Positions 1 to 64,000 of a stretch of DNA of 64,000 nucleotides are shown here, one piece after another. The number at the start of each line of letters is the position of its first letter. Within the stretch, counting starts at the first letter, position 1. The notes beneath the pieces were generated by a model. It had not been told where the DNA came from. It searched no databases and saw only the letters and a program-made list of their open reading frames with translations. The stretch comes from Bacteroidales bacterium. GTDB lineage: Bacteria > Bacteroidota > Bacteroidia > Bacteroidales > WCHB1-69. The stretch spans positions 62,001-126,000 of the forward strand of contig JAFYNM010000003.1 in assembly GCA_017549765.1 (NCBI GenBank), written 5' to 3'. The translations under genes were made by a program, and so were the position numbers.

Positions 1-53
1 TGAAAAAGAAACGATAAATTCCCATTAAAAATCAAACCGAAGGCCATTTTTTG

Positions 54-62
54 TATTTTTGC
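54..62 (+). promoter_or_regulatory. Candidate Bacteroidota -7 promoter element
   Basis: The sequence TATTTTTGC fits the Bacteroidota -7 consensus TAnnTTTG. No clear TTTG lies about 20 bases upstream, so only half the promoter is visible. If used, it would give a leader of roughly 220 bases in front of the XRE-like gene, holding the large inverted repeat at 156-264. Bases 1-155 otherwise show no gene. Confidence 0.4.
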
Positions 63-155
63 CACCTGATATTTTGTTTCACCAAACAGACGATAAATAG
101 AATAGTAAAAGATAGATTATAGACATATTAACGGCGTTTTCGCTTTTCATCGGTC

Positions 156-264
156 GCCCGAAATCAGGAAAATTTCAAAGGCACACCACCAAGAAAGTAG
201 AAACGCTCACGGTTAAACCGTGGGCTTTCTTGTTTGTGGTGTGGGTCTTTCCTGAACCTCGGGC
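156..264 (+). repeat. Nested inverted repeat (folded leader) upstream of XRE-like gene
   Basis: Three sets of complementary arms nest around one centre. The outer arms are 156-172 (GCCCG..TCAGGAAA) and 248-264 (TTTCCTGA..CGGGC). The middle arms are near 182-197 (CACACCAC and AAGAAAG) and 225-243 (CTTTCTT and GTGGTGTG). The inner arms are CACGG (208-212) and CCGTG (218-222) around a TTAAA loop. The RNA would form a long, slightly bulged rod ending about 26 bases before the ATG at 291, with a T7 run at 284-290 touching the start codon. This could be a regulatory leader, an attenuator, or a mobile palindromic element; the sequence does not decide. Confidence 0.65.
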
Positions 265-290
265 TTCAACAAAAAGTTCGCGGTTTTTTT

Positions 291-557
291 ATGGGAACAA
301 AGAGCACCAATTCGGGAAACATCCACATCGGCAGCCTCATCGAGGCGCAGCTCAAGCGCGACGAGCGCAGTGCTAGCTGGCTCGCCAGGCAAATTCCCTG
401 CACCCGCAACCACGTCTATAAAATCTTCCGCAAATCCTCCATTGACTGCGCCCTGCTCCTGCGCATCTCCAAAGCCATGCAGTTCAACTTCTTCCAGTAT
501 TATGCCGCAAACGTTGGGGAAGCCATGGCTGAACGGCTAGGAACGCATCATGACTGA
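291..557 (+). CDS. Small XRE-like helix-turn-helix protein
   Basis: This 88-residue protein resembles the short XRE-type regulators common in Bacteroidales. Residues about 12-60 hold the DNA-binding region: IHIGSLIEAQL, then SWLARQ, then TRNHVYKIFRKSSID as the likely recognition helix, then LLLRISKAMQFNFFQYY. There is no further domain, so it would act as a small DNA-binding protein without a sensor. I chose the ATG at 291; the frame is open upstream to 234, but that extension runs through the inverted-repeat leader and looks non-coding. The start codon directly follows a T7 run with no Shine-Dalgarno, usual for this phylum. It lies 90 bases upstream of a toxin-antitoxin pair on the same strand, so it may or may not regulate it; nothing in the sequence proves this. 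Confidence 0.7.
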   Translation: MGTKSTNSGNIHIGSLIEAQLKRDERSASWLARQIPCTRNHVYKIFRKSSIDCALLLRISKAMQFNFFQYYAANVGEAMAERLGTHHD

Positions 558-621
558 GAATAAGATGGTTAATCACCCCGTTATCCCTTTACAGCCAGAT
601 GTGGCAATTGGAAAAAATGTG

Positions 622-630
622 TATTTTTGC
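622..630 (+). promoter_or_regulatory. Candidate -7 promoter element for mntA-hepT
   Basis: TATTTTTGC matches TAnnTTTG and ends 17 bases before the chosen mntA ATG at 648. No good -33 TTTG at about 20 bases is visible. The position argues against the alternative TTG start at 627, which lies inside this element. Confidence 0.45.
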
Positions 631-647
631 GCAAAATTAAACACATA

Positions 648-950
648 ATGAGTAGGAACGAAATTATCAGTTCAGTTAGTGAATATTTCAGGAGCCAACC
701 CGTAGAGCGGGCTTGGATTTTCGGCTCTTATGCAAGAGGCGAAGAGACACCTGACAGCGACATTGATTTATTGGTGGTTTTTGACCATCACAATGCGGAA
801 ATTGGTCTCATGGAATACGCACGAATGATTAACGACCTTACAAATAGGTTGGGCCGACCCGTGGATCTTGTGGAAGAGGGTACGTTATTGCCCTTTGCTG
901 AAAAATCCGTCGAACAAGACAAACAATTAATCTATGAGAGAATCAATTAA
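648..950 (+). CDS. mntA: MntA-like minimal nucleotidyltransferase (antitoxin)
   Basis: A 100-residue minimal nucleotidyltransferase of the MntA type. The family signature GS-X10-D-X-D is complete: GSYARG followed by the D-I-D pair near residues 43-45, preceding LLVVF. Known MntA proteins use ATP to add AMP units to a tyrosine of the partner toxin HepT, silencing it; here that is inferred from family and from the neighbour. The downstream hepT overlaps by 17 bases, so the two are translationally linked. I took the ATG at 648; an in-frame TTG at 627 would add seven residues but falls in the promoter-like element. An alternative is an orphan DNA-polymerase-beta-like nucleotidyltransferase, but the HepT neighbour makes the pair convincing. 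Confidence 0.85.
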   Translation: MSRNEIISSVSEYFRSQPVERAWIFGSYARGEETPDSDIDLLVVFDHHNAEIGLMEYARMINDLTNRLGRPVDLVEEGTLLPFAEKSVEQDKQLIYERIN

Positions 951-1287
951 GGATCCGGGCCGCCTTGAGCATATTCTGATGGCCATAGATAACGTCTTTG
1001 AATTTCTTCAAGGGAAGAACTATGAGGACTTGGTAAATGATAAATTGCTATTTTTTGGTGTTGTGAAAAATATTGAAATCGTTGGTGAGGCCGCGAATCA
1101 TATCACCAAAGAATTACAGAATAAGCATCCTGAAATAGATTGGCCTTCTGTGGTGGGAATGCGCAATGTTCTTGTGCATGACTATTACCATATCAATCCC
1201 CGAATCGCATGGCTTACCGCCACAAAGAATCTACCCCAATTGCGTGAGCAAATTGAGGCGATTCTGGCAGATATGAATAATCAATAA
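934..1287 (+). CDS. hepT: HepT-like ribonuclease toxin (DUF86)
   Basis: A 117-residue all-helical protein of the HepT/DUF86 family, the toxin partner of MntA. The catalytic motif R-X4-H-X-Y is visible as RNVLVHDYY near residues 89-97: the arginine and histidine form the RNase active site and the tyrosine is the residue known to be AMPylated by MntA. The upstream KNIEIVGEAANHI segment is also typical of the family. The gene starts inside mntA (17-base overlap) and ends just before a convergent terminator hairpin at 1300-1325. All expected motif residues are intact, so it looks active. Gene order is antitoxin first, toxin second. Confidence 0.85.
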   Translation: MRESIKDPGRLEHILMAIDNVFEFLQGKNYEDLVNDKLLFFGVVKNIEIVGEAANHITKELQNKHPEIDWPSVVGMRNVLVHDYYHINPRIAWLTATKNLPQLREQIEAILADMNNQ

Positions 1288-1299
1288 AACAGTTTTGTG

Positions 1300-1325
1300 G
1301 ATAATACGTTGAATTACGTATTATC
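1300..1325. terminator. Convergent hairpin between hepT and peptidase gene
   Basis: Ten-base perfect arms GATAATACGT (1300-1309) and ACGTATTATC (1316-1325) flank a six-base loop. It lies between the convergent ends of hepT (1287) and the peptidase (1337), so it can serve both. T-runs beside it are weak. Confidence 0.55.
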
Positions 1326-1336
1326 ACTCTCTCCTC

Positions 1337-3517
1337 TTACAGATTCTCCAAGATATACTTCGCTAACTTGTTATAGAGGTAGGTGCGGGTATTACCGCCC
1401 ATGATGAAGTGGTTCTTGTTGGGGAAGAAGAACTGGTCGTACTCTTTACCCGCCTCGTTGAGGCCTTTCACCAGCTCCATGGCATTCTGAAAGTGCACGT
1501 TGTCATCGGCAGTGCCGTGGATGAGGAAATACTTGCCGTTGAGCTGGTCGGCGTAAGTGGTCGGTGAGTTGAGGTCATAACCGTCCGGGTTCTCCTGCGG
1601 GGTGCGCATGAAACGCTCGGTGTAGATGTTGTCATAGTAGCGCCAGTTGGTCACCGGAGCCACGGAGATGGCCATCTTGAAGGCACCGTCGCCACGGAAC
1701 ATGGAGAGCGCGGAGAGATAGCCGCCAAAGCTCCAGCCCCAGATGCCGATACGGTCGCCATCCACAAAGGGCAACGTCTTGAGGTAGTTGGCCGCCGCTA
1801 TTTGGTCGATAGCTTCATATTTGCCCATCTGCTGGTAGATGACCTTCTTGAAGGCATCGCCACGAGTGGCTGTGCCGCGACCATCGACACAGACGGAGAT
1901 GTAGCCATGCTGCGCCAACATCTGATAGAAAGCCAGATCCTGGGCACTGCTGTAGGCGTTCATCACCTGCTGGCTGCCCGGACCACCGTAACAGTTCATC
2001 ATCACCGGATAGCGCTTGTTGGGGTTGAAGTTGGCGGGCTTCAGCATCCAGCCGTACAGCACGGTGCCGTCAGCCGTGGTGAAGCTGATGATCTCCCGAG
2101 GCTGGAAGCCGTACTCGTCCATCGTCTCCTTCACGGCATGGTTGTCGTTCAGTACGCGCAACTGCTTGCCGGAGGCGTTGCAGATGGTATAGACGGGCAA
2201 CGTGTTCAAATTGGAATACTGGTTGCGGTAGTAGTTGCCGGTAGGACAGAAGGAGCTCTCGTTCCAGCCGTCGCCGGTGCTGAGCATCTTCTTTTTCTTG
2301 CCGTCGAAGTTGATGACGTAGAGGTCGCGGTTGAGCACGCCCGACTCGTTGGACTGGTAGTAGATGAGCTTTTTCTTCTCATTGACGAACTTGATACCGT
2401 TCACCTCCCAGTTGCCGGAGGTCAGCTGCATACGCCCGCCGCCGAGCGTCACCTTGTAGATATGGTTGAAGCCGTCGCGCTCGGAGGTGACAATCATCGT
2501 CTTGCCGTCGCTGAGGAAATAGTAGTCATCGGTGATGTCAAGCCACTTGTCGTTCTCGTCGGTATAGACCACATCCTGCTGTTTGGTGAGGGTGTTATAG
2601 CGGATGAAGTCGAGGCGGTCCTGATGGCGGTTCAGCTTGAGGATGATGGCATCACGGCTGTTCGGCTGCCAATAGACACGCGGGAAGTAGCAGTTGGTGT
2701 TGTCGCCCAGGTCCACGCGCGTAAGGCTCTTGCTGGCCACATCGTAGATATAGACGTCCACCAGGGAGTTGTCCTCGCCGGCCTTCGGATACTTGTAGGT
2801 GAAGTCGGTGGGATAGAGCCCGTCGTAGATGGGCATGGTGAACTCCTTGACGCGGCGCTCGTCGAAGCGCAGGAATGCCACCTTGCTGCCGTCGGGCGAC
2901 CAGGAAGCGGCCTGCGACATGTCGAGTTCCTCCTCATAGACCCAGTCGGCATAGCCGTTCAGGATGGCGTTGGGCTCTCCGTCGTGGGTGATCTGGGTGA
3001 TGGCGCCCGTATTCATATCTTGAATGAAAAGATCGCAGTCACGGGCGAAGAGCACGCGCTGGCCGTCTTCGGAAAGCTCGGCAAAGTGCAACTTCGTGTT
3101 GGTGTCCGCCACCATCTTCAAGGTCTTGTCCGCGATGTTATAGACATAGTAGAACGCCAATGACGAACGGCGCCAGATGCTCTCCTCGTCAAAGGAGAGG
3201 ATGATGTTCTTCTCGTCGTTGGAGAAGGAGTAGCCGCTGAGACGGCCGGTGTTGAGCTCGCCATCACTGAGCTTGCTGAGCGTCTCGTTGGACAACAGCA
3301 TGTCGATGCGGTCGCCCGTCTCAAAGGAGTAGCGCTCGATACCGCCACGCTTCACGACCGTGTAGTAGTCGCTGGCAGGCATCGCCGTATAGCCGGAGAC
3401 CCCGCGGGGGTAGAACTTGAAATCATCCCAGATGCTCTCCACGCTGATCTTCTGAACCTGGCCAAAAGCACAAAGCGTGGCCACTAACACGATGGTAAAC
3501 AGTACAATCTTTTTCAT
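1337..3517 (-). CDS. Dipeptidyl-peptidase IV family serine peptidase (S9B)
   Basis: A secreted or periplasmic prolyl dipeptidyl peptidase of 726 residues, the usual DPP-IV length. It begins with a signal peptide (MKKIVLF..CAFGQ). The first two thirds form the beta-propeller; the DWVYEEE segment near residue 194 holds the paired glutamates that bind the substrate amino terminus in DPP-IV. The C-terminal alpha/beta hydrolase domain carries the nucleophile in GWSFGGY (about Ser596), the acid in GTADDNVHF (about Asp670) and His703 in KNHF. There is no T9SS sorting domain. I start at the ATG at 3517 because the upstream frame (to 3625) has no signal-like sequence and runs through a promoter-like element. 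It would cleave X-Pro or X-Ala dipeptides from peptides taken up by the cell. Confidence 0.92.
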   Translation of the reverse strand: MKKIVLFTIVLVATLCAFGQVQKISVESIWDDFKFYPRGVSGYTAMPASDYYTVVKRGGIERYSFETGDRIDMLLSNETLSKLSDGELNTGRLSGYSFSNDEKNIILSFDEESIWRRSSLAFYYVYNIADKTLKMVADTNTKLHFAELSEDGQRVLFARDCDLFIQDMNTGAITQITHDGEPNAILNGYADWVYEEELDMSQAASWSPDGSKVAFLRFDERRVKEFTMPIYDGLYPTDFTYKYPKAGEDNSLVDVYIYDVASKSLTRVDLGDNTNCYFPRVYWQPNSRDAIILKLNRHQDRLDFIRYNTLTKQQDVVYTDENDKWLDITDDYYFLSDGKTMIVTSERDGFNHIYKVTLGGGRMQLTSGNWEVNGIKFVNEKKKLIYYQSNESGVLNRDLYVINFDGKKKKMLSTGDGWNESSFCPTGNYYRNQYSNLNTLPVYTICNASGKQLRVLNDNHAVKETMDEYGFQPREIISFTTADGTVLYGWMLKPANFNPNKRYPVMMNCYGGPGSQQVMNAYSSAQDLAFYQMLAQHGYISVCVDGRGTATRGDAFKKVIYQQMGKYEAIDQIAAANYLKTLPFVDGDRIGIWGWSFGGYLSALSMFRGDGAFKMAISVAPVTNWRYYDNIYTERFMRTPQENPDGYDLNSPTTYADQLNGKYFLIHGTADDNVHFQNAMELVKGLNEAGKEYDQFFFPNKNHFIMGGNTRTYLYNKLAKYILENL

Positions 3518-3562
3518 ATAGTATGCTTTTTTAATGATTATCCATGATATCACAACAAAGGT

Positions 3563-3571
3563 GCAAAGGTA
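3563..3571 (-). promoter_or_regulatory. Candidate -7 element for the DPP-IV gene
   Basis: On the minus strand the sequence reads TACCTTTGC, matching TAnnTTTG, about 46 bases before the peptidase ATG at 3517. No matching -33 element was found. Confidence 0.4.
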
Positions 3572-3638
3572 GGAAAATTGTTGATTTGTTGAACTGCTGA
3601 TTTGCAGCGATTGACTCGACAGCAAAAGAGGACTGTCG

Positions 3639-4910
3639 CTACGGCAGGGTGCAATGCTCCACCCCTATGAGCTTGTCGTAAGGAGTACCCTCCTCGCGGA
3701 AATAGACCAGGATCGTATATTGGTTGCGCGTCTCGTAATGACTGCCCTCCACATAGGTGGCGTCGATATCCTGCTTGCCATGAGGGACATAGACGTATTG
3801 GTAGTTATAGCGCCCCTGTTTGATGAAGAAACAGGTCTCCCAATAGTTCTGCTCCCGGTTGTAATGGAGCTTGGCATCGTCGATGATCTGCCAGTCGGTC
3901 AGCTCGCCAAAGACATACACATCGCCGTCGGTAAAGGGATACTTGCTCTCCAGCGTGAAATAGGTGTTCACATAATCCTCGGAATAGGGATTCGGCAGGT
4001 CGCGGTTGTAATAGACGCACTCGCCGTTCATGGTGCTGCGACTCTCATAGGCGCTGTAGGGACGGGCTTCGTCCAACAGCACATAGGCCTGGTTGCGGCG
4101 GTGGGCAAAGTCGATGCTGACAATCCGGTCGCCATTGGATCGCAAAGTGCTGATGTCAAAGGTGCGGAACTCGGCGCCGCCGGGGAAGGTGTTGCGCCCG
4201 TCGTCATAGTCGAAGCTGAAGACGTTGTTCATGAACGAGTGATAGGTGAGCCCATACTTGGCATTGTCCCAGCGGCCGTTCTGCTTGATGGTGGCGTGAA
4301 GGGTCATGGCCGGGTTGCGGACTACGAAGGAGCCGGGGATCACCTCAAAGTCCACCTCCTGATGGGTGAAGTGGTTGTTCACATCCGTGGGGCGGTGCAC
4401 CTGCCCGTTCACCTTGGCGGCATTGGCTTCCACGACCATAAAACGGCGTGTCAGCACAGGGTTGTCCGGCGTGTCGTCATAGACCAGCAGGATGTAGTTG
4501 CCACTCTTGGTGAAAGACATATTCTGGTTGGGGAATGAGAGGGTGTAGTGTGTATAATGGACGATCGTGTTGAAGGAATAGTCGTACTTCTCAATCATAT
4601 CCTCGGGGAAACCCTCCAGATACTCCACCTGGTTCATGTCGGAGATCTGCCAGTCGTGGGTACAATGGATGAAGGTGTATTTGAGATAGTGGTCGTCGGT
4701 CTCCACATCGTCGAACTCGAGGGTCAGTTGCTCGTCGCCACCACCCAGACGGGCGATAGGCTCGCCAAGGCGCACCTCCTTGGGGTGGAAGTCCACACTG
4801 CGGATGCCCGGGGCATATACATAGTTGTCCGTACGGAAGTGCATGTCCCACTGCGCGTGCAGCTGCGTGCCGAGGAGCAGGAGCATTATATACATAAGGT
4901 ATCGCTTCAT
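3639..4910 (-). CDS. T9SS Plug-like protein (DUF5103 family)
   Basis: A 423-residue protein of the DUF5103 family, now named for the Plug that closes the unoccupied SprA channel of the type IX secretion system. It has a signal peptide (MKRYLMYIMLLLLG..LHAQ) and then beta-rich sequence. Conserved-looking stretches include VRLGEPIARLGGGDEQLTLEFDD, FIHCTHDWQISDMNQVEYLEGF and the C-terminal VYVFGELTDW, which resembles a carbohydrate-binding-like beta domain. Two adjacent in-frame ATGs (4910 and 4913) are possible starts. A well-spaced promoter is visible 20-50 bases upstream. It lies 121 bases before the peptidase on the same strand and may be cotranscribed. The Plug role is family knowledge; nothing here proves interaction with SprA. 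Confidence 0.8.
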   Translation of the reverse strand: MKRYLMYIMLLLLGTQLHAQWDMHFRTDNYVYAPGIRSVDFHPKEVRLGEPIARLGGGDEQLTLEFDDVETDDHYLKYTFIHCTHDWQISDMNQVEYLEGFPEDMIEKYDYSFNTIVHYTHYTLSFPNQNMSFTKSGNYILLVYDDTPDNPVLTRRFMVVEANAAKVNGQVHRPTDVNNHFTHQEVDFEVIPGSFVVRNPAMTLHATIKQNGRWDNAKYGLTYHSFMNNVFSFDYDDGRNTFPGGAEFRTFDISTLRSNGDRIVSIDFAHRRNQAYVLLDEARPYSAYESRSTMNGECVYYNRDLPNPYSEDYVNTYFTLESKYPFTDGDVYVFGELTDWQIIDDAKLHYNREQNYWETCFFIKQGRYNYQYVYVPHGKQDIDATYVEGSHYETRNQYTILVYFREEGTPYDKLIGVEHCTLP

Positions 4911-4930
4911 CATAAAAATATTACTAGACG

Positions 4931-4963
4931 GCAAAAATACACAAAACGGAATGAAAACGCAAA
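4931..4963 (-). promoter_or_regulatory. Promoter of the Plug-like gene
   Basis: On the minus strand TTTG (4963-4960), a 20-base gap and TATTTTTGC (4939-4931) form a near-ideal Bacteroidota promoter, 18 bases from the ATG at 4913. This is one of the cleanest promoters in the window. Confidence 0.7.
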
Positions 4964-5307
4964 GGGAGGCCTCGTTATTGTCTTGGGCAACGCCGAAAAA
5001 ACACCCCCGCGGAAGCCCAAAATTTTCCATTTTTTTCCATAAAACGACGACAAAAATCCAAAAATGGAGACTTATCAACAATACGTTGTTACCATGACAA
5101 ATGTATCTAATTGTATTTCAATATATTAACAACATTTATAAAAAATAGATTGTAAATATCACGTTATCAGCATTTTATTGTTTATAAGTAACATTGTTAA
5201 TAAAAAAATCCAAAATTTTCCAAACTGATATTCAAATAGTTAGATGAAGAAAAACGGGTTTCAAAAAAAAATTTTTGTGATTTATGGAAATCTATTTAAA
5301 AAAAGTA

Positions 5308-5315
5308 TATTTTTG
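5308..5315 (+). promoter_or_regulatory. Candidate -7 element of the dcw operon
   Basis: TATTTTTG matches TAnnTTTG and lies 21 bases before the mraZ ATG. The nearest TTTG upstream (5274-5277) is 30 bases away, more than usual, so the -33 part is uncertain. Confidence 0.5.
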
Positions 5316-5336
5316 TCCCGTTTTATACAAGCAACT

Positions 5337-5822
5337 ATGTCAAATCTGGGTTACGGATATTGGGAAGTATCGATCGAGAAGAGCGGGCGGCTGAAGCTGC
5401 CGACGGCTCTCCTGCGCGCTTTGCCGGAGGACAGCCGGGATGCTTTCTATGTGACGCATGGATTTGGCGAGCACATCATGTTGTGGTCGGAAGATGCCTA
5501 CAAGCAGCAGATGGAGTTCCTGAACTCGCTGGACCGCAACCTCACCCGTGTCAAGAAGTACCGCAACGCCTTCCTGCGCAACACCGCCTTTCTGGAGGGG
5601 GACGCGCAGCACCGCATTGTCATCCCCAAGCCGTTGATGGAGTTGTACCAGATTGACAAGGAGGTGGTGCTCTTGTTGGACAACGGCAAGATCGAACTCT
5701 GGAACAGCCAGCGTTACCATGAGAAGTTCGACATGACGCCTGACGCTTTAGAACAGTTGAACGAAGAGATTCATTTAGGCCGTTTTGAGGCAGAAAAGGA
5801 GGTGTCGGATGAGTTATCATGA
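5337..5822 (+). CDS. mraZ: MraZ transcriptional regulator of the dcw cluster
   Basis: A 161-residue MraZ. It contains two SpoVT/AbrB-like halves: the first around SIEKSGRLKLPTALL near residues 13-28, the second around GDAQHRIVIPKPLMEL near 88-103. MraZ proteins form ring-like oligomers, bind short direct repeats in their own promoter and control the division and cell wall cluster. The ATG at 5337 was chosen because it follows a -7 element at proper distance; an upstream in-frame ATG at 5244 would place the promoter inside the gene. It overlaps rsmH by 14 bases. I did not find an obvious set of close MraZ direct repeats upstream, only the distant 13-base pair. Confidence 0.93.
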   Translation: MSNLGYGYWEVSIEKSGRLKLPTALLRALPEDSRDAFYVTHGFGEHIMLWSEDAYKQQMEFLNSLDRNLTRVKKYRNAFLRNTAFLEGDAQHRIVIPKPLMELYQIDKEVVLLLDNGKIELWNSQRYHEKFDMTPDALEQLNEEIHLGRFEAEKEVSDELS

Positions 5823-6723
5823 TCCGGTGCTGCTGAAAGAGTCTGTTGATCTTCTCATTACCAATCCTTCCGGAACATACGTGGACCTGACCTTCGGGGG
5901 CGGCGGCCATTCCCGCGCCATCTTGGAGCGTCTGTCCGATTCCGGCCGGCTCATCGCCTTCGACCAGGACGCCGACAGTGCCGCCAACCGCATCGAGGAC
6001 CCCCGTTTCTGCTTCGTCCCCTCCAACTTCAAGAACCTGACGCGTTTTCTGCAGTACCACCAGGCCTACCCTGCCGACGGTATCTTGGCCGACCTAGGCA
6101 TCTCCTCGCACCAGATCGACACGGCGGAGCGCGGCTTCTCGTATCGTCAGGACGGTCTCCTGGACATGCGCATGAACCAGCAGCAGGCGTTGACGGCCAA
6201 AGAGGTGGTCAACCATTACGACGAGGCACAGCTCAGCAAGCTCTTCTACACCTACGGAGAGCTCGCCAACGGCCGTCAGCTGGCGCGCAGCATCCTGCGC
6301 GCACGCGAAGCGAAGGAGATCGAGACCACCTTCGGACTGGTAGAAGCCCTGGAGCCCTGTCTGCCCAAAGGCAAATCCTCCAAGGTGCTGTCCAAGATCT
6401 TCCAAGCCCTGCGCATCGAGGTGAACCATGAGATGGAGGTGCTGGAGTCGATGCTGACGCAGACGGCAGACGCGCTGAAAGAGGGCGGCCGGCTGGTCGT
6501 CATCGCCTATCATTCCCTGGAAGACCGCTTAGTGAAGAACATCATGCGCTCCGGCCGCCTGGACGGCGAGGTGGAGAAGGACTTCTACGGCAACCCGCAG
6601 ACCCCCTTCAAGCTCGTCACCCGCAAAGCCGTGGCGCCCAGCGAAGAAGAAATCAACACCAACCCCCGCGCCCGCAGCGGCAAACTGCGCGCCGCGGAGA
6701 AGATAACCCCCATAACGCGATGA
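5809..6723 (+). CDS. rsmH: 16S rRNA (cytosine1402-N4)-methyltransferase RsmH
   Basis: A 304-residue RsmH (MraW), which methylates N4 of C1402 in 16S rRNA using S-adenosylmethionine. Visible features are the start HDPVLLKESVD, the SAM-binding motif VDLTFGGGGHSRAIL near residues 23-37, the DQDADS loop, the DLGISSHQID motif, and the C-terminal VIAYHSLEDRLVK and FKLVTRKA segments followed by the NPRARSGKLRAAEK tail. All are standard. The start codon overlaps mraZ by 14 bases and has an AAAGGAGG-like purine tract in front, unusual for this phylum. The stop shares an ATGA with ftsL. Confidence 0.96.
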   Translation: MSYHDPVLLKESVDLLITNPSGTYVDLTFGGGGHSRAILERLSDSGRLIAFDQDADSAANRIEDPRFCFVPSNFKNLTRFLQYHQAYPADGILADLGISSHQIDTAERGFSYRQDGLLDMRMNQQQALTAKEVVNHYDEAQLSKLFYTYGELANGRQLARSILRAREAKEIETTFGLVEALEPCLPKGKSSKVLSKIFQALRIEVNHEMEVLESMLTQTADALKEGGRLVVIAYHSLEDRLVKNIMRSGRLDGEVEKDFYGNPQTPFKLVTRKAVAPSEEEINTNPRARSGKLRAAEKITPITR

Positions 6724-7148
6724 GAACCACCAGCAACATACCGGAGAGAAAAAGAAACCCCAAGTCGGAGAGTTTCTTCAACAAGGTGTTCGGCGGCGAG
6801 TACCTCACCAACCCGCGCATGCGCCCCTGGTACCTCTATATCGTCGTCCTGATGCTCCTCGTCGGCATCGCCATCCTGAGCGAGCAGCGCATCGTGCAGA
6901 AACAGAAAAAAATCAACCGACTGGAACAAGAATACAAGGCGGAGATCAGCAAACTGAAAGCCAACAACCAGTTCATCCCCTACGAGGAGAACAAAGCACT
7001 CATCGAGATGCTCAAGGAACGGGGCTTTGTCTTTGACGAGAAGTCCGACTACACGGTCACCGTCACCACTCCCAAAGAGGAGAAGTTCTTGTGGCTGAAA
7101 AAAATATTCAAAAAAGAGAAAAAAGATGCGGAGAAGAAATCAAAATAG
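6720..7148 (+). CDS. ftsL: FtsL-like division protein
   Basis: A 142-residue bitopic membrane protein at the place of ftsL. A basic cytoplasmic segment (residues 1-35) is followed by one membrane helix (about 36-55, WYLYIVVLMLLVGIAIL) and a coiled coil (about 57-90, RIVQKQKKINRLEQEYKAE). The C-terminal 30 residues are lysine-rich. FtsL bridges the early and late divisome and activates FtsW-FtsI; identity here rests on position and topology because the family is weakly conserved. It overlaps rsmH by ATGA and ftsI by 23 bases. Confidence 0.85.
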   Translation: MRTTSNIPERKRNPKSESFFNKVFGGEYLTNPRMRPWYLYIVVLMLLVGIAILSEQRIVQKQKKINRLEQEYKAEISKLKANNQFIPYEENKALIEMLKERGFVFDEKSDYTVTVTTPKEEKFLWLKKIFKKEKKDAEKKSK

Positions 7149-9372
7149 CGACGATATCATGAAGTCCTTCAAGATCCGCACCTTTGTAATCTTCGGCTTG
7201 ATGATGCTTTTGGGGGCGGCGTGTCTGATCATGATCCTCAAGTTGGGGATCTCGGAGGGCGCCATGGCCAACGGCACCGGCTCGAAGGTGCTGGACACCA
7301 CCGACTCCTCCTATGTGCCCTCGCCGGGAGACAGCGTCTTCAACTGCTTCGTGCTCAACAACGACCTCTCCCCTATCCGCGGCGAGATCTACGACGACCA
7401 CGGCCGTCTGCTGGTGGGCAATTTCTCCGTCTTCGAGGTCGCCTTCGACGGACGCCGTTTCGCCACCGAGTACAAAGACACCCTGGCCCACAATCCCAAA
7501 GCCTTCGACGAGCTCTTCCAGCAACTCTCCAAAGCCCTGCACACCCAGTTCAAGGACCGTTATCCTCAGAACACGGAACAGTATTACTTTGACTTCTTCA
7601 CAAAGGCAGTCCAGAACCGAAAATACAAGACGCTGTTCGCCGTCAAAGAGTGGGATGAGAAGTCCTGGGTCAGCGGGCGCGACACCTCCTATATCAAGAA
7701 TCTGAAGTGCTGGCGTCAAGACAAGGGCGACGGCACCACCCGCAAGATCCACGCGCATCTCAGCTACGTGCCGACCTCCGTGCGTATCAACCCGTACGGG
7801 GACATTGCACGCCGCACGCTCGGCATGAACGTGGAGGGCAAGCACTACGGTATGGAGTTTTTCATGGACAAGCTGCTGGCCGGCCAACAGGGCAGCAAGA
7901 AGTTCCTGCGCCTCAACAAGACCGTGGTGCCGCTCAAAGACCGTGTCGAACCTATCGACGGCTACAACCTCCACACCACCATCGATGCGGAGATACAAAA
8001 CTACGTTCACAACGAGCTGGCCTTGAAGCTCAGCGAGCTGGGCGCCCACTGGGGCTGTGCCATCGTCATGGAGACCAAGACCGGCGAGATCAAGGCCATC
8101 TCCAACCTGAAGCGCGACGCCAACGGCCATTACGATGAAAGCATGGAGTACGCCTTCAACGCCAAGGTAGAGCCCGGCTCCACCTTCAAGCTGGCTTCGC
8201 TGCTCTCCTTCCTGGAGAAACGCTCCGACGATACCACCTGCACCTATCCTATGTTCGTGCACACCTTCCAGTTCCCGCTCAAGTCGGGCAGCTACCGCAA
8301 CTATTACAAGCAGGATTCCAAGGTGCACGGCGAGACCTTGGGCACGGTGAGCGAGATCATCCAACGCTCCTCCAACATCGGTGTCGCCTCCATGATCTTC
8401 GACGCCTACGGCATGAAGAACTTCGCCGACTACCGCAAGCAGCTCATCAAACTGGGCATCATGGACACCATCCATACGCAGCTGGGAGACATCCTGCCGG
8501 CCACCATCCGCAACGACGGCCGCTTCGACAACTACTATGGTGTCTGCTTCGGCGCAGGCTTCGACATCCCCATCCTCCACACCCTCGTCTATTACAACGC
8601 CATCGCCAACAACGGCAAGATGGTGGCGCCCCTCTTTGTCAAATATGTGACCAACAACTACGACACCATCCAGCGTTTCGAGGCGGAGGTCCTCAACGAG
8701 CAGTTGGTCTCCCCCGCCAACGTCGCCAAGGCCAAGAAATACCTGGAAGGCGTGGTCTGGGGCAAATACGGCACGGGGCGTCGCTACAAAGACTCAACCT
8801 GCCGCTTTGCCGGCAAGACGGGCACCCGCGACATCTGGGATCCTGTACGCAAAGGCTACGACTACGACCACAATGCGGTCTCTTTCTGCGGCTACTTCCC
8901 CATGGAGGATCCCCAATACACGATGATCATCTACATCTACTATGTGCCGCAACATAGCGAGGTGGCGGTGGACGCCTTTGCCCGCATCGCCCGTGCCATG
9001 ATGAACCGCTCCAACTACAGCGCCATGCGCAACACGCTGGAACTGCCATTCAACCCCTCTTTGGAAAACTATCCCGTCAACCGCAAATACTACAACGCCC
9101 TTTTCAGCACGCTGGGCTTCGACACCACGGCCTTGAGTCCTACCGCCAATTTCTACATCCCTCTGCGCGACACCATCCCCACGCTGCAATCGAAAGAGTG
9201 GACCTTGAAGAAGGAGGGAGGGATGCCGGATGTGCGGCGGATGATCGCCTCCGACGCCGTCGTTGAGCTGAACAGGGCCGGCTACAAGGTGCGGCTGACC
9301 GGACGAGGCGTTGTCAGGGAGCAGACCCTGGACCCTGCCACCAAGACCGTCACCCTGACCCTGGCACCCTAG
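7126..9372 (+). CDS. ftsI: Peptidoglycan D,D-transpeptidase FtsI (PBP3) with PASTA domain
   Basis: A 748-residue class B penicillin-binding protein that cross-links septal peptidoglycan. One membrane helix lies at about residues 16-42, followed by the pedestal domain (SPIRGEIYDDHGRLL) and the transpeptidase domain. The three catalytic motifs are visible: STFK near residue 352, SSN near 415 and KTGT near 563. The last 60 residues (MPDVRRMIASDAVVELNRAG and on) form a PASTA domain. The frame starts at 7126, overlapping ftsL by 23 bases; an ATG at 7159 (MKSFKIR) is a credible alternative that removes the overlap. It acts as a complex with FtsW, encoded 3.3 kb downstream. Confidence 0.95.
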   Translation: MRRRNQNSDDIMKSFKIRTFVIFGLMMLLGAACLIMILKLGISEGAMANGTGSKVLDTTDSSYVPSPGDSVFNCFVLNNDLSPIRGEIYDDHGRLLVGNFSVFEVAFDGRRFATEYKDTLAHNPKAFDELFQQLSKALHTQFKDRYPQNTEQYYFDFFTKAVQNRKYKTLFAVKEWDEKSWVSGRDTSYIKNLKCWRQDKGDGTTRKIHAHLSYVPTSVRINPYGDIARRTLGMNVEGKHYGMEFFMDKLLAGQQGSKKFLRLNKTVVPLKDRVEPIDGYNLHTTIDAEIQNYVHNELALKLSELGAHWGCAIVMETKTGEIKAISNLKRDANGHYDESMEYAFNAKVEPGSTFKLASLLSFLEKRSDDTTCTYPMFVHTFQFPLKSGSYRNYYKQDSKVHGETLGTVSEIIQRSSNIGVASMIFDAYGMKNFADYRKQLIKLGIMDTIHTQLGDILPATIRNDGRFDNYYGVCFGAGFDIPILHTLVYYNAIANNGKMVAPLFVKYVTNNYDTIQRFEAEVLNEQLVSPANVAKAKKYLEGVVWGKYGTGRRYKDSTCRFAGKTGTRDIWDPVRKGYDYDHNAVSFCGYFPMEDPQYTMIIYIYYVPQHSEVAVDAFARIARAMMNRSNYSAMRNTLELPFNPSLENYPVNRKYYNALFSTLGFDTTALSPTANFYIPLRDTIPTLQSKEWTLKKEGGMPDVRRMIASDAVVELNRAGYKVRLTGRGVVREQTLDPATKTVTLTLAP

Positions 9373-9405
9373 AGCAAGATCACGAACCTAAAACCTATAA
9401 CCTAC

Positions 9406-10878
9406 TTGAAACCATTAAAAGACATATTAAAAGCGCTAAAGAAGTACCAGCTTACCGGAGAGCCGGAGCGCATGATCACAGCCATCTGCTTTGACTCACG
9501 CAAGATCTCCCGCCATGCGGGAGGGGAAGGCACCGACCTATATGTGGCCCAGCGCGGCACCCAGACCGACGGGCACCGTTTTATCGGCCAGGTGATCGAC
9601 AACGGCTGTTCCGTCATCGTATGCGAAGAGCTCCCTGAAGAGATCGACGAGCGGGTCACCTACATCCAGGTTCCCGACAGCATGGCGGCACTGGGGCATC
9701 TCGCCTCCGCCTTCTATGACTACCCCAGCAAGCAGCTGCGACTGGTGGGCATCACCGGCACCAACGGCAAGACCACGACCGTCACCCTGCTGCACCGTCT
9801 CTTCAACGAGATGGGGCACAAGGCCGGGTTGCTCTCCACCATCGTCAACAAGATAGGGGCTGAAGAGGTGCCCGCCACCCACACGACCCCCGACGCAGTG
9901 GAACTCAACAGTCTGCTCGCCCGCATGGTGGAGGCCGGCTGCGAATACGCCTTCATGGAGGTCAGCTCCCACGCCATCTGCCAACACCGCATCGACGGAC
10001 TGCAGTTCGCCGGCGGCATCTTCAGCAACATCACCCACGACCATCTCGACTTCCACAAGACCTTCGCCAACTACATCGCGGCCAAGAAGGCCTTCTTCGA
10101 CCATCTGCCCTCGTCCGCCTTCGCCCTGACCAACATCGACGACAAGAACGGACTGGTAATGACCCAGAACAGCAAAGCAAAAGTGAGCACCTACAGCCTG
10201 CGCTCCTTGGCCACCTTCAAAGGGCAGATTCTGGACAACAACTTCGAGGGGTTGCAGATGCGCATCAACGGCTTTGAGGTCTTCTTCAAGCTGGTGGGCA
10301 AGTTCAACGCCTACAACCTGCTGGCCATCTACGGGGCGGCCGTCCTGCTGGGCATGCCGCAAGAGGAGGTGTTGCGCCACATGAGCATGCTGGACAGTGC
10401 CTCCGGGCGTTTCCAGATCGTCCGGCGTGGCGACGGCTGCGTGGCGGTGGTGGACTACGCCCACACTCCCGATGCCCTGCAGAATGTGTTGGAGACCATC
10501 GTCGATGTGACCGACCACAAAAAAGAGGTCATCACCATCGTCGGCTGTGGCGGCGACCGCGACCGCACCAAACGTCCGGAGATGGCCGAGATCGCCTGCA
10601 AATACAGCGACAAGGTCATCCTGACCTCCGACAACCCCCGCACGGAAGACCCCGCCGCCATCCTCGAAGAGATGATAGCCGGCGTGCCCGACAACAAAAG
10701 GAAGATGGTCTCCGTCATCGAGAACCGTCACGAGGCCATCAAGACTGGCAACATGCTGCTCAACAACGGAGGCGTCCTGCTCATTGCAGGCAAAGGACAT
10801 GAAACCTATCAGGAGATCAACCATGTCAAACACCATTTTGACGACATGGAAGAGATCACAAACTGTTTTAACCAATAA
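9406..10878 (+). CDS. murE: UDP-MurNAc-L-Ala-D-Glu:meso-diaminopimelate ligase MurE
   Basis: A 490-residue Mur ligase that adds the third stem amino acid to the peptidoglycan precursor in the cytoplasm. The ATP loop GITGTNGKTTT lies near residues 115-125, the central-domain motif EVSSHAICQHRIDG near 183-196, and the C-terminal substrate motif DNPRTEDP near 407-414. The DNPR form marks meso-diaminopimelate rather than lysine as substrate. The start is a TTG at 9406; the next in-frame ATG (9472) would cut conserved sequence of the first domain. It follows ftsI after 33 bases and precedes mraY by 9. Confidence 0.96.
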   Translation: MKPLKDILKALKKYQLTGEPERMITAICFDSRKISRHAGGEGTDLYVAQRGTQTDGHRFIGQVIDNGCSVIVCEELPEEIDERVTYIQVPDSMAALGHLASAFYDYPSKQLRLVGITGTNGKTTTVTLLHRLFNEMGHKAGLLSTIVNKIGAEEVPATHTTPDAVELNSLLARMVEAGCEYAFMEVSSHAICQHRIDGLQFAGGIFSNITHDHLDFHKTFANYIAAKKAFFDHLPSSAFALTNIDDKNGLVMTQNSKAKVSTYSLRSLATFKGQILDNNFEGLQMRINGFEVFFKLVGKFNAYNLLAIYGAAVLLGMPQEEVLRHMSMLDSASGRFQIVRRGDGCVAVVDYAHTPDALQNVLETIVDVTDHKKEVITIVGCGGDRDRTKRPEMAEIACKYSDKVILTSDNPRTEDPAAILEEMIAGVPDNKRKMVSVIENRHEAIKTGNMLLNNGGVLLIAGKGHETYQEINHVKHHFDDMEEITNCFNQ

Positions 10879-10887
10879 TGTAAGATT

Positions 10888-12144
10888 ATGCTGTACTATT
10901 TATTCACTTGGCTACATAAGATCGGCTTACCGGGATCGGGAATGTTCCAGTACATCTCCTTCCGGTCTGCCTTGGCTTTTGTCATTGCCCTGATCATCTC
11001 GATTTGGATAGGCAAATACTTCATCAATTTTCTGAGAAGGAAACAGATCGGCGAATCGGTGCGGGAGCTAGGCTTGGAGGGCCAGAGCCAGAAAGCCGGC
11101 ACCCCGACGATGGGCGGCATCATCATCATTGCCGCCATCCTCATCCCCGTGCTCTTGCTCTGCAAACTGCATAACATCTACGTGCTGCTCATGATCTTCA
11201 CCACGGTATGGCTGGGCATCCTGGGCTTCGCCGACGACTATATCAAGGTCTTCAAGAAGAACAAGGAGGGTCTCTCCCCGCGCACCAAGCTGATGGGACA
11301 GATCCTGCTGGGCATCCTCGTGGGCGCAGTGGTCTATTTCCATCCCGACGCGAAGATCTGCGAGAAATCGAATGCCAAGAACGCCAGCACCCCCGTGGAG
11401 TCGGCCATCCAGATCTCCAACTCCGACGTGGTGAACACCCACAACGTCTTCGACGCCCCGCACCACTCTACCAAGACGACAATCCCCTTCGTCAAGAACA
11501 ATGAGTTCGACTACGCATGGTTCACCCGTTGGCTGGGCGACACCACCGGCAAGTGGTCTTTCATCATCTATATCCTCATCGTGGTCTTCATCATCGCCGC
11601 CGTCTCCAACGGTGCCAACCTGACGGACGGTCTCGACGGGTTGGCGACGGGCACTACCTCCGTCATCGCTGTGGGCATCGCCCTGCTCGCCTACGTGTCA
11701 GGCAACGTCATCTTCGCCAACTACCTGAACATTATGTATCTGCCCAATATCGGAGAGCTGGTGATCTTCATCTCCGCCGTCATCGGGGCCTGTATCGGCT
11801 TCTACTGGTGGAACTGCTTCCCAGCCCAGGTCTTCATGGGCGACACCGGCAGCCTTACCCTGGGAGGCATCGTGGCCGTATCCTGCATCATCATCCGCAA
11901 GGAATTCCTCATCCCCATACTGTGCGGCATATACCTCGCAGAGGCTGTCTCCGTGCTGATGCAGACCTCCTATTTCAAATACACCAAGAAACGCTATGGC
12001 GAAGGCCGACGCATATTCCTCATGTCGCCGCTGCACCATCACTACCAGAAGAAAGGGGTGCCGGAGCCCAAGATCGTACAACACTTCATCGTCATCGGAC
12101 TCCTGCTGGCGGTCCTGACCTTGGTAACCTTAAAAGTAAGATAA
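10888..12144 (+). CDS. mraY: Phospho-MurNAc-pentapeptide transferase MraY
   Basis: A 418-residue polytopic membrane enzyme that transfers phospho-MurNAc-pentapeptide to undecaprenyl phosphate, making lipid I. Typical motifs are the GTPTMGG stretch near residues 70-76, FADDYIKVFKKN, NLTDGLDGLATG near 246-257, FMGDTGSLTLGG and the catalytic-side MSPLHHHYQKKG near 381-392. A roughly 60-residue hydrophilic insertion between about residues 155 and 215 (rich in N, S, T) is of the kind common in Bacteroidota MraY. Ten or so membrane segments are visible. Confidence 0.96.
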   Translation: MLYYLFTWLHKIGLPGSGMFQYISFRSALAFVIALIISIWIGKYFINFLRRKQIGESVRELGLEGQSQKAGTPTMGGIIIIAAILIPVLLLCKLHNIYVLLMIFTTVWLGILGFADDYIKVFKKNKEGLSPRTKLMGQILLGILVGAVVYFHPDAKICEKSNAKNASTPVESAIQISNSDVVNTHNVFDAPHHSTKTTIPFVKNNEFDYAWFTRWLGDTTGKWSFIIYILIVVFIIAAVSNGANLTDGLDGLATGTTSVIAVGIALLAYVSGNVIFANYLNIMYLPNIGELVIFISAVIGACIGFYWWNCFPAQVFMGDTGSLTLGGIVAVSCIIIRKEFLIPILCGIYLAEAVSVLMQTSYFKYTKKRYGEGRRIFLMSPLHHHYQKKGVPEPKIVQHFIVIGLLLAVLTLVTLKVR

Positions 12145-12170
12145 TCATCAAACCATCAAAAAAATCACCT

Positions 12171-12716
12171 ATGGCAAACAATAAAACCAACAATTTCAAA
12201 ATCTTCGAACTGGAACAGGAGTTCAACAACCCGATGGTCGCCTCCGTCAACGAGCGTCTCATCGAGATCCGCAAGAGAAACATCGCCCAGCAGCTCGCCG
12301 CCTTCCAAGGCTGCGGTCACAAGCTGGAGCAGGTCAAGACCTTGAGCGGCATCGAGTTCATCGACGATGCCAGTTCCACGAACCCCGATGCGACCTGGTT
12401 CTCCTTGCAGCGGATGAACAAACCGACGGTGTGGATCACCAACATCAGCAATGTCAGCAACATGAGCGACGACCTCCTCAAGGCTGTGTATGAGAAGGTG
12501 AAGTTCATCATCATCCAAGGGGTGTACAACTCCGACGTCTATGACCTCATGGCCGACCTGGAGATTCCCTACTCTGTGGAGATGAACATGGAAGATGCCG
12601 TCAGACAGGCCTTCTATGCTTCTGAGAAAGGCTACACAGTCCTCTATTCTCCCTGTGCCGAAGGAACTGCCGAGGAGCGTGGCCGGAATTTCCAAAATGC
12701 GGTAGCACAATTATAG
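12171..12716 (+). CDS. Free-standing degenerate MurD C-terminal domain protein
   Basis: This 181-residue protein sits exactly where murD belongs, between mraY and ftsW, but matches only the last third of MurD. Residues about 15-45 resemble the end of the central domain (SVNERLIEIRKRNIAQQL) and 45-181 the C-terminal Rossmann-like domain (FQGCGHKLEQV, then IEFIDDASSTNPDATWFSLQ). The N-terminal UDP-binding and the ATP-binding domains are missing, so it cannot be a MurD ligase alone. Key C-terminal residues are also changed: the invariant N-D-S-K-A-T-N reads D-D-A-S-S-T-N (residues 65-71, Lys to Ser68), the GGxDKG loop is lost (WITNISNVSN), and the LSPACASxDxF segment is shortened to LYSPCAEGTAEERG. 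The frame is clean, has an ATG 26 bases after mraY and reads like its neighbours. It may be a retained non-catalytic partner or a relic; a full murD must exist elsewhere if the pathway is normal. Confidence 0.8.
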   Translation: MANNKTNNFKIFELEQEFNNPMVASVNERLIEIRKRNIAQQLAAFQGCGHKLEQVKTLSGIEFIDDASSTNPDATWFSLQRMNKPTVWITNISNVSNMSDDLLKAVYEKVKFIIIQGVYNSDVYDLMADLEIPYSVEMNMEDAVRQAFYASEKGYTVLYSPCAEGTAEERGRNFQNAVAQL

Positions 12717-12720
12717 ACTT

Positions 12721-13842
12721 ATGATGCGCAAACTAAACCTGAAATGGCAGTTTAAAGGGGACAAGATCATGCTCATGATCGTGATCTTCCTCTCTTTTCT
12801 ATCCATCTTGATGGTCTTCAGCACCAGCAACATGCGCGTGTTGAACCATCTGACACACCTGGCGTTCTGCTTCGGTATGATGATTGCATGCTACGTGATC
12901 GACTACCGCAAGATCGCCATCTTAACGCCATTGATGCTTCTCTTTGCGCTGGCACTACTGATCATGACCATCGTCTCGCAGGCGGTCCGCGGCGTCACCA
13001 TCTTCGGGCATGACGTGCAGACCTTCTACCTGATCGGGTTCATGGTGCTGTTCTACATCACCAACTATATCGCCCACAAGTACAATGCCGGACAGACGCT
13101 CACCACCCAGAACATAATGTATCTCTTCGGGGTGGTAGGGATCTTCACCCTGGGCATGGCCAAACTCAACATGTCCACCGCCATCATCTTCTTCATCACC
13201 TGCACAGTGATCTTCTTCATTGCGCATGTAGAGATGAAATGGGTGATGATGCTCTTCGGTGTCGGTGTCTTTGCCGCCGTGTTGCTGGCCAGCATCGTGC
13301 TGATAGGGATGAAGTCCGACAAAGGCATTGAGATCGGTCGTATGACCACCTTCGTGAACCGTATCACCTATTACATCACCAAAGACAATGTCAATGGCTA
13401 CGGTGACCAGATGGTGCTGTCGCGTGCCGCCATAGCGCGCGGTGGTTTCCACCCCACGGGACCGGGCAAAGGGGTCATCAAATACCGTCTGCCTGAAAAC
13501 TCCACCGACTATGCCTTTGCCTCTTTGTATGAGGAGGTCGGCATCACCGTCGGCATCCTCATCATCATGTCATACCTGATCTTCTTCTATCGGGCCAGGG
13601 AGATCTCCAAGGAGTCGGGAGGGCCCTTCGGGAAGCTCTTCGCCTTCGCCATCGGCTTCTGGCTTACCTGCCAGGCGCTGGTCCATATCGGCGTCAACTG
13701 CGACCTGCTGCCGGCCACCGGCCAAACGTTGCCCTTCATCAGCAGCGGTGGCGCCTCCCTCGCCGTCTCGGGCATAGCCGTCGGCATCCTACTCAACATC
13801 AGCAAGGTGAACAATATCCGAAAAGAGAACGAAGGACGCTAA
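12721..13842 (+). CDS. ftsW: SEDS peptidoglycan glycosyltransferase FtsW
   Basis: A 373-residue SEDS-family membrane protein that polymerises glycan strands at the septum together with FtsI. About ten hydrophobic segments are visible. The family signature regions are AIARGGFHPTGPGKGVIKYRLPEN (only part quoted: TGPGKGVIKYRLPEN, near residues 247-261), TDYAFASLYEEVG after it, and the C-terminal FISSGGASLAVSGIAVG. It starts 4 bases after the MurD-like gene. It is the last dcw gene here: murG, murC, ftsQ, ftsA and ftsZ do not follow, and the next gene is convergent after 22 bases. Confidence 0.94.
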   Translation: MMRKLNLKWQFKGDKIMLMIVIFLSFLSILMVFSTSNMRVLNHLTHLAFCFGMMIACYVIDYRKIAILTPLMLLFALALLIMTIVSQAVRGVTIFGHDVQTFYLIGFMVLFYITNYIAHKYNAGQTLTTQNIMYLFGVVGIFTLGMAKLNMSTAIIFFITCTVIFFIAHVEMKWVMMLFGVGVFAAVLLASIVLIGMKSDKGIEIGRMTTFVNRITYYITKDNVNGYGDQMVLSRAAIARGGFHPTGPGKGVIKYRLPENSTDYAFASLYEEVGITVGILIIMSYLIFFYRAREISKESGGPFGKLFAFAIGFWLTCQALVHIGVNCDLLPATGQTLPFISSGGASLAVSGIAVGILLNISKVNNIRKENEGR

Positions 13843-13864
13843 CCAGACCCCGTCCGTTTATCCT

Positions 13865-15259
13865 CTAATGCACCAACACTACCGTGCCGCGCTTCTCCTG
13901 CCTCGTCTCTCCCAAGAAAGAATAACGGATGATGTAGGGATAGACCCCGTCGGGACAACCTCCGCCATCCCACCCCACGTCTTTCCTGCGCGTGGCAAAG
14001 ATCATGCTACCTATCCTGTCGTAAATCTCCAGTCTGTAAGCATCCACCCGCTCCGGATAGGCAAAGACGGGCATGAAGACATCGTTGAGGCCGTCTCCGT
14101 TGGGCGTGAAGGCACTCGGCACCCAGATGGAATTCTCCACCCCTTGCCAGTCGTACGAGATGTGCAGAATGACCACGGAGTCGCAGCCGTTGAAACCTGT
14201 ATAGTTGAAAGTATAACTGCCCGCTTCCGTGAAGGTGGAGTCCTCAAAGAAGACAGTCTCCCCGGGAGAGATGGTGTAGGAAAAATAACTCGTCTTCCGC
14301 GTTTTCACCGTCAAGGTCAGCTGATGCAAAATGGATCTGTTGCCGACACACTCCCATTGCTCGAAGACAAAGGTGCCGGGGTTCAGGATCGTTGGAAGGG
14401 AAAAACCATATCCCTCATACGACGAACCCGCACAGATGGTGTCTTTGTGAGCCACCATGCTGTCAGGCGACATGTAGTCGCCATATATCGTAAGACTGTC
14501 CAACTGGAACATCACATCCACGCTGTCGGGCATACATGCTTTGAAAACGAGACGACTATTGGGTGGCACCGTGATCCCTTTGCAGATAAAGTTGGAACGG
14601 CAATCATCATAATGCAAATAGTTCATACTGTAAACCGTAATGGTATCGATAGGCACAAAATTATGAGCAGGATCATAATTGGTTACCATATAAGACAATG
14701 GATCCCAGCTGGTGCTTATGTAATCTATCCCATCATGATGAGGATTGGGCACAACTTGAAGAGGTTCATCTTGCACGGTATAGCCTACCACCATTTGAGC
14801 ACCCTCGGAAGTAGAGTCCCCATTCGGCCCTGTCATACCAAAGTAGTAGCATGCCTTAAACGAAATCCCCGACGGCGAACTTGCCAGAACGGGGGTGGAT
14901 GAAATGGCAATTTTAGAATAAATGGCGGAACATTTGTGACGTTGGCCAAAACGCAGGAAAACGTTACGAATCGGGCCAGGGAAATAATATTCCCAACTAC
15001 ACATACTATTCCATCCGCAATCATGCTTCCTGTATTGCAACCAGCAATTATCAACAAGCACATAGCTGGTGTCAAGGCTTGTTATATTTGTCCAACCATT
15101 ATTCAAGACAAAACCATTCTCAAAGTCCTCATAATAGGGCAATGATAGGGGCGAACAGCCCGGCTGGGCACACAGCTGCATCTTCGAGAAGATCAGTATG
15201 CCCACTATGATCGACAACCGCCACAGGGACTGCTTCATTCTATAGCGTTGAATATTCAA
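13865..15259 (-). CDS. Secreted protein with T9SS type B (CHU_C) sorting domain
   Basis: A 464-residue secreted protein. A signal peptide ends near ILIFSKMQLCAQ; an inner ATG at 15238 (MKQSLW) is an equally good start. Residues about 30-230 look like a jelly-roll module of the choice-of-anchor type found in surface proteins (PYYEDFENGF, NGWTNITSLDTSYVLVDN), with several cysteines. The last 85 residues form the gliding-motility-associated C-terminal domain: VPSAFTPNGDGLNDVFMP, then LEIYDRIGSMIF and a final VVLVH. That domain is the type B signal for T9SS export, usually with surface release or SprF-dependent handling. No enzyme motif was recognised. It is convergent with ftsW. Confidence 0.85.
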   Translation of the reverse strand: MNIQRYRMKQSLWRLSIIVGILIFSKMQLCAQPGCSPLSLPYYEDFENGFVLNNGWTNITSLDTSYVLVDNCWLQYRKHDCGWNSMCSWEYYFPGPIRNVFLRFGQRHKCSAIYSKIAISSTPVLASSPSGISFKACYYFGMTGPNGDSTSEGAQMVVGYTVQDEPLQVVPNPHHDGIDYISTSWDPLSYMVTNYDPAHNFVPIDTITVYSMNYLHYDDCRSNFICKGITVPPNSRLVFKACMPDSVDVMFQLDSLTIYGDYMSPDSMVAHKDTICAGSSYEGYGFSLPTILNPGTFVFEQWECVGNRSILHQLTLTVKTRKTSYFSYTISPGETVFFEDSTFTEAGSYTFNYTGFNGCDSVVILHISYDWQGVENSIWVPSAFTPNGDGLNDVFMPVFAYPERVDAYRLEIYDRIGSMIFATRRKDVGWDGGGCPDGVYPYIIRYSFLGETRQEKRGTVVLVH

Positions 15260-15310
15260 ACTAAAATAACACTATAATAACGAACAATGGGGCGAAATGT
15301 CACACTCGCC

Positions 15311-15351
15311 CAGAAAAAAAAGAGGACAACACCTTTCGGCATCGCCCTCTT
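15311..15351 (-). terminator. Rho-independent terminator of the rpoBC operon
   Basis: On the minus strand a 14-base stem with wobble pairs (arms 15351-15338 and 15333-15320) closes on a GAAA tetraloop and is followed by a run of eight T. It lies 29 bases after the DUF3467 stop and closes the secE-to-DUF3467 operon. Confidence 0.85.
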
Positions 15352-15379
15352 GCAAAATATAGCAATTTGAACGTATTCA

Positions 15380-15676
15380 CTATGCTAAGCCTTGTCCGCC
15401 AGTCAGCGGGGGAAAGCCTTGCGGTGCGCCTTCGTCGATCACACCCATCTTGCTCTCGTAAGCACTGAGGTTCTCGGTCAAGGCACGCAACAGACGCTTG
15501 GTGTTCTTAGGGGTCATAATGACGCGGGAACGTACCTGTCCTTTGTTGACACCCGGCATCATCTGCACAAAGTCCAGAATGAACTCATTGTCGGAATGCG
15601 TGATGATGGTCAGGTTGGAATAATGGCCCTGAGCCACCTCGTCTGTCAAGTTAATATCAATTTTCTGTTCTTCCAT
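15380..15676 (-). CDS. DUF3467 family protein, last gene of the rpo operon
   Basis: A 98-residue protein of the DUF3467 family, function unknown. It is a compact alpha/beta sequence (INLTDEVAQGHYSNLTIITHSDNEF, then FILDFVQMMPG and VRSRVIMTPKNTKRLLRAL) with a disordered Gly/Pro C-terminus and no signal or membrane segment, so it is cytosolic. It follows rpoC after 23 bases and precedes the operon terminator, so it is made together with RNA polymerase subunits. Whether it touches polymerase is unknown. Confidence 0.88.
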   Translation of the reverse strand: MEEQKIDINLTDEVAQGHYSNLTIITHSDNEFILDFVQMMPGVNKGQVRSRVIMTPKNTKRLLRALTENLSAYESKMGVIDEGAPQGFPPLTGGQGLA

Positions 15677-15699
15677 AGCGTTAGGATTCTATTGTTCTG

Positions 15700-19992
<4,293 letters not shown>

Positions 19993-20013
19993 AATTTCGA
20001 TTATTTATCTTTC

Positions 20014-23000
20014 TTATTCAAATTTAATATCTAAGCACAGACCACGCAATTCGTGAACGAGCACGTTGAAGGACTCAGGGATACCGGCTATCGGCATATT
20101 GTCACCCTTCACGATAGACTCGTAGGTCTTGGCACGGCCGATGACATCGTCGGACTTCACTGTCAGGATCTCCTGCAGCACGTTGGATGCACCGTAGGCC
20201 TCGATAGCCCAGACCTCCATCTCACCGAAACGCTGACCACCGAATTGGGCTTTACCACCTAACGGCTGTTGCGTAATCAAGGAGTACGGTCCGATAGAAC
20301 GAGCGTGCATCTTGTCGTCCACCATGTGGTGCAGTTTCAGATAGTAGATGTAGCCCACCGTGGCTTTCTGATGGAACGGCTCACCCGTCTCGCCATCATA
20401 GAGCTGCGTGCTACCGTTCTCCGGCAGACCGGCCTGCTTCATATAGTCGTTGATCTGGTCAATAGAGGCACCGTCGAAAATCGGGGTGGCGAACTTGCAA
20501 CCCAGTTGTTTGCCAGCCCAGCCCAAGACAGTCTCGTAGATCTGTCCCAAGTTCATACGGGAAGGCACACCCAGCGGGTTCAGCACCACATCCACAGGAC
20601 GTCCGTCGGCCAAGAACGGCAGGTCTTCCTGCTTCACAATCTTAGCCACACAACCCTTGTTACCGTGACGACCAGCCATCTTGTCACCGATACGCAGTTT
20701 ACGCTTGTCGGCGATATAGACTTTGGCCAGCTCTACAATACCGCTCGGAAGCTCCGTGCCGATGGTGACATCAAAGCACTCGCGGGTCTTCTTCGCGTGG
20801 ATGTCTCGATATTGAATTTGATAGTTACGGATGATCTGGGCCACAATCGTGTTCAACTTCGCATCGTTGGTCCACTTGGACAGGGTCACATTGTTGAGGT
20901 CAACACGCTCGCCGCGCAACAACTTCAACGAGAACTTGGAACCCTTGGGGATGACCACCTCCTTGACGTTGTTGTAGATATTCGTGGAGATCTTGCCCTC
21001 CAGCACCTTGTACAACTTGGCGATAGCCTTCTCACGCAATGCATCGAATTGAACTTGATAGCGGGCTTCGATCTCCGCCACTTGCTCTTTGTCTTTTGCT
21101 TTGGAGTTTCTGTTCTTCAACGGACGTTGGAGAGACTTGGCTCCGATGACGACACCCTTCATGGATGGGGGTGCCTTGAGGGAAGCGTCCTTGACATCGC
21201 CGGCCTTGTCGCCGAAGATGGCACGGAGCAGTTTCTCCTCGGGAGTCGGATAAGACTCGCCCTTAGGCGTGATCTTACCGATCAGGATGTCTCCCTCCGT
21301 CACCTCGGCACCGACACGGATCAAACCGTTCTCGTTGAGGTCCTTGGTGGCTTCATTGGAGACGTTGGGGATATCGTTGGTGAGCACCTCGACACCGCGC
21401 TTGGTGTCGCGAACCTCCAACGTGAAGGACTCGATATGGATGGAGGTGTAGAGATCCTCCGTCACAGCCTTCTCAGAAATCACGACGGCATCCTCGAAGT
21501 TGTAGCCCTTCCAAGGCATGAAGGCGACCATCAGGTTGCGGCCCAGGGCCAGCTCGCCGTTGTCGGTGGCATAACCGTCGGTCAGCACGTCGCCCTTCTT
21601 GACCTTCTGCCCCTTCACCACGATAGGACGCTGGTTGAAGCAGGAGTTCTGGTTGGTTCTTCTGAACTTGAGAAGGTCGTAGCGTTTCACGTTGGACTCG
21701 AAGCTGATGAGCTCTTCGAGTTCGGTGCGCTCATAATCGATCTCGATATGGAGGGCGTCCACAGAGGTCACCACACCATTACCCTCGGCCACGAGCACCA
21801 CGCGGGAGTCAACGGCCACCTGATGTTCCAGACCGGTACCTACGATAGGCGCCTCGGGGCGCAACAACGGCACGGCCTGACGCATCATGTTGGAGCCCAT
21901 CAACGCACGGTTGGCGTCGTCATTCTCCAAGAACGGAATCAAGGAGGCTGCCAAAGAGGCAATCTGGTTGGGGGCGATGTCGATCATGTCAATATCCTCA
22001 CGCGGCAGGATCGGGTAGTCGGCCAAACGACGGGCCTTCACCTTCTCACCCAACAGGCCGTTCTCATCCATCGGGGTGTTGGCCTGGGCGATACGCAGGT
22101 TGTCCTCCTCCTCCGCAGTCAGGAATACGGGCGCCTCGTCAAACTGCACCTGGCCGTTGACCACTCGACGGTACGGAGTGGCGATGAAGCCGAGGTTGTT
22201 GATCTTGGCAAACACACACAATGAAGAGATCAAACCGATGTTCGGTCCTTCAGGGGTCTCGATGGTACAGAGACGACCATAGTGTGTGTAGTGTACGTCA
22301 CGCACCTCGAAACCGGCGCGCTCACGTGACAGACCGCCAGGACCCAAAGCGGAGATACGGCGCTTGTGCGTAATCTCGGACAACGGGTTGGTCTGGTCCA
22401 TGAATTGGCTCAGCTGGTTGGTGCCGAAGAAGGAGTTCACCACGGAGGAGAGCGTCTTGGCATTGATCAAATCCACCGGTGCGAACAACTCGTGGTCACG
22501 CACGTTCATCTTCTCACGGATGGTGCGGGACATACGGTTCAAACCTAAGCTGAACTGGTTATATAATTGTTCTCCGACAGTACGGACACGACGGTTGCTC
22601 AAGTGGTCGATATCGTCCACCTCCGTGCGGGAGTTGATCAACTCGATGAGGTAGCGGATAATGGAGATGATGTCCTCGTTGGTCAACACGCCCGTCGTGA
22701 TCGGAATGTCGAGATTCAGTTTTTTGTTGATACGGTAGCGGCCGACCTCACCCAGGTCATAGCGGTTCTCGGAGAAGAAGAGCTTCTCGAGGGTGGCGCG
22801 GGCTGTCTCCTCATCGGGCGGAATGGTGCTCTTGAGCTGTTGGTAGATATACTCGATGGCACCTTTGCCCGTATGGGTCGGGTCCTTCTGCAACGTATTG
22901 AAGATCACAGAGTAGTCCAGCTGCTTCGGGTCCTCCTTGTGGAAGAGGACAGACTTGATATTGGAACTCGTGATCAAGTTGATGTGCTCTTTCTCCAACA

Positions 23001-23871
23001 CCGTCTCGCGGTCGATGATGACCTCGGAACGTTCAATGTTGGAAATCTCACCGGTCTCCTCGTCGCCGAACTCCTCGTTCCAGGTCTTGGTGACGGCGGC
23101 GGCGAACTTCTCACCGATGTGTTTCTTCAGGTTAGCCTTGGTGGCTTTCACCTCGTAGGCGATGTCGAAAATACTGAGGATGTCCTTGTCGGTCTCATAA
23201 CCGATGGCACGCAGCAACGTTGTGACCGGCAATTTCTTCTTGCGGTCGATGTAGGCGTACATCACGTTGTTGATGTCGGTCGTGAACTCCATCCAGGAAC
23301 CTTTGAACGGGATGATACGGGCTGAATAGAGCATCGTGCCGTTCGTGTGGTAGGAGAAGCCGAAGAAGACGCCCGGGGAGCGGTGCAGCTGGGAAACCAC
23401 GACGCGCTCGGCACCGTTGATGATGAAGGTGCCGCTGGGGGTCATATACGGGATCATGCCCAGATAGACATCTTGGATGCGGGTCTCAAAATCCTCATGC
23501 TCCTGATCCGTGCAGGAAAGTTTCAGTTTTGCCTTGAGGGGGACGCTGTAGGTCAGACCTCTCTCCAGACACTCGTCCATGGAGTAGCGGGGGCCTTCGA
23601 TGGCATAGTCTAAAAACTCGAGGACGAACGTGCCTCTTGCATCCGTGATCGGGAAGTTCTCCGCGAAGGCACGGTAAAGGCCCTCGTTCTGACGGCACTC
23701 CGCATCGGTGTCGATCTGGAAGAACTCCTGAAAAGATTTAAGTTGAATGTCCAGAAAGTCCGGAAATTCAACAGGTCTTGTGGTTGCAAAACTTATTCTT
23801 TGATTAGTATTATTTGCCAAGGCTGTAAGTTTTTCGTGAAAAAATGATGCTGACTGAGATTGGAATGCCAA
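20014..23871 (-). CDS. rpoB: RNA polymerase subunit beta
   Basis: A beta subunit of up to 1285 residues. Recognisable parts are [15 protein letters not shown] near the start, [16 protein letters not shown], the rifampicin-pocket region ([30 protein letters not shown] near 490-520, quoted in part), the GRHGNKG loop, and the C-terminal [24 protein letters not shown]. No ATG opens the frame: the two plausible starts are TTG at 23871 and TTG at 23820 (before [11 protein letters not shown]). Homologues usually begin close to the NQR..FA stretch, which favours 23820. A 16-base hairpin separates it from rplL. Confidence 0.97.
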
Positions 23872-23896
23872 TCAGCGGGCATTATAAACAACAATA

Positions 23897-23932
23897 AGTA
23901 CAATACTTCCACCGAAGTGGAAGTGTTGTACT
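23897..23932 (-). promoter_or_regulatory. Sixteen-base hairpin between rplL and rpoB
   Basis: Arms 23897-23912 (AGTACAATACTTCCAC) and 23917-23932 (GTGGAAGTGTTGTACT) pair throughout with one wobble around a CGAA loop. It lies 22 bases after the rplL stop and 25 before the rpoB TTG. A moderate T-rich stretch follows on the minus strand. In other bacteria this junction holds a partial terminator or RNase III site that sets the ratio of L7/L12 to polymerase; the same role is inferred here. Confidence 0.7.
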
Positions 23933-23954
23933 ATTGGAATAAAAGTTGAAATAA

Positions 23955-24332
23955 CTATTTAATTTCTACTTCAGCGCCAGCTTCTTCGAGAGATTTCTTC
24001 AAAGACTCGGCCTCATCTTTAGAAATGCCTTCTTTGACGGCTTTAGGAGCGCCATCCACTAATTCCTTGGCTTCTTTCAGTCCGAGGCTGGTGAGTTCCT
24101 TCACCAACTTCACGACCTGCAATTTCTGAGCGCCAGCGGCTTTCAGGATAACGTCGAACTCGGTCTTCTCCTCAGCGGCAGGACCAGCGCCTGCGGCGGG
24201 ACCAGCGGCTACTGCAACTGCGGCTGCAGCGGGCTCAATGCCGTATTCATCTTTCAAAATCTGAGCTAATTCGTTAACTTCTTTAACGGTTAAGTTCACT
24301 AATTGTTCTGCAAATGCTTTTAAATCTGCCAT
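23955..24332 (-). CDS. rplL: 50S ribosomal protein L7/L12
   Basis: A 125-residue L7/L12, the multi-copy stalk protein that recruits translation GTPases. The N-terminal dimerisation part (residues 1-35), an alanine/glycine/proline hinge (about 36-53) and the C-terminal domain ([24 protein letters not shown]..) are in usual order. It is followed by the hairpin that separates ribosomal protein genes from rpoB. Confidence 0.98.
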
Positions 24333-24382
24333 AATGGTATTTTTTAAATGTTTTTACTTAATTAATTATTCTATTGATTTTT

Positions 24383-24898
24383 TTATCTTTCAGATAATGT
24401 TTTCACAATACCTGCTAACTTGCCACCGCCAGACTGCAATGCAGAAACAACGTTCTTTGCAGGGGATTGCAAGAGCCCGATGATGTCACCGAGCAATTCG
24501 TCGCGAGACTTGATGCTGCAGAGAGCCTCGAGGTTCTCATCGCCAATGTAGGCGGTCTCCTCGATGAAAGCACCCTTCACGATCGGTTTCGCATTCTTGG
24601 CACGGAATTCCTTGATCAGCTTCGCCGGCACATTGCCAGTGTTGCAAAGCATGATGGCGGAAGAACCATGCAAAGTCTCATAAAGCTCGGAATAATCGGA
24701 TGCAGACTGCTCCATCGCACGCTTCAAAAGGGTGTTCTTCACCACTTTCAACTTCACATCGCGCTTGAAGCAGTTTCTGCGCAACTGATTAACTGTACTA
24801 ACGGTGAAACCGGCAATATCGATTACATATACATTAGCATAGTTAGCCAAGTCCTGAGCAATTTCTTCAATTATTTGACCTTTTTGTTCTTTTTTCAT
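24383..24898 (-). CDS. rplJ: 50S ribosomal protein L10
   Basis: A 171-residue L10, the base of the ribosomal stalk that holds L7/L12 dimers. VIDIAGFTVSTVNQLRR and LKVVKNTLLKRAM are typical. Only 17 bases separate it from rplA, so the long L10-binding leader known upstream of rplJ in enterobacteria is not present here. It precedes rplL by 50 bases. Confidence 0.97.
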   Translation of the reverse strand: MKKEQKGQIIEEIAQDLANYANVYVIDIAGFTVSTVNQLRRNCFKRDVKLKVVKNTLLKRAMEQSASDYSELYETLHGSSAIMLCNTGNVPAKLIKEFRAKNAKPIVKGAFIEETAYIGDENLEALCSIKSRDELLGDIIGLLQSPAKNVVSALQSGGGKLAGIVKTLSER

Positions 24899-24915
24899 AC
24901 TAACTAAACTTTAGA

Positions 24916-25611
24916 TTATAATGTAACTGTTTTGGGATCCACCTGTACACCAGGACTCATGGTCGTGGAGAGGTAAATGCTCTTGATGTACGTACCTTTT
25001 GCGGAGGTAGGTTTCAACTTGATAATGGTACCCATCATCTCGCGGACGTTCTCGGTCAGCTGCTCCACCGTGAAGCGGTTCTTGCCCACGGAAGAGTGGA
25101 TGATACCATACTTGTCAACCTTGAAGTCGATCTTACCGGCCTTCACCTCAGTCACGGCCTTACCGATTTCCATCGTCACCGTGCCGGATTTGGGGTTCGG
25201 CATCAAACCACGGGGACCCAACACTCTACCCAGGGCACCGATCTTCGGCATCACACTCGGCATCGTGATGATCACGTCCACGTCTGTCCAGCCTTGCTTG
25301 ATCTTGTCAACGTACTCTTCCAGACCAACGTAATCTGCACCCGCAGCCTTTGCCTCTTCCTCCTTGTCCGGAGTACAAAGGACCAGCACTCTCACTTCCT
25401 TGCCCGTTCCGTGCGGCAGGGTGACGATACCACGCACCATCTGGTTGGCCTTTCGAGGATCCACGCCCAAACGGACGTCGATGTCGAAAGAGGCGTCAAA
25501 CTTGGTGTAGGTAAGGTCCTTGACCACCTGAACAGCCTCCGGCAAAGCATAGAGCTTGCTCTTGTCATATTTAGCAAAAGCCTCTTTGCGTTTTTTGGAT
25601 ATTTTAGCCAT
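24916..25611 (-). CDS. rplA: 50S ribosomal protein L1
   Basis: A 231-residue L1, the mobile stalk protein next to the E site. Typical sequences include [11 protein letters not shown] near residue 70, the [27 protein letters not shown] region (quoted: [14 protein letters not shown]) and the FTVEQLTEN segment. It lies 21 bases after rplK in the same operon. Length and motifs are normal. Confidence 0.98.
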
Positions 25612-25632
25612 TTGATTTGATTTTACGAGTTA

Positions 25633-26082
25633 TTAATTCTTTTCAAAGGGATTCTGACCACCCTTCACAACGACACCCATACTGCGAGCGGTACCTGCGA
25701 CCATGGACATGGCGGACTCGATCTCGAAACAGTTCAAATCCGGCATCTTCAACTCCGCAATAGCACGTACCTGATCCCACGTGATGGTGCCCACCTTGGA
25801 ACGGTTAGGCTCACCGGAACCCTTCTGAAGTTTGGCAGCCTCCTTAACCTGGACAGCCACCGGCGGCGTCTTCGTGATGAAGTCAAAGGATTTATCCTTG
25901 TAAACCGTAATCACAACAGGGATGATCTTGCCAGCTAAATCCTGCGTACGAGAATTGAACTGCTTGCAAAACTCCATGATGTTCACACCCTTGGAACCTA
26001 ACGCAGGTCCTACTGGGGGTGACGGATTGGCGGCGCCTCCCTTAATTTGTAACTTAATTAAGCCAGCTACTTCTTTTGCCAT
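25633..26082 (-). CDS. rplK: 50S ribosomal protein L11
   Basis: A 149-residue L11, part of the GTPase-associated centre, binding the 1070 region of 23S rRNA. The N-terminal [21 protein letters not shown] carries the flexible PxP segment; the C-terminal domain has [11 protein letters not shown]. It follows nusG after 41 bases. Nothing unusual. Confidence 0.98.
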
Positions 26083-26123
26083 TGTTTAAAAAATTTTTAT
26101 TGTTTGTAACTATTCCGTTGGCT

Positions 26124-26678
26124 CTATATTTTTTCAACCTGCATAAAATTCAGCTCGACTGGAGTTTTACGGCCAAAGATCTTCACCATGATCTTCAGCT
26201 TCTTCCGCTCAGTATCAATGCTCTCAATGATACCGTTGAAAGTGTTGAAAGGCCCGTCAATAACCCTGATCTCCTCACCCTCGACAAACGGCTGGATGTA
26301 AGCACTGTCCTCAGACATCAACTCATCCACCTTGCCCAACAAGCGGGAAACCTCGGCCGGACGCAACGCAACCGGTGGATCCGTCTTGCGCTTGCACCCC
26401 ACAAAACCTAAAACGCCAGGAACATTCAACAACAAACCGCGAATCTCCCCCGTCATCTCCGCCTCAACGAAAATGTAACTCGGAAAATAATTGCGCTCCG
26501 TGTAAACCTTCTTGCCACTCTTGGTGGTGTGGTAAACCTTCTCTGTGGGTATCAAAACACGCGTGACCATGTCCGTCTTTCCAGTGAGCTCCAACTCGAT
26601 CTCGATGTTGTTCTTCACCTTCTTCTCCGTACCCGTCACAGCTTTGATGACATACCACTTGCGATCAGCTTCAGCCAT
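26124..26678 (-). CDS. nusG: Transcription elongation/antitermination factor NusG
   Basis: A 184-residue NusG that binds elongating RNA polymerase and links it to ribosome or Rho. The NGN domain occupies residues 1-110 (WYVIKAVTGTEKKV, then NYFPSYIFVEAEM). The KOW domain is at the C-terminus (VIDGPFNTFNGIIESIDTER). The family usually lies next to secE, as here, 39 bases downstream. Confidence 0.97.
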   Translation of the reverse strand: MAEADRKWYVIKAVTGTEKKVKNNIEIELELTGKTDMVTRVLIPTEKVYHTTKSGKKVYTERNYFPSYIFVEAEMTGEIRGLLLNVPGVLGFVGCKRKTDPPVALRPAEVSRLLGKVDELMSEDSAYIQPFVEGEEIRVIDGPFNTFNGIIESIDTERKKLKIMVKIFGRKTPVELNFMQVEKI

Positions 26679-26717
26679 AATAAGTTATTTAAGGATATAT
26701 TACCAACTACAAAGAAA

Positions 26718-26906
26718 TTAAATAGCAGGGAACATGAGATTCATGCCCACATTGAAAATGAAATCCATCAAAAACACGATTAACGCGATTATAAGGGAAG
26801 CAATGGATACCACAATCACACTATTTCCAAGCTCCTGCATGGTTGGCCACGTCGTCTTGTGAACCAATTCTTCATACATTTCCTTAAAATAATTCACTAT
26901 TTTCAT
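26718..26906 (-). CDS. secE: Preprotein translocase subunit SecE
   Basis: A 62-residue single-span SecE, the clamp around SecY. The amphipathic helix YFKEMYEELVHKTTWPTMQEL is followed by one membrane helix (about residues 28-58). The short form with one helix is normal outside enterobacteria. It is the first gene of the nusG-ribosomal-rpoBC operon, with a good promoter about 190 bases upstream. The tRNA-Trp that often precedes it in Bacteroidales is not found. Confidence 0.93.
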   Translation of the reverse strand: MKIVNYFKEMYEELVHKTTWPTMQELGNSVIVVSIASLIIALIVFLMDFIFNVGMNLMFPAI

Positions 26907-27090
26907 CTCTTTGTATTTTTTTATTATTCCTCGATTTTAGAAATTTTCTTATCAAAAAATGACATTTTCAACACCTCGTACCAACATGCGATTGTTTAAA
27001 ATATCAACACGCAACTTATTGTCAATGACGTGCTTACAACACTTTTCAACCACACACAATCACTTCATTCGCCTATTCTTCAATAAGTTG

Positions 27091-27120
27091 GCAAATATAG
27101 TATTTTTTTTATTCCACAAA
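27091..27120 (-). promoter_or_regulatory. Promoter of the secE-nusG-rplKAJL-rpoBC operon
   Basis: On the minus strand TTTG (27120-27117), a 17-base gap and TATATTTGC (27099-27091) form a Bacteroidota promoter. It lies in the 267-base AT-rich gap (26907-27173) between trmB and secE and would give a leader of about 175 bases. Nothing else was recognised in that gap. Confidence 0.65.
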
Positions 27121-27173
27121 ATAATTCAAAAAAATTTTTTTCAGCCCCAAAAACACACCCCCTCAAGGGCCCG

Positions 27174-27836
27174 TCAAACCCTCATTTTGACGTACGAAAT
27201 GATGCGCCCCTCCGACAACCACATACGCTCATAAAAGGTCTGCACCTCAGTCAAAATGGGATCGCAAGGCTGCTCATAGACATTCTCCACCGTCTCCAAC
27301 ATGGTCCAGCCGTAACCCTCCGCACTCTCACAGACATAAGCATACAGCTCTCTGCTGTCAGTCTTCAGGTTCAACAGCCCTCCCCCATCCTTCATGATGG
27401 CTTTGTAATATCCTACAAAACGCGGGGAGACCAGCCGCTTGCGCTCGCTCTTCAGCTGCGGGTCCGGGAAAGTGACCCATATCTCGTCAACCTCACCCGC
27501 CGCGAAATAGTCCGACAGCTTGTCTATGGTGATGCGCAGGAAAGCCACATTGGACAATCCCTCTTCCAGGGCATCCTTGCAGCCGCGCCACAAACGCGCA
27601 CCCTTCCGGTCTATGCCGATATAGTTGACCTCCGGATGCCGCCGCGCCAACGCCAAGGTGTAGTCGCCCTTGCCACAACCCAACTCCAACACGATGGGAT
27701 GGTCGTTGTGGAAATAGTCTTCACGCCAGCGCCCCTTCAATGGGAAGTTGGGCTGCTCGCGGTCGTAATCGGTATGTTGAAAGAGATTGCCGAAGGTCTT
27801 GTTCTCGGCAAATCGCTGCAGTTTGTGTTTAGCCAT
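27174..27836 (-). CDS. trmB: tRNA (guanine46-N7)-methyltransferase TrmB
   Basis: A 220-residue SAM-dependent methyltransferase that makes m7G at position 46 of tRNA variable loops. The SAM loop VLELGCGKGDYTLALAR is near residues 48-64, NYIGIDRKGAR follows, and the family motif VTFPDPQLKSERKRLVSPRF is near 120-139. All key residues are there. It starts two bases after the exporter gene stop, so it is the second gene of that operon. Confidence 0.96.
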   Translation of the reverse strand: MAKHKLQRFAENKTFGNLFQHTDYDREQPNFPLKGRWREDYFHNDHPIVLELGCGKGDYTLALARRHPEVNYIGIDRKGARLWRGCKDALEEGLSNVAFLRITIDKLSDYFAAGEVDEIWVTFPDPQLKSERKRLVSPRFVGYYKAIMKDGGGLLNLKTDSRELYAYVCESAEGYGWTMLETVENVYEQPCDPILTEVQTFYERMWLSEGRIISYVKMRV

Positions 27837-27838
27837 AT

Positions 27839-29632
27839 TTATAATTGATTGATATTTAACAACATCTGATATTTCCCAGGCTGGTCTTTCAGGGTCTCAT
27901 GGTCGCCAGACTGCACCACCCTGCCGTTTTCCAACACATAGATGCAGTCGGCATGGCGGATGGTGGAGAGCCGATGGGCGATGACCAGCAGGGTATGTTC
28001 TTTCCTCAGATTCGACAGCGCCTCAATGAAGGCCTGCTCCGACTGCGTGTCCATCGCCGAGGTGGCCTCGTCCAGGATCAAGATGGGCGCGCCGCGCAAC
28101 ACGGCCCGCGCAATGCTGATGCGCTGCCGCTGTCCTCCCGACAAATTAAGGCCCCGGTCTGTCAACGCATATTGCAGCCCTCCGGGCAACGACTGTACAT
28201 ACTCTTCGATGTTCGCCACGCGCAAGGCTTCCCACACCCGCTCTTCCGAAACATCAGATCTGCCCATCGTGAGATTGTTGAACAAGGTGTCGTTGAAAAG
28301 GATGACGTCCTGCGACACCAACGCGAAGAGCGAACGGTAGGCTGCGAGCGACAAATGGTCGATGTCGTGACCGTCCATCATGATCTTGCCGGCAGTGGGA
28401 TCATAAAACCGCATGACCAGATCCGTCAAGGTGGTCTTGCCCGACCCCGACTCACCGACCAACGCGACAAACTGACCCTTCGAAATTTTCATATCGACAT
28501 GCGAGAGCACGTCACCCTCATCGTAACGGAAGGAGACGTCATGCAAGATGATCTGATGCTGGAAAGTGGATATAGGCAAGGCATCCGGCAACTCGCTTAC
28601 AGTCTCTTTCATGGAGAGTATCTCATCGATACGGTCCAGCGCAGAAAGTCCGCGCTTATAGTGCGTCATCGCGGTGGAGAGATTCTTGACCGGCGTGATC
28701 AGCATCGACACCAGCGCGATGTAAGTGATAAAGAGCGATGGGGTCAGCGTCGAATGGGCATTCAAAGCCATCGTGCCACCGACCACCAAGACAATCATGA
28801 CAGCCACCACACTGAGGAACTCACTAAGCGGGGAGGCCAGATCCGACTGACGATAGATTCGCTTCTGCGTCTTGGTAAACTCATCATTGAGCTCGTCAAA
28901 CTTATCGTGTGCCGTCTGGAATGCATGTAGGGACTTGATGATGCGGAGGCCAGAAACAGACTGTTCCACATGGGAAAGCAGCGAGCCAAGACGCTGCTTG
29001 GAGGTCCGGGCATTCTTCCGCAAAGGAGCCGTCGCCCATCCGATAAGGAGGAACGACAAGGGCAGCAGCACCAAAGAGAGCAAAGTCAAGGGAACGGAGA
29101 TGTAGAACAAGATCAGCAGGTAGAGGACAATGGTGATGGGCTCAGTGAGAAACTGCCGGATGGCGTGCAAGATGGTGAACTCGACCTCCTGGGTGTCGCT
29201 GACCGCTCTCGAGACCAAATCGCCCCGACGCTGTTGCGACAGGTTGGCCAACGATAGCGTCAGGATCTTGGAGTACATCTCCATACGCAAATCCGCAATG
29301 ACGCGGCTGCGCACATGCGCCATCACCCACTGCGAGGCATAGTAAAAAAGGCTCTTCAAGAAATAGAGTACCAAGACGAAGAGGATCAAGGCCAGCACCG
29401 AGACGAAGGTGGTCTGCAGGATCCCGAAACGGGAGAGCTGGCCGACAACGAAAGAAGAGATCGGACTCAGCTGATCCAAGTTCCCATAAAACAAAAGTCG
29501 CGTGAAGGGCTCGATCATCATGAAGATGAAAATGGAGACCGCCACCGACAAAACATTAAAAAGAAATACAGCAATCAGTCTCCCGGGATAGGGTTTCACG
29601 AAACGGTGAAAAAGATTGCTGTATTTCTTCAT
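27839..29632 (-). CDS. MsbA-like ABC exporter (fused TMD-NBD)
   Basis: A half-transporter of about 597 residues with six membrane helices (to about 320) and one nucleotide-binding domain. Walker A (GESGSGKTT), the signature LSGGQRQR, Walker B (ILILDEATS) and the H-loop (IAHRLS) are all intact. Such homodimeric exporters include MsbA, which flips lipid A precursors; that role is plausible but not proven. I start at the ATG at 29632 (MKKYSNLF): the upstream ATG at 29659 lies within the terminator hairpin of the preceding gene. No promoter is visible in the 55-base gap, so it depends on read-through or on a promoter within the giant gene. Confidence 0.9.
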   Translation of the reverse strand: MKKYSNLFHRFVKPYPGRLIAVFLFNVLSVAVSIFIFMMIEPFTRLLFYGNLDQLSPISSFVVGQLSRFGILQTTFVSVLALILFVLVLYFLKSLFYYASQWVMAHVRSRVIADLRMEMYSKILTLSLANLSQQRRGDLVSRAVSDTQEVEFTILHAIRQFLTEPITIVLYLLILFYISVPLTLLSLVLLPLSFLLIGWATAPLRKNARTSKQRLGSLLSHVEQSVSGLRIIKSLHAFQTAHDKFDELNDEFTKTQKRIYRQSDLASPLSEFLSVVAVMIVLVVGGTMALNAHSTLTPSLFITYIALVSMLITPVKNLSTAMTHYKRGLSALDRIDEILSMKETVSELPDALPISTFQHQIILHDVSFRYDEGDVLSHVDMKISKGQFVALVGESGSGKTTLTDLVMRFYDPTAGKIMMDGHDIDHLSLAAYRSLFALVSQDVILFNDTLFNNLTMGRSDVSEERVWEALRVANIEEYVQSLPGGLQYALTDRGLNLSGGQRQRISIARAVLRGAPILILDEATSAMDTQSEQAFIEALSNLRKEHTLLVIAHRLSTIRHADCIYVLENGRVVQSGDHETLKDQPGKYQMLLNINQL

Positions 29633-29668
29633 GACAATAAAAAAGGGAGTTGCAGGCACAACTCCCTT
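29632..29668 (-). terminator. Terminator of the giant T9SS gene
   Basis: The arms AAGGGAGTTG and CAACTCCCTT (29643-29652 and 29659-29668) flank a six-base loop, and on the minus strand a run of six T follows. It lies 20 bases after the stop at 29688 and overlaps the longest reading of the exporter frame, which decides the exporter start. Confidence 0.85.
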
Positions 29669-29687
29669 ACATATTCAGAGGTTAAAA

Positions 29688-32600
29688 TTAACGTCTTACA
29701 ACTAACTTCTTGGAGAGAGTAGCGTTGTCGTTGATGATGTACATGAAGTACACACCAGGAGCGAGGTTCTTAGCAGTGCTACGATAGAGGTACTTGCCGG
29801 TAGCCGGGATGTTAACCTTATCAGTAGAGAGAACAGAACCTGTCAGGTTGACAATTTGGATCGTGGTCTCACCAGTGATACCACTGATCTCAGCATTGAT
29901 CTCCTCAGAAGTCGGGTTAGGATAGATGTTCAAGGTAGCATTATCCTCGTAAGAAGGAGTCATAGGAGCAGGAGCAGGAGGATTAACATCCATGTTGCCG
30001 CTGTCTTCGCCCACAACGGAGATCATGATAGAGTCAACATTGAGGAGGGTCTGAGTAGCGGAAGCCACGAGGGAGTTCCAACCACCGATGATACGGGACT
30101 GGTTCTGATACTCATTAGCATCAATGCTCTCGCTGTAGTAAGGATAGTTATGCGTGTTGGTATTGCTGGTAGCATACAGCTTGTAGATGATCTTATAGTC
30201 ACCGGCAATTCTGAACGGACGGATGGTCTGAGTATAGACGTTGTCAGCCAAGAAGTGCAAGTAGAAGTCATCGAAGGTAGCACTACCGTAAACCTTGGTG
30301 TACGGGAAGTGGTTATCATACTGGTTGGTGGTACCAGCCTGAGCCTTATTGTAACGAGTCAACGGAGTGGAAGTGGTGTGGGAAATAGCACTACCATACT
30401 CGTAGGAGAACTCGATAGAGGTGTTCCAGAACTCATTGTATGAATTCGGGATAGCAGCGTTGGTCAGGTAATCACCAATTCTGTTGTTATCAATCAAAGT
30501 ATCGTTGTGATAGATATCGAAGGTAACATATACCAGGGTATCTTCTTCGAAGCAAGGATTGTAAACTTCCCAAGTGTAAACGAGGTTGTTGTTCAGAGAA
30601 GCAGGATCGTTCACGTCAACCGTGTTGATACCGTCGATGTAGTGAGTCTCAACGCCTTCATACTTGAAGATGAATCTCGGAGAGTTGGTCACTTGAACCG
30701 TCACAGCGTTGGCATCGATCGGTTGATAGCCACCATTGACATTCGTCGTAGAAACACAACCCTTGCTATCGGTTACGACAACCGTGTAGGTGTAGATTGC
30801 ATCCTCAGCAGCCAGTTCACTGGCATCAACGGTGTAGGTTTGATCAGAAGCATTAGAGATAGATTCACCGTCCATGTACCATTGATAAGAGTCGAACTCT
30901 TGGGTCACAGACAAGGTGGTAGTACCGTCATGACAGATGATTGTGTCTTGCAGCACAACAGGAACAGGAAGAGTATCCACGGTGAGCGTCCAGGTGAACG
31001 GGAAGGTACCGCAGGTGGTCTCAATGGTGTACGTAATGGTAGCACCATTGTAGTTAGCATAGTCGTAATTTGCGGTCCAATCAATCTCTTCACCGTTGAC
31101 AGTCCAGGTCTCGGATACAACCGTAGCACCGCCGTAGTCAACAAGCATATCATAATTGATAGTAGGTTGAGGAATAGGATTGTTATCACACATCTCGAAG
31201 TAGTCATCCTCGAGATAAACATCAGGATCATTGTAAGCCTCGACAATAACTTCGTTGGAAGTGTAGATGTCGCACTGAGTCTCCACATAGTAGTAAACGA
31301 TAGCAATATCACCGGCAGCGAGGGTGGAGTCAGCAGTGAACTCAACTTCACCGTTTCCACGATCTACCATCCAGCCTTCGCTCAGAACCTCAGTAGCGCC
31401 ATAGAGCGTGTACTCAGGAGCCGGCACATAGGTAGCGATAGAGAGATCGCGACAAGAGTCAACACCCGTGATTTCGAGCTCAACAGGAGCGGAAACATTG
31501 ATATCGATAATTTGATCAACAGTACCACAATCGTTGGTAACAGAAATCTTGACTCTCAAGTTGGTATCTGCAAGCGTGATGTTGTACGGGAAGACAATCG
31601 CAGTTTCTTCGTCGCCATGGAGAGCATAGAAGTCAGGACCATCATTAGAACCAGAACCATAAGAAGTGATAGAGTAAGAAACTGTCAAATCTTCACCAAC
31701 ACAATAGAGATCTTCATCAGCCTCAAAGAAGTGGATGACAGGAACAGAGTATATGGTGATAGTCAAAGTCTCTTCAACGTTATCGCAAACATCGGCATCG
31801 GTAGTCAAGGTTACCTCATACTCGCCAGGTTCGATGGAAGTATTCGGAGTAATCACGATAGCGCCATCACCCAAGGTGACCCAGTCATACTCGCTGGAGA
31901 GCACAACATTGTAGTTGGATTCAAACTCAACTTCAGTAGGCTGTGCATTGTTACAGATGGTGATCTCAGTATCATCGAGTTCGATGTACGGAGTCGGGTC
32001 AACTACAACAGTCACTACATTGGAGATGACACCGTCAGGAGCACAGTCATTCTGAGCAATTACTCTGAAGTAGTAAGTGCCAGCAACTTCACCGGTCCAG
32101 GAAGTACCGTCAAGCGTTACTTCAGACCAAGTAGTTTGATCGGCGCTGATCTCGAAGGTGAGAGAACCTTGAGCGTTAGCCCAGTTGGTCGTAGCGGTAA
32201 AGGTCACAACCTCATCCTCGCAAATCTGATCATAATCAACGGCCAAGGTAACCTCAGGAACGTCGATGACGGCGATTTGGATAGCCTCGGAAACGGCAGA
32301 ACCGCATTCGTTCTCAGCATAGAGACGTACATAGACACCGTTCATCTCAACATCGGCCAGGTCATTGACATCGTCAACATCTACCCAGTTGTTGCCATCC
32401 AGCATTTGCAAGGTAGAATCAACCATAGTACCGTTGTTCCAGTTGATAGCCGGGATATTCAGGGCGAAGTTCTCCACGCAAGTACCAGTCTGGGAAATCT
32501 CAGGCATGGTAGGAACGTCCTTCACGAGGAGGGTAGCGTGGTTGGTCTCAGAAGAACCGCACTTGTTAGAGAGGATCATATAGACCTCATACTCACCAGC

Positions 32601-35600
32601 GGTCAACTCTACATCATCGTCAAATTGATAACCAAGTTCATTGGCAGGAACGATCATGATTTGAGCGGTTACAGGAGCAGTAGCGGTAGCAGGAGTCGTC
32701 AAAGCGAAGTTCAGGTCAGTACCCGTAATACCATCGGCAGCGCAGATCACGCCGTCCTCGATCGTACCGGTCGGGATGGTATCGACGGTGATTTGGATAG
32801 CGTTGGAAGCAGTATCACCACAATCGTTGGTTACTTGGTAAGCTACATACATGCCGTTCATAGCATAGGTGACAGTGCCGTCGAACTCGGTCCAAGGACC
32901 TTCAGCAGAAGCACCATATACCCAAGCAGTGGTACAAGCATCGTGGTTGCACACGTAATCAGGAGTAGCGAACTTATCCGTGATGTTGTCACCATGGCAG
33001 AATTCGGCAACACACTCGGTAGTAGTTTGAGCATCGATAGGACGATAAGTCACAGTTAAACTACGTACGCGGAATTGAGAGGCATCACCAGAAGCATTAG
33101 AATGATTACGGTAAGTAACATAAACTGCACCGAACGGATCAGCTTGGAAATCAGGAGAAGTAGTGAAGTAAGAAGCGACACCTTGTGTGTTGTTATAGAT
33201 GATTTCCAATTCAGGAGTGTTATCAGCTTCAATATCTATATCTGTTATAACATAACCATTTGCAGCATCAACAAGAAGTTCATTACCTTGTTGATTGGTA
33301 CCTTTATAGAAACGAGCAGAACCATTCCAGAATGCAGGAGAATTCTGAGAAGAACCTTGGTTAACAATTAAAGTAATAACATTGTCAACAATAGTAGAAC
33401 TAGCAATGTATGTAGGATTATTTTGAGTGCCAGTGGTATAATTATCTGCATACGTGTAAGTAACAGTAATAGGAGATTGGCAATCAAGCGTCAGCTCTTC
33501 AATGTCAGCCTTGTCGTTGATGGTCAAAGTGATAGGATCACTCCAGGCCTCACCGCAAGAATTTTCAGCATAACCCCAAACAATACGACCATCCCATGCG
33601 CGGGTGAAGACAACAGTGTCAGGATCGAAAGGAATATCTACACCTTCTTCCCAAGAAGTATAATAGGTAAATCCAGAATCAGTACCTTCATTGTTGTTCC
33701 AATTGATAATCAGATTGAGGTTCTCAAACGTATCACCAACACAATATTCGGTCACAACATCCTCGTCAATCTCAACGTCTGGACTAGCCATGAGAACGAT
33801 ATGGTGAATCATCACACTGTCGCAACCATAGATAGATTGGAGAGAATCGATGACGTCGAAATGCGTGCTTGCAGAATCGAAAGGATGAGGTCTAGGATAC
33901 CAGAGCACCGTACCGTCGCCAAGTTCAAGGGTGTAATCACCATTGTTATTTAAGTAAGAAACACAGAGAGAATCCTGAACTTCGATCTCGTAGGTCGGCA
34001 TGGAGAAGACACCGATGGAGTCAACGTTCTGACAACCGTACTCGTCGGTAACCGTCACCTTGTAGAAGCAGTAGTTGCCGTTCGGGAGGGTTACGTCGAA
34101 GTTGGACTCGGTCACTTGGTTAGACCACTGGAAGGCAACCAGGCCAGCAGGATCAACACCGAGGTTGATCGGGAAGTCGTTGTGGCAGATATTCACCTCA
34201 GGCTCATAGTAAGGCTCTTGATCAACCAAGAAGGTGATGGTCGGGTTCGGCTCAACCTCAACATTGATAGAGTCGATGCTCGTACAACCCGTGAGCTCGC
34301 TCACTACGGTGATGTAGTACGTACAGATGCCCGTGTGGCCAGTGTAGATGTCGAGGATCGGACCGTCAACCGTACCGGTACATACAGAATACCAAGAGTA
34401 GTGGAATACGGTGTCGCCAGGAAGCGTGCTGGTTGCAGAAGCAATCAGTTGGCCCTCAGCGTTCAGACAGTAAACCGTGTTGCCCTCGATCTCGATGATC
34501 GGTTTGAACTCGGTGCTGTCTTCCACGATAATGTTGGTAGCCTCATAGCTACAGCCAAGGTCGAGGTCTTTCACGTAGATGGTGTAAGTACCAGCGGCCA
34601 GCTGTTGGAACATATTGTTGCTGCCGTAGTTCACACCGTCGATGGAGTAAACAAAGTCAGCATCAGGATTCTCGCTGGAAGCGTGAAGGATGATGATACC
34701 CGTGTAAGGTCCTTCGCAGTTCACGTTGTCGATAACTTCAGGATCGAAGGTGATGTGAACGGTGTCGTAAGGAACGTAAGCGGTATCCTCCAAGGAACAG
34801 CCAGTGAGAGGATCATATACGTGGATGGTGTAGAGGTCGTGAGTCAACCAGTACATCACGTAAGAATCAGGAGTGAAGTAACCAACGGTATCCAAAACGT
34901 TCGGCTCATTGCTGTTCTCGAAGTAATAGATGTAGTTGGTGTCCATAGGAGCCGTCACCACGATAGTACCGTTACCCGGTTTCTCGAAGGTAGGAGCACA
35001 CATGGTGTTAGGAGTGGAATAATGTACAAGTTGCGGCAAGAAGGCGCTGTCCACAACATGATGCTCAATCACGTCGGAGCAGTTCATGGCGCTGATAGCC
35101 TCGATGATATAGTCACCGGAGTTAACACCTTCGAAGATGCCAGTGGTGTTGGAAGCAACCAACTCTAACTCTTCATCGTACAAGTTATAGGTGATAGGAA
35201 GAACAGCGTTGCCGGTATTGGTAACCGTGATCACACCGTCTTTCTCTTCTTTACAATTGTGGTTAGCCGTAGAGGTAGCTGTGATGTTAGGATATGCAGG
35301 AGCGAAATCAATGTGAATAACGGTGTCATACATACAAGTGGTATTGACATTGGTAGCAGCGAGATAGTAATCGCCAGTATTCAAACCAGCGAACACACCC
35401 GTCATATTCTGACCAATGGCTTCCATATCTTCATTAGTAAGTAAGAACATGAAGTTCTCAGTAGCGCTGGTCACCGTGATGGTACCGTTACCCAGTTCAG
35501 GGTCGCAGTTCTGATCCGGAGTCAAATTGACAGCCCAGATATAAGGAGCCTTTTCGAACTTGATAGTCACAACGGTGTCCTTAGAACAACCGGTAGCGTC

Positions 35601-38600
35601 GTTAACCTTCACGATACGATATTGACCGGCCGGCAGGTTGGTGGTAGCGGCCAACAACATCGGAGTGCTGCTAGCAAGTGTATAGGTATAATAGGTATAA
35701 CCAGTCTCAGCAGCGATGGTGATAGCACCGTTCGGCGTAGTGCCTTCGCAGTTCACGTTCGGAGTGAGGGTGATCTCGTTGTTGAATTCAACCTCGAAAG
35801 GAACGGAAGTCACAGGGATGGTGAATACGGAGGTACAACCGAGATCAGAAGTGATGGTCAGGGTGTAGTACGTGGTATCTTGACCCGTAGTGCCGAGTTC
35901 GTTGAAGATGAAGTGGGTGCCGTCATAAACAACCGTCTGATCGTTCATAGCGTAGGTGTAGCCGATGATAGGATTGAGGATAGCCACAGAACCATTGGCG
36001 GTGATAGCCTGGTCGCAAACAGAGTTCGGAGTGATGTTCATGTTCGGGAGAACAGGATCCTCAGTGGTGGAACCAACAGTGATCATGAAGTTCTTGGCAC
36101 AACCGAAATCGGTAACGGCGGTCAGGGTGTAGGTACCGTTGTTCAAACCGGTGAAGGCAGCAGGAGTACCCACGATGGTGGTCTCACCGATAGTGTAAGT
36201 GTAGCCAGCCATAGCGTTGGTGATCGTGATAGTACCATCGGGCTCGTCGCAACGAGTCTTAGGAGTCGTGATCGTGGCAACGATAGGATAAACACGTGCA
36301 CTGTCAACGATGATGTCTTCCTTCACATAGGTACAATATTTGTCAGTAGTCACGTGGATAGAGTAGTGACCGTAGATCAAGTTGTCATAAATGAGGTCGC
36401 CACCTTGATAGAGAACGTCGGAGTTCGGGAGGTTGATGATCTCATAGGTGTAACCCAGTTGCGGGTTGGTGATGGTGATAGTACCATCGTAAGGAGGAAT
36501 ACACCATGCGTTCGGCGTAGTAACGGTAGCCGGGATCACCACGTTGGTGTCACGCTCCACGACCACGCTGGCGATATGGTTGGACTGACAATCGTAAGAG
36601 GTCAAGAGGTCGAACCAATAGGTGCCTTCCTGGAGACCAGTGTAAACGTAGGTCAGATCTTGCCATTGAGTCTCGCCGTTCATTCTCCAAGCGACGATGT
36701 CAGGATGGATAGCAGCGATGGAGATGGTACCGTCATAGATACCGTCCTCATTCTCGCAATAGGTGTTGGCGGTCTGAATCAAGTTGACGTCAGCGGCAAC
36801 AGGAGTATGGTGTACGAGAATGTCGATAGAACCGGCGGCGCTACAACCGATGCTGTCGGTGACAGTCACGGTGTAAACATGAGCAGCCTCGGTAGGATAA
36901 ACGGTGATGTTAGCGTCGTGGTTGTTGTTCACGCTCCAGGTGTAGATAACCGGAACGACAGCGTTCTCCACGGTGGTGGTCAAGTTCACCTCCTCGCCTT
37001 GGCAGATCTCCGGTTCGTCAGCCGTGATGGTGACGGTCAGAGGAGCGCTGGACTTGAGGGTGATGATATGGGTGGTAGCGTTACCACAACGGTCGGTGAT
37101 GGTCACGGTGACAGGAGTCTCCACAGCGATCAAGCTGCCAGCGGCAACATTCTGCGTGATGGTGAGGTTACCGAAACCGTAGCAGTTATCCGTTACATTG
37201 TCATTATTGAAATAAGGTTGCAAGTTAGGAACCGTCATCATACAGTTGGCACCCGGATCGAGGATAACCTCGGAAACAACGTTACCAACAACAGGAGCGA
37301 TGCTATCAACCACGTCGAAGGAGTAGGAGGTGGAAGCTTTACAGCCAGCATCGTTGAAAACGGTCAGGTAAGCAGTATAAGTCTTGTTACAGCTGTCCGG
37401 AAGGATGGTCACGAAGGTGGTGTCCATGTTGACTTCGAGAGGCAGGTTCACACTCTCGCCGCTCCAGATGTGACGTACGATTTCGCCACCGTTACCCGGA
37501 TCCGTGATGGAGTGGATGGTGAGGTTACCGTAGTTAGGACACAACGGGAAGGTAGAGCCGTTGAGGATGATCTCTTCGATAGCAACAGTAGGAAGACCGC
37601 TCACGTGAACAGGAGCAGCGCTGATAGAATCCACACAACCGTAGTAGTCGGTCACATGAATAGTATAGGTATAATCCATATTGCCAGTAGCGGGAACGCC
37701 GTATGCGTCGGCACTGGTGTGATAGATGATGGAACCGTCGTTCGGATTAGCAGTCCACTCAAGTTGATAGTAGCTTTCGCCATTACCGTCGATCAGCGGA
37801 GTAGCATTGTGTACGAAGGAGGTGTCGAAGTGCAAGAAGATGGTGTCGTGGAGACAGATAGCTTCAGGAAGGGCGGAGATACCACCGTCGATGAGCATAC
37901 GAGGAGGACGTACCAAGGAGAAGACCTCGGTCACGACAGAGTTGTTACCGCAGTTGTCGGTTACGACAGCGTAAACGGAAGCATAGTCAGACTCTTCGAA
38001 GATCAGGTGCTCAGGAGCGAGGATCGTACCAGCGGCATCCAAGTAGAATACCACATTGGTGACGGTCGTGCCGGTGCACTCGAAGGAAACGGTATGGTCA
38101 GCATTGAAGGCTGCCAACAAAACTTCGTAGGTAGGAACGCGGAACTGGCAGTTTTGAACCGGAACAGGATTTACGCTGGAGATAGCGCCACCGACAACGG
38201 GTTTGTAGTCGTTCTTGATGGTCCAGTTCTCAACATAAGGATTGGAAACGTTGCCGCACTCATCCTCGAGGATATAAGTTCTGGTCACATAAACCTCACA
38301 ATCAGTAGTGGTCACTACAGCAGAATAATGAACCTTCTCAAGGTTCTCGCAGTGATCGTTGATGTCCAGGAGGTTCTGGAGATCGGCCACGGTACGACGG
38401 CCAGCCACGAAAGCAGCGGCGGTGGTGTCGCAACCGGAAACCGTGATATTGGTGATCGTAGTCGGCTTCGGAGCCACCACGATAGCGTTGGTGTCTTGAG
38501 CAGTCAGGATGAAGGTACGATAGAGAGTGTCCATACATCCAGCATCGCTGGTAGCGATAGCCATGACTACATAGGTATTGGAACCCGTACAAGCATTAGG

Positions 38601-40388
38601 AGCCACGCCCGTGATAGAAGCAGTGTTCTCATTGATGGACGTGCCATTCAAAGTCCAGTAGTAAGCAATGGTGCTGTTGGTCTGGGCGATGTTGGCATCC
38701 GTGAATTGGGTCTTCAGCAGTTCTTCGCCGCGCGGACAGATGGTGTCGTCCACGGTGGAGTTGTCGCCAACCAATTCAGGAGAAGCATGCATCACGATCG
38801 TGACAACAGTCGGGGTGGAGTTAGCATAACCATTCGTGGTGAACACGTTGAAGGTGATGGTCTTGTTAACATTGCTGGTGAAGTAGGTGGTCATAGGCAC
38901 AGGATAGGAAGCGCCGTCAGCAACGGTGTCCAGGTTGGTGGTGCCATATTGCCATACGATACCAGTAGCACACTCCTCGAGGTCATCGAATTCAGCAAGG
39001 ATCGGGTAGGTGGTCGGCATCTGGCTGTAGCAGAACTCATGAACAGGTTCAACTACAGGAGGATAGAGCGGCTTCACCGTAATAGTCAAAGTGTCAACTG
39101 CACCCTCGCAATAGAAATCATCGGGAGTGACAGAATCATAATGGTTGATTTGTTTCACAAACCAGGTGTAGGTACCCACCTCGACGGCGGCATAGCTCGG
39201 AGTGGTGGTAGTCCATGTGGTACCATCCTGAGACCACCAGATAGCGTAGTCGATGATGCCAGGAGCGTCGGTGTCAACAGCAGGTGTGTGGGCCAGAACC
39301 TCAGAAGCGGGAAGAGGAAGACCTACACAGATATCGAAATCGTTGGCAACGATGTCCGGATTGATACGGGTATAGAAATCAAGATGTACCAAGCTGTCAA
39401 CTCTGAAGTGACCACATACGGAGTCACCGAAGATCACGAGGTAAGGATTCTCAACGGAGTAAGTAGCGATAGGGCTACCGAAGTCCCAGGTCTCGCCGTC
39501 GCAAACAGCTTTCTTGAAATTAGTCTCTACGAGATAGTGGATAGAGTCTTGGGCCAGGAGGGCGCCGCAGCAGCTCTGGTGACCACCGATGGAGAGTTGT
39601 TGGTTCTCATCCCAATAAAGGGAAGGCCAGTCGGTACCACCGGTACGCTCACGAAGACCAACCACTAAAGAATAATTACCAACTTGTTTCCAGCAAATAA
39701 CAATCACATGATCCGTAGACTCGAAGAAAGGCAGGTTGAAATAATCCAATGCCATTTCATTAAAGAAATAGGTATAACCCCAAGCATCCGGAGAAATGTT
39801 AGCATAAGGATTCGGTTGAGGTTCTACCTGAAGAGCGCCAGGATAACCACCCACGCAGTAGGTCAGGTTAGTTTCAGTTGCAGTGTTTTCAAAACACTCA
39901 CCCAAATTACCAACAGTACCACCGATCCAAGGAAGGGTGTCACAGTTAGGATAACCAGGGTTGAACGGAATCGGACTATTGTTCAATCTCTGATAACGAG
40001 TGTAAATGCGGAACTCCGCATAGTCAGAGATGTTGTCCACAAGCTGTCCGTCGCGATACAATTTCCATTCCAGGGACACTTTCGTGTTGGCCGGAAGGTT
40101 ACATGTGTTCGAGAAACGGATCTTGTAGTAGTCCGTCTGTTGGCATTGACCAGTAGCCGGATCAATACCTTGCAACACCGGATTCATGGTGTTGTTCAAC
40201 ACAACATCGCCACCAGTGCCAGGCAGATGGGCAGCGCCACCACCGGGAACGTTGGAGATATCATGCAACGTTTGGGGTTGAAGATTCTCCAACCAGAAGC
40301 AGCATGATTGTGTTGTCTGCGCGTGAACGGGGACGTTCATCAGCGCCAGCAGAATGCTTAAAAAGCAAATTGATAATAGTTTTTTCAT
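29688..40388 (-). CDS. Giant secreted multi-repeat protein with T9SS type A sorting domain
   Basis: A 3566-residue cell-surface protein. A signal peptide ends at VPVHA-Q (about residue 23). Residues 24-280 form a cysteine-containing N-terminal domain. About 640-840 and 1030-1120 hold HYR-like modules with D-x-CGN motifs. About 1200-1955 hold nine SprB-like repeats of some 80 residues, each with an early C then a DGTITI-like strand and a late GC; examples are TTPNAWC, TTPKTRC, LTPNVNC and STPNTMC. About 2000-3200 hold Ig/PKD-like modules ending in N-x-CG..SNAIQITV. One of these is interrupted by a different module coded near 33040-33475. The last 75 residues form the Por secretion tail (LNIYPNPTSEEIN, then LAPGVYFMYI and KLVVRR). 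No catalytic domain was recognised. It is likely an adhesin, motility or matrix protein, by analogy with SprB. It ends in a strong terminator and has a -7 element upstream. Confidence 0.92.
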   Translation of the reverse strand: MKKLLSICFLSILLALMNVPVHAQTTQSCCFWLENLQPQTLHDISNVPGGGAAHLPGTGGDVVLNNTMNPVLQGIDPATGQCQQTDYYKIRFSNTCNLPANTKVSLEWKLYRDGQLVDNISDYAEFRIYTRYQRLNNSPIPFNPGYPNCDTLPWIGGTVGNLGECFENTATETNLTYCVGGYPGALQVEPQPNPYANISPDAWGYTYFFNEMALDYFNLPFFESTDHVIVICWKQVGNYSLVVGLRERTGGTDWPSLYWDENQQLSIGGHQSCCGALLAQDSIHYLVETNFKKAVCDGETWDFGSPIATYSVENPYLVIFGDSVCGHFRVDSLVHLDFYTRINPDIVANDFDICVGLPLPASEVLAHTPAVDTDAPGIIDYAIWWSQDGTTWTTTTPSYAAVEVGTYTWFVKQINHYDSVTPDDFYCEGAVDTLTITVKPLYPPVVEPVHEFCYSQMPTTYPILAEFDDLEECATGIVWQYGTTNLDTVADGASYPVPMTTYFTSNVNKTITFNVFTTNGYANSTPTVVTIVMHASPELVGDNSTVDDTICPRGEELLKTQFTDANIAQTNSTIAYYWTLNGTSINENTASITGVAPNACTGSNTYVVMAIATSDAGCMDTLYRTFILTAQDTNAIVVAPKPTTITNITVSGCDTTAAAFVAGRRTVADLQNLLDINDHCENLEKVHYSAVVTTTDCEVYVTRTYILEDECGNVSNPYVENWTIKNDYKPVVGGAISSVNPVPVQNCQFRVPTYEVLLAAFNADHTVSFECTGTTVTNVVFYLDAAGTILAPEHLIFEESDYASVYAVVTDNCGNNSVVTEVFSLVRPPRMLIDGGISALPEAICLHDTIFLHFDTSFVHNATPLIDGNGESYYQLEWTANPNDGSIIYHTSADAYGVPATGNMDYTYTIHVTDYYGCVDSISAAPVHVSGLPTVAIEEIILNGSTFPLCPNYGNLTIHSITDPGNGGEIVRHIWSGESVNLPLEVNMDTTFVTILPDSCNKTYTAYLTVFNDAGCKASTSYSFDVVDSIAPVVGNVVSEVILDPGANCMMTVPNLQPYFNNDNVTDNCYGFGNLTITQNVAAGSLIAVETPVTVTITDRCGNATTHIITLKSSAPLTVTITADEPEICQGEEVNLTTTVENAVVPVIYTWSVNNNHDANITVYPTEAAHVYTVTVTDSIGCSAAGSIDILVHHTPVAADVNLIQTANTYCENEDGIYDGTISIAAIHPDIVAWRMNGETQWQDLTYVYTGLQEGTYWFDLLTSYDCQSNHIASVVVERDTNVVIPATVTTPNAWCIPPYDGTITITNPQLGYTYEIINLPNSDVLYQGGDLIYDNLIYGHYSIHVTTDKYCTYVKEDIIVDSARVYPIVATITTPKTRCDEPDGTITITNAMAGYTYTIGETTIVGTPAAFTGLNNGTYTLTAVTDFGCAKNFMITVGSTTEDPVLPNMNITPNSVCDQAITANGSVAILNPIIGYTYAMNDQTVVYDGTHFIFNELGTTGQDTTYYTLTITSDLGCTSVFTIPVTSVPFEVEFNNEITLTPNVNCEGTTPNGAITIAAETGYTYYTYTLASSTPMLLAATTNLPAGQYRIVKVNDATGCSKDTVVTIKFEKAPYIWAVNLTPDQNCDPELGNGTITVTSATENFMFLLTNEDMEAIGQNMTGVFAGLNTGDYYLAATNVNTTCMYDTVIHIDFAPAYPNITATSTANHNCKEEKDGVITVTNTGNAVLPITYNLYDEELELVASNTTGIFEGVNSGDYIIEAISAMNCSDVIEHHVVDSAFLPQLVHYSTPNTMCAPTFEKPGNGTIVVTAPMDTNYIYYFENSNEPNVLDTVGYFTPDSYVMYWLTHDLYTIHVYDPLTGCSLEDTAYVPYDTVHITFDPEVIDNVNCEGPYTGIIILHASSENPDADFVYSIDGVNYGSNNMFQQLAAGTYTIYVKDLDLGCSYEATNIIVEDSTEFKPIIEIEGNTVYCLNAEGQLIASATSTLPGDTVFHYSWYSVCTGTVDGPILDIYTGHTGICTYYITVVSELTGCTSIDSINVEVEPNPTITFLVDQEPYYEPEVNICHNDFPINLGVDPAGLVAFQWSNQVTESNFDVTLPNGNYCFYKVTVTDEYGCQNVDSIGVFSMPTYEIEVQDSLCVSYLNNNGDYTLELGDGTVLWYPRPHPFDSASTHFDVIDSLQSIYGCDSVMIHHIVLMASPDVEIDEDVVTEYCVGDTFENLNLIINWNNNEGTDSGFTYYTSWEEGVDIPFDPDTVVFTRAWDGRIVWGYAENSCGEAWSDPITLTINDKADIEELTLDCQSPITVTYTYADNYTTGTQNNPTYIASSTIVDNVITLIVNQGSSQNSPAFWNGSARFYKGTNQQGNELLVDAANGYVITDIDIEADNTPELEIIYNNTQGVASYFTTSPDFQADPFGAVYVTYRNHSNASGDASQFRVRSLTVTYRPIDAQTTTECVAEFCHGDNITDKFATPDYVCNHDACTTAWVYGASAEGPWTEFDGTVTYAMNGMYVAYQVTNDCGDTASNAIQITVDTIPTGTIEDGVICAADGITGTDLNFALTTPATATAPVTAQIMIVPANELGYQFDDDVELTAGEYEVYMILSNKCGSSETNHATLLVKDVPTMPEISQTGTCVENFALNIPAINWNNGTMVDSTLQMLDGNNWVDVDDVNDLADVEMNGVYVRLYAENECGSAVSEAIQIAVIDVPEVTLAVDYDQICEDEVVTFTATTNWANAQGSLTFEISADQTTWSEVTLDGTSWTGEVAGTYYFRVIAQNDCAPDGVISNVVTVVVDPTPYIELDDTEITICNNAQPTEVEFESNYNVVLSSEYDWVTLGDGAIVITPNTSIEPGEYEVTLTTDADVCDNVEETLTITIYSVPVIHFFEADEDLYCVGEDLTVSYSITSYGSGSNDGPDFYALHGDEETAIVFPYNITLADTNLRVKISVTNDCGTVDQIIDINVSAPVELEITGVDSCRDLSIATYVPAPEYTLYGATEVLSEGWMVDRGNGEVEFTADSTLAAGDIAIVYYYVETQCDIYTSNEVIVEAYNDPDVYLEDDYFEMCDNNPIPQPTINYDMLVDYGGATVVSETWTVNGEEIDWTANYDYANYNGATITYTIETTCGTFPFTWTLTVDTLPVPVVLQDTIICHDGTTTLSVTQEFDSYQWYMDGESISNASDQTYTVDASELAAEDAIYTYTVVVTDSKGCVSTTNVNGGYQPIDANAVTVQVTNSPRFIFKYEGVETHYIDGINTVDVNDPASLNNNLVYTWEVYNPCFEEDTLVYVTFDIYHNDTLIDNNRIGDYLTNAAIPNSYNEFWNTSIEFSYEYGSAISHTTSTPLTRYNKAQAGTTNQYDNHFPYTKVYGSATFDDFYLHFLADNVYTQTIRPFRIAGDYKIIYKLYATSNTNTHNYPYYSESIDANEYQNQSRIIGGWNSLVASATQTLLNVDSIMISVVGEDSGNMDVNPPAPAPMTPSYEDNATLNIYPNPTSEEINAEISGITGETTIQIVNLTGSVLSTDKVNIPATGKYLYRSTAKNLAPGVYFMYIINDNATLSKKLVVRR

Positions 40389-40501
40389 ACTGTTTTTTAT
40401 TGTTTGTTATTATTAATTATTATTATTTTCTTCTATATCGTTCGTATCGTCTTACTTTATAGCATACTACATAACTATACATTACACTAAAAATTCAACT
40501 T

Positions 40502-40510
40502 GCAAAAATA
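40502..40510 (-). promoter_or_regulatory. Candidate -7 element of the giant T9SS gene
   Basis: On the minus strand TATTTTTGC fits TAnnTTTG. A TTTG lies 28 bases upstream (40542-40539), further than usual. It would produce a leader of about 110 bases. Confidence 0.5.
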
Positions 40511-40586
40511 CATTTTTTTTTAATTCTTATACTCCTATCAAATTTTTTTTTCAACAATTCTGAAAAAAAGTTTTTCCACTATTATA

Positions 40587-40621
40587 CTCCAAAAAGGGCA
40601 TCATTGTTACATGATGCCCTT
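40587..40621 (-). terminator. Terminator after the porE-like gene
   Basis: Perfect 11-base arms AAGGGCATCAT (40594-40604) and ATGATGCCCTT (40611-40621) flank a six-base loop; on the minus strand a short T-run follows. It closes the proS-mazG-porE-like set. Confidence 0.85.
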
Positions 40622-40690
40622 AATTTATTGTAAATCTGATTATTGTATGAAAGAGAAGCGGAAATTGGCCCCCGACTTATCAACACGCCA

Positions 40691-42616
40691 TTATGGAATA
40701 ATAGTGAATTCCGTGCGTCTATTATTGGCCCTACCCTCCTCTGTATCGTTACTATCAATGGGTTTTTGCATGCCATAACCGCGATATTGGAGCCGGGATT
40801 CTGCAATTCCGTGCGCTACGAGGTAGTCGTAAACTGCCTTGGCACGGTCTTGGGAGAGCTTCTCATTGTACTCGCGGGAGCCTGTGTTGTCAGTATGTCC
40901 GCCAATCTCGATCTTGACCTTGTTATGCTGCAGGTACTCCACCAGCTTGTCGAGCTCCACATAAGACTCAGGCTTCAAGTCGCTGCGGTCGAAGTCGAAG
41001 AAGATGTTCTTCAGGATGACAACGGTGCCCACATCGGCACGGCGAAGGGTGATGTCTTTGAGATATGGCTGCAGCTGGTTGTAGGACTGCTCCACCTGAA
41101 AGTTCTCGGAGTAGAAGGGATAGCCGGGATGGGAAACATTCAGCAGAACGTTCTTGCCGGTATGCACGCAGGCCAGGTACTCGCCCGTCTCCGCATCGGA
41201 GGTGGTGCCGGTAAGCAGCTGATGGCTCTCCAAGTCTATCATCTGCAGTTCAGCCTGCAACGGCGCACCCGACTCGGCATCCTTGACCGTACCTTTTATA
41301 TAGGTGACGGGACTGGGCCGCAGGTTGTCGTCCAGGTCGAAGCTGTAGAGGTCGAGGCCACCGAGACCGCCCTCTTTGTCGGAGGCGATATAGGCGGTGG
41401 TGCCTTGCGCATTGATGAAGATATTGATCTCGTCATTCCAGGTGTTGATGGGGTAGCCAAGGTTGCGGGGCTCGCTCCAGCTGCCATCGGGTTGCAGCGT
41501 GGAGTAGTAGAGGTCGTAACCGCCCATGCCCACACGTCCGTTGGAGGCGAAGTAAAGAGTATGGCCGTCGCTATGGATGAAGGGGGCCGCATCGTCATCA
41601 GGCGTATTGATGGTGGCACCCAGATTCTCGGGAGCCGTAAAGGCACCCTCGGAGGTCATCGTGGTCTTCCAGATGTCCATGCCGCCGAAACCGCCGGGCC
41701 TGCTGGAGGCAAAGTAGATCGTCACCCCATCGGCAGCCATGGAGGGCTGGCTCTCCCAAGCGTTGGAATTGACGGGCGTGCCGAAGTTGCGGGGACGCGA
41801 CCAGCGGTCGCCAATACGCTTGGCCCAATAGAGGTCGCAACTGCCAATGCCATAGTCAGCATTGCACATCGTATAGAGCAGATAGTTGCCGTCGGGGGAG
41901 ATGCTTTGCGCACCCTCGTTGTAGCCAGTGGTGACCGGGGCGGCCAGCACCTTGCGGGCAGCCCACTCCCCTCCCCTGCGCTCGGAACTGTACAGGTCTT
42001 CTTCATTCACGCAGAAAGCACACACCGTATGGGCATCCTTGGGCCTGCGCACCGTGAAGATGACTGTCTCATCATCCGCTGTCAAAGCAGCCAACGACTC
42101 GTCCCAGGCAGAGTTGATGTTCGGGCCCATGTTGCGAAGCTCGTAGGTGACGGGCGATTTCATAGCCTCGATGGCAAACTTGCAATTGGCCTGAGCCCTC
42201 TGAGCATCGGTCAGCACGTCTGTATATTGAAGACCTTTCTGCAGGAAGAGTTCATAGTAACGCAAGGCCTTCTCATACTGACCACACTTCACATACTCGT
42301 CGGCAGCGATATTGTACAACAAGGGATCCGGCTCGCCAATCAACTCGATGGCCCGATGATAACAAGCGGCCGCCGAGTCCGACTTCAACGTGAAATTATA
42401 GACATCGCCCATCAAAATGTAGGTGTCTGCATAGGAAGGATCCTTCTGGGCAGCCTGCTTCAGATAGCCTAAAGCTTTGTCAAAATCACGTAGGTTGAGC
42501 GCCTTTTCAGCCTTCTCACAATAGTCAGCCGCCTTGGAACGCTTCTGGGAAAAAACCTCCGCAGGTGCAAAGGACAATAACAACATTAATATATATACTA
42601 TTATTTTATTATTCAT
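40691..42616 (-). CDS. PorE-like OmpA-family protein of the type IX secretion system
   Basis: A protein of about 641 residues with the domain order known for PorE of Porphyromonas gingivalis. After a signal peptide (to VFSQ, about residue 23) come TPR helices (about 30-140), a beta-propeller of PD40/WD40-type strands (about 160-420, with DGNYLLYT and DGVTIYFASSRPGGFGGMDI), a carboxypeptidase-regulatory-like beta sandwich (about 425-510, YIKGTVKDAESGAPL), and an OmpA C-terminal peptidoglycan-binding domain (about 530-641, FFDFDRSDLKPES and GHTDNTGSREYN). PorE ties the T9SS core to the cell wall. The ATG at 42616 begins the cleaner signal peptide; 42625 is an alternative. It follows mazG after about 20 bases and ends in a strong terminator. 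A generic OmpA/Pal-like relative remains possible. Confidence 0.85.
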   Translation of the reverse strand: MNNKIIVYILMLLLSFAPAEVFSQKRSKAADYCEKAEKALNLRDFDKALGYLKQAAQKDPSYADTYILMGDVYNFTLKSDSAAACYHRAIELIGEPDPLLYNIAADEYVKCGQYEKALRYYELFLQKGLQYTDVLTDAQRAQANCKFAIEAMKSPVTYELRNMGPNINSAWDESLAALTADDETVIFTVRRPKDAHTVCAFCVNEEDLYSSERRGGEWAARKVLAAPVTTGYNEGAQSISPDGNYLLYTMCNADYGIGSCDLYWAKRIGDRWSRPRNFGTPVNSNAWESQPSMAADGVTIYFASSRPGGFGGMDIWKTTMTSEGAFTAPENLGATINTPDDDAAPFIHSDGHTLYFASNGRVGMGGYDLYYSTLQPDGSWSEPRNLGYPINTWNDEINIFINAQGTTAYIASDKEGGLGGLDLYSFDLDDNLRPSPVTYIKGTVKDAESGAPLQAELQMIDLESHQLLTGTTSDAETGEYLACVHTGKNVLLNVSHPGYPFYSENFQVEQSYNQLQPYLKDITLRRADVGTVVILKNIFFDFDRSDLKPESYVELDKLVEYLQHNKVKIEIGGHTDNTGSREYNEKLSQDRAKAVYDYLVAHGIAESRLQYRGYGMQKPIDSNDTEEGRANNRRTEFTIIP

Positions 42617-42635
42617 AAGGCACATTATTAGGGGG

Positions 42636-43412
42636 TTACACGTTGGTCTTGGCTTGTTGCCAATAAGCCTCCATCTCTTCCAACGTCAAGTCGGTGATTT
42701 TACGATTGTTAGCCTTGGCCTGCTGCTCAATATATTGAAAACGACGGATGAATTTACGGTTGGTCTTCTCCAAGGCATCTTCTGGATTCAAGTCCAAAAA
42801 ACGACAATAGTTGATGAGCGCGAAGAAGACATCACCCATTTCATCTTCCACTTTGTCAGACTCTTGCGCCACCTCTTGCTGAAGCTCGCCCAGCTCCTCC
42901 TGAACTTTGTCCCACACTTCGTCCCGGTTGTTCCAGTCGAATCCGACGCCGCTGACCTTCTCTTGGATCCGGTAAGCCTTGATAAGGGCGGGCAAGGAAT
43001 GAGGGACACCTCCCAACACAGAACGGTTGCCCTCTTTCTGCAACTTGATCTTCTCCCAATTCTGGAGCACCTCGGTAGCTGTATTCGACTCCACATCACC
43101 GTAGATATGAGGATGACGACGAATCAATTTATCGCATAACTGATTGATAACCTGTTTAATATCAAATCTCTCCTCCTCTTCGGCAATCTTGGCATAAAAG
43201 ACCACATGCAGGAGCAGGTCACCCAGTTCCTTGCACATATCGTTATAGTCTTTTTCCACTATCGCATCGGACAACTCGTAGGTCTCCTCAATGGTCAGGC
43301 AGCGCAGGGAATCATACGTCTGGACGCGGTCCCACGGGCACTTGGCGCGCAGGTCATCCATAATCTTCAAAAGGTGCTCAAAAGCTTGCAGTCTCTCATC
43401 CATATATACCAT
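42636..43412 (-). CDS. mazG: Nucleoside triphosphate pyrophosphohydrolase MazG
   Basis: A 258-residue two-domain MazG that hydrolyses nucleoside triphosphates to monophosphates and pyrophosphate, cleaning the nucleotide pool. Each half is helical; the first domain shows the metal-binding acidic pattern TIEETYELSDAI and KELGDLLLHV, and the second EELGELQQEVAQ and VEDEMGDVFFA. It lies 3 bases after proS and precedes the porE-like gene closely, suggesting cotranscription of unrelated functions. Confidence 0.95.
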   Translation of the reverse strand: MVYMDERLQAFEHLLKIMDDLRAKCPWDRVQTYDSLRCLTIEETYELSDAIVEKDYNDMCKELGDLLLHVVFYAKIAEEEERFDIKQVINQLCDKLIRRHPHIYGDVESNTATEVLQNWEKIKLQKEGNRSVLGGVPHSLPALIKAYRIQEKVSGVGFDWNNRDEVWDKVQEELGELQQEVAQESDKVEDEMGDVFFALINYCRFLDLNPEDALEKTNRKFIRRFQYIEQQAKANNRKITDLTLEEMEAYWQQAKTNV

Positions 43413-43415
43413 ATA

Positions 43416-44891
43416 TTAATAAGCACGAGCGAAAAGCACTCGTTGGGTGGACGGTTTGCCCGTCAGGATGCACTTGCCTTCCTCTTGAGGATTGTTGAAC
43501 GGGATGCAACGGATTGTCGCCTTGGCGAGTTCCTTGATCTTCTCCTCCGTCTCGGCCGTGCCGTCCCAATGGGCATACACAAAACCGGGTTTGTTGTCCA
43601 GCAGATCCACAAATTCCTCCCATGTATCCGCCTTGTACGTGTGCGTTTCACGGAAAGATAACGCTTTTTGGAAGAGATTATTTTGAATATCGACTAATAA
43701 TTTCTGGATATAGGCGGCCAGACCATCGAACGAGACATTCTCCTTCTCGAGCGTGTCGCGGCGGGCAACCTCTGCCTGGTTGTTTTCAAGATCACGAGGT
43801 CCTATGGCAACACGAACCGGCACACCCTTTTGCTCGTACTCGTTGAACTTCCAGCCGGAACGCTTGGTATCGTCATCGTCAAACTTGACCGTGATGTTCA
43901 ACGCTTTCAACTCTTGCACCAGAGAGGCAACCTTGTCGGCAATGGCCTGACGTTGCTCGTCAGTCTTGTAGATCGGAATGACAACGACCTGTGTAGGAGC
44001 AAGTTTCGGAGGAAGCACCAGGCCATGGTCATCGGAGTGGGTCATGATCAAGGCACCAATCAGACGGGTGGAAACGCCCCAGGAGGTAGCCCATACATAC
44101 TCAAGTTGGTTGTCCTTGTTGAGGAACTTCACGTCGAAAGCCTTGGCGAAGTTCTGGCCCAGGAAGTGGGAGGTGCCGGCCTGCAGCGCCTTGCCATCCT
44201 GCATCAGAGCCTCGATACAATAGGTGTCGAGGGCACCAGCGAAACGCTCATTGGGCGATTTCACCCCCTTGACGACCGGAATGGCCATGAAATTCTCCAC
44301 AAAATCGGCATACACATGCAACATACGCTCGGTCTCGGCCACGGCCTCCTCGCGGGTGGCGTGGGCGGTATGGCCCTCTTGCCACAGGAACTCGGCAGTA
44401 CGCAGGAACAGACGGGTACGCATCTCCCAGCGCACCACATTAGCCCACTGATTACAGAGAATCGGCAGGTCGCGGTACGACTGGATCCAATTTTTATAGG
44501 TATTCCAAATGATCGTTTCGGAAGTGGGGCGCACAATCAACTCCTCCTCCAGCTTCGCTTCGGGGTCAACCACCACGCCGGAGCCGTCTTCGGCATTCTT
44601 GAGACGGTAGTGGGTCACCACGGCGCACTCCTTGGCAAAGCCCTCCACATGACTGGCCTCCCGACTGAAGAAAGATTTCGGGATGAACAACGGGAAATAG
44701 GCATTCACATGCCCTGTATCCTTAAACATTTTATCCAAAGATGACTGCACCTTCTCCCAAATGGCATATCCATAAGGCTTGATGACCATACATCCGCGGA
44801 CGGAAGAATTCTCGGCCAAATCCGCATTTTTCACAATATCATTGTACCATTGGGAATAGTTCTCTTCACGAGTCGTAGAATTTTTTGCCAT
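43416..44891 (-). CDS. proS: Prolyl-tRNA synthetase (short, archaeal/eukaryotic-like type)
   Basis: A 491-residue class II aminoacyl-tRNA synthetase that charges tRNA-Pro. Class II motifs are visible: motif 2 around [26 protein letters not shown] (quoted: [14 protein letters not shown]) and motif 3 around [20 protein letters not shown] (near 280-300), with RPTSETIIW and [10 protein letters not shown] between. The C-terminal anticodon-binding domain follows. The editing insertion of the long bacterial form is absent, as is common in Bacteroidota. It ends ARAY. It heads an operon with mazG. Confidence 0.97.
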
Positions 44892-44968
44892 ACTAATTAG
44901 TGTTTATCTATTAAGGTTTTTTAATGAATAATCCAAGATTTTTTTCCTGCAAAGAATTAACTTTTTAG

Positions 44969-44977
44969 TATCTTTGC
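44969..44977 (+). promoter_or_regulatory. Candidate -7 element of the low-complexity lipoprotein gene
   Basis: TATCTTTGC matches TAnnTTTG, 55 bases before the ATG at 45033. No clear -33. A GGAGG run stands just before the start codon, unusual for the phylum. Confidence 0.5.
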
Positions 44978-44995
44978 CGTCTATAAACTTTGTTT

Positions 44996-45004
44996 GCAAA
45001 AATA
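44996..45004 (-). promoter_or_regulatory. Candidate -7 element reading toward proS
   Basis: On the minus strand TATTTTTGC, about 105 bases upstream of the proS start. No spaced -33 was seen. Confidence 0.4.
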
Positions 45005-45032
45005 CTAAATTTCAAAATACACGGAGGCTTTT

Positions 45033-46607
45033 ATGAAAAAACAATTTCTTATCGCATCAGTATTGCTGGCATTAATCCTTTCCTCTTGCATGACAGGAAA
45101 TTACGCCTTCTATGATGACATCTATTCATCCTCTGGGGACACCCAATACAAGGCGGCGGCCGTGGCGCAAAACAGCACTGAGACCGTCACCCTGCAACCC
45201 GATTCCATCGTTTATGAATACGACGAAGACGGAAATTTATTGAGAACCATGAGTTTTTACCCCGGCTCCACGGAGCCCGTGGTGCAAAACTATCTGGTGG
45301 AAAGTCCTAAATACGCCCTCTCATCCTACGATGACGACGATTATTACGACTACTACTACACCTCCCGTCTGCGCAGATTCCACACCTGCGTCAACTACGG
45401 GTGGGGTTATTATGATCCTTGGTACACCAACACCTATTGGTATGACTACAACCCCTACAACTGGGGCTACAGCATCTATCTAGGTTACAACTGGTGGTGG
45501 CCGAGCTACTACTCCCGTCCTTACTACTATGGTTATGATTACTATGGCTTTAACTATGGTTGGGGTTGGGGTTACTACGACCCGTTCCACTACCATCACT
45601 TCCACCCGTGGTATCATCATCATGGCCACTTCGGTCCGTTCGACTATTGGAACCATGGCGGACACCTCTGGGCCAGCAACTTCTATCACAACAACCACGA
45701 CCAGAACAACACCTACCACTATGGTCATCGCGAGAGCATCGGACCTTCTGTAGGCAATGGCGGCGGCCGCAGCAAAGACATGGAGCATGACATCTTCGCT
45801 GCCAACTACATCAACAACGACAACAACAACCACTACTCTGTCAGCAGTTCCCCCACCTCCTTCAACCAACAGTATTCCACGATGGCCAACACCTACACCT
45901 CTGCTGGAGCGGCTTCCACGGCCACTTCCCGCACTGCCAACACTCCCGCGACGAACAGCACCACCACCTCCCGGACCACGGTGACACCTTCCACTCCTGC
46001 CCGCACCACGACTACCCCCACTAATCCTACTACCACTACGCCGTCCAGAACCACCACGACCACTCCGGCTACGACACCGGCCAGAACGACGACCACTCCG
46101 GCGACGACCACTCCTTCCAGAACAACCACTCCCGCTACGCAATCCACAAGCAGACCTGCCAGCGCCTCGACCACGCGCCCTGCCACCACGACGATCATCC
46201 GCTCCTCTGACGGCAGCACCCGCACCACCAACTCCAGACCCACTCCGACCTACAATAGTGGCTCCAACAGCTCCAGAAGCGGCTATACACCCAGCAGCTC
46301 CTCTAGCTCAAGAGGCACCTACAACAATTCCTCTTCCAGCCAGAGAAGTGGCTACACGCCGAGCTCTTCATCCAGCCAGAGAAGTGGTTACACACCCAGC
46401 AGCTCCTCCAGTTCAAGAGGCTCCTACAACAGTTCCTCTTCCAACTCCCGAAGCAGCTATTCGCCCAGCAGCTCCTCACATAGCGGCAGCTACAATAGCG
46501 GAAGTTCTTCCAGAAGCAGTTACAGCGGCTCCTCCCACAGTAGCAGCTCCTCCTCTCACAGCAGTAGCAGCAGCTCCTCCTCCAGGAGCAGCGGCGGTCA
46601 CCGTTAA
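45033..46607 (+). CDS. Low-complexity lipoprotein: aromatic-, Thr/Pro- and Ser-rich
   Basis: A 524-residue lipoprotein I cannot assign to a known function. The signal peptide ends in a lipobox (LSSC, Cys19). Residues about 25-95 look like a small folded region (DSIVYEYDEDGNLLRTMSFYPG). Residues about 98-245 are extreme in Tyr, Trp, His, Gly and Asn, with patterns such as YYDYYY, WGYYDPWY, NWWWPSYYSRPYYYG and HYHHFHPWYHHH. About 290-400 is nearly only Thr, Pro, Ser, Arg and Ala in TTTTPxRT-like units. About 400-524 is Ser-rich with repeated RSGYTPSSSS / SRGxYNSSS units. The order suggests a lipid-anchored, disordered, possibly sticky or glycosylated surface protein. It has its own promoter, divergent from proS. 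Overlapping frames on both strands are artefacts of its composition. Confidence 0.85.
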   Translation: MKKQFLIASVLLALILSSCMTGNYAFYDDIYSSSGDTQYKAAAVAQNSTETVTLQPDSIVYEYDEDGNLLRTMSFYPGSTEPVVQNYLVESPKYALSSYDDDDYYDYYYTSRLRRFHTCVNYGWGYYDPWYTNTYWYDYNPYNWGYSIYLGYNWWWPSYYSRPYYYGYDYYGFNYGWGWGYYDPFHYHHFHPWYHHHGHFGPFDYWNHGGHLWASNFYHNNHDQNNTYHYGHRESIGPSVGNGGGRSKDMEHDIFAANYINNDNNNHYSVSSSPTSFNQQYSTMANTYTSAGAASTATSRTANTPATNSTTTSRTTVTPSTPARTTTTPTNPTTTTPSRTTTTTPATTPARTTTTPATTTPSRTTTPATQSTSRPASASTTRPATTTIIRSSDGSTRTTNSRPTPTYNSGSNSSRSGYTPSSSSSSRGTYNNSSSSQRSGYTPSSSSSQRSGYTPSSSSSSRGSYNSSSSNSRSSYSPSSSSHSGSYNSGSSSRSSYSGSSHSSSSSSHSSSSSSSSRSSGGHR

Positions 46608-46658
46608 TCGTTCATCTTAGAATTTTAGAATCAATTATCGTATTTAAAGCATAAAGAA

Positions 46659-48098
46659 ATGAAAAAAATCCTTGTTTTCGCCATCTGTCTAAGCTTTTTC
46701 AGCGCCATGATGGGACAAAATGATTATGATGCATTCCTTTTCTCACAGACTGACTACGTTGGCACGGCCCGTTATATGGGTGCCGGACGCGCTTTCGGCG
46801 CTGTGGGCGGCGACTTCTCCGCTCTGATCAGCAACCCCGCAGCCATCGGTCTCTATAAAAAATCCGAAGTCTCCTTCACCCCGATGTCGCTCTCCATTCT
46901 GCAAAACGGGGCCACCTATTACGGCAGCCATCGCGACAGCAAAAAGATGAAATATGCCGTACCGCAAGTCGGATTGGTCCTCAGCTCCACCATCAACCGC
47001 GAGAACTCCAACTGGCGCTACTGGCACTTCGGCTTCGGCTACAATAGGCTGAAAGACTTCAACAACTCCTACGGCGTGGAGGGCATCGCCAATTCCTCCT
47101 TCTCTGACCCGTTGCTGGATGCCGCCAACAACTCCGCCTCCCTTGGTCTCGATGCCCAGCTGGCCTACGACACCTGGGTGCTGAACCCCAAACCTGACAA
47201 CAACGGCTATTACAGCTCCTTCCACAACCAGGACATCTCCCAAACGGCAACTGTCCGCAACTCCGGCGCCATGGATGAAATCGCCATCAACTTCGGCGGC
47301 AACTACAACGACCAACTCTTTATCGGTGCCGGCCTCGGAATCCCCGTCCTGGATATCACGCAACATACGACTATCAATGAATCATTAGCCAGTGGAGCTC
47401 CCGCCGACAGCGTCCTTGACTACACCGTGGTGACCAAACAACGCAACACCGGCGCGGGCATCAACTTCCGACTGGGCTTGATCTATCAACCTGTCAGCTT
47501 CTTCCGCTTCGGCGTAAGCTTCCAGACCCCTTCCTTCTTCTGGAAAATCAAGGACTCTTTCTACCGCTCCTTCTCCTCCAACTGGATTGACTCCAAAGAT
47601 GACAAATTCTCAGAATACAACAACCTCTACCACTTCTCCTTGACGACCCCGCTGAAGGCTAACGTCAGCGCCGCTTTCATCATCAACAAGCGCGCTTTCG
47701 TGTCCGCCGAATACGAACTGACCGACTACTCACTGGCCAAACTCTCCGCCGACGACTATAGCTTCAACACGGAGAACGACAACATCGTCAGCAAATACGG
47801 ACTCAGCCACTCCTTCCGCATCGGCGGCGAAGTGTCTCTCTCCCAGATGCTCTACCTGCGCGCTGGCTATAACTTCAAGACCTCTTCCTATAAACTGGTT
47901 GACGACAAAAAACTGGGCAGCGCACACTACGGTTCCCTCGGCTTCGGCATCCGTGCCAAAAGAGTCTTCTTCGACATGGCTTACGTCCTGGGATACTCCA
48001 AAGACGATGTCTGGCTCTACAACTCCTACTACGTAGATCCCGCCCGCGTGAGCAGCACCTATCACAGAGTGCTGGCCACCATCGGCTTCAAATTCTAA
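46659..48098 (+). CDS. OmpP1/FadL-like outer-membrane transport protein
   Basis: A 479-residue predicted beta-barrel of the OmpP1/FadL/TodX family. It has a signal peptide (MKKILVFAICLSFFSAMMGQ), the typical N-terminal plug region (DYVGTARYMGAGRAFGAVGGDFSALISNPAAIGLYKKSE, near residues 28-66, quoted partly as SALISNPAAIGLY) and a C-terminal amphipathic strand ending in aromatic Phe (ATIGFKF), the signal for barrel assembly. FadL proteins let hydrophobic molecules pass the outer membrane; some Bacteroidota relatives are labelled hemin receptors without proof. It starts the three-gene set with the next genes spaced 4 bases and overlapped by ATGA. Confidence 0.88.
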   Translation: MKKILVFAICLSFFSAMMGQNDYDAFLFSQTDYVGTARYMGAGRAFGAVGGDFSALISNPAAIGLYKKSEVSFTPMSLSILQNGATYYGSHRDSKKMKYAVPQVGLVLSSTINRENSNWRYWHFGFGYNRLKDFNNSYGVEGIANSSFSDPLLDAANNSASLGLDAQLAYDTWVLNPKPDNNGYYSSFHNQDISQTATVRNSGAMDEIAINFGGNYNDQLFIGAGLGIPVLDITQHTTINESLASGAPADSVLDYTVVTKQRNTGAGINFRLGLIYQPVSFFRFGVSFQTPSFFWKIKDSFYRSFSSNWIDSKDDKFSEYNNLYHFSLTTPLKANVSAAFIINKRAFVSAEYELTDYSLAKLSADDYSFNTENDNIVSKYGLSHSFRIGGEVSLSQMLYLRAGYNFKTSSYKLVDDKKLGSAHYGSLGFGIRAKRVFFDMAYVLGYSKDDVWLYNSYYVDPARVSSTYHRVLATIGFKF

Positions 48099-48102
48099 TC
48101 CG

Positions 48103-48894
48103 ATGACACGCCGTATCTTCTGCATATTCCTAACTATCATAGTCGCTCTTAACGCTTTGGCGCAAGGGCGACATTATTTTATACCGCGAAGATACGACCA
48201 TTTCACCACCGACATCCAAGAAAACGTCTACGGATGGACAAACGACCGGCTCGACCAATACTCTTCAGAGGGGAAACTCCTCTACCACTACAGCAATCCA
48301 TCCATGGGCTACATTTCCAAAGTGGATGCCTCCATCCCGACCAAGATCATGGTCTATTACGAAGAGTCGAACAGCATCGTATTGCTTAACAACAAATTGG
48401 CCCCTATCGGCAACCCGATCAACCTGTTTGATTTAGAGATTCAGAATCCTGTATTGGTATGCATGTTCGGCATCAACAGATTGGCTTGCTACAATGAGCA
48501 AAACCAAAAACTCATCTTGATAGACCTGGATCTGAACCAGACCCAGGTCATCAACTGCCAGTTCGACATGGAGTTTCATCCCCAACATATCGTGTCAGAC
48601 CACAACTTCGAGCGACTGGTCTTGTCGGATTCGGCCGCCGGGCTGGCTTTCTACGATCGCTTTGGCACATTCCAGAAATGGATTCCATATAAAGGCATAC
48701 AATATCTCCAAATTCAAAACAACCTCCTCTGTTTCTTGCAAGACCCTTGGATATATGTCAACAATTTAGACGCTCTTTGGTCCCCCAGCAAAGTAGTGGG
48801 GTTTGACCATATCGTATCCTTCTCAAAGGCATTGAGTAACTGGTATATTTTATTCTCAAACGGCACAATTGATCAAATTTCCATCAGAAGATGA
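48103..48894 (+). CDS. Secreted protein of unknown function, beta-propeller-like
   Basis: A 263-residue protein with a signal peptide (MTRRIFCIFLTIIVALNALAQ). The remainder is made of repeated short strands such as NVYGWTNDRLDQYSSEGKLLYHYSN, VVYYEESNSIVLLNN-type turns, LILIDLDLNQTQVI and LAFYDRFGTFQKW, which resemble propeller blades. No catalytic residues or lipobox were recognised. It lies 4 bases after the FadL-like gene and overlaps the next by ATGA, so it is coupled to both; a role in the same envelope process is inferred. Confidence 0.8.
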   Translation: MTRRIFCIFLTIIVALNALAQGRHYFIPRRYDHFTTDIQENVYGWTNDRLDQYSSEGKLLYHYSNPSMGYISKVDASIPTKIMVYYEESNSIVLLNNKLAPIGNPINLFDLEIQNPVLVCMFGINRLACYNEQNQKLILIDLDLNQTQVINCQFDMEFHPQHIVSDHNFERLVLSDSAAGLAFYDRFGTFQKWIPYKGIQYLQIQNNLLCFLQDPWIYVNNLDALWSPSKVVGFDHIVSFSKALSNWYILFSNGTIDQISIRR

Positions 48895-50168
48895 AAAAAA
48901 GTAACTTCAAAAAAACGATTGTTTTAGTCATTATCTTCATCCAGAGCCTTTTCAGTGCTCAGGCATCCTACCTTCTCATCCCGATGGATATGGAGCAGAG
49001 CAATCATCTGAAGGCCTATGGCATTGCCTATTATGCCGTTGCCCATCAGATTGACATGAGCTGGCTGCTCAATTACCGAGGCGGCAGCTTCATGTGCGTC
49101 TATAACAGCGATGTAGAGAACGAGTGCGTGGTGCGCGGTGTCTCCTACCAAGTGATTGCCGACCTCTCCGCCCAGCAGATCCTGAACGAGATTGCCGCCG
49201 TGGAGAACAACATGAATGAAATTCGTCTGACCAAAGAGCCTAAGATAGCAGTATATTCGCCCAAGAACAAGTTGCCCTGGGATGACGCCGTGACGCTGGT
49301 GCTCACCTATGCGGAGATCCCCTACACTGTCCTCTATGATGAAGAGGTGATTCAAGGCGAACTGCCCAAATACGACTGGCTGCACCTGCACCATGAAGAC
49401 TTCACGGGACAATATGGCAAGTTCTGGGCACACTACCGCAGCGCGCAATGGTATATGCAAGACGTGCAAGAGAATGAGAGCCGTGCTGCGCAGTTAGGCT
49501 ATGCCAAGGTGTCTCAGATGAAACTGGCCGTAGCTAAAGGCATCCGCGACTTCGTGGCAGGCGGCGGCTACCTCTTCGCCATGTGCTCCGGACCCGACAG
49601 TTTTGACATCGCCCTCGCTGCCGAAGGCGTCGATATCTGCGACGTCATGTTCGACGGAGACCCCATGGACCCCCAGGCACAAGACAAACTCAATTACGAC
49701 AACTGCTTTGCCTTCACCGACTTCCACATCGTCACCAACCCCTACGAATACGAAGTCTCCGACATCGATGTAGATCCCACCACCCATCTGACCAACAAAT
49801 CCAATGACTTTTTTACCCTCTTTGAATTCTCAGCCAAATGGGATCCAGTACCAACGATGCTCTGCCAGAACCACATGTCGGTAATCCCGGGCTTCATGGG
49901 CCAAACCACCGCTTTCCGGAAAGATCTCATCAAACCCACTGTGACCATCATGGGTGAAACACAAATCTTCGATGAGGCACGATACATCCACGGAGAGTTT
50001 GGAAAAGGCACATGGACCTTCTATTCCGGACATGACCCGGAAGACTACCAACATCTCATCAACGACCCAGCCACCAACTTGGATCTATTCCCCAACTCGG
50101 CAGGCTATCGACTGATACTGAACAACGTGCTATTCCCCGCTGCTAAAAAACAAGAACAGAAGACCTAA
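48891..50168 (+). CDS. Secreted protein, GATase1/ThuA-like; often mislabelled asparagine synthetase B
   Basis: A 425-residue protein with a clear signal peptide (to QA-S, about residue 26). It carries segments like KIAVYSPKNKLPWDDAVTLVL, YDWLHLHHEDF and FVAGGGYLFAMCSGPDSFDIAL, which suggest a glutamine-amidotransferase-like or ThuA-like alpha/beta fold with a Cys in the nucleophile-elbow position; this is inference from pattern. Relatives in Bacteroidota are often named asparagine synthetase B, but it lacks the N-terminal cysteine glutaminase, the ATP-pyrophosphatase SGGxDS loop, and is exported, so that name should not be used. The C-terminal HGEFGKGTWTFYSGHDPEDY also fits ThuA-like proteins. 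It overlaps the preceding gene by ATGA and udk tail-to-tail by 4 bases. Confidence 0.75.
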   Translation: MKKSNFKKTIVLVIIFIQSLFSAQASYLLIPMDMEQSNHLKAYGIAYYAVAHQIDMSWLLNYRGGSFMCVYNSDVENECVVRGVSYQVIADLSAQQILNEIAAVENNMNEIRLTKEPKIAVYSPKNKLPWDDAVTLVLTYAEIPYTVLYDEEVIQGELPKYDWLHLHHEDFTGQYGKFWAHYRSAQWYMQDVQENESRAAQLGYAKVSQMKLAVAKGIRDFVAGGGYLFAMCSGPDSFDIALAAEGVDICDVMFDGDPMDPQAQDKLNYDNCFAFTDFHIVTNPYEYEVSDIDVDPTTHLTNKSNDFFTLFEFSAKWDPVPTMLCQNHMSVIPGFMGQTTAFRKDLIKPTVTIMGETQIFDEARYIHGEFGKGTWTFYSGHDPEDYQHLINDPATNLDLFPNSAGYRLILNNVLFPAAKKQEQKT

Positions 50169-50788
50169 GCGTTCATGGCTTTCTCAATGACATGCTGAAT
50201 CTTAGTCGTCAGGATGTCAATGCCTTTTTCATTTTCCCCACCTATCGGGATGATAATGTCGGCCTGACGTTTCGTCGGCTCGATGAACAACTCGTGCATG
50301 GGTTTCACAAAATGTTTGTAGTGACGGATGGACTTGTCCAAGCCCCTGCCCCGCTGCTGCACATCCCGCTGGATAATGCGGATCAGACGCTCGTCAGCAT
50401 CCGTGTCCACAAAGACTTTCAAATCCAGCAGTTCACATAAAGCTGGGTTGGTGAAGATCAGGATGCCCTCCACGATCAAGACACTGCTCGGCTTCACCGG
50501 GATTGTCTCCTCACCACGCGCACACGTCACATATGAATAGGTCGGCATCTGTATCGTATGCCCAGCCTTCAAAGCCTGTATGTGATTGTTCAACAAGGAA
50601 AACTCAATCGCAGATGGATGGTCGAAGTTGAAATTCTCCTTCTCCTCTTGCGACAAGTCTCCATTATCTTTATAATAGGAATCCTGGGACAGGACGCTGA
50701 CACAATCATTCGGGAATTTCTCAATGATTTTATTGACGATGGAGGTCTTGCCCGATCCTGAACCTCCCGCTATACCTACTACTAACAT
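50165..50788 (-). CDS. udk: Uridine kinase
   Basis: A 207-residue uridine/cytidine kinase that phosphorylates uridine and cytidine in pyrimidine salvage. The P-loop GIAGGSGSGKTS is at residues 5-16, with SQDSYYKDN near 35-43, FDHPSAIE near 54-61 and the DTDADERLIRIIQRD region near 128-142 for the lid. Standard in length. It is convergent with the preceding secreted gene (4-base overlap) and has a good -7 element upstream. Confidence 0.96.
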   Translation of the reverse strand: MLVVGIAGGSGSGKTSIVNKIIEKFPNDCVSVLSQDSYYKDNGDLSQEEKENFNFDHPSAIEFSLLNNHIQALKAGHTIQMPTYSYVTCARGEETIPVKPSSVLIVEGILIFTNPALCELLDLKVFVDTDADERLIRIIQRDVQQRGRGLDKSIRHYKHFVKPMHELFIEPTKRQADIIIPIGGENEKGIDILTTKIQHVIEKAMNA

Positions 50789-50806
50789 GACGATGAATTT
50801 TAGCGC

Positions 50807-50815
50807 GCAAACTTA
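50807..50815 (-). promoter_or_regulatory. Candidate -7 element of udk
   Basis: On the minus strand TAAGTTTGC fits TAnnTTTG, 18 bases before the udk ATG. Confidence 0.55.
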
Positions 50816-50992
50816 CATAAAAAAATGAGAAAAAAACCGACATCCTCTGAAATAATGCACTTTTTCCTCATCCTTCTCCCGTCATGCCAAACCCCTTAAT
50901 CCTCTTTCTTTACTGTTAATAGTCAAAATATGCATCTTTCAGTCTTGATTATCAATAAAATAAATTATTTTTTATAAAATAATAAAAAACTA

Positions 50993-51024
50993 TTGACAAA
51001 CGGTTCGTTTTGTACTATCTTTGC
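50993..51024 (+). promoter_or_regulatory. Promoter of the secreted amidase gene
   Basis: TTG (50993-50995), a 20-base gap and TATCTTTGC (51016-51024) form a good Bacteroidota promoter, 28 bases before the ATG at 51053. The rest of the 264-base gap (50789-51052) is AT-rich and shows nothing else. Confidence 0.7.
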
Positions 51025-51052
51025 TCTCGACTAACAAACAAAAAGAACTCGT

Positions 51053-53869
51053 ATGAAGACAAGGTTATCGCTCCCAAGAACCATGACGTTGGGCATAGTG
51101 TGGATGGTTTCTCTCTTGACCTCCTCATTGTTTGCCCAAGGAAACGGAAGTCCTGAAACTGGCCGCCAAGAGCAGCTGCATCGAGATTACAAACTGATAG
51201 CCCCTTATTTTGAAGAGGCATACCTGTCGTTCCCCTCCATCCCGAGAGGCATCTTGGAAGCCATCTCCTATCAGTACCGGAGGTTCTCGTCTTTAGAACC
51301 GGAGGTGATAGAAGAAGGTGCACACTCCATCCCCACGAACTACACCGTCATGGGATTGACGTTGGATGGGAAGGGTGTGTTTCGGGAGAATCTGCGACTT
51401 GTGGAGCGATTGTCTTCTTACGAAATCCCAGAGATCCTGTCGGATCCTCGCATGGCCATCCTCGCGTACGCTAAGGCTTTTGCCTCTTTGCAGGCCTCGC
51501 GAGATTATTTTTCGGAAAACATCACCGACTACTGCCCCATTTTAATTGCCTTGTCGGAGCTACCCTACGATCCGGAGGCGATCTCTTGGGAAACAAACTA
51601 CCCGATCCATTGTTTCCTATACGAAGTATTCCGCTTCCTGGCAGACCCTGACATGGCAGAGTTCACACATCATGTCTGGGAGGTGGATTTTGAGCGACTC
51701 TTTGGTCCAACGTTAGTCCGACTGCGACAAAAACAGCTGGGCATTCAGATCAAAGGAACAGAGAATGTCACAGGGGCGGACTACGGCGGGGCCAGCTGGC
51801 TGCCGGCGGCCAGCTGCAACTACACCCAAGGACGCAACGGCACAACAGTCACCGGTATAACCATTCACTACACCCAAGGCACCTATGCCGGCACATTGGC
51901 CTGGTTTCAGAACTGCAATGCCAATGCTTCTGCCCACTACATCATCCGTTCCTCCGACGGGCAAGTGACCCAGATGGTGCGGGAGCAAGACAAAGCCTGG
52001 CATGTAGGCGTGGCCAACAGCTACACTATCGGGGTGGAACACGAAGCGTACGGCAACATTGTAAGTTACTTCACCGAAGCTATGTACCAATCCTCTGCAG
52101 CGTTGGTCCGCGACATCTGTCAACGACATCCCAACATCAATCCCCACCGGACCTTCTACCGAGACACGCTGGATGACGGCACGATACTAAACAGCGGCGT
52201 TCACAGTCTGGGTGGCAGCACGGCCTGCACACAGATTCGTGGGCATCAGCACTACCCCAGCCAGACACATACCGACCCCGGGCCATACTGGAATTGGAAC
52301 CATTATTACCATCTGATTAACAGTCAGACGAGCATCACCACGGACACGGCCATCTCCGGCACATGGCACGATTCCGGAGGCCCTGGCGGACCCTATGGAG
52401 CCAACGAGCACCAACTCTTCCTCATCCAACGACCGGACGCCGACAGTATCACCCTGGATTTCTCCCAGTTTGACGTAGAGACAAACTATGATTTCCTCTG
52501 GATCTACGATGGAAACAGTCTCTCCGCCCCACTCTTGGGCAGATGGAACACCATGTCGCCAGGGCACATCGTCTCCTCCGGACCCGCCATGCTGATAGAG
52601 TTCCGCTCGGATTGTGCCACTCAAGATGCAGGATGGGAGGCGCATTGGAATTGCCACCAACAGAACACTCCGCCAGCCATTCAAGACTCCCTACCTCCCG
52701 CCACAGCCATCCTGCATGACGATTCCACTTGGATAACCAAGGACTTCGTCTTGCACTTTGCTGACACCGACGACCAACAGATCCTACACCGTTTTTGGCA
52801 GGTAATGGAACTGACTGACTATGGCTGGCAAGGAGACCCTTCGCACGGATTTCTTTGCGACAACTTCGACACAGGCTTGGATATGGACATCTGGCAACAG
52901 GATGGGCATTGGTTCATCGACAATCAGAAACTGACCTGTTCCGGTAGCACGAGCACTCCCCGGCGCATCTTTGCCCGACACTGCGATGGCTCTGCCGACT
53001 GTTTCCTGTACGACTTCTATCTGACCATGGCGGGAGGCGACAGCTGTTCCTTCTACTTCCATCTTCAAAAAGATGCGGTCATGAATCCTTGGCAGGGGTT
53101 TGAGATATGCTTTGAAAATAGCCGTCACCGGGTATCCATCTATCAAATAACTGACGGCTCACGCACATTGCTTGGCAGCAGCAACCCCATATATTTCTCC
53201 GACAACACCAGCTACCTGTTCCGTGTGCTTTGGGACACCGCTCATCACAGAATATCCCTGTTCCGACATCAGAACCTGCTGGCCGAGTGTCACACCGGAT
53301 CTTCCGAGACGGGAAGTCACGAGAGGCATATAGGCTTCCGCTGTCATGAGCCCATACTCATCGACAATCTGCGCATATATGCTGGAAGAGGCGACTCCAT
53401 CGTTGTATCGGTAGGCAGCGCCGACACCTGCCTGATGCACGCGCAGGCTTCTCAAGGAGTGGCAAGATGCAAAGTCAAATCTGTCATCGTGGACGAGGCG
53501 CTCCATTTCTCCAGCCTGGCAGAGAAATCCGTCAGTATCGACTACACCCCGCCACCAGCACCAACCAGAATAGAGACCCCTTTGATGACTGACAATACCG
53601 CCCGGATTAAGGGAATCCCCGTCTATGCTCAATGGGAAGATGTCGTGGACGAGCAGTCCGGGCTAGCCAACTACGAATATATCCTGAATCTCACCATGGG
53701 GAATAGCACCTGTTTACGGGAAACTATCTATACCACAACATCTCCACACACAGAGGTGGGGTTGCAGGTATCTCAACAATGTTTATCATGTACCATAACC
53801 ATACGGAGCCGCGATCATGCAGGCAACCTGTCTGGAAGCAGCCATTTCACTTTTCCTTTGAGGCAGTGA
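51053..53869 (+). CDS. Secreted N-acetylmuramoyl-L-alanine amidase with CUB and lectin-like domains
   Basis: A 938-residue secreted peptidoglycan amidase. A signal peptide (to FAQ, about 30) precedes a helical domain (about 40-215). The Amidase_2/PGRP domain spans about 250-425 with zinc ligands His272 (TIHYTQ), His398 (RGHQHY) and Asp408 (TDPG), and GVEHEA inside. A CUB-like beta domain follows at about 434-535 ([30 protein letters not shown]). The rest holds a lectin/laminin-G-like module (about 590-790, [20 protein letters not shown]) and a terminal beta domain. There is no T9SS tail; the protein ends FTFPLRQ. It cuts the bond between MurNAc and L-alanine, by family. The last 23 bases overlap meaB tail-to-tail. 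Confidence 0.88.
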
Positions 53870-54935
53870 GGCTCCCTATCTGTTCTATCAGCATGGTAGC
53901 AGCCATATAGGGGGAAATCTGCTTGTCACGAATCATCGGCACAAGGCGTTCAATCTCCTTTTCAGTCTGTGATTGGTTATAGAAGTTGTTCTGTAAGGTA
54001 AACTGTATCCAGTTATGGAAGATATTAATCAATTGTTCGGACCTGTTACGCTCGAAATAGCCATTGGCCTTGGTGTGTTTCTCATAGCGGAGGATCATCT
54101 CCCACACCTTGTCAATCGCGAAGTTCTCTAAGGCGGAGCACACCTCCACGGGCACGGTCCACTGGCTTTCCGTCTGCGGGAAGAGTTTCAAAGCCGCGCG
54201 ATACTGGGTCTGGGCGCGTATGGCCTTATGTTTGTTATCCCCATCGGCCTTGTTGATAATCAGGGCGTCGGCCATCTCCATGATGCCACGTTTGATACCT
54301 TGCAGCTCATCGCCGGCACCTGCCAGCATCAAGAGCAGGAAGAAATCGACCATCGACTTGACAGCCGTCTCCGACTGGCCCACGCCGACCGTCTCCACGA
54401 TGATGACATCATAACCAGCGGCCTCGCACAGGATAATGGACTCGCGGGTCTTGCGAGCCACACCGCCCAGCGTGCTGCCCGACGGCGAAGGACGGATGAA
54501 AGCTTTAGGATTCACGGAGAGAGACTCCATACGGGTCTTGTCACCCAGGATGCTGCCCTTGGTGCGCTCACTGCTGGGGTCTATCGCCAATACCGCGACC
54601 TTGTGACCCTGCTCGGTCAGCAACGTGCCAAAAGCCTCTATGAAGGTGCTCTTGCCAACGCCGGGGACTCCCGTGATGCCAATGCGCAACGAATGGCCCG
54701 AATGCGGCAGACAACGTTCTATGATGGCTTGCGCCATCTCCAAATGCTCCGGGCGCGCACTCTCAATCATCGTGATGGCCTGACTCAACGTCACCCAGTC
54801 ACCCGCAAGCACACCCTGCACATATTCGTCCAACGACAACTCGCGGCGTTTGCGACGCACCAAGTTGGGGTTCACAGATACCGGCTGGTCCACTCCCGGA
54901 CGCTCCTCCAACGCTGACTTAAACTCCTTATCCAT
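53847..54935 (-). CDS. meaB: Methylmalonyl-CoA mutase-associated GTPase MeaB
   Basis: A 362-residue G3E-type GTPase that guards and reactivates methylmalonyl-CoA mutase by controlling cobalamin transfer. Visible are the P-loop [15 protein letters not shown] near residues 82-96, [20 protein letters not shown], the switch region [12 protein letters not shown], and NKADGDN. Its mutase partner is not in this window. It starts within the end of lon (8-base overlap), so the two are cotranscribed, with lon first. Confidence 0.93.
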
Positions 54936-57360
54936 TAAACTGACCGTTAAAGTTAAACAAAACCGCCTCTTTCATAGATGAGAAATAGTGGAAAGACATC
55001 CCGTCCAGATATATCTCCTCAATCTCGTCCACATCTTTCTTGTTATCCGCAGGTAACACAATATGATGGATATGCTGACGCTTGGCAGCCAATATCTTAT
55101 CCTTGATGCCGCCAACAGGCAGGATCTGCCCCCGCAATGTAATCTCTCCCGTCATGGCCACATCACCCCGCACAATCTTCTTCGTGAAGGCAGAGATCAA
55201 CGCCGTCAGAATCGTCACACCCGCTGAAGGACCGTCTTTAGGGGTCGCTCCCTCCGGCACGTGAATGTGGACCTTGTTCTGCTCAAACATCTTGGCGTCG
55301 ATATCATATTCTGACGCATGGGCTTTGAGATACTCATAGGCGATGGTGGCAGACTCCTTCATCACATCTCCTAGCTGTCCCGTCATCGTCAGGCCCTCCT
55401 TGCCCGGGCTGGTGATAGCCTCCACAAAGAGGATCTCACCGCCCACTGCCGTCCAGGCCAAGCCCGTGGCCACCCCAGGGACTGTATGGTCGATCTGCTT
55501 GTCCGACTGGAATCTGGGAGAACCCAACATCTCTTGGAGATCAGACACCTCAATAGACTTTTTCAGATCGGGAGTCTTCTTCACAATCTCCACCGTATGC
55601 TTGCGGATTACTTTGGCAATGTCACGCTCCAGGTTGCGCACACCCGCCTCCCGTGTGTAAGACTTGATGATCTCTTGGATAGTCTCATCGGGGATCTGTA
55701 GCTGACGGTTCTTGAGGCCGTGCTCTTTCAGCTGTTTCGGGATCAGATGGTGTTTCGCAATCTGCAACTTCTCCTCGGCCACATAGCCTGACAGCTCGAT
55801 AATCTCCATACGGTCCAAGAGAGCCGGGTGTATATTGTTCAAGGAGTTGGCGGTGGCAATAAAGAGCACTTTGGAGAGATCGAAGGAGGTCTCCAGGTAA
55901 TTATCGTAAAAAGTGCTGTTCTGTTCAGGGTCCATCACCTCCAGCAAAGCGGCGGAGGGATCCCCCTGCACGTTGGCGCCAATCACCTTGTCGATCTCAT
56001 CCAACACAAACACCGGGTTGGCATAGCCTGCCTTGCGCAGATTCTGGATGATACGGCCCGGCATGGCTCCGATATAGGTCTTTCGGTGACCCCGGATCTC
56101 CGACTCGTCGCGCAGACCGCCCAGAGAGATACGCACATACTTACGGCCGATGGCATTGGCAATGGAACGGCCCAAGGAGGTCTTGCCCACACCCGGAGGT
56201 CCCACCAGACACAAGATGGGCGCCCGCATATCTTTGCGCATAGACAACACCGCCAGATGCTCAAGCACACGGTCTTTGACTTTATAGAGACCATAATGAT
56301 CCTTGTCCAGGATCTTGCGGGCCTTCACCAAGTCGAAGTTGTCTTTGCTGTATTCATTCCATGGCAGCTCCACAAAGAGCTCCAGATAGTTCAATTGGAT
56401 GGCGTAGTCGGGAGCCATCACATTGGTGCGCTGCAACTTCTCCAACTCCTTGTAGAAAATATCGGCGGTCTCCTTACCCCATCTCTTCTTCTTGGCTCGC
56501 TCCATCAGTGACTGGTAGTCCTTCTCCACGGGAGAGCCCCCCAACTCCTCTTGGATGGTCTTGATCTGCTGGTTCAGGAAATACTCGCGCTGCTGCTTGT
56601 CCAACTCACGGCGCGACTTGTCCTGAATCTGGTTCTTCAACTCCAGCATCTGCAGGTCGCGTTGCAGATAGGACAACAACTGGGAGGCACGCGCCTCAAT
56701 ATCGGGAGTTTCCAACAACCGCTGCTTCTCCTCCAAGGAAATCGAGAGGTTGGTGGCCAGAAAATTCAGCAGGAAGACATGACTTTCAATGTTCCGGAGT
56801 GCAAAAGCCGCCTCACGAGGCATATTGTTGCTCACATGCACCATCCGCTTCGCCACATCCTTGATGGATGACAAAAGAGCTTGGAAGTTTTTGTCATTAA
56901 GCAGCTTATGGTCAAAGTCATTGGACTCGAAAGGGGTGACCCTGCATCTGTAATACGGCTCTATCTGGGTCAACGCCTCCACATTGAAGCACTTGATGCC
57001 CTGCACGATGATGGTCACACCCCCGTCAGGCATGGAGATATATTTGAGGATATGAGCCAAGGTGCCGACACGGTACAGATCCTGAATGTCAGGCTCCTCC
57101 ACATCGTTGACGCGCTGGGCTATCACGCCGATAGGCTCCTGTTTGTGCGCATACTCCTGCGCCAACCGGATAGACTTGGTACGACCCACGTTGATGGGGA
57201 TGACCATGCCCGGGAAAAGAAGGGTGTTCCGCAAAGGAAGTAACGCTATATCGTCAGGGACCTGCTCATCCCGGATCTTCTTCTCGTCCTCCAAAGAGAA
57301 CAAAGGGATGAAATTGGCCTCACTGTTCATCAACTCATCAAGCAAAGATATCTCTTTCAT
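54928..57360 (-). CDS. lon: ATP-dependent protease Lon
   Basis: An 810-residue Lon, the homohexameric AAA+ protease for damaged and regulatory proteins. The N-terminal substrate domain covers about 35-250, the AAA+ module carries Walker [12 protein letters not shown] near residues 390-400 and Walker [10 protein letters not shown], and the C-terminal protease domain has the Ser-Lys dyad: Ser712 in PKDGPSAG and the Lys of GGIKDK near 753. Length is normal. Its leader contains an unusual overlap of a promoter element and a terminator hairpin (57374-57423). Confidence 0.97.
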
Positions 57361-57373
57361 TTTTCGTATATTA

Positions 57374-57415
57374 GAAAAAAAACTGACCTTTTCTCCTTAA
57401 CAGAAAAAAGGTCAG
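57374..57415 (-). terminator. Terminator after rpmE, overlapping the lon leader
   Basis: On the minus strand the arms CTGACC (57415-57410) and GGTCAG (57388-57383), extended by T/A-rich pairs, form a hairpin followed by eight T (57382-57375). It lies 29 bases after the rpmE stop and 15 before the lon ATG. Confidence 0.75.
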
Positions 57416-57423
57416 CAAAGATA
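57415..57423 (-). promoter_or_regulatory. Candidate -7 element of lon
   Basis: On the minus strand TATCTTTGC fits TAnnTTTG. Its last base is the first base of the terminator stem, so transcription would start inside the first arm. Confidence 0.5.
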
Positions 57424-57443
57424 TAAAATTTATTGTGGATTTC

Positions 57444-57710
57444 TTATTTCTTGCCACCATCCAAATGACGGGCATATTTGTTGCGGAATTTATCCACACG
57501 ACCGGCGGTGTCAACCAACTTCATCTTACCGGTGAAGAAAGGATGAGAGGTGTTGGAAATCTCTAATTTTACTAACGGATATTCATTTCCGTCTTCCCAT
57601 TGAATGGTATCTTTCGTGCTGACGGTGGACTTGGTCAGGAATGCATAATCATTCGACATGTCTTTGAAAACCACCGTTCTATACTCCTTAGGATGGATAT
57701 CTTTTTTCAT
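57444..57710 (-). CDS. rpmE2: 50S ribosomal protein L31, type B (zinc-free)
   Basis: An 88-residue L31 of the B type. It starts [17 protein letters not shown] and includes [23 protein letters not shown]. It has no cysteine at all, so it lacks the CxxC zinc site of the A form; such forms replace the zinc form in zinc shortage in some bacteria, and are the normal form in others. I start at the ATG at 57710; the upstream extension to 57758 passes through a -7 element. It ends in a terminator that overlaps the lon promoter. Confidence 0.92.
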
Positions 57711-57746
57711 ATTCTTTTGATTTTTATTTGCTTTGAAATTTGGACG

Positions 57747-57755
57747 GCAAAAATA
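57747..57755 (-). promoter_or_regulatory. Candidate -7 element of rpmE2
   Basis: On the minus strand TATTTTTGC, 36 bases before the ATG at 57710. Confidence 0.55.
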
Positions 57756-57802
57756 CATTTTTTTCTCAATAAAAATATACCTCCCGACAAAAAAATATTT
57801 TA

Positions 57803-57811
57803 TACCTTTGC
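57803..57811 (+). promoter_or_regulatory. Candidate -7 element of murF-alr
   Basis: TACCTTTGC fits TAnnTTTG, 18 bases before the ATG at 57830. No -33 TTG at the usual distance. It is divergent from the rpmE2 element 48 bases away. Confidence 0.55.
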
Positions 57812-57829
57812 AGCCTATAATTCTTGTGT

Positions 57830-60286
57830 ATGAACATCGCCCGGATTTCGACTATCGTCAACGCCATCAAATCAGAGATTCCAAGTCCGGAATCTCTCGT
57901 AAACAGCCTCTGCATGGACAGTCGCAAGGTATCCTCCCCCAACGGTGTTCTCTTCTTCGCCATCAAGACGACCCACAATGACGGCCACCGTTACATCCCC
58001 GAATTGTACCAGAAAGGGGTGCGGAATTTCATCATCACCGCCCCTGTATCCGACTTTTCATCGTTAAAAAATGGGAATTTTATCCAAGTCTTAGACGCAA
58101 TCGAGGCCCTGCAGACCATCGCCCGCGCACACCGTGAAGAATTCCACTATCCCGTCATCGGCATCACAGGCAGCAACGGCAAGACCATCGTCAAGGAGTG
58201 GTTGAACATGATGCTGAACATGGAATACCATATTGTGAAGAGTCCCGACAGCTACAACTCCCAGATTGGGGTCCCCCTGTCGGTGTGGCAGATGCGTCCC
58301 GAACACAACCTCGGCATCTTCGAGGCCGGCATCTCCCGTCCGGGCGAGATGGCCCGCATCGCCGACATCATCCGACCCTCCATCGGCATCCTGACAAACA
58401 TCGGCATGGCCCACGCCCAGTTCTTCCAGTCGATGGAGCAGAAGCTGAACGAGAAGCTCCTGCTGTTCCGCCATGCCGAGAAGCTCATCTTCAACAACGA
58501 CAACCCACTGATACGGGAGACCTTGGACAGCGATGCTTATTCACACATCCAAAAGATCTCCTGGGGATATAATGATGCTGAATACCTGATCACCTCTCAG
58601 GAGCGCCGAGGCAACTCCACACTGGTCGCCATCCGCACCTTCACCTATCACATACCCTTCGTGGATGCCGCTTCCGTGGAGAATGCTGTCCACGTCATCG
58701 TCACCATGCTGACACTCGGCTACCAACCCGAAGTCATCGACGATCGGCTGTCGGCGCTGACGCCCATCCACATGCGCATGGCCATCCAGGAAGGACGCCA
58801 GCACTCCCTGATTCTCGACGACGCCTACAGCTTGGACTGGACCTCCCTCGCCGTGGCCCTCAACTATCTGGACACTCAAACGCAGATGCCCGACAAGGCG
58901 CTCATCATATCAGACTTTGATCAAGCGGGCACCCTGCAACAAGATGACTACGTGCGCCTTAACGACCTCCTGCTCGCCCATCATATCGGCAAACTCATCG
59001 CAGTGGGCATGGATTTCTTTCAGCACCGGCAGGCATTCACCATCCCCAACGCCTACTTCTACCCAGACACGGAATCCCTCATCTCCGACCTCTCCACCTT
59101 CAACTTCGCATACAATGCCATCCTCATCAAAGGAGCGCGAAACTTCCATTTTGAGGATGTCGTCCACCGCCTGCTGCACAAAACGCATCTGACCACCCTC
59201 AATGTCAACCTGCCTGCCCTCGTGCACAACCTCCACTATTTCCGCTCGCTGACAAAGCCGGAGACCAAGATGGTGGCCATGGTCAAGGCCTTGTCCTACG
59301 GCTTGGGCGATGCAGAGATCATCAACGAGCTAATCAACCAGAAAATCGATTATCTGGCGGTGGCCTACACCGACGAGGGCGTGCGCCTGCGCAAACGGCA
59401 CATCAAGACTCCCATCATCGTCCTGGGTGCCGAAGCGCACAGTTTCGAGTCCATGGTGCTGAACCAGCTGGAACCGGAGATCTTCAACTTCTACTATCTT
59501 CAAGAGTTGATGGGCGTCCTCAAAGAGCATCCCGAGATCTCCCGGTTCCCCATCCATATAAAACTGGACACCGGCATGCACCGGCTGGGCTTCGACGAAG
59601 AGGACCTCCCGCGCCTGCTGAACCTCCTGAGCGACAACCCCTGTCTGCGCGTGGCCTCCGTCTTCTCCCATCTCGCCGCTGCCGACGACCCTGAGGAAGA
59701 TGACTTCACCCGCCAGCAAATCCAGCTGTTCACCCGCATGACCGACACTCTAAGGGTAGGCCTTGGATATCCATTCCTCCGGCACATCCTCAACACGGCG
59801 GGCATCGTGCGCTTCCCGGAGGCGCAGTTCGAAATGGTCCGACTGGGCATCGGCCTCTACGGCTTCTTCGACCAGCCCGAAGTGCAAGCCAACCTGCAGA
59901 ACGTGGCCACGCTGAAGACGCTCATCACACAGGTCAAGACCATCCGGGCGGGCGAGACCATCGGTTACAGCCGCAGCTACAAGGTGGAACACGACATGCA
60001 GGTGGCCATCATCCCCATCGGCTATGCCGACGGCTACCCCCGCGAGTTCAGCAACGGAAAAGGACTCGTGATGGTGCGAGGCCAACTGGTGCCCGTGGTG
60101 GGCAAGATCTGCATGGACATGTGCATGCTGGATGTGACAGGGCTCTCCGTGCACGAAGGCGACGAAGTCATCGTCTATGGCGAAGGCAACACCGCCCAAG
60201 ACGCCGCACGCCGCATCGGGCACATCAGCTACGACCTGCTCACCTCCCTCTCCAACCGCGTACCGAGAATATATGTTAAAGAATAA
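57830..60286 (+). CDS. Bifunctional MurF ligase / alanine racemase fusion
   Basis: An 818-residue fusion of two steps of peptidoglycan precursor synthesis. The first half (about 1-445) is a MurF-like ligase that adds D-Ala-D-Ala to the UDP-MurNAc-tripeptide, with the ATP loop [14 protein letters not shown] near residue 108. The second half (about 450-818) is a PLP-dependent alanine racemase making D-alanine: the PLP lysine in [10 protein letters not shown], the [10 protein letters not shown] segment and the C-terminal catalytic tyrosine in [10 protein letters not shown] with [12 protein letters not shown] are present. The same fusion is common in Bacteroidota. I take the ATG at 57830; a TTG two codons upstream is possible. 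It lies apart from the dcw cluster. Confidence 0.95.
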
Positions 60287-60294
60287 CCCTTGAT

Positions 60295-61260
60295 ATGAAA
60301 AATTTCGCCATAATAGGAGTCGGTGGCTTCGTCGCCCCGCGCCACCTCAAAGCCATTGCAGAGACGGGCAACCGCATGGTCGCCGCCTACGACAAGTCCG
60401 ACAGCGTGGGCATCATCGACAGCTACTTCCCTGATGCCTCCTTCTTCACCGAGATGGAGCTCTTCGACCGCCACTGCTCCAAACTCAAGAACACCGACCA
60501 GCAACTCGACATGGTCTCCGTCTGCACCCCCAACTTCCTCCACGACTCGCACACGCGCTACGCCCTGCGCCTCGGTGCCGATGTCATCTGCGAGAAACCG
60601 CTGGTCCTCAACCCTTGGAACATCGACGGACTCGCCCAAGTGGAAAAAGAGACCGGCCATCATATCTACAACATCCTCCAACTCCGCCTCCATCCCACCG
60701 TCATCGCCCTCAAAGAGCAAATCGAAAACGGCGACCCAGATAAGATCTACGATGTGGACCTCACCTATATCACCTCCCGTGGCTATTGGTACTATGCCTC
60801 CTGGAAAGGCGATGTGCATAAGAGCGGCGGCATCGCCACCAACATCGGCATCCACTTCTACGACATGCTCAGCTATATCTTCGGGCCTGTGGAGGAGAAC
60901 CTCGTCCATGTGGCTACCCACGACCGCGTGGCTGGCTTCCTGCGACTGAAACGCGCCCGCGTGCGCTACTTCCTCAGCATCAACAGCGAGACACTGCCCG
61001 CCGACATCGCCCAGCAAGGACAACACACCTACCGCTCTATCACCATCGGCGATGAACAACTGGAGTTCAGCCAAGGCTTCACGGATCTCCACACGGAAAG
61101 CTATCGGAAAATACTGGCAGGCAAAGGATATGGCCTCGACGAGGTACGCTCCTGCATCCAGACGGTATATGATATCCGCAACGCGACGCCCGTTGGACTG
61201 AAAGGCGACTACCACCCGTTGGCCAAACTGCCCACCACCAACCACCCATTCGGCTGGTAA
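60295..61260 (+). CDS. WbpB/WlbA-like UDP-N-acetylglucosaminuronate 3-dehydrogenase
   Basis: A 321-residue Gfo/Idh/MocA-family oxidoreductase. The NAD-binding loop is altered from GxGxxG to GVGGFVAP near residues 8-15, as in WlbA. Strong signs of this subgroup are APRHLKAI, SVGIIDSYFPDASFFTE, CTPNFLHDSHTRYALRLGAD, ICEKPLVLNPWNID and LQLRLHPTV. The catalytic-side motif HKSGGIATNIGIHFYD is intact. WbpB/WlbA oxidises the 3-OH of UDP-GlcNAc uronic acid on the way to 2,3-diamino uronic acids of surface polysaccharide. No partner gene (transaminase, acetyltransferase) is adjacent. It follows murF-alr by 8 bases and is probably cotranscribed with it. Confidence 0.85.
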   Translation: MKNFAIIGVGGFVAPRHLKAIAETGNRMVAAYDKSDSVGIIDSYFPDASFFTEMELFDRHCSKLKNTDQQLDMVSVCTPNFLHDSHTRYALRLGADVICEKPLVLNPWNIDGLAQVEKETGHHIYNILQLRLHPTVIALKEQIENGDPDKIYDVDLTYITSRGYWYYASWKGDVHKSGGIATNIGIHFYDMLSYIFGPVEENLVHVATHDRVAGFLRLKRARVRYFLSINSETLPADIAQQGQHTYRSITIGDEQLEFSQGFTDLHTESYRKILAGKGYGLDEVRSCIQTVYDIRNATPVGLKGDYHPLAKLPTTNHPFGW

Positions 61261-61272
61261 ACAGGTCTCTTC

Positions 61273-62352
61273 TTATCGCACCCGCAACTTCTGCCCCTCC
61301 TGTATCTGGTCGGGATTGCTGATGTTATTGAGCTTCATCAGCTTGTCCACCGTCGTCTTATGGTTAAGGGCAATCCTATACAAGCCCTCTCCCTTCTTGA
61401 CCACATAATACTCCGCCTCTTCTCGGTCCGGAGCACTTGGGACAGAAACCGGAGCGGCGGATTCCTCTTTCACTGCATTGTCCATCGGCTGATCCACTGA
61501 AGCAGGCACCTCCACAGGCTTCACCGGCTTCGGAACCGGTATAGGCTCCGGCTTGGGCACCACTGCCTTGGGAGGCTTGTTAATAGGAGTAACCTTGGGG
61601 CCACATTGATCCAACGGCAAGACATTAAAATCAGCCGATTGCAGAACCAACGTATTCTTTATCAGATTCTCGTATTCAAAATCAATCACCTGCTCGGGAT
61701 TCAGGCACTCATTCATAAAACGAACCTCAAAATGCAGGATATCGTCATTGGCATGACCGCTTCTGCCCGTCTGGCCAATAACATCTCCAGCCTTGACCAT
61801 CTGCCCGGGCTTCACACACACCTTGTCCAGATGGGCATAGACCGTTTCCAGACCATTATAGTGACGCACCACCACCAAGAGTCCATAATCCCCATACTGC
61901 GCCGCCATGCGCACCACGCCGTCAAAACAACTTTTCACCAACGATTGGGGAGTCACCTTCAGATCCACGCCAGGATGGAAAATCCCTTTCTTGGTCATGC
62001 CATAACGCAAGGTGATCTCGTCAGAGACACACGGAATGGTAAAGGGAGCATTGTCCGACTGCACCAAAATTAGCATCAAACGGTCATCTGCAAAGGGGAT
62101 CTCTAACATCCGGCTTCTTAGATTACGGACGTCCCAATACTTATCGTACAGGTCATAACAAGGTATCTGATACACCTCGGAAATAGTAGGATAAGTGTTT
62201 ACCCGCTGATTGTCTTCGGTGGGATTCAACACAAGCGTATCCCGTAATGCAATGTTCTGGGAATAGTCTGTAATATCCACATACTGCGAGAATGCATTGA
62301 CTGTGAAGAATATAAAAACGACAACTCCTAGTATCTTCTTCATGATGCTCAT
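61273..62352 (-). CDS. M23-family peptidase-like protein with LysM domain
   Basis: A 359-residue secreted protein: signal peptide (to FSQ, about 23), an N-terminal region, an M23/LytM domain (about 115-225), a proline-rich linker (about 262-300) and one C-terminal LysM (about 312-358, [17 protein letters not shown]). The zinc ligands His126 and Asp130 (HPGVDL) and His205 (LHFEVR) are present, and His173 in YAHLD. The first His of the usual HxH is Ile203 (D-I-L-H instead of P-H-L-H), so it may be weak or inactive as endopeptidase and act as a cell wall adaptor or activator. Translation is coupled by ATGA to the preceding gene, which supports the ATG at 62352. Confidence 0.87.
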
Positions 62353-62822
62353 TTTAACTTTTCAATAATAGTAGTGGATGAGAAACCTTCCACAAAGGGT
62401 AATACGACCACTTTGCCATTCCGTTGTTTAACGATATCGCCCCCGACAATATTCTCTATGGCATAGTCGCCGCCTTTCACCAAAATGTCGGGTTGCACGG
62501 CAGAGACAAGATCATAGGGAGTATCCTCATCGAAGAGGCACACGTAATCGACCATTTCCAGAGCGGCCAGCACATAGGCACGGGCCTGTTCCGGATTGAT
62601 GGGACGGCCTTCCCCTTTCAAGCGCCGCACGGAGGCATCGCTGTTGAGGCCCACCACCAGAATGTCGCCCAGCTCCTTGGCCTGTGCCAGGTAGTGGACA
62701 TGGCCGTAATGGAGCACATCGAAACAGCCATTGGTAAAGACGATCTTCTGCTGATGCAACGCTTCTGATTGCTGCTTGAAGAAGTCCTTGGTCACTATTT
62801 TCTGTTGTATCTTATCCATCAT
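62349..62822 (-). CDS. D-glycero-beta-D-manno-heptose 1-phosphate adenylyltransferase
   Basis: A 157-residue nucleotidyltransferase equal to the C-terminal half of HldE (RfaE2/HldC type). The signature [16 protein letters not shown] near residues 30-45 includes the HxGH ATP site; [17 protein letters not shown] and DILVKGGDY are typical of the family. It makes ADP-heptose from heptose 1-phosphate for LPS core. The kinase half (HldA) and heptose epimerase are not near. Overlaps on both sides by ATGA show a tight operon. Confidence 0.9.
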
Positions 62823-63916
62823 ATCTGTTCCTCATTTTCTGTCAAAACCATAGAATCTCTTTTGCGGGTGAAGGATGCCAGCACTAGGGAGACGAACCCG
62901 CCGGCAAGCGCCACCACCGTCTGTAGGATCCAGCCCACCCATCCGGCAGCCAAGCCGCTGGTGTATTCAACACCGTAGAGCATCAGCACACCCGCGACTA
63001 TCAGCGGGTAGGCTCCGATGCCGCCCTGCGCCACCATAAAGGCTATCGTGCCGAATATCAGAACCGAATAGCCTGCGGACGGACTGACATCGGCCAAGCA
63101 AGGCATGGCAAAGAAGAAGGTGTATGTCCCAAAGAAATAGGCCACCCACATCATCACCGTCCAGAACCAATATCGCCATGGTCTCCGCACATCCTTGATG
63201 GAGATAAAGCCTTGCCACATACCCTGACAGAAGTGCCAGACCTTAAGAAAGAACCTGTTCTTCTTCCACCAGTTACGGGTTGCCCATAGCAGCAGCGCCA
63301 CCAACAATGCCAAGCCGACCAAGATCAGCAACAGATGGTTACCCAGCAACGACAAGCCTTTGGCCTCCATCCATTGGCGCACGGTGAGACCGGCATCCGC
63401 ATCCACCACCAGATTGTTCAGCAAGTCCGTATTAATCATGATGGCTATCACCAACATCACCAGCCAAAAGACCATATCCACGGCCCGCTCCGTGAGAACC
63501 GTTCCCAGGGATTTTTGGAACGGCACCTTCTCGTACCGTTGAAGGAACGTGCATCTTAGCACCTCCCCGAGACGCGGCAAGGCCAGGTTGGCCATAAAAC
63601 AGACCATTACGGAATAGAACATCATGGAAGTGCGGACCTCATAATGCAGTGGCTGGAGCAAGATCTTGCCTCTCCAAGCCCGGAAATAATCAGCCAGCAA
63701 GGCAAAGAAGGCTGCCAGACCCAGCATGAGCCATCCCTTCAGCGTGTTCACCGAACCGATGACCGCCACAATCGTTTTCCGATCCTCCACATTCAAATGC
63801 CGCAGCGACAACCAGACAAAAAAGAGACCCAACCCAACAAACAAGACGAGTTGGGGGATTCTTTTGTACCATTTGCGGACATCCGATGTACCTTCCGTTG
63901 GTTCCAAATCATGCAT
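62819..63916 (-). CDS. Flippase-like / LPG synthase TM-domain membrane protein
   Basis: A protein of 365 residues with about eight membrane helices, of the UPF0104 / lysylphosphatidylglycerol synthase transmembrane family ([13 protein letters not shown], then [31 protein letters not shown], quoted in part as [19 protein letters not shown]). Such proteins flip or modify lipids or glycolipids; the specific role is unknown. It lacks the C-terminal transferase domain of MprF. I start at the ATG at 63916 (MHDLEPTEG) since the upstream frame is a promoter region. It heads the three-gene operon with the heptose enzyme and the M23 protein. Confidence 0.85.
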
Positions 63917-63923
63917 AACGGCT

Positions 63924-63932
63924 GCAAAAATA
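63924..63932 (-). promoter_or_regulatory. Candidate -7 element of the flippase-like operon
   Basis: On the minus strand TATTTTTGC, 8 bases before the ATG at 63916. The resulting leader would be very short. Confidence 0.4.
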
Positions 63933-63944
63933 CAATTTATTATA

Positions 63945-63975
63945 TTTGGGGAAAGGACATTTTTTATATTTTTGC
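63945..63975 (+). promoter_or_regulatory. Promoter reading out of the window
   Basis: TTTG (63945-63948), an 18-base gap and TATTTTTGC (63967-63975) form a good plus-strand promoter that serves a gene beyond base 64000, divergent from the flippase-like operon. Confidence 0.55.
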
Positions 63976-64000
63976 AGTTTGTTTGAAAAATTGATAACAT

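Follow-up and report, generated by a model that had tools for sequence, protein, structure and literature searches.

In many bacteria the ligases that build cell wall precursors are encoded among division genes; the reason for this placement, and a possible structural function in addition to the enzymatic one, are long-standing questions. Relatives of enzymes in which the active site has been lost are generally referred to as pseudoenzymes. In both Escherichia coli K-12 and Bacteroides finegoldii, a full-length murD occupies the slot between mraY and ftsW in the dcw cluster. Another kind of MurD, the L-Glu ligase MurD2, accompanies the epimerase MurL in Xanthomonas; in the sections of PMC8788868 used here, Xanthomonas MurD2 becomes a D-Glu ligase through the paired substitutions E197D/R358K, and in E. 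coli MurD the change D182E/K348R did not give acceptance of L-Glu, which K319T did. The sections used here of two reviews (PMC8788868, PMC5808125) list other groups as MurL/MurD2 users and do not name Bacteroidales. In searches of the open PMC literature, neither a MurD C-terminal domain standing alone nor MurL from Bacteroidales turned up, no paper joined murL, Bacteroidales, and peptidoglycan and, among the matches listed, none combined MurD and pseudoenzyme.

The window, that is, the whole stretch of 64,000 nucleotides analyzed here, carries in the murD slot a gene for a stand-alone MurD C-terminal domain, hereafter called the stub, within the following run:

9406..10878, forward strand: murE, which opens the murE-mraY-stub-ftsW run (NF001126, 608 bits, cut-off 373)
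10888..12144, forward strand: mraY, directly 5' of the stub (TIGR00445, 325 bits, cut-off 192)
12171..12716, forward strand: the stub, a stand-alone MurD C-terminal domain of 181 aa with its active-site motifs lost (translation, profile and phmmer matches, alignment, dN/dS)
12721..13842, forward strand: ftsW, directly 3' of the stub (PF01098, E 6e-40; TIGR02614 is the best match but falls below its cut-off)

The stub starts 26 bp after the end of mraY and ends 4 bp before ftsW, and translation of 12171-12716 gives an ATG start and 181 uninterrupted residues, as the first-pass annotation had read it. The NCBIfam profile TIGR01087 (murD) matches stub residues 17-178 at positions 273-439 of 441 (E 3.4e-23), so that the gene encodes the C-terminal domain and the end of the middle domain, as had been proposed; the score of 82 bits is far below the curated cut-off of 212, and the stub is devoid of the ATP-binding P-loop of a three-domain MurD. 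The best PDB chains found by phmmer are those of MurD (E 3.6e-8), and Pfam Mur_ligase_C matches weakly (E 0.081). Against the stub, the dcw MurD of B. finegoldii scores 104 bits at 32% identity and the other MurD encoded in the stub's genome 38 bits at 25% identity, the B. finegoldii protein being the closer of the two. These matches and the flanking mraY and ftsW confirm the initial description of a stand-alone, degraded MurD C-terminal domain in the place of murD.

Other genes in and around the window were also noted. The run ends at ftsW, and a type IX secretion signal (CHU_C) gene, rpoC, and rpoB follow on the opposite strand (13865-23871); a 3566-aa frame at 29688-40388 has a C-terminal type IX sorting domain as its sole Pfam match; and a MurF-alanine racemase fusion lies at 57824-60286 (1023 bits). 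A second, stand-alone MurF (G000:C10:160210-161124, 379 bits) is located outside the window and MurC on another contig of the same genome. The dcw run murE-mraY-murD-ftsW-murG of B. finegoldii is carried by a 49-kb record labelled plasmid 26 (NZ_OY725928.1, L195), which is possibly a mislabelled piece of chromosome.

Three segments of the stub lie where the active-site motifs of MurD would be expected:

12351..12383, forward strand: IEFIDDASSTN, residues 61-71, in the place of the NDSKATN motif, whose Lys is Ser here (alignment)
12441..12467, forward strand: NISNVSNMS, residues 91-99, in the place of the lost GGxDKGNDY loop (alignment)
12651..12683, forward strand: SPCAEGTAEER, region of residues 161-171, the shortened glutamate-site segment (alignment)

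The lysine of DSKATN is replaced by Ser68, the GGxDKG loop has been lost and the LSPACASxDxF segment is shortened, all as called in the first pass; SPACASFDLFxNYEDRG of MurD is reduced to SPCAEGTAEERG. The window protein has Ser, Val, and Gly where E. coli MurD has Lys319, Lys348, and Ser415, respectively, and, since both the ATP-binding domain and the catalytic lysines are missing, ligase activity of the stub is, judging from its sequence, very unlikely.

The stub is an old conserved gene, as its distribution among 100 related genomes (its own included; mostly drafts) makes clear. The window protein finds a sequence match in 99 of them, and frame lengths and translations identify the stand-alone form in 62, namely in 56 of the 60 genomes of the window's family (f1) and in six of the 40 elsewhere in the order (G061, G063, G073, G090, G092, and G097); an accident of one assembly is thereby ruled out. 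Together with an extra copy each in G032 and G006 and, in G064, a fragment at the edge of a contig, the stub loci total 65. In 60 of these mraY lies 5' of the stub, the remaining five being at contig edges, and ftsW lies 3' in 60 as well. In two of the five loci lacking ftsW the contig ends about 0.4 and 0.9 kb further on (G040 and G048, respectively), and the other three (L071, L074, and L063, in G051, G052, and G056) show no ftsW-like frame within about 3 kb past the stub and are still preceded by mraY. The distance from the mraY stop to the stub start, -1 to 246 bp across loci, shows that the front of murD was removed cleanly. Slots that could not be seen were not counted as losses of the stub (G018, G075, and G078, with no mraY match; G008 and G030, 59% and 51% complete). 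Among eight named near relatives, all Bacteroidales assemblies, six are labelled as coming from yak omasum, sheep rumen, or water buffalo rumen or reticulum.

Erosion of the active site is graded across the stubs. Leaving out the G064 fragment and the second G006 copy, whose sequence is the same as that of G049, 63 of the 65 stubs could be compared; Lys is present at position 319 in 12 of them and at 348 in three, and Ser at 415 in 14. The DSKATN, GGxDKGNDY, and SPACAS motifs are still present in the stubs of G063 and G097, which indicates that truncation preceded erosion, at least there; the catalytic motifs persist in part in G045 and G090 and are lost in most stubs of the window's family. 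Residue retention was then read in 62 stubs (the second G032 copy also left out) against 33 full dcw MurDs (type A) and 37 full MurDs of the second type (type B). At the 24 sites where types A and B share one residue at a frequency of at least 90%, mean retention in the stubs is 57%, being 8-34% for the residues of the GGxDKGNDY loop, 21% for the Ser of CAS, and 23% for the Arg of HRLE, and 82-100% for His50, Glu53, Asp66, Ile89, Gly117, Leu158, Pro161, Arg170, and Gly171. At 24 further sites typical of type A and not of type B the mean is 55%; as a class, residues special to dcw MurD are therefore no better kept in the 62 stubs than the shared ones (0.55 versus 0.57), although some of them (Trp76, Lys109, Ala143, and Leu181) are kept in 87-100%.

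The protein is maintained by selection, and its dN/dS ratios are those of working genes, within the range of the adjacent mraY and ftsW. Among six close relatives including the window gene, the median dN/dS of the stub is 0.100 (range 0.028-0.121; seven of 15 pairs usable, with dS below 1.5), and mraY and ftsW of the same loci give 0.066 (10 pairs) and 0.116 (six pairs). A second set, of 11 genomes, has a stub median of 0.037 (range 0.016-0.064; 12 of 55 pairs), against 0.028 for mraY and 0.094 for ftsW. Stub differences at the first, second, and third codon positions are 0.154, 0.069, and 0.446 in the first set and 0.111, 0.061, and 0.486 in the second. Between distant genera, one of five pairs has a usable dS (G043/G059; dN 0.25, dS 1.21, ratio about 0.21). 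The medians and the intact frame rule out a pseudogene. The first-pass annotation had named two signs of one, dN/dS near 1 and sister genomes with a full murD in the slot; the ratios are far from 1, and sister genomes of the genus show no full dcw murD there. Its view of a non-catalytic relative that is selected rather than decaying is supported by these ratios and by retention in 62 genomes.

A search for a full murD elsewhere in the genome yields exactly one, at G000:C5:30063-31391 (346 bits), away from the dcw slot, with the motifs QEH / DSIST / DRG. When the two types are aligned with E. coli MurD and Xanthomonas sacchari MurD2, they differ at positions 182, 319, and 348: type A has Lys319, Lys348, and Asp182 in all 33 sequences, whereas type B has Ile319 and Arg348 in all 37 and Glu182 in 36, the three residues of Xanthomonas MurD2. 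Type B also groups with Xanthomonas MurD2 in a tree (support 0.96) and type A with its own kind (0.94). The second MurD of the window's genome shares these residues and this grouping, and it is predicted from them to be an L-Glu ligase of the MurD2 type. A MurD annotated as such on a Firmicute plasmid (L194; Pusillibacter faecalis pMM59_01) branches beside the MurD2 group and has Ile319, Lys348, and Asn182, so that position 319 alone is no marker.

The same genome has MurL at G000:C13:53699-54865, on a different contig from the second murD. Its match to the MurL model (E 3.4e-75) stays below that model's 700-bit cut-off, which is clade-specific, and 363 columns aligned with Xanthomonas MurL give 34% identity. 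Across type B loci, eight of the 12 inspected adjoin a member of one protein cluster, four tested members of which match the MurL model (E 1e-72 to 1e-77), all below the 700-bit cut-off. Enzymes that make free D-Glu were not found in the window's genome: there is no glutamate racemase (MurI, TIGR00067) at E 0.01, no member of the Asp/Glu racemase family (PF01177) at E up to 1, and no D-amino acid aminotransferase (Dat, TIGR01121) at E 1e-60, the last being absent over its cut-off from all 100 genomes. The suggestion that the real murD had moved elsewhere thus fails: a relocated murD is ruled out, since the other MurD belongs to a separate lineage, of MurD2 type, and occurs with MurL and without MurI.

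This combination extends across the order. MurL (counted at E up to 1e-10, some matches being fragments) occurs in 65 of the 100 genomes, MurI (counted over its cut-off of 147 bits) in 28, and both together in none; G098 has MurL and a MurI-like match of 43 bits, below that cut-off. Neither was found in seven, of which G008, G010, G016, G030, G056, and G057 are 51-79% complete, the seventh being G073. Among the 28 MurI genomes, a full MurD with a high score is present in 27 (type A in the 23 that were read) and a full-size stub in none; the remaining one (G075) has no mraY match. The 65 MurL genomes comprise 57 with the stub, two with no mraY match (G018 and G078), and six with a full type A MurD whose C-terminal motifs are intact (G053, G070, G071, G084, G085, and G098; the front of the G070 protein is cut near a contig end, and the G053 protein has GKHI instead of GKHN), which shows that truncation is no necessary consequence of MurL. 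Of the 65, 62 have a second MurD of full size and B-type score, G009 has a fragment, and G047 and G055 have none. In a phylum sample of 296 genomes, MurL was found in one, the window's own. These counts indicate that many Bacteroidales make wall D-Glu through the MurD2/MurL route, and such a switch of pathway likely explains why the dcw MurD could be dispensed with as an enzyme. As a separate observation, the stub of G073 (L086, G073:C4), a genome in 10 contigs and 98% complete, is strongly eroded; murE is present there and no MurD, MurI, or MurL is detectable, which is either a gap or a further change of the pathway.

The explanation that we prefer, with a probability of about 0.5, is that the stub is the remnant of the ancestral D-Glu murD of Bacteroidales, enzymatically redundant after the switch to MurD2/MurL and retained for a non-enzymatic job of its C-terminal domain, likeliest docking. 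Following this scheme, the chemistry would pass to MurD2 and MurL and the dcw MurD would become dispensable as an enzyme; the N-terminal and ATP-binding domains would be cut away, and the active site of the remaining domain would erode in most lineages while the domain was preserved as a protein. What would preserve it is a second, non-enzymatic job that the MurD C-terminal domain already held, and retention in the operon together with selection at the protein level fits such a role. The best guess for this job is docking in the wall-precursor or division complex encoded by the same cluster. According to the parts of two papers used here, MurD, MurE, and MurF of Thermotoga contact MurG and MreB (PMC6420597), and the Mur synthetases of mycobacteria contact FtsW, FtsQ, and FtsZ, not each other (PMC3605390), which makes docking reasonable. 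However, a surface dedicated to dcw MurD finds no support, given that type A-specific residues are kept no better than shared ones.

One truncation was weighed against several in a tree of 30 selected C-terminal domains (12 of the 63 stubs and 18 full copies); a FastTree tree of all C-domains was not relied on. The free tree needs four changes and mixes stubs with full copies, the G045 stub standing beside the full copy of G053 (support 94/89; G053 has 6% contamination), but constraining the stubs to form one group gives a tree that the AU test does not reject (p 0.126). In a tree of murE, mraY, and ftsW the MurL genomes form one group, into which an outgroup and G066, a MurI genome, are also drawn; these two are taken for misplaced long branches. 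Ten stubs begin with M-x-[ILFY]-E-x-L, including three of the four that keep the catalytic motifs wholly or partly, and a matching Met lies inside 29 of the 33 full-length dcw MurDs, where it may be kept for its own sake. Such stub starts would be expected from an internal start in full MurD. We raise, tentatively and as a doubtful extension, that the MurD of Bacteroidota always had two jobs, as a ligase and in a separate structural role of its C-terminal domain within the division/wall complex, possibly by means of a short product from an internal start, with the structural half alone left under selection once MurD2 and MurL took over the chemistry. If so, nature has carried out a separation-of-function experiment on a Mur ligase.

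A rival that fares less well than the docking remnant, and that we hold to be rather unlikely, would make the stub a dedicated regulatory partner that binds MurD2 or MurL and activates, stabilizes, or places them. In its favor, no stub accompanies an over-cut-off MurI in the 100 genomes and 57 of the 62 stub genomes have MurL; however, the six MurL genomes with a full dcw MurD do without the stub, and the stub adjoins mraY, whereas MurL adjoins the second murD in eight of the 12 loci read. Clearly less probable is a new small-molecule role, such as nucleotide sensing, which would account for the presence of Asp66 in 63 of 63 stubs and of His50 in 92% despite the loss of the lysines, the matching MurD residues being ATP contacts. 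Nevertheless, the fold may be what requires both of them, only 23% have the Arg beside His50, and the residues for phosphate and glutamate are mostly gone. That the stub is merely decaying, as a relic and slowly, or serves as a spacer coupling the translation of ftsW, seems highly improbable: stepwise erosion of the catalytic motifs, which G063 and G097 still have intact and most stubs of the window's family have lost, would suit it, but dN/dS is 0.016-0.121 over the 19 usable pairs and the stub persists in the three genomes with no adjacent ftsW. Finally, the proposal of the second half of a split MurD, with the first two domains encoded elsewhere, can be set aside, given that no orphan N-terminal MurD half was found in the genome (98.65% complete, 36 contigs), where the Mur-ligase-like matches are complete proteins of other kinds (the MurD2 type, MurC, MurE, MurF, MurF-Alr, and a MurC/Mpl-like ligase) or, judged by eye, FolC-like and TrkA-like frames, and that the second MurD carries a C-terminal domain of its own and the stub no catalytic lysines.

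Here evolution has taken away the catalysis and left a single domain standing in its slot across one family of Bacteroidales and in some others, which allows a second role of MurD to be tested in isolation. Moreover, the MurD2/MurL route in Bacteroidales bears on the prediction of wall chemistry and on inhibitors of MurI or MurD.

Compared with the MurD2/MurL system of Xanthomonas (PMC8788868, PMC5808125), the second MurD agrees with Xanthomonas MurD2 at positions 182, 319, and 348, murL lies beside murD2 in Xanthomonas as in eight of the 12 loci read here, and MurI is absent from the MurL genomes; however, the old murD is kept here as a stub, and the window's genome has murL on a separate contig from the second murD. 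With the full-length MurD of E. coli and Bacteroides the stub shares the homology of the C-terminal domain and the dcw slot between mraY and ftsW, but it lacks the N-terminal and ATP-binding domains, has lost the catalytic residues, and scores 82 bits against the cut-off of 212. It resembles pseudoenzymes in that the active site is lost while other conserved residues and purifying selection are kept, and differs from pseudoenzymes in general in being a single Mur-ligase domain that stands in its original operon slot.
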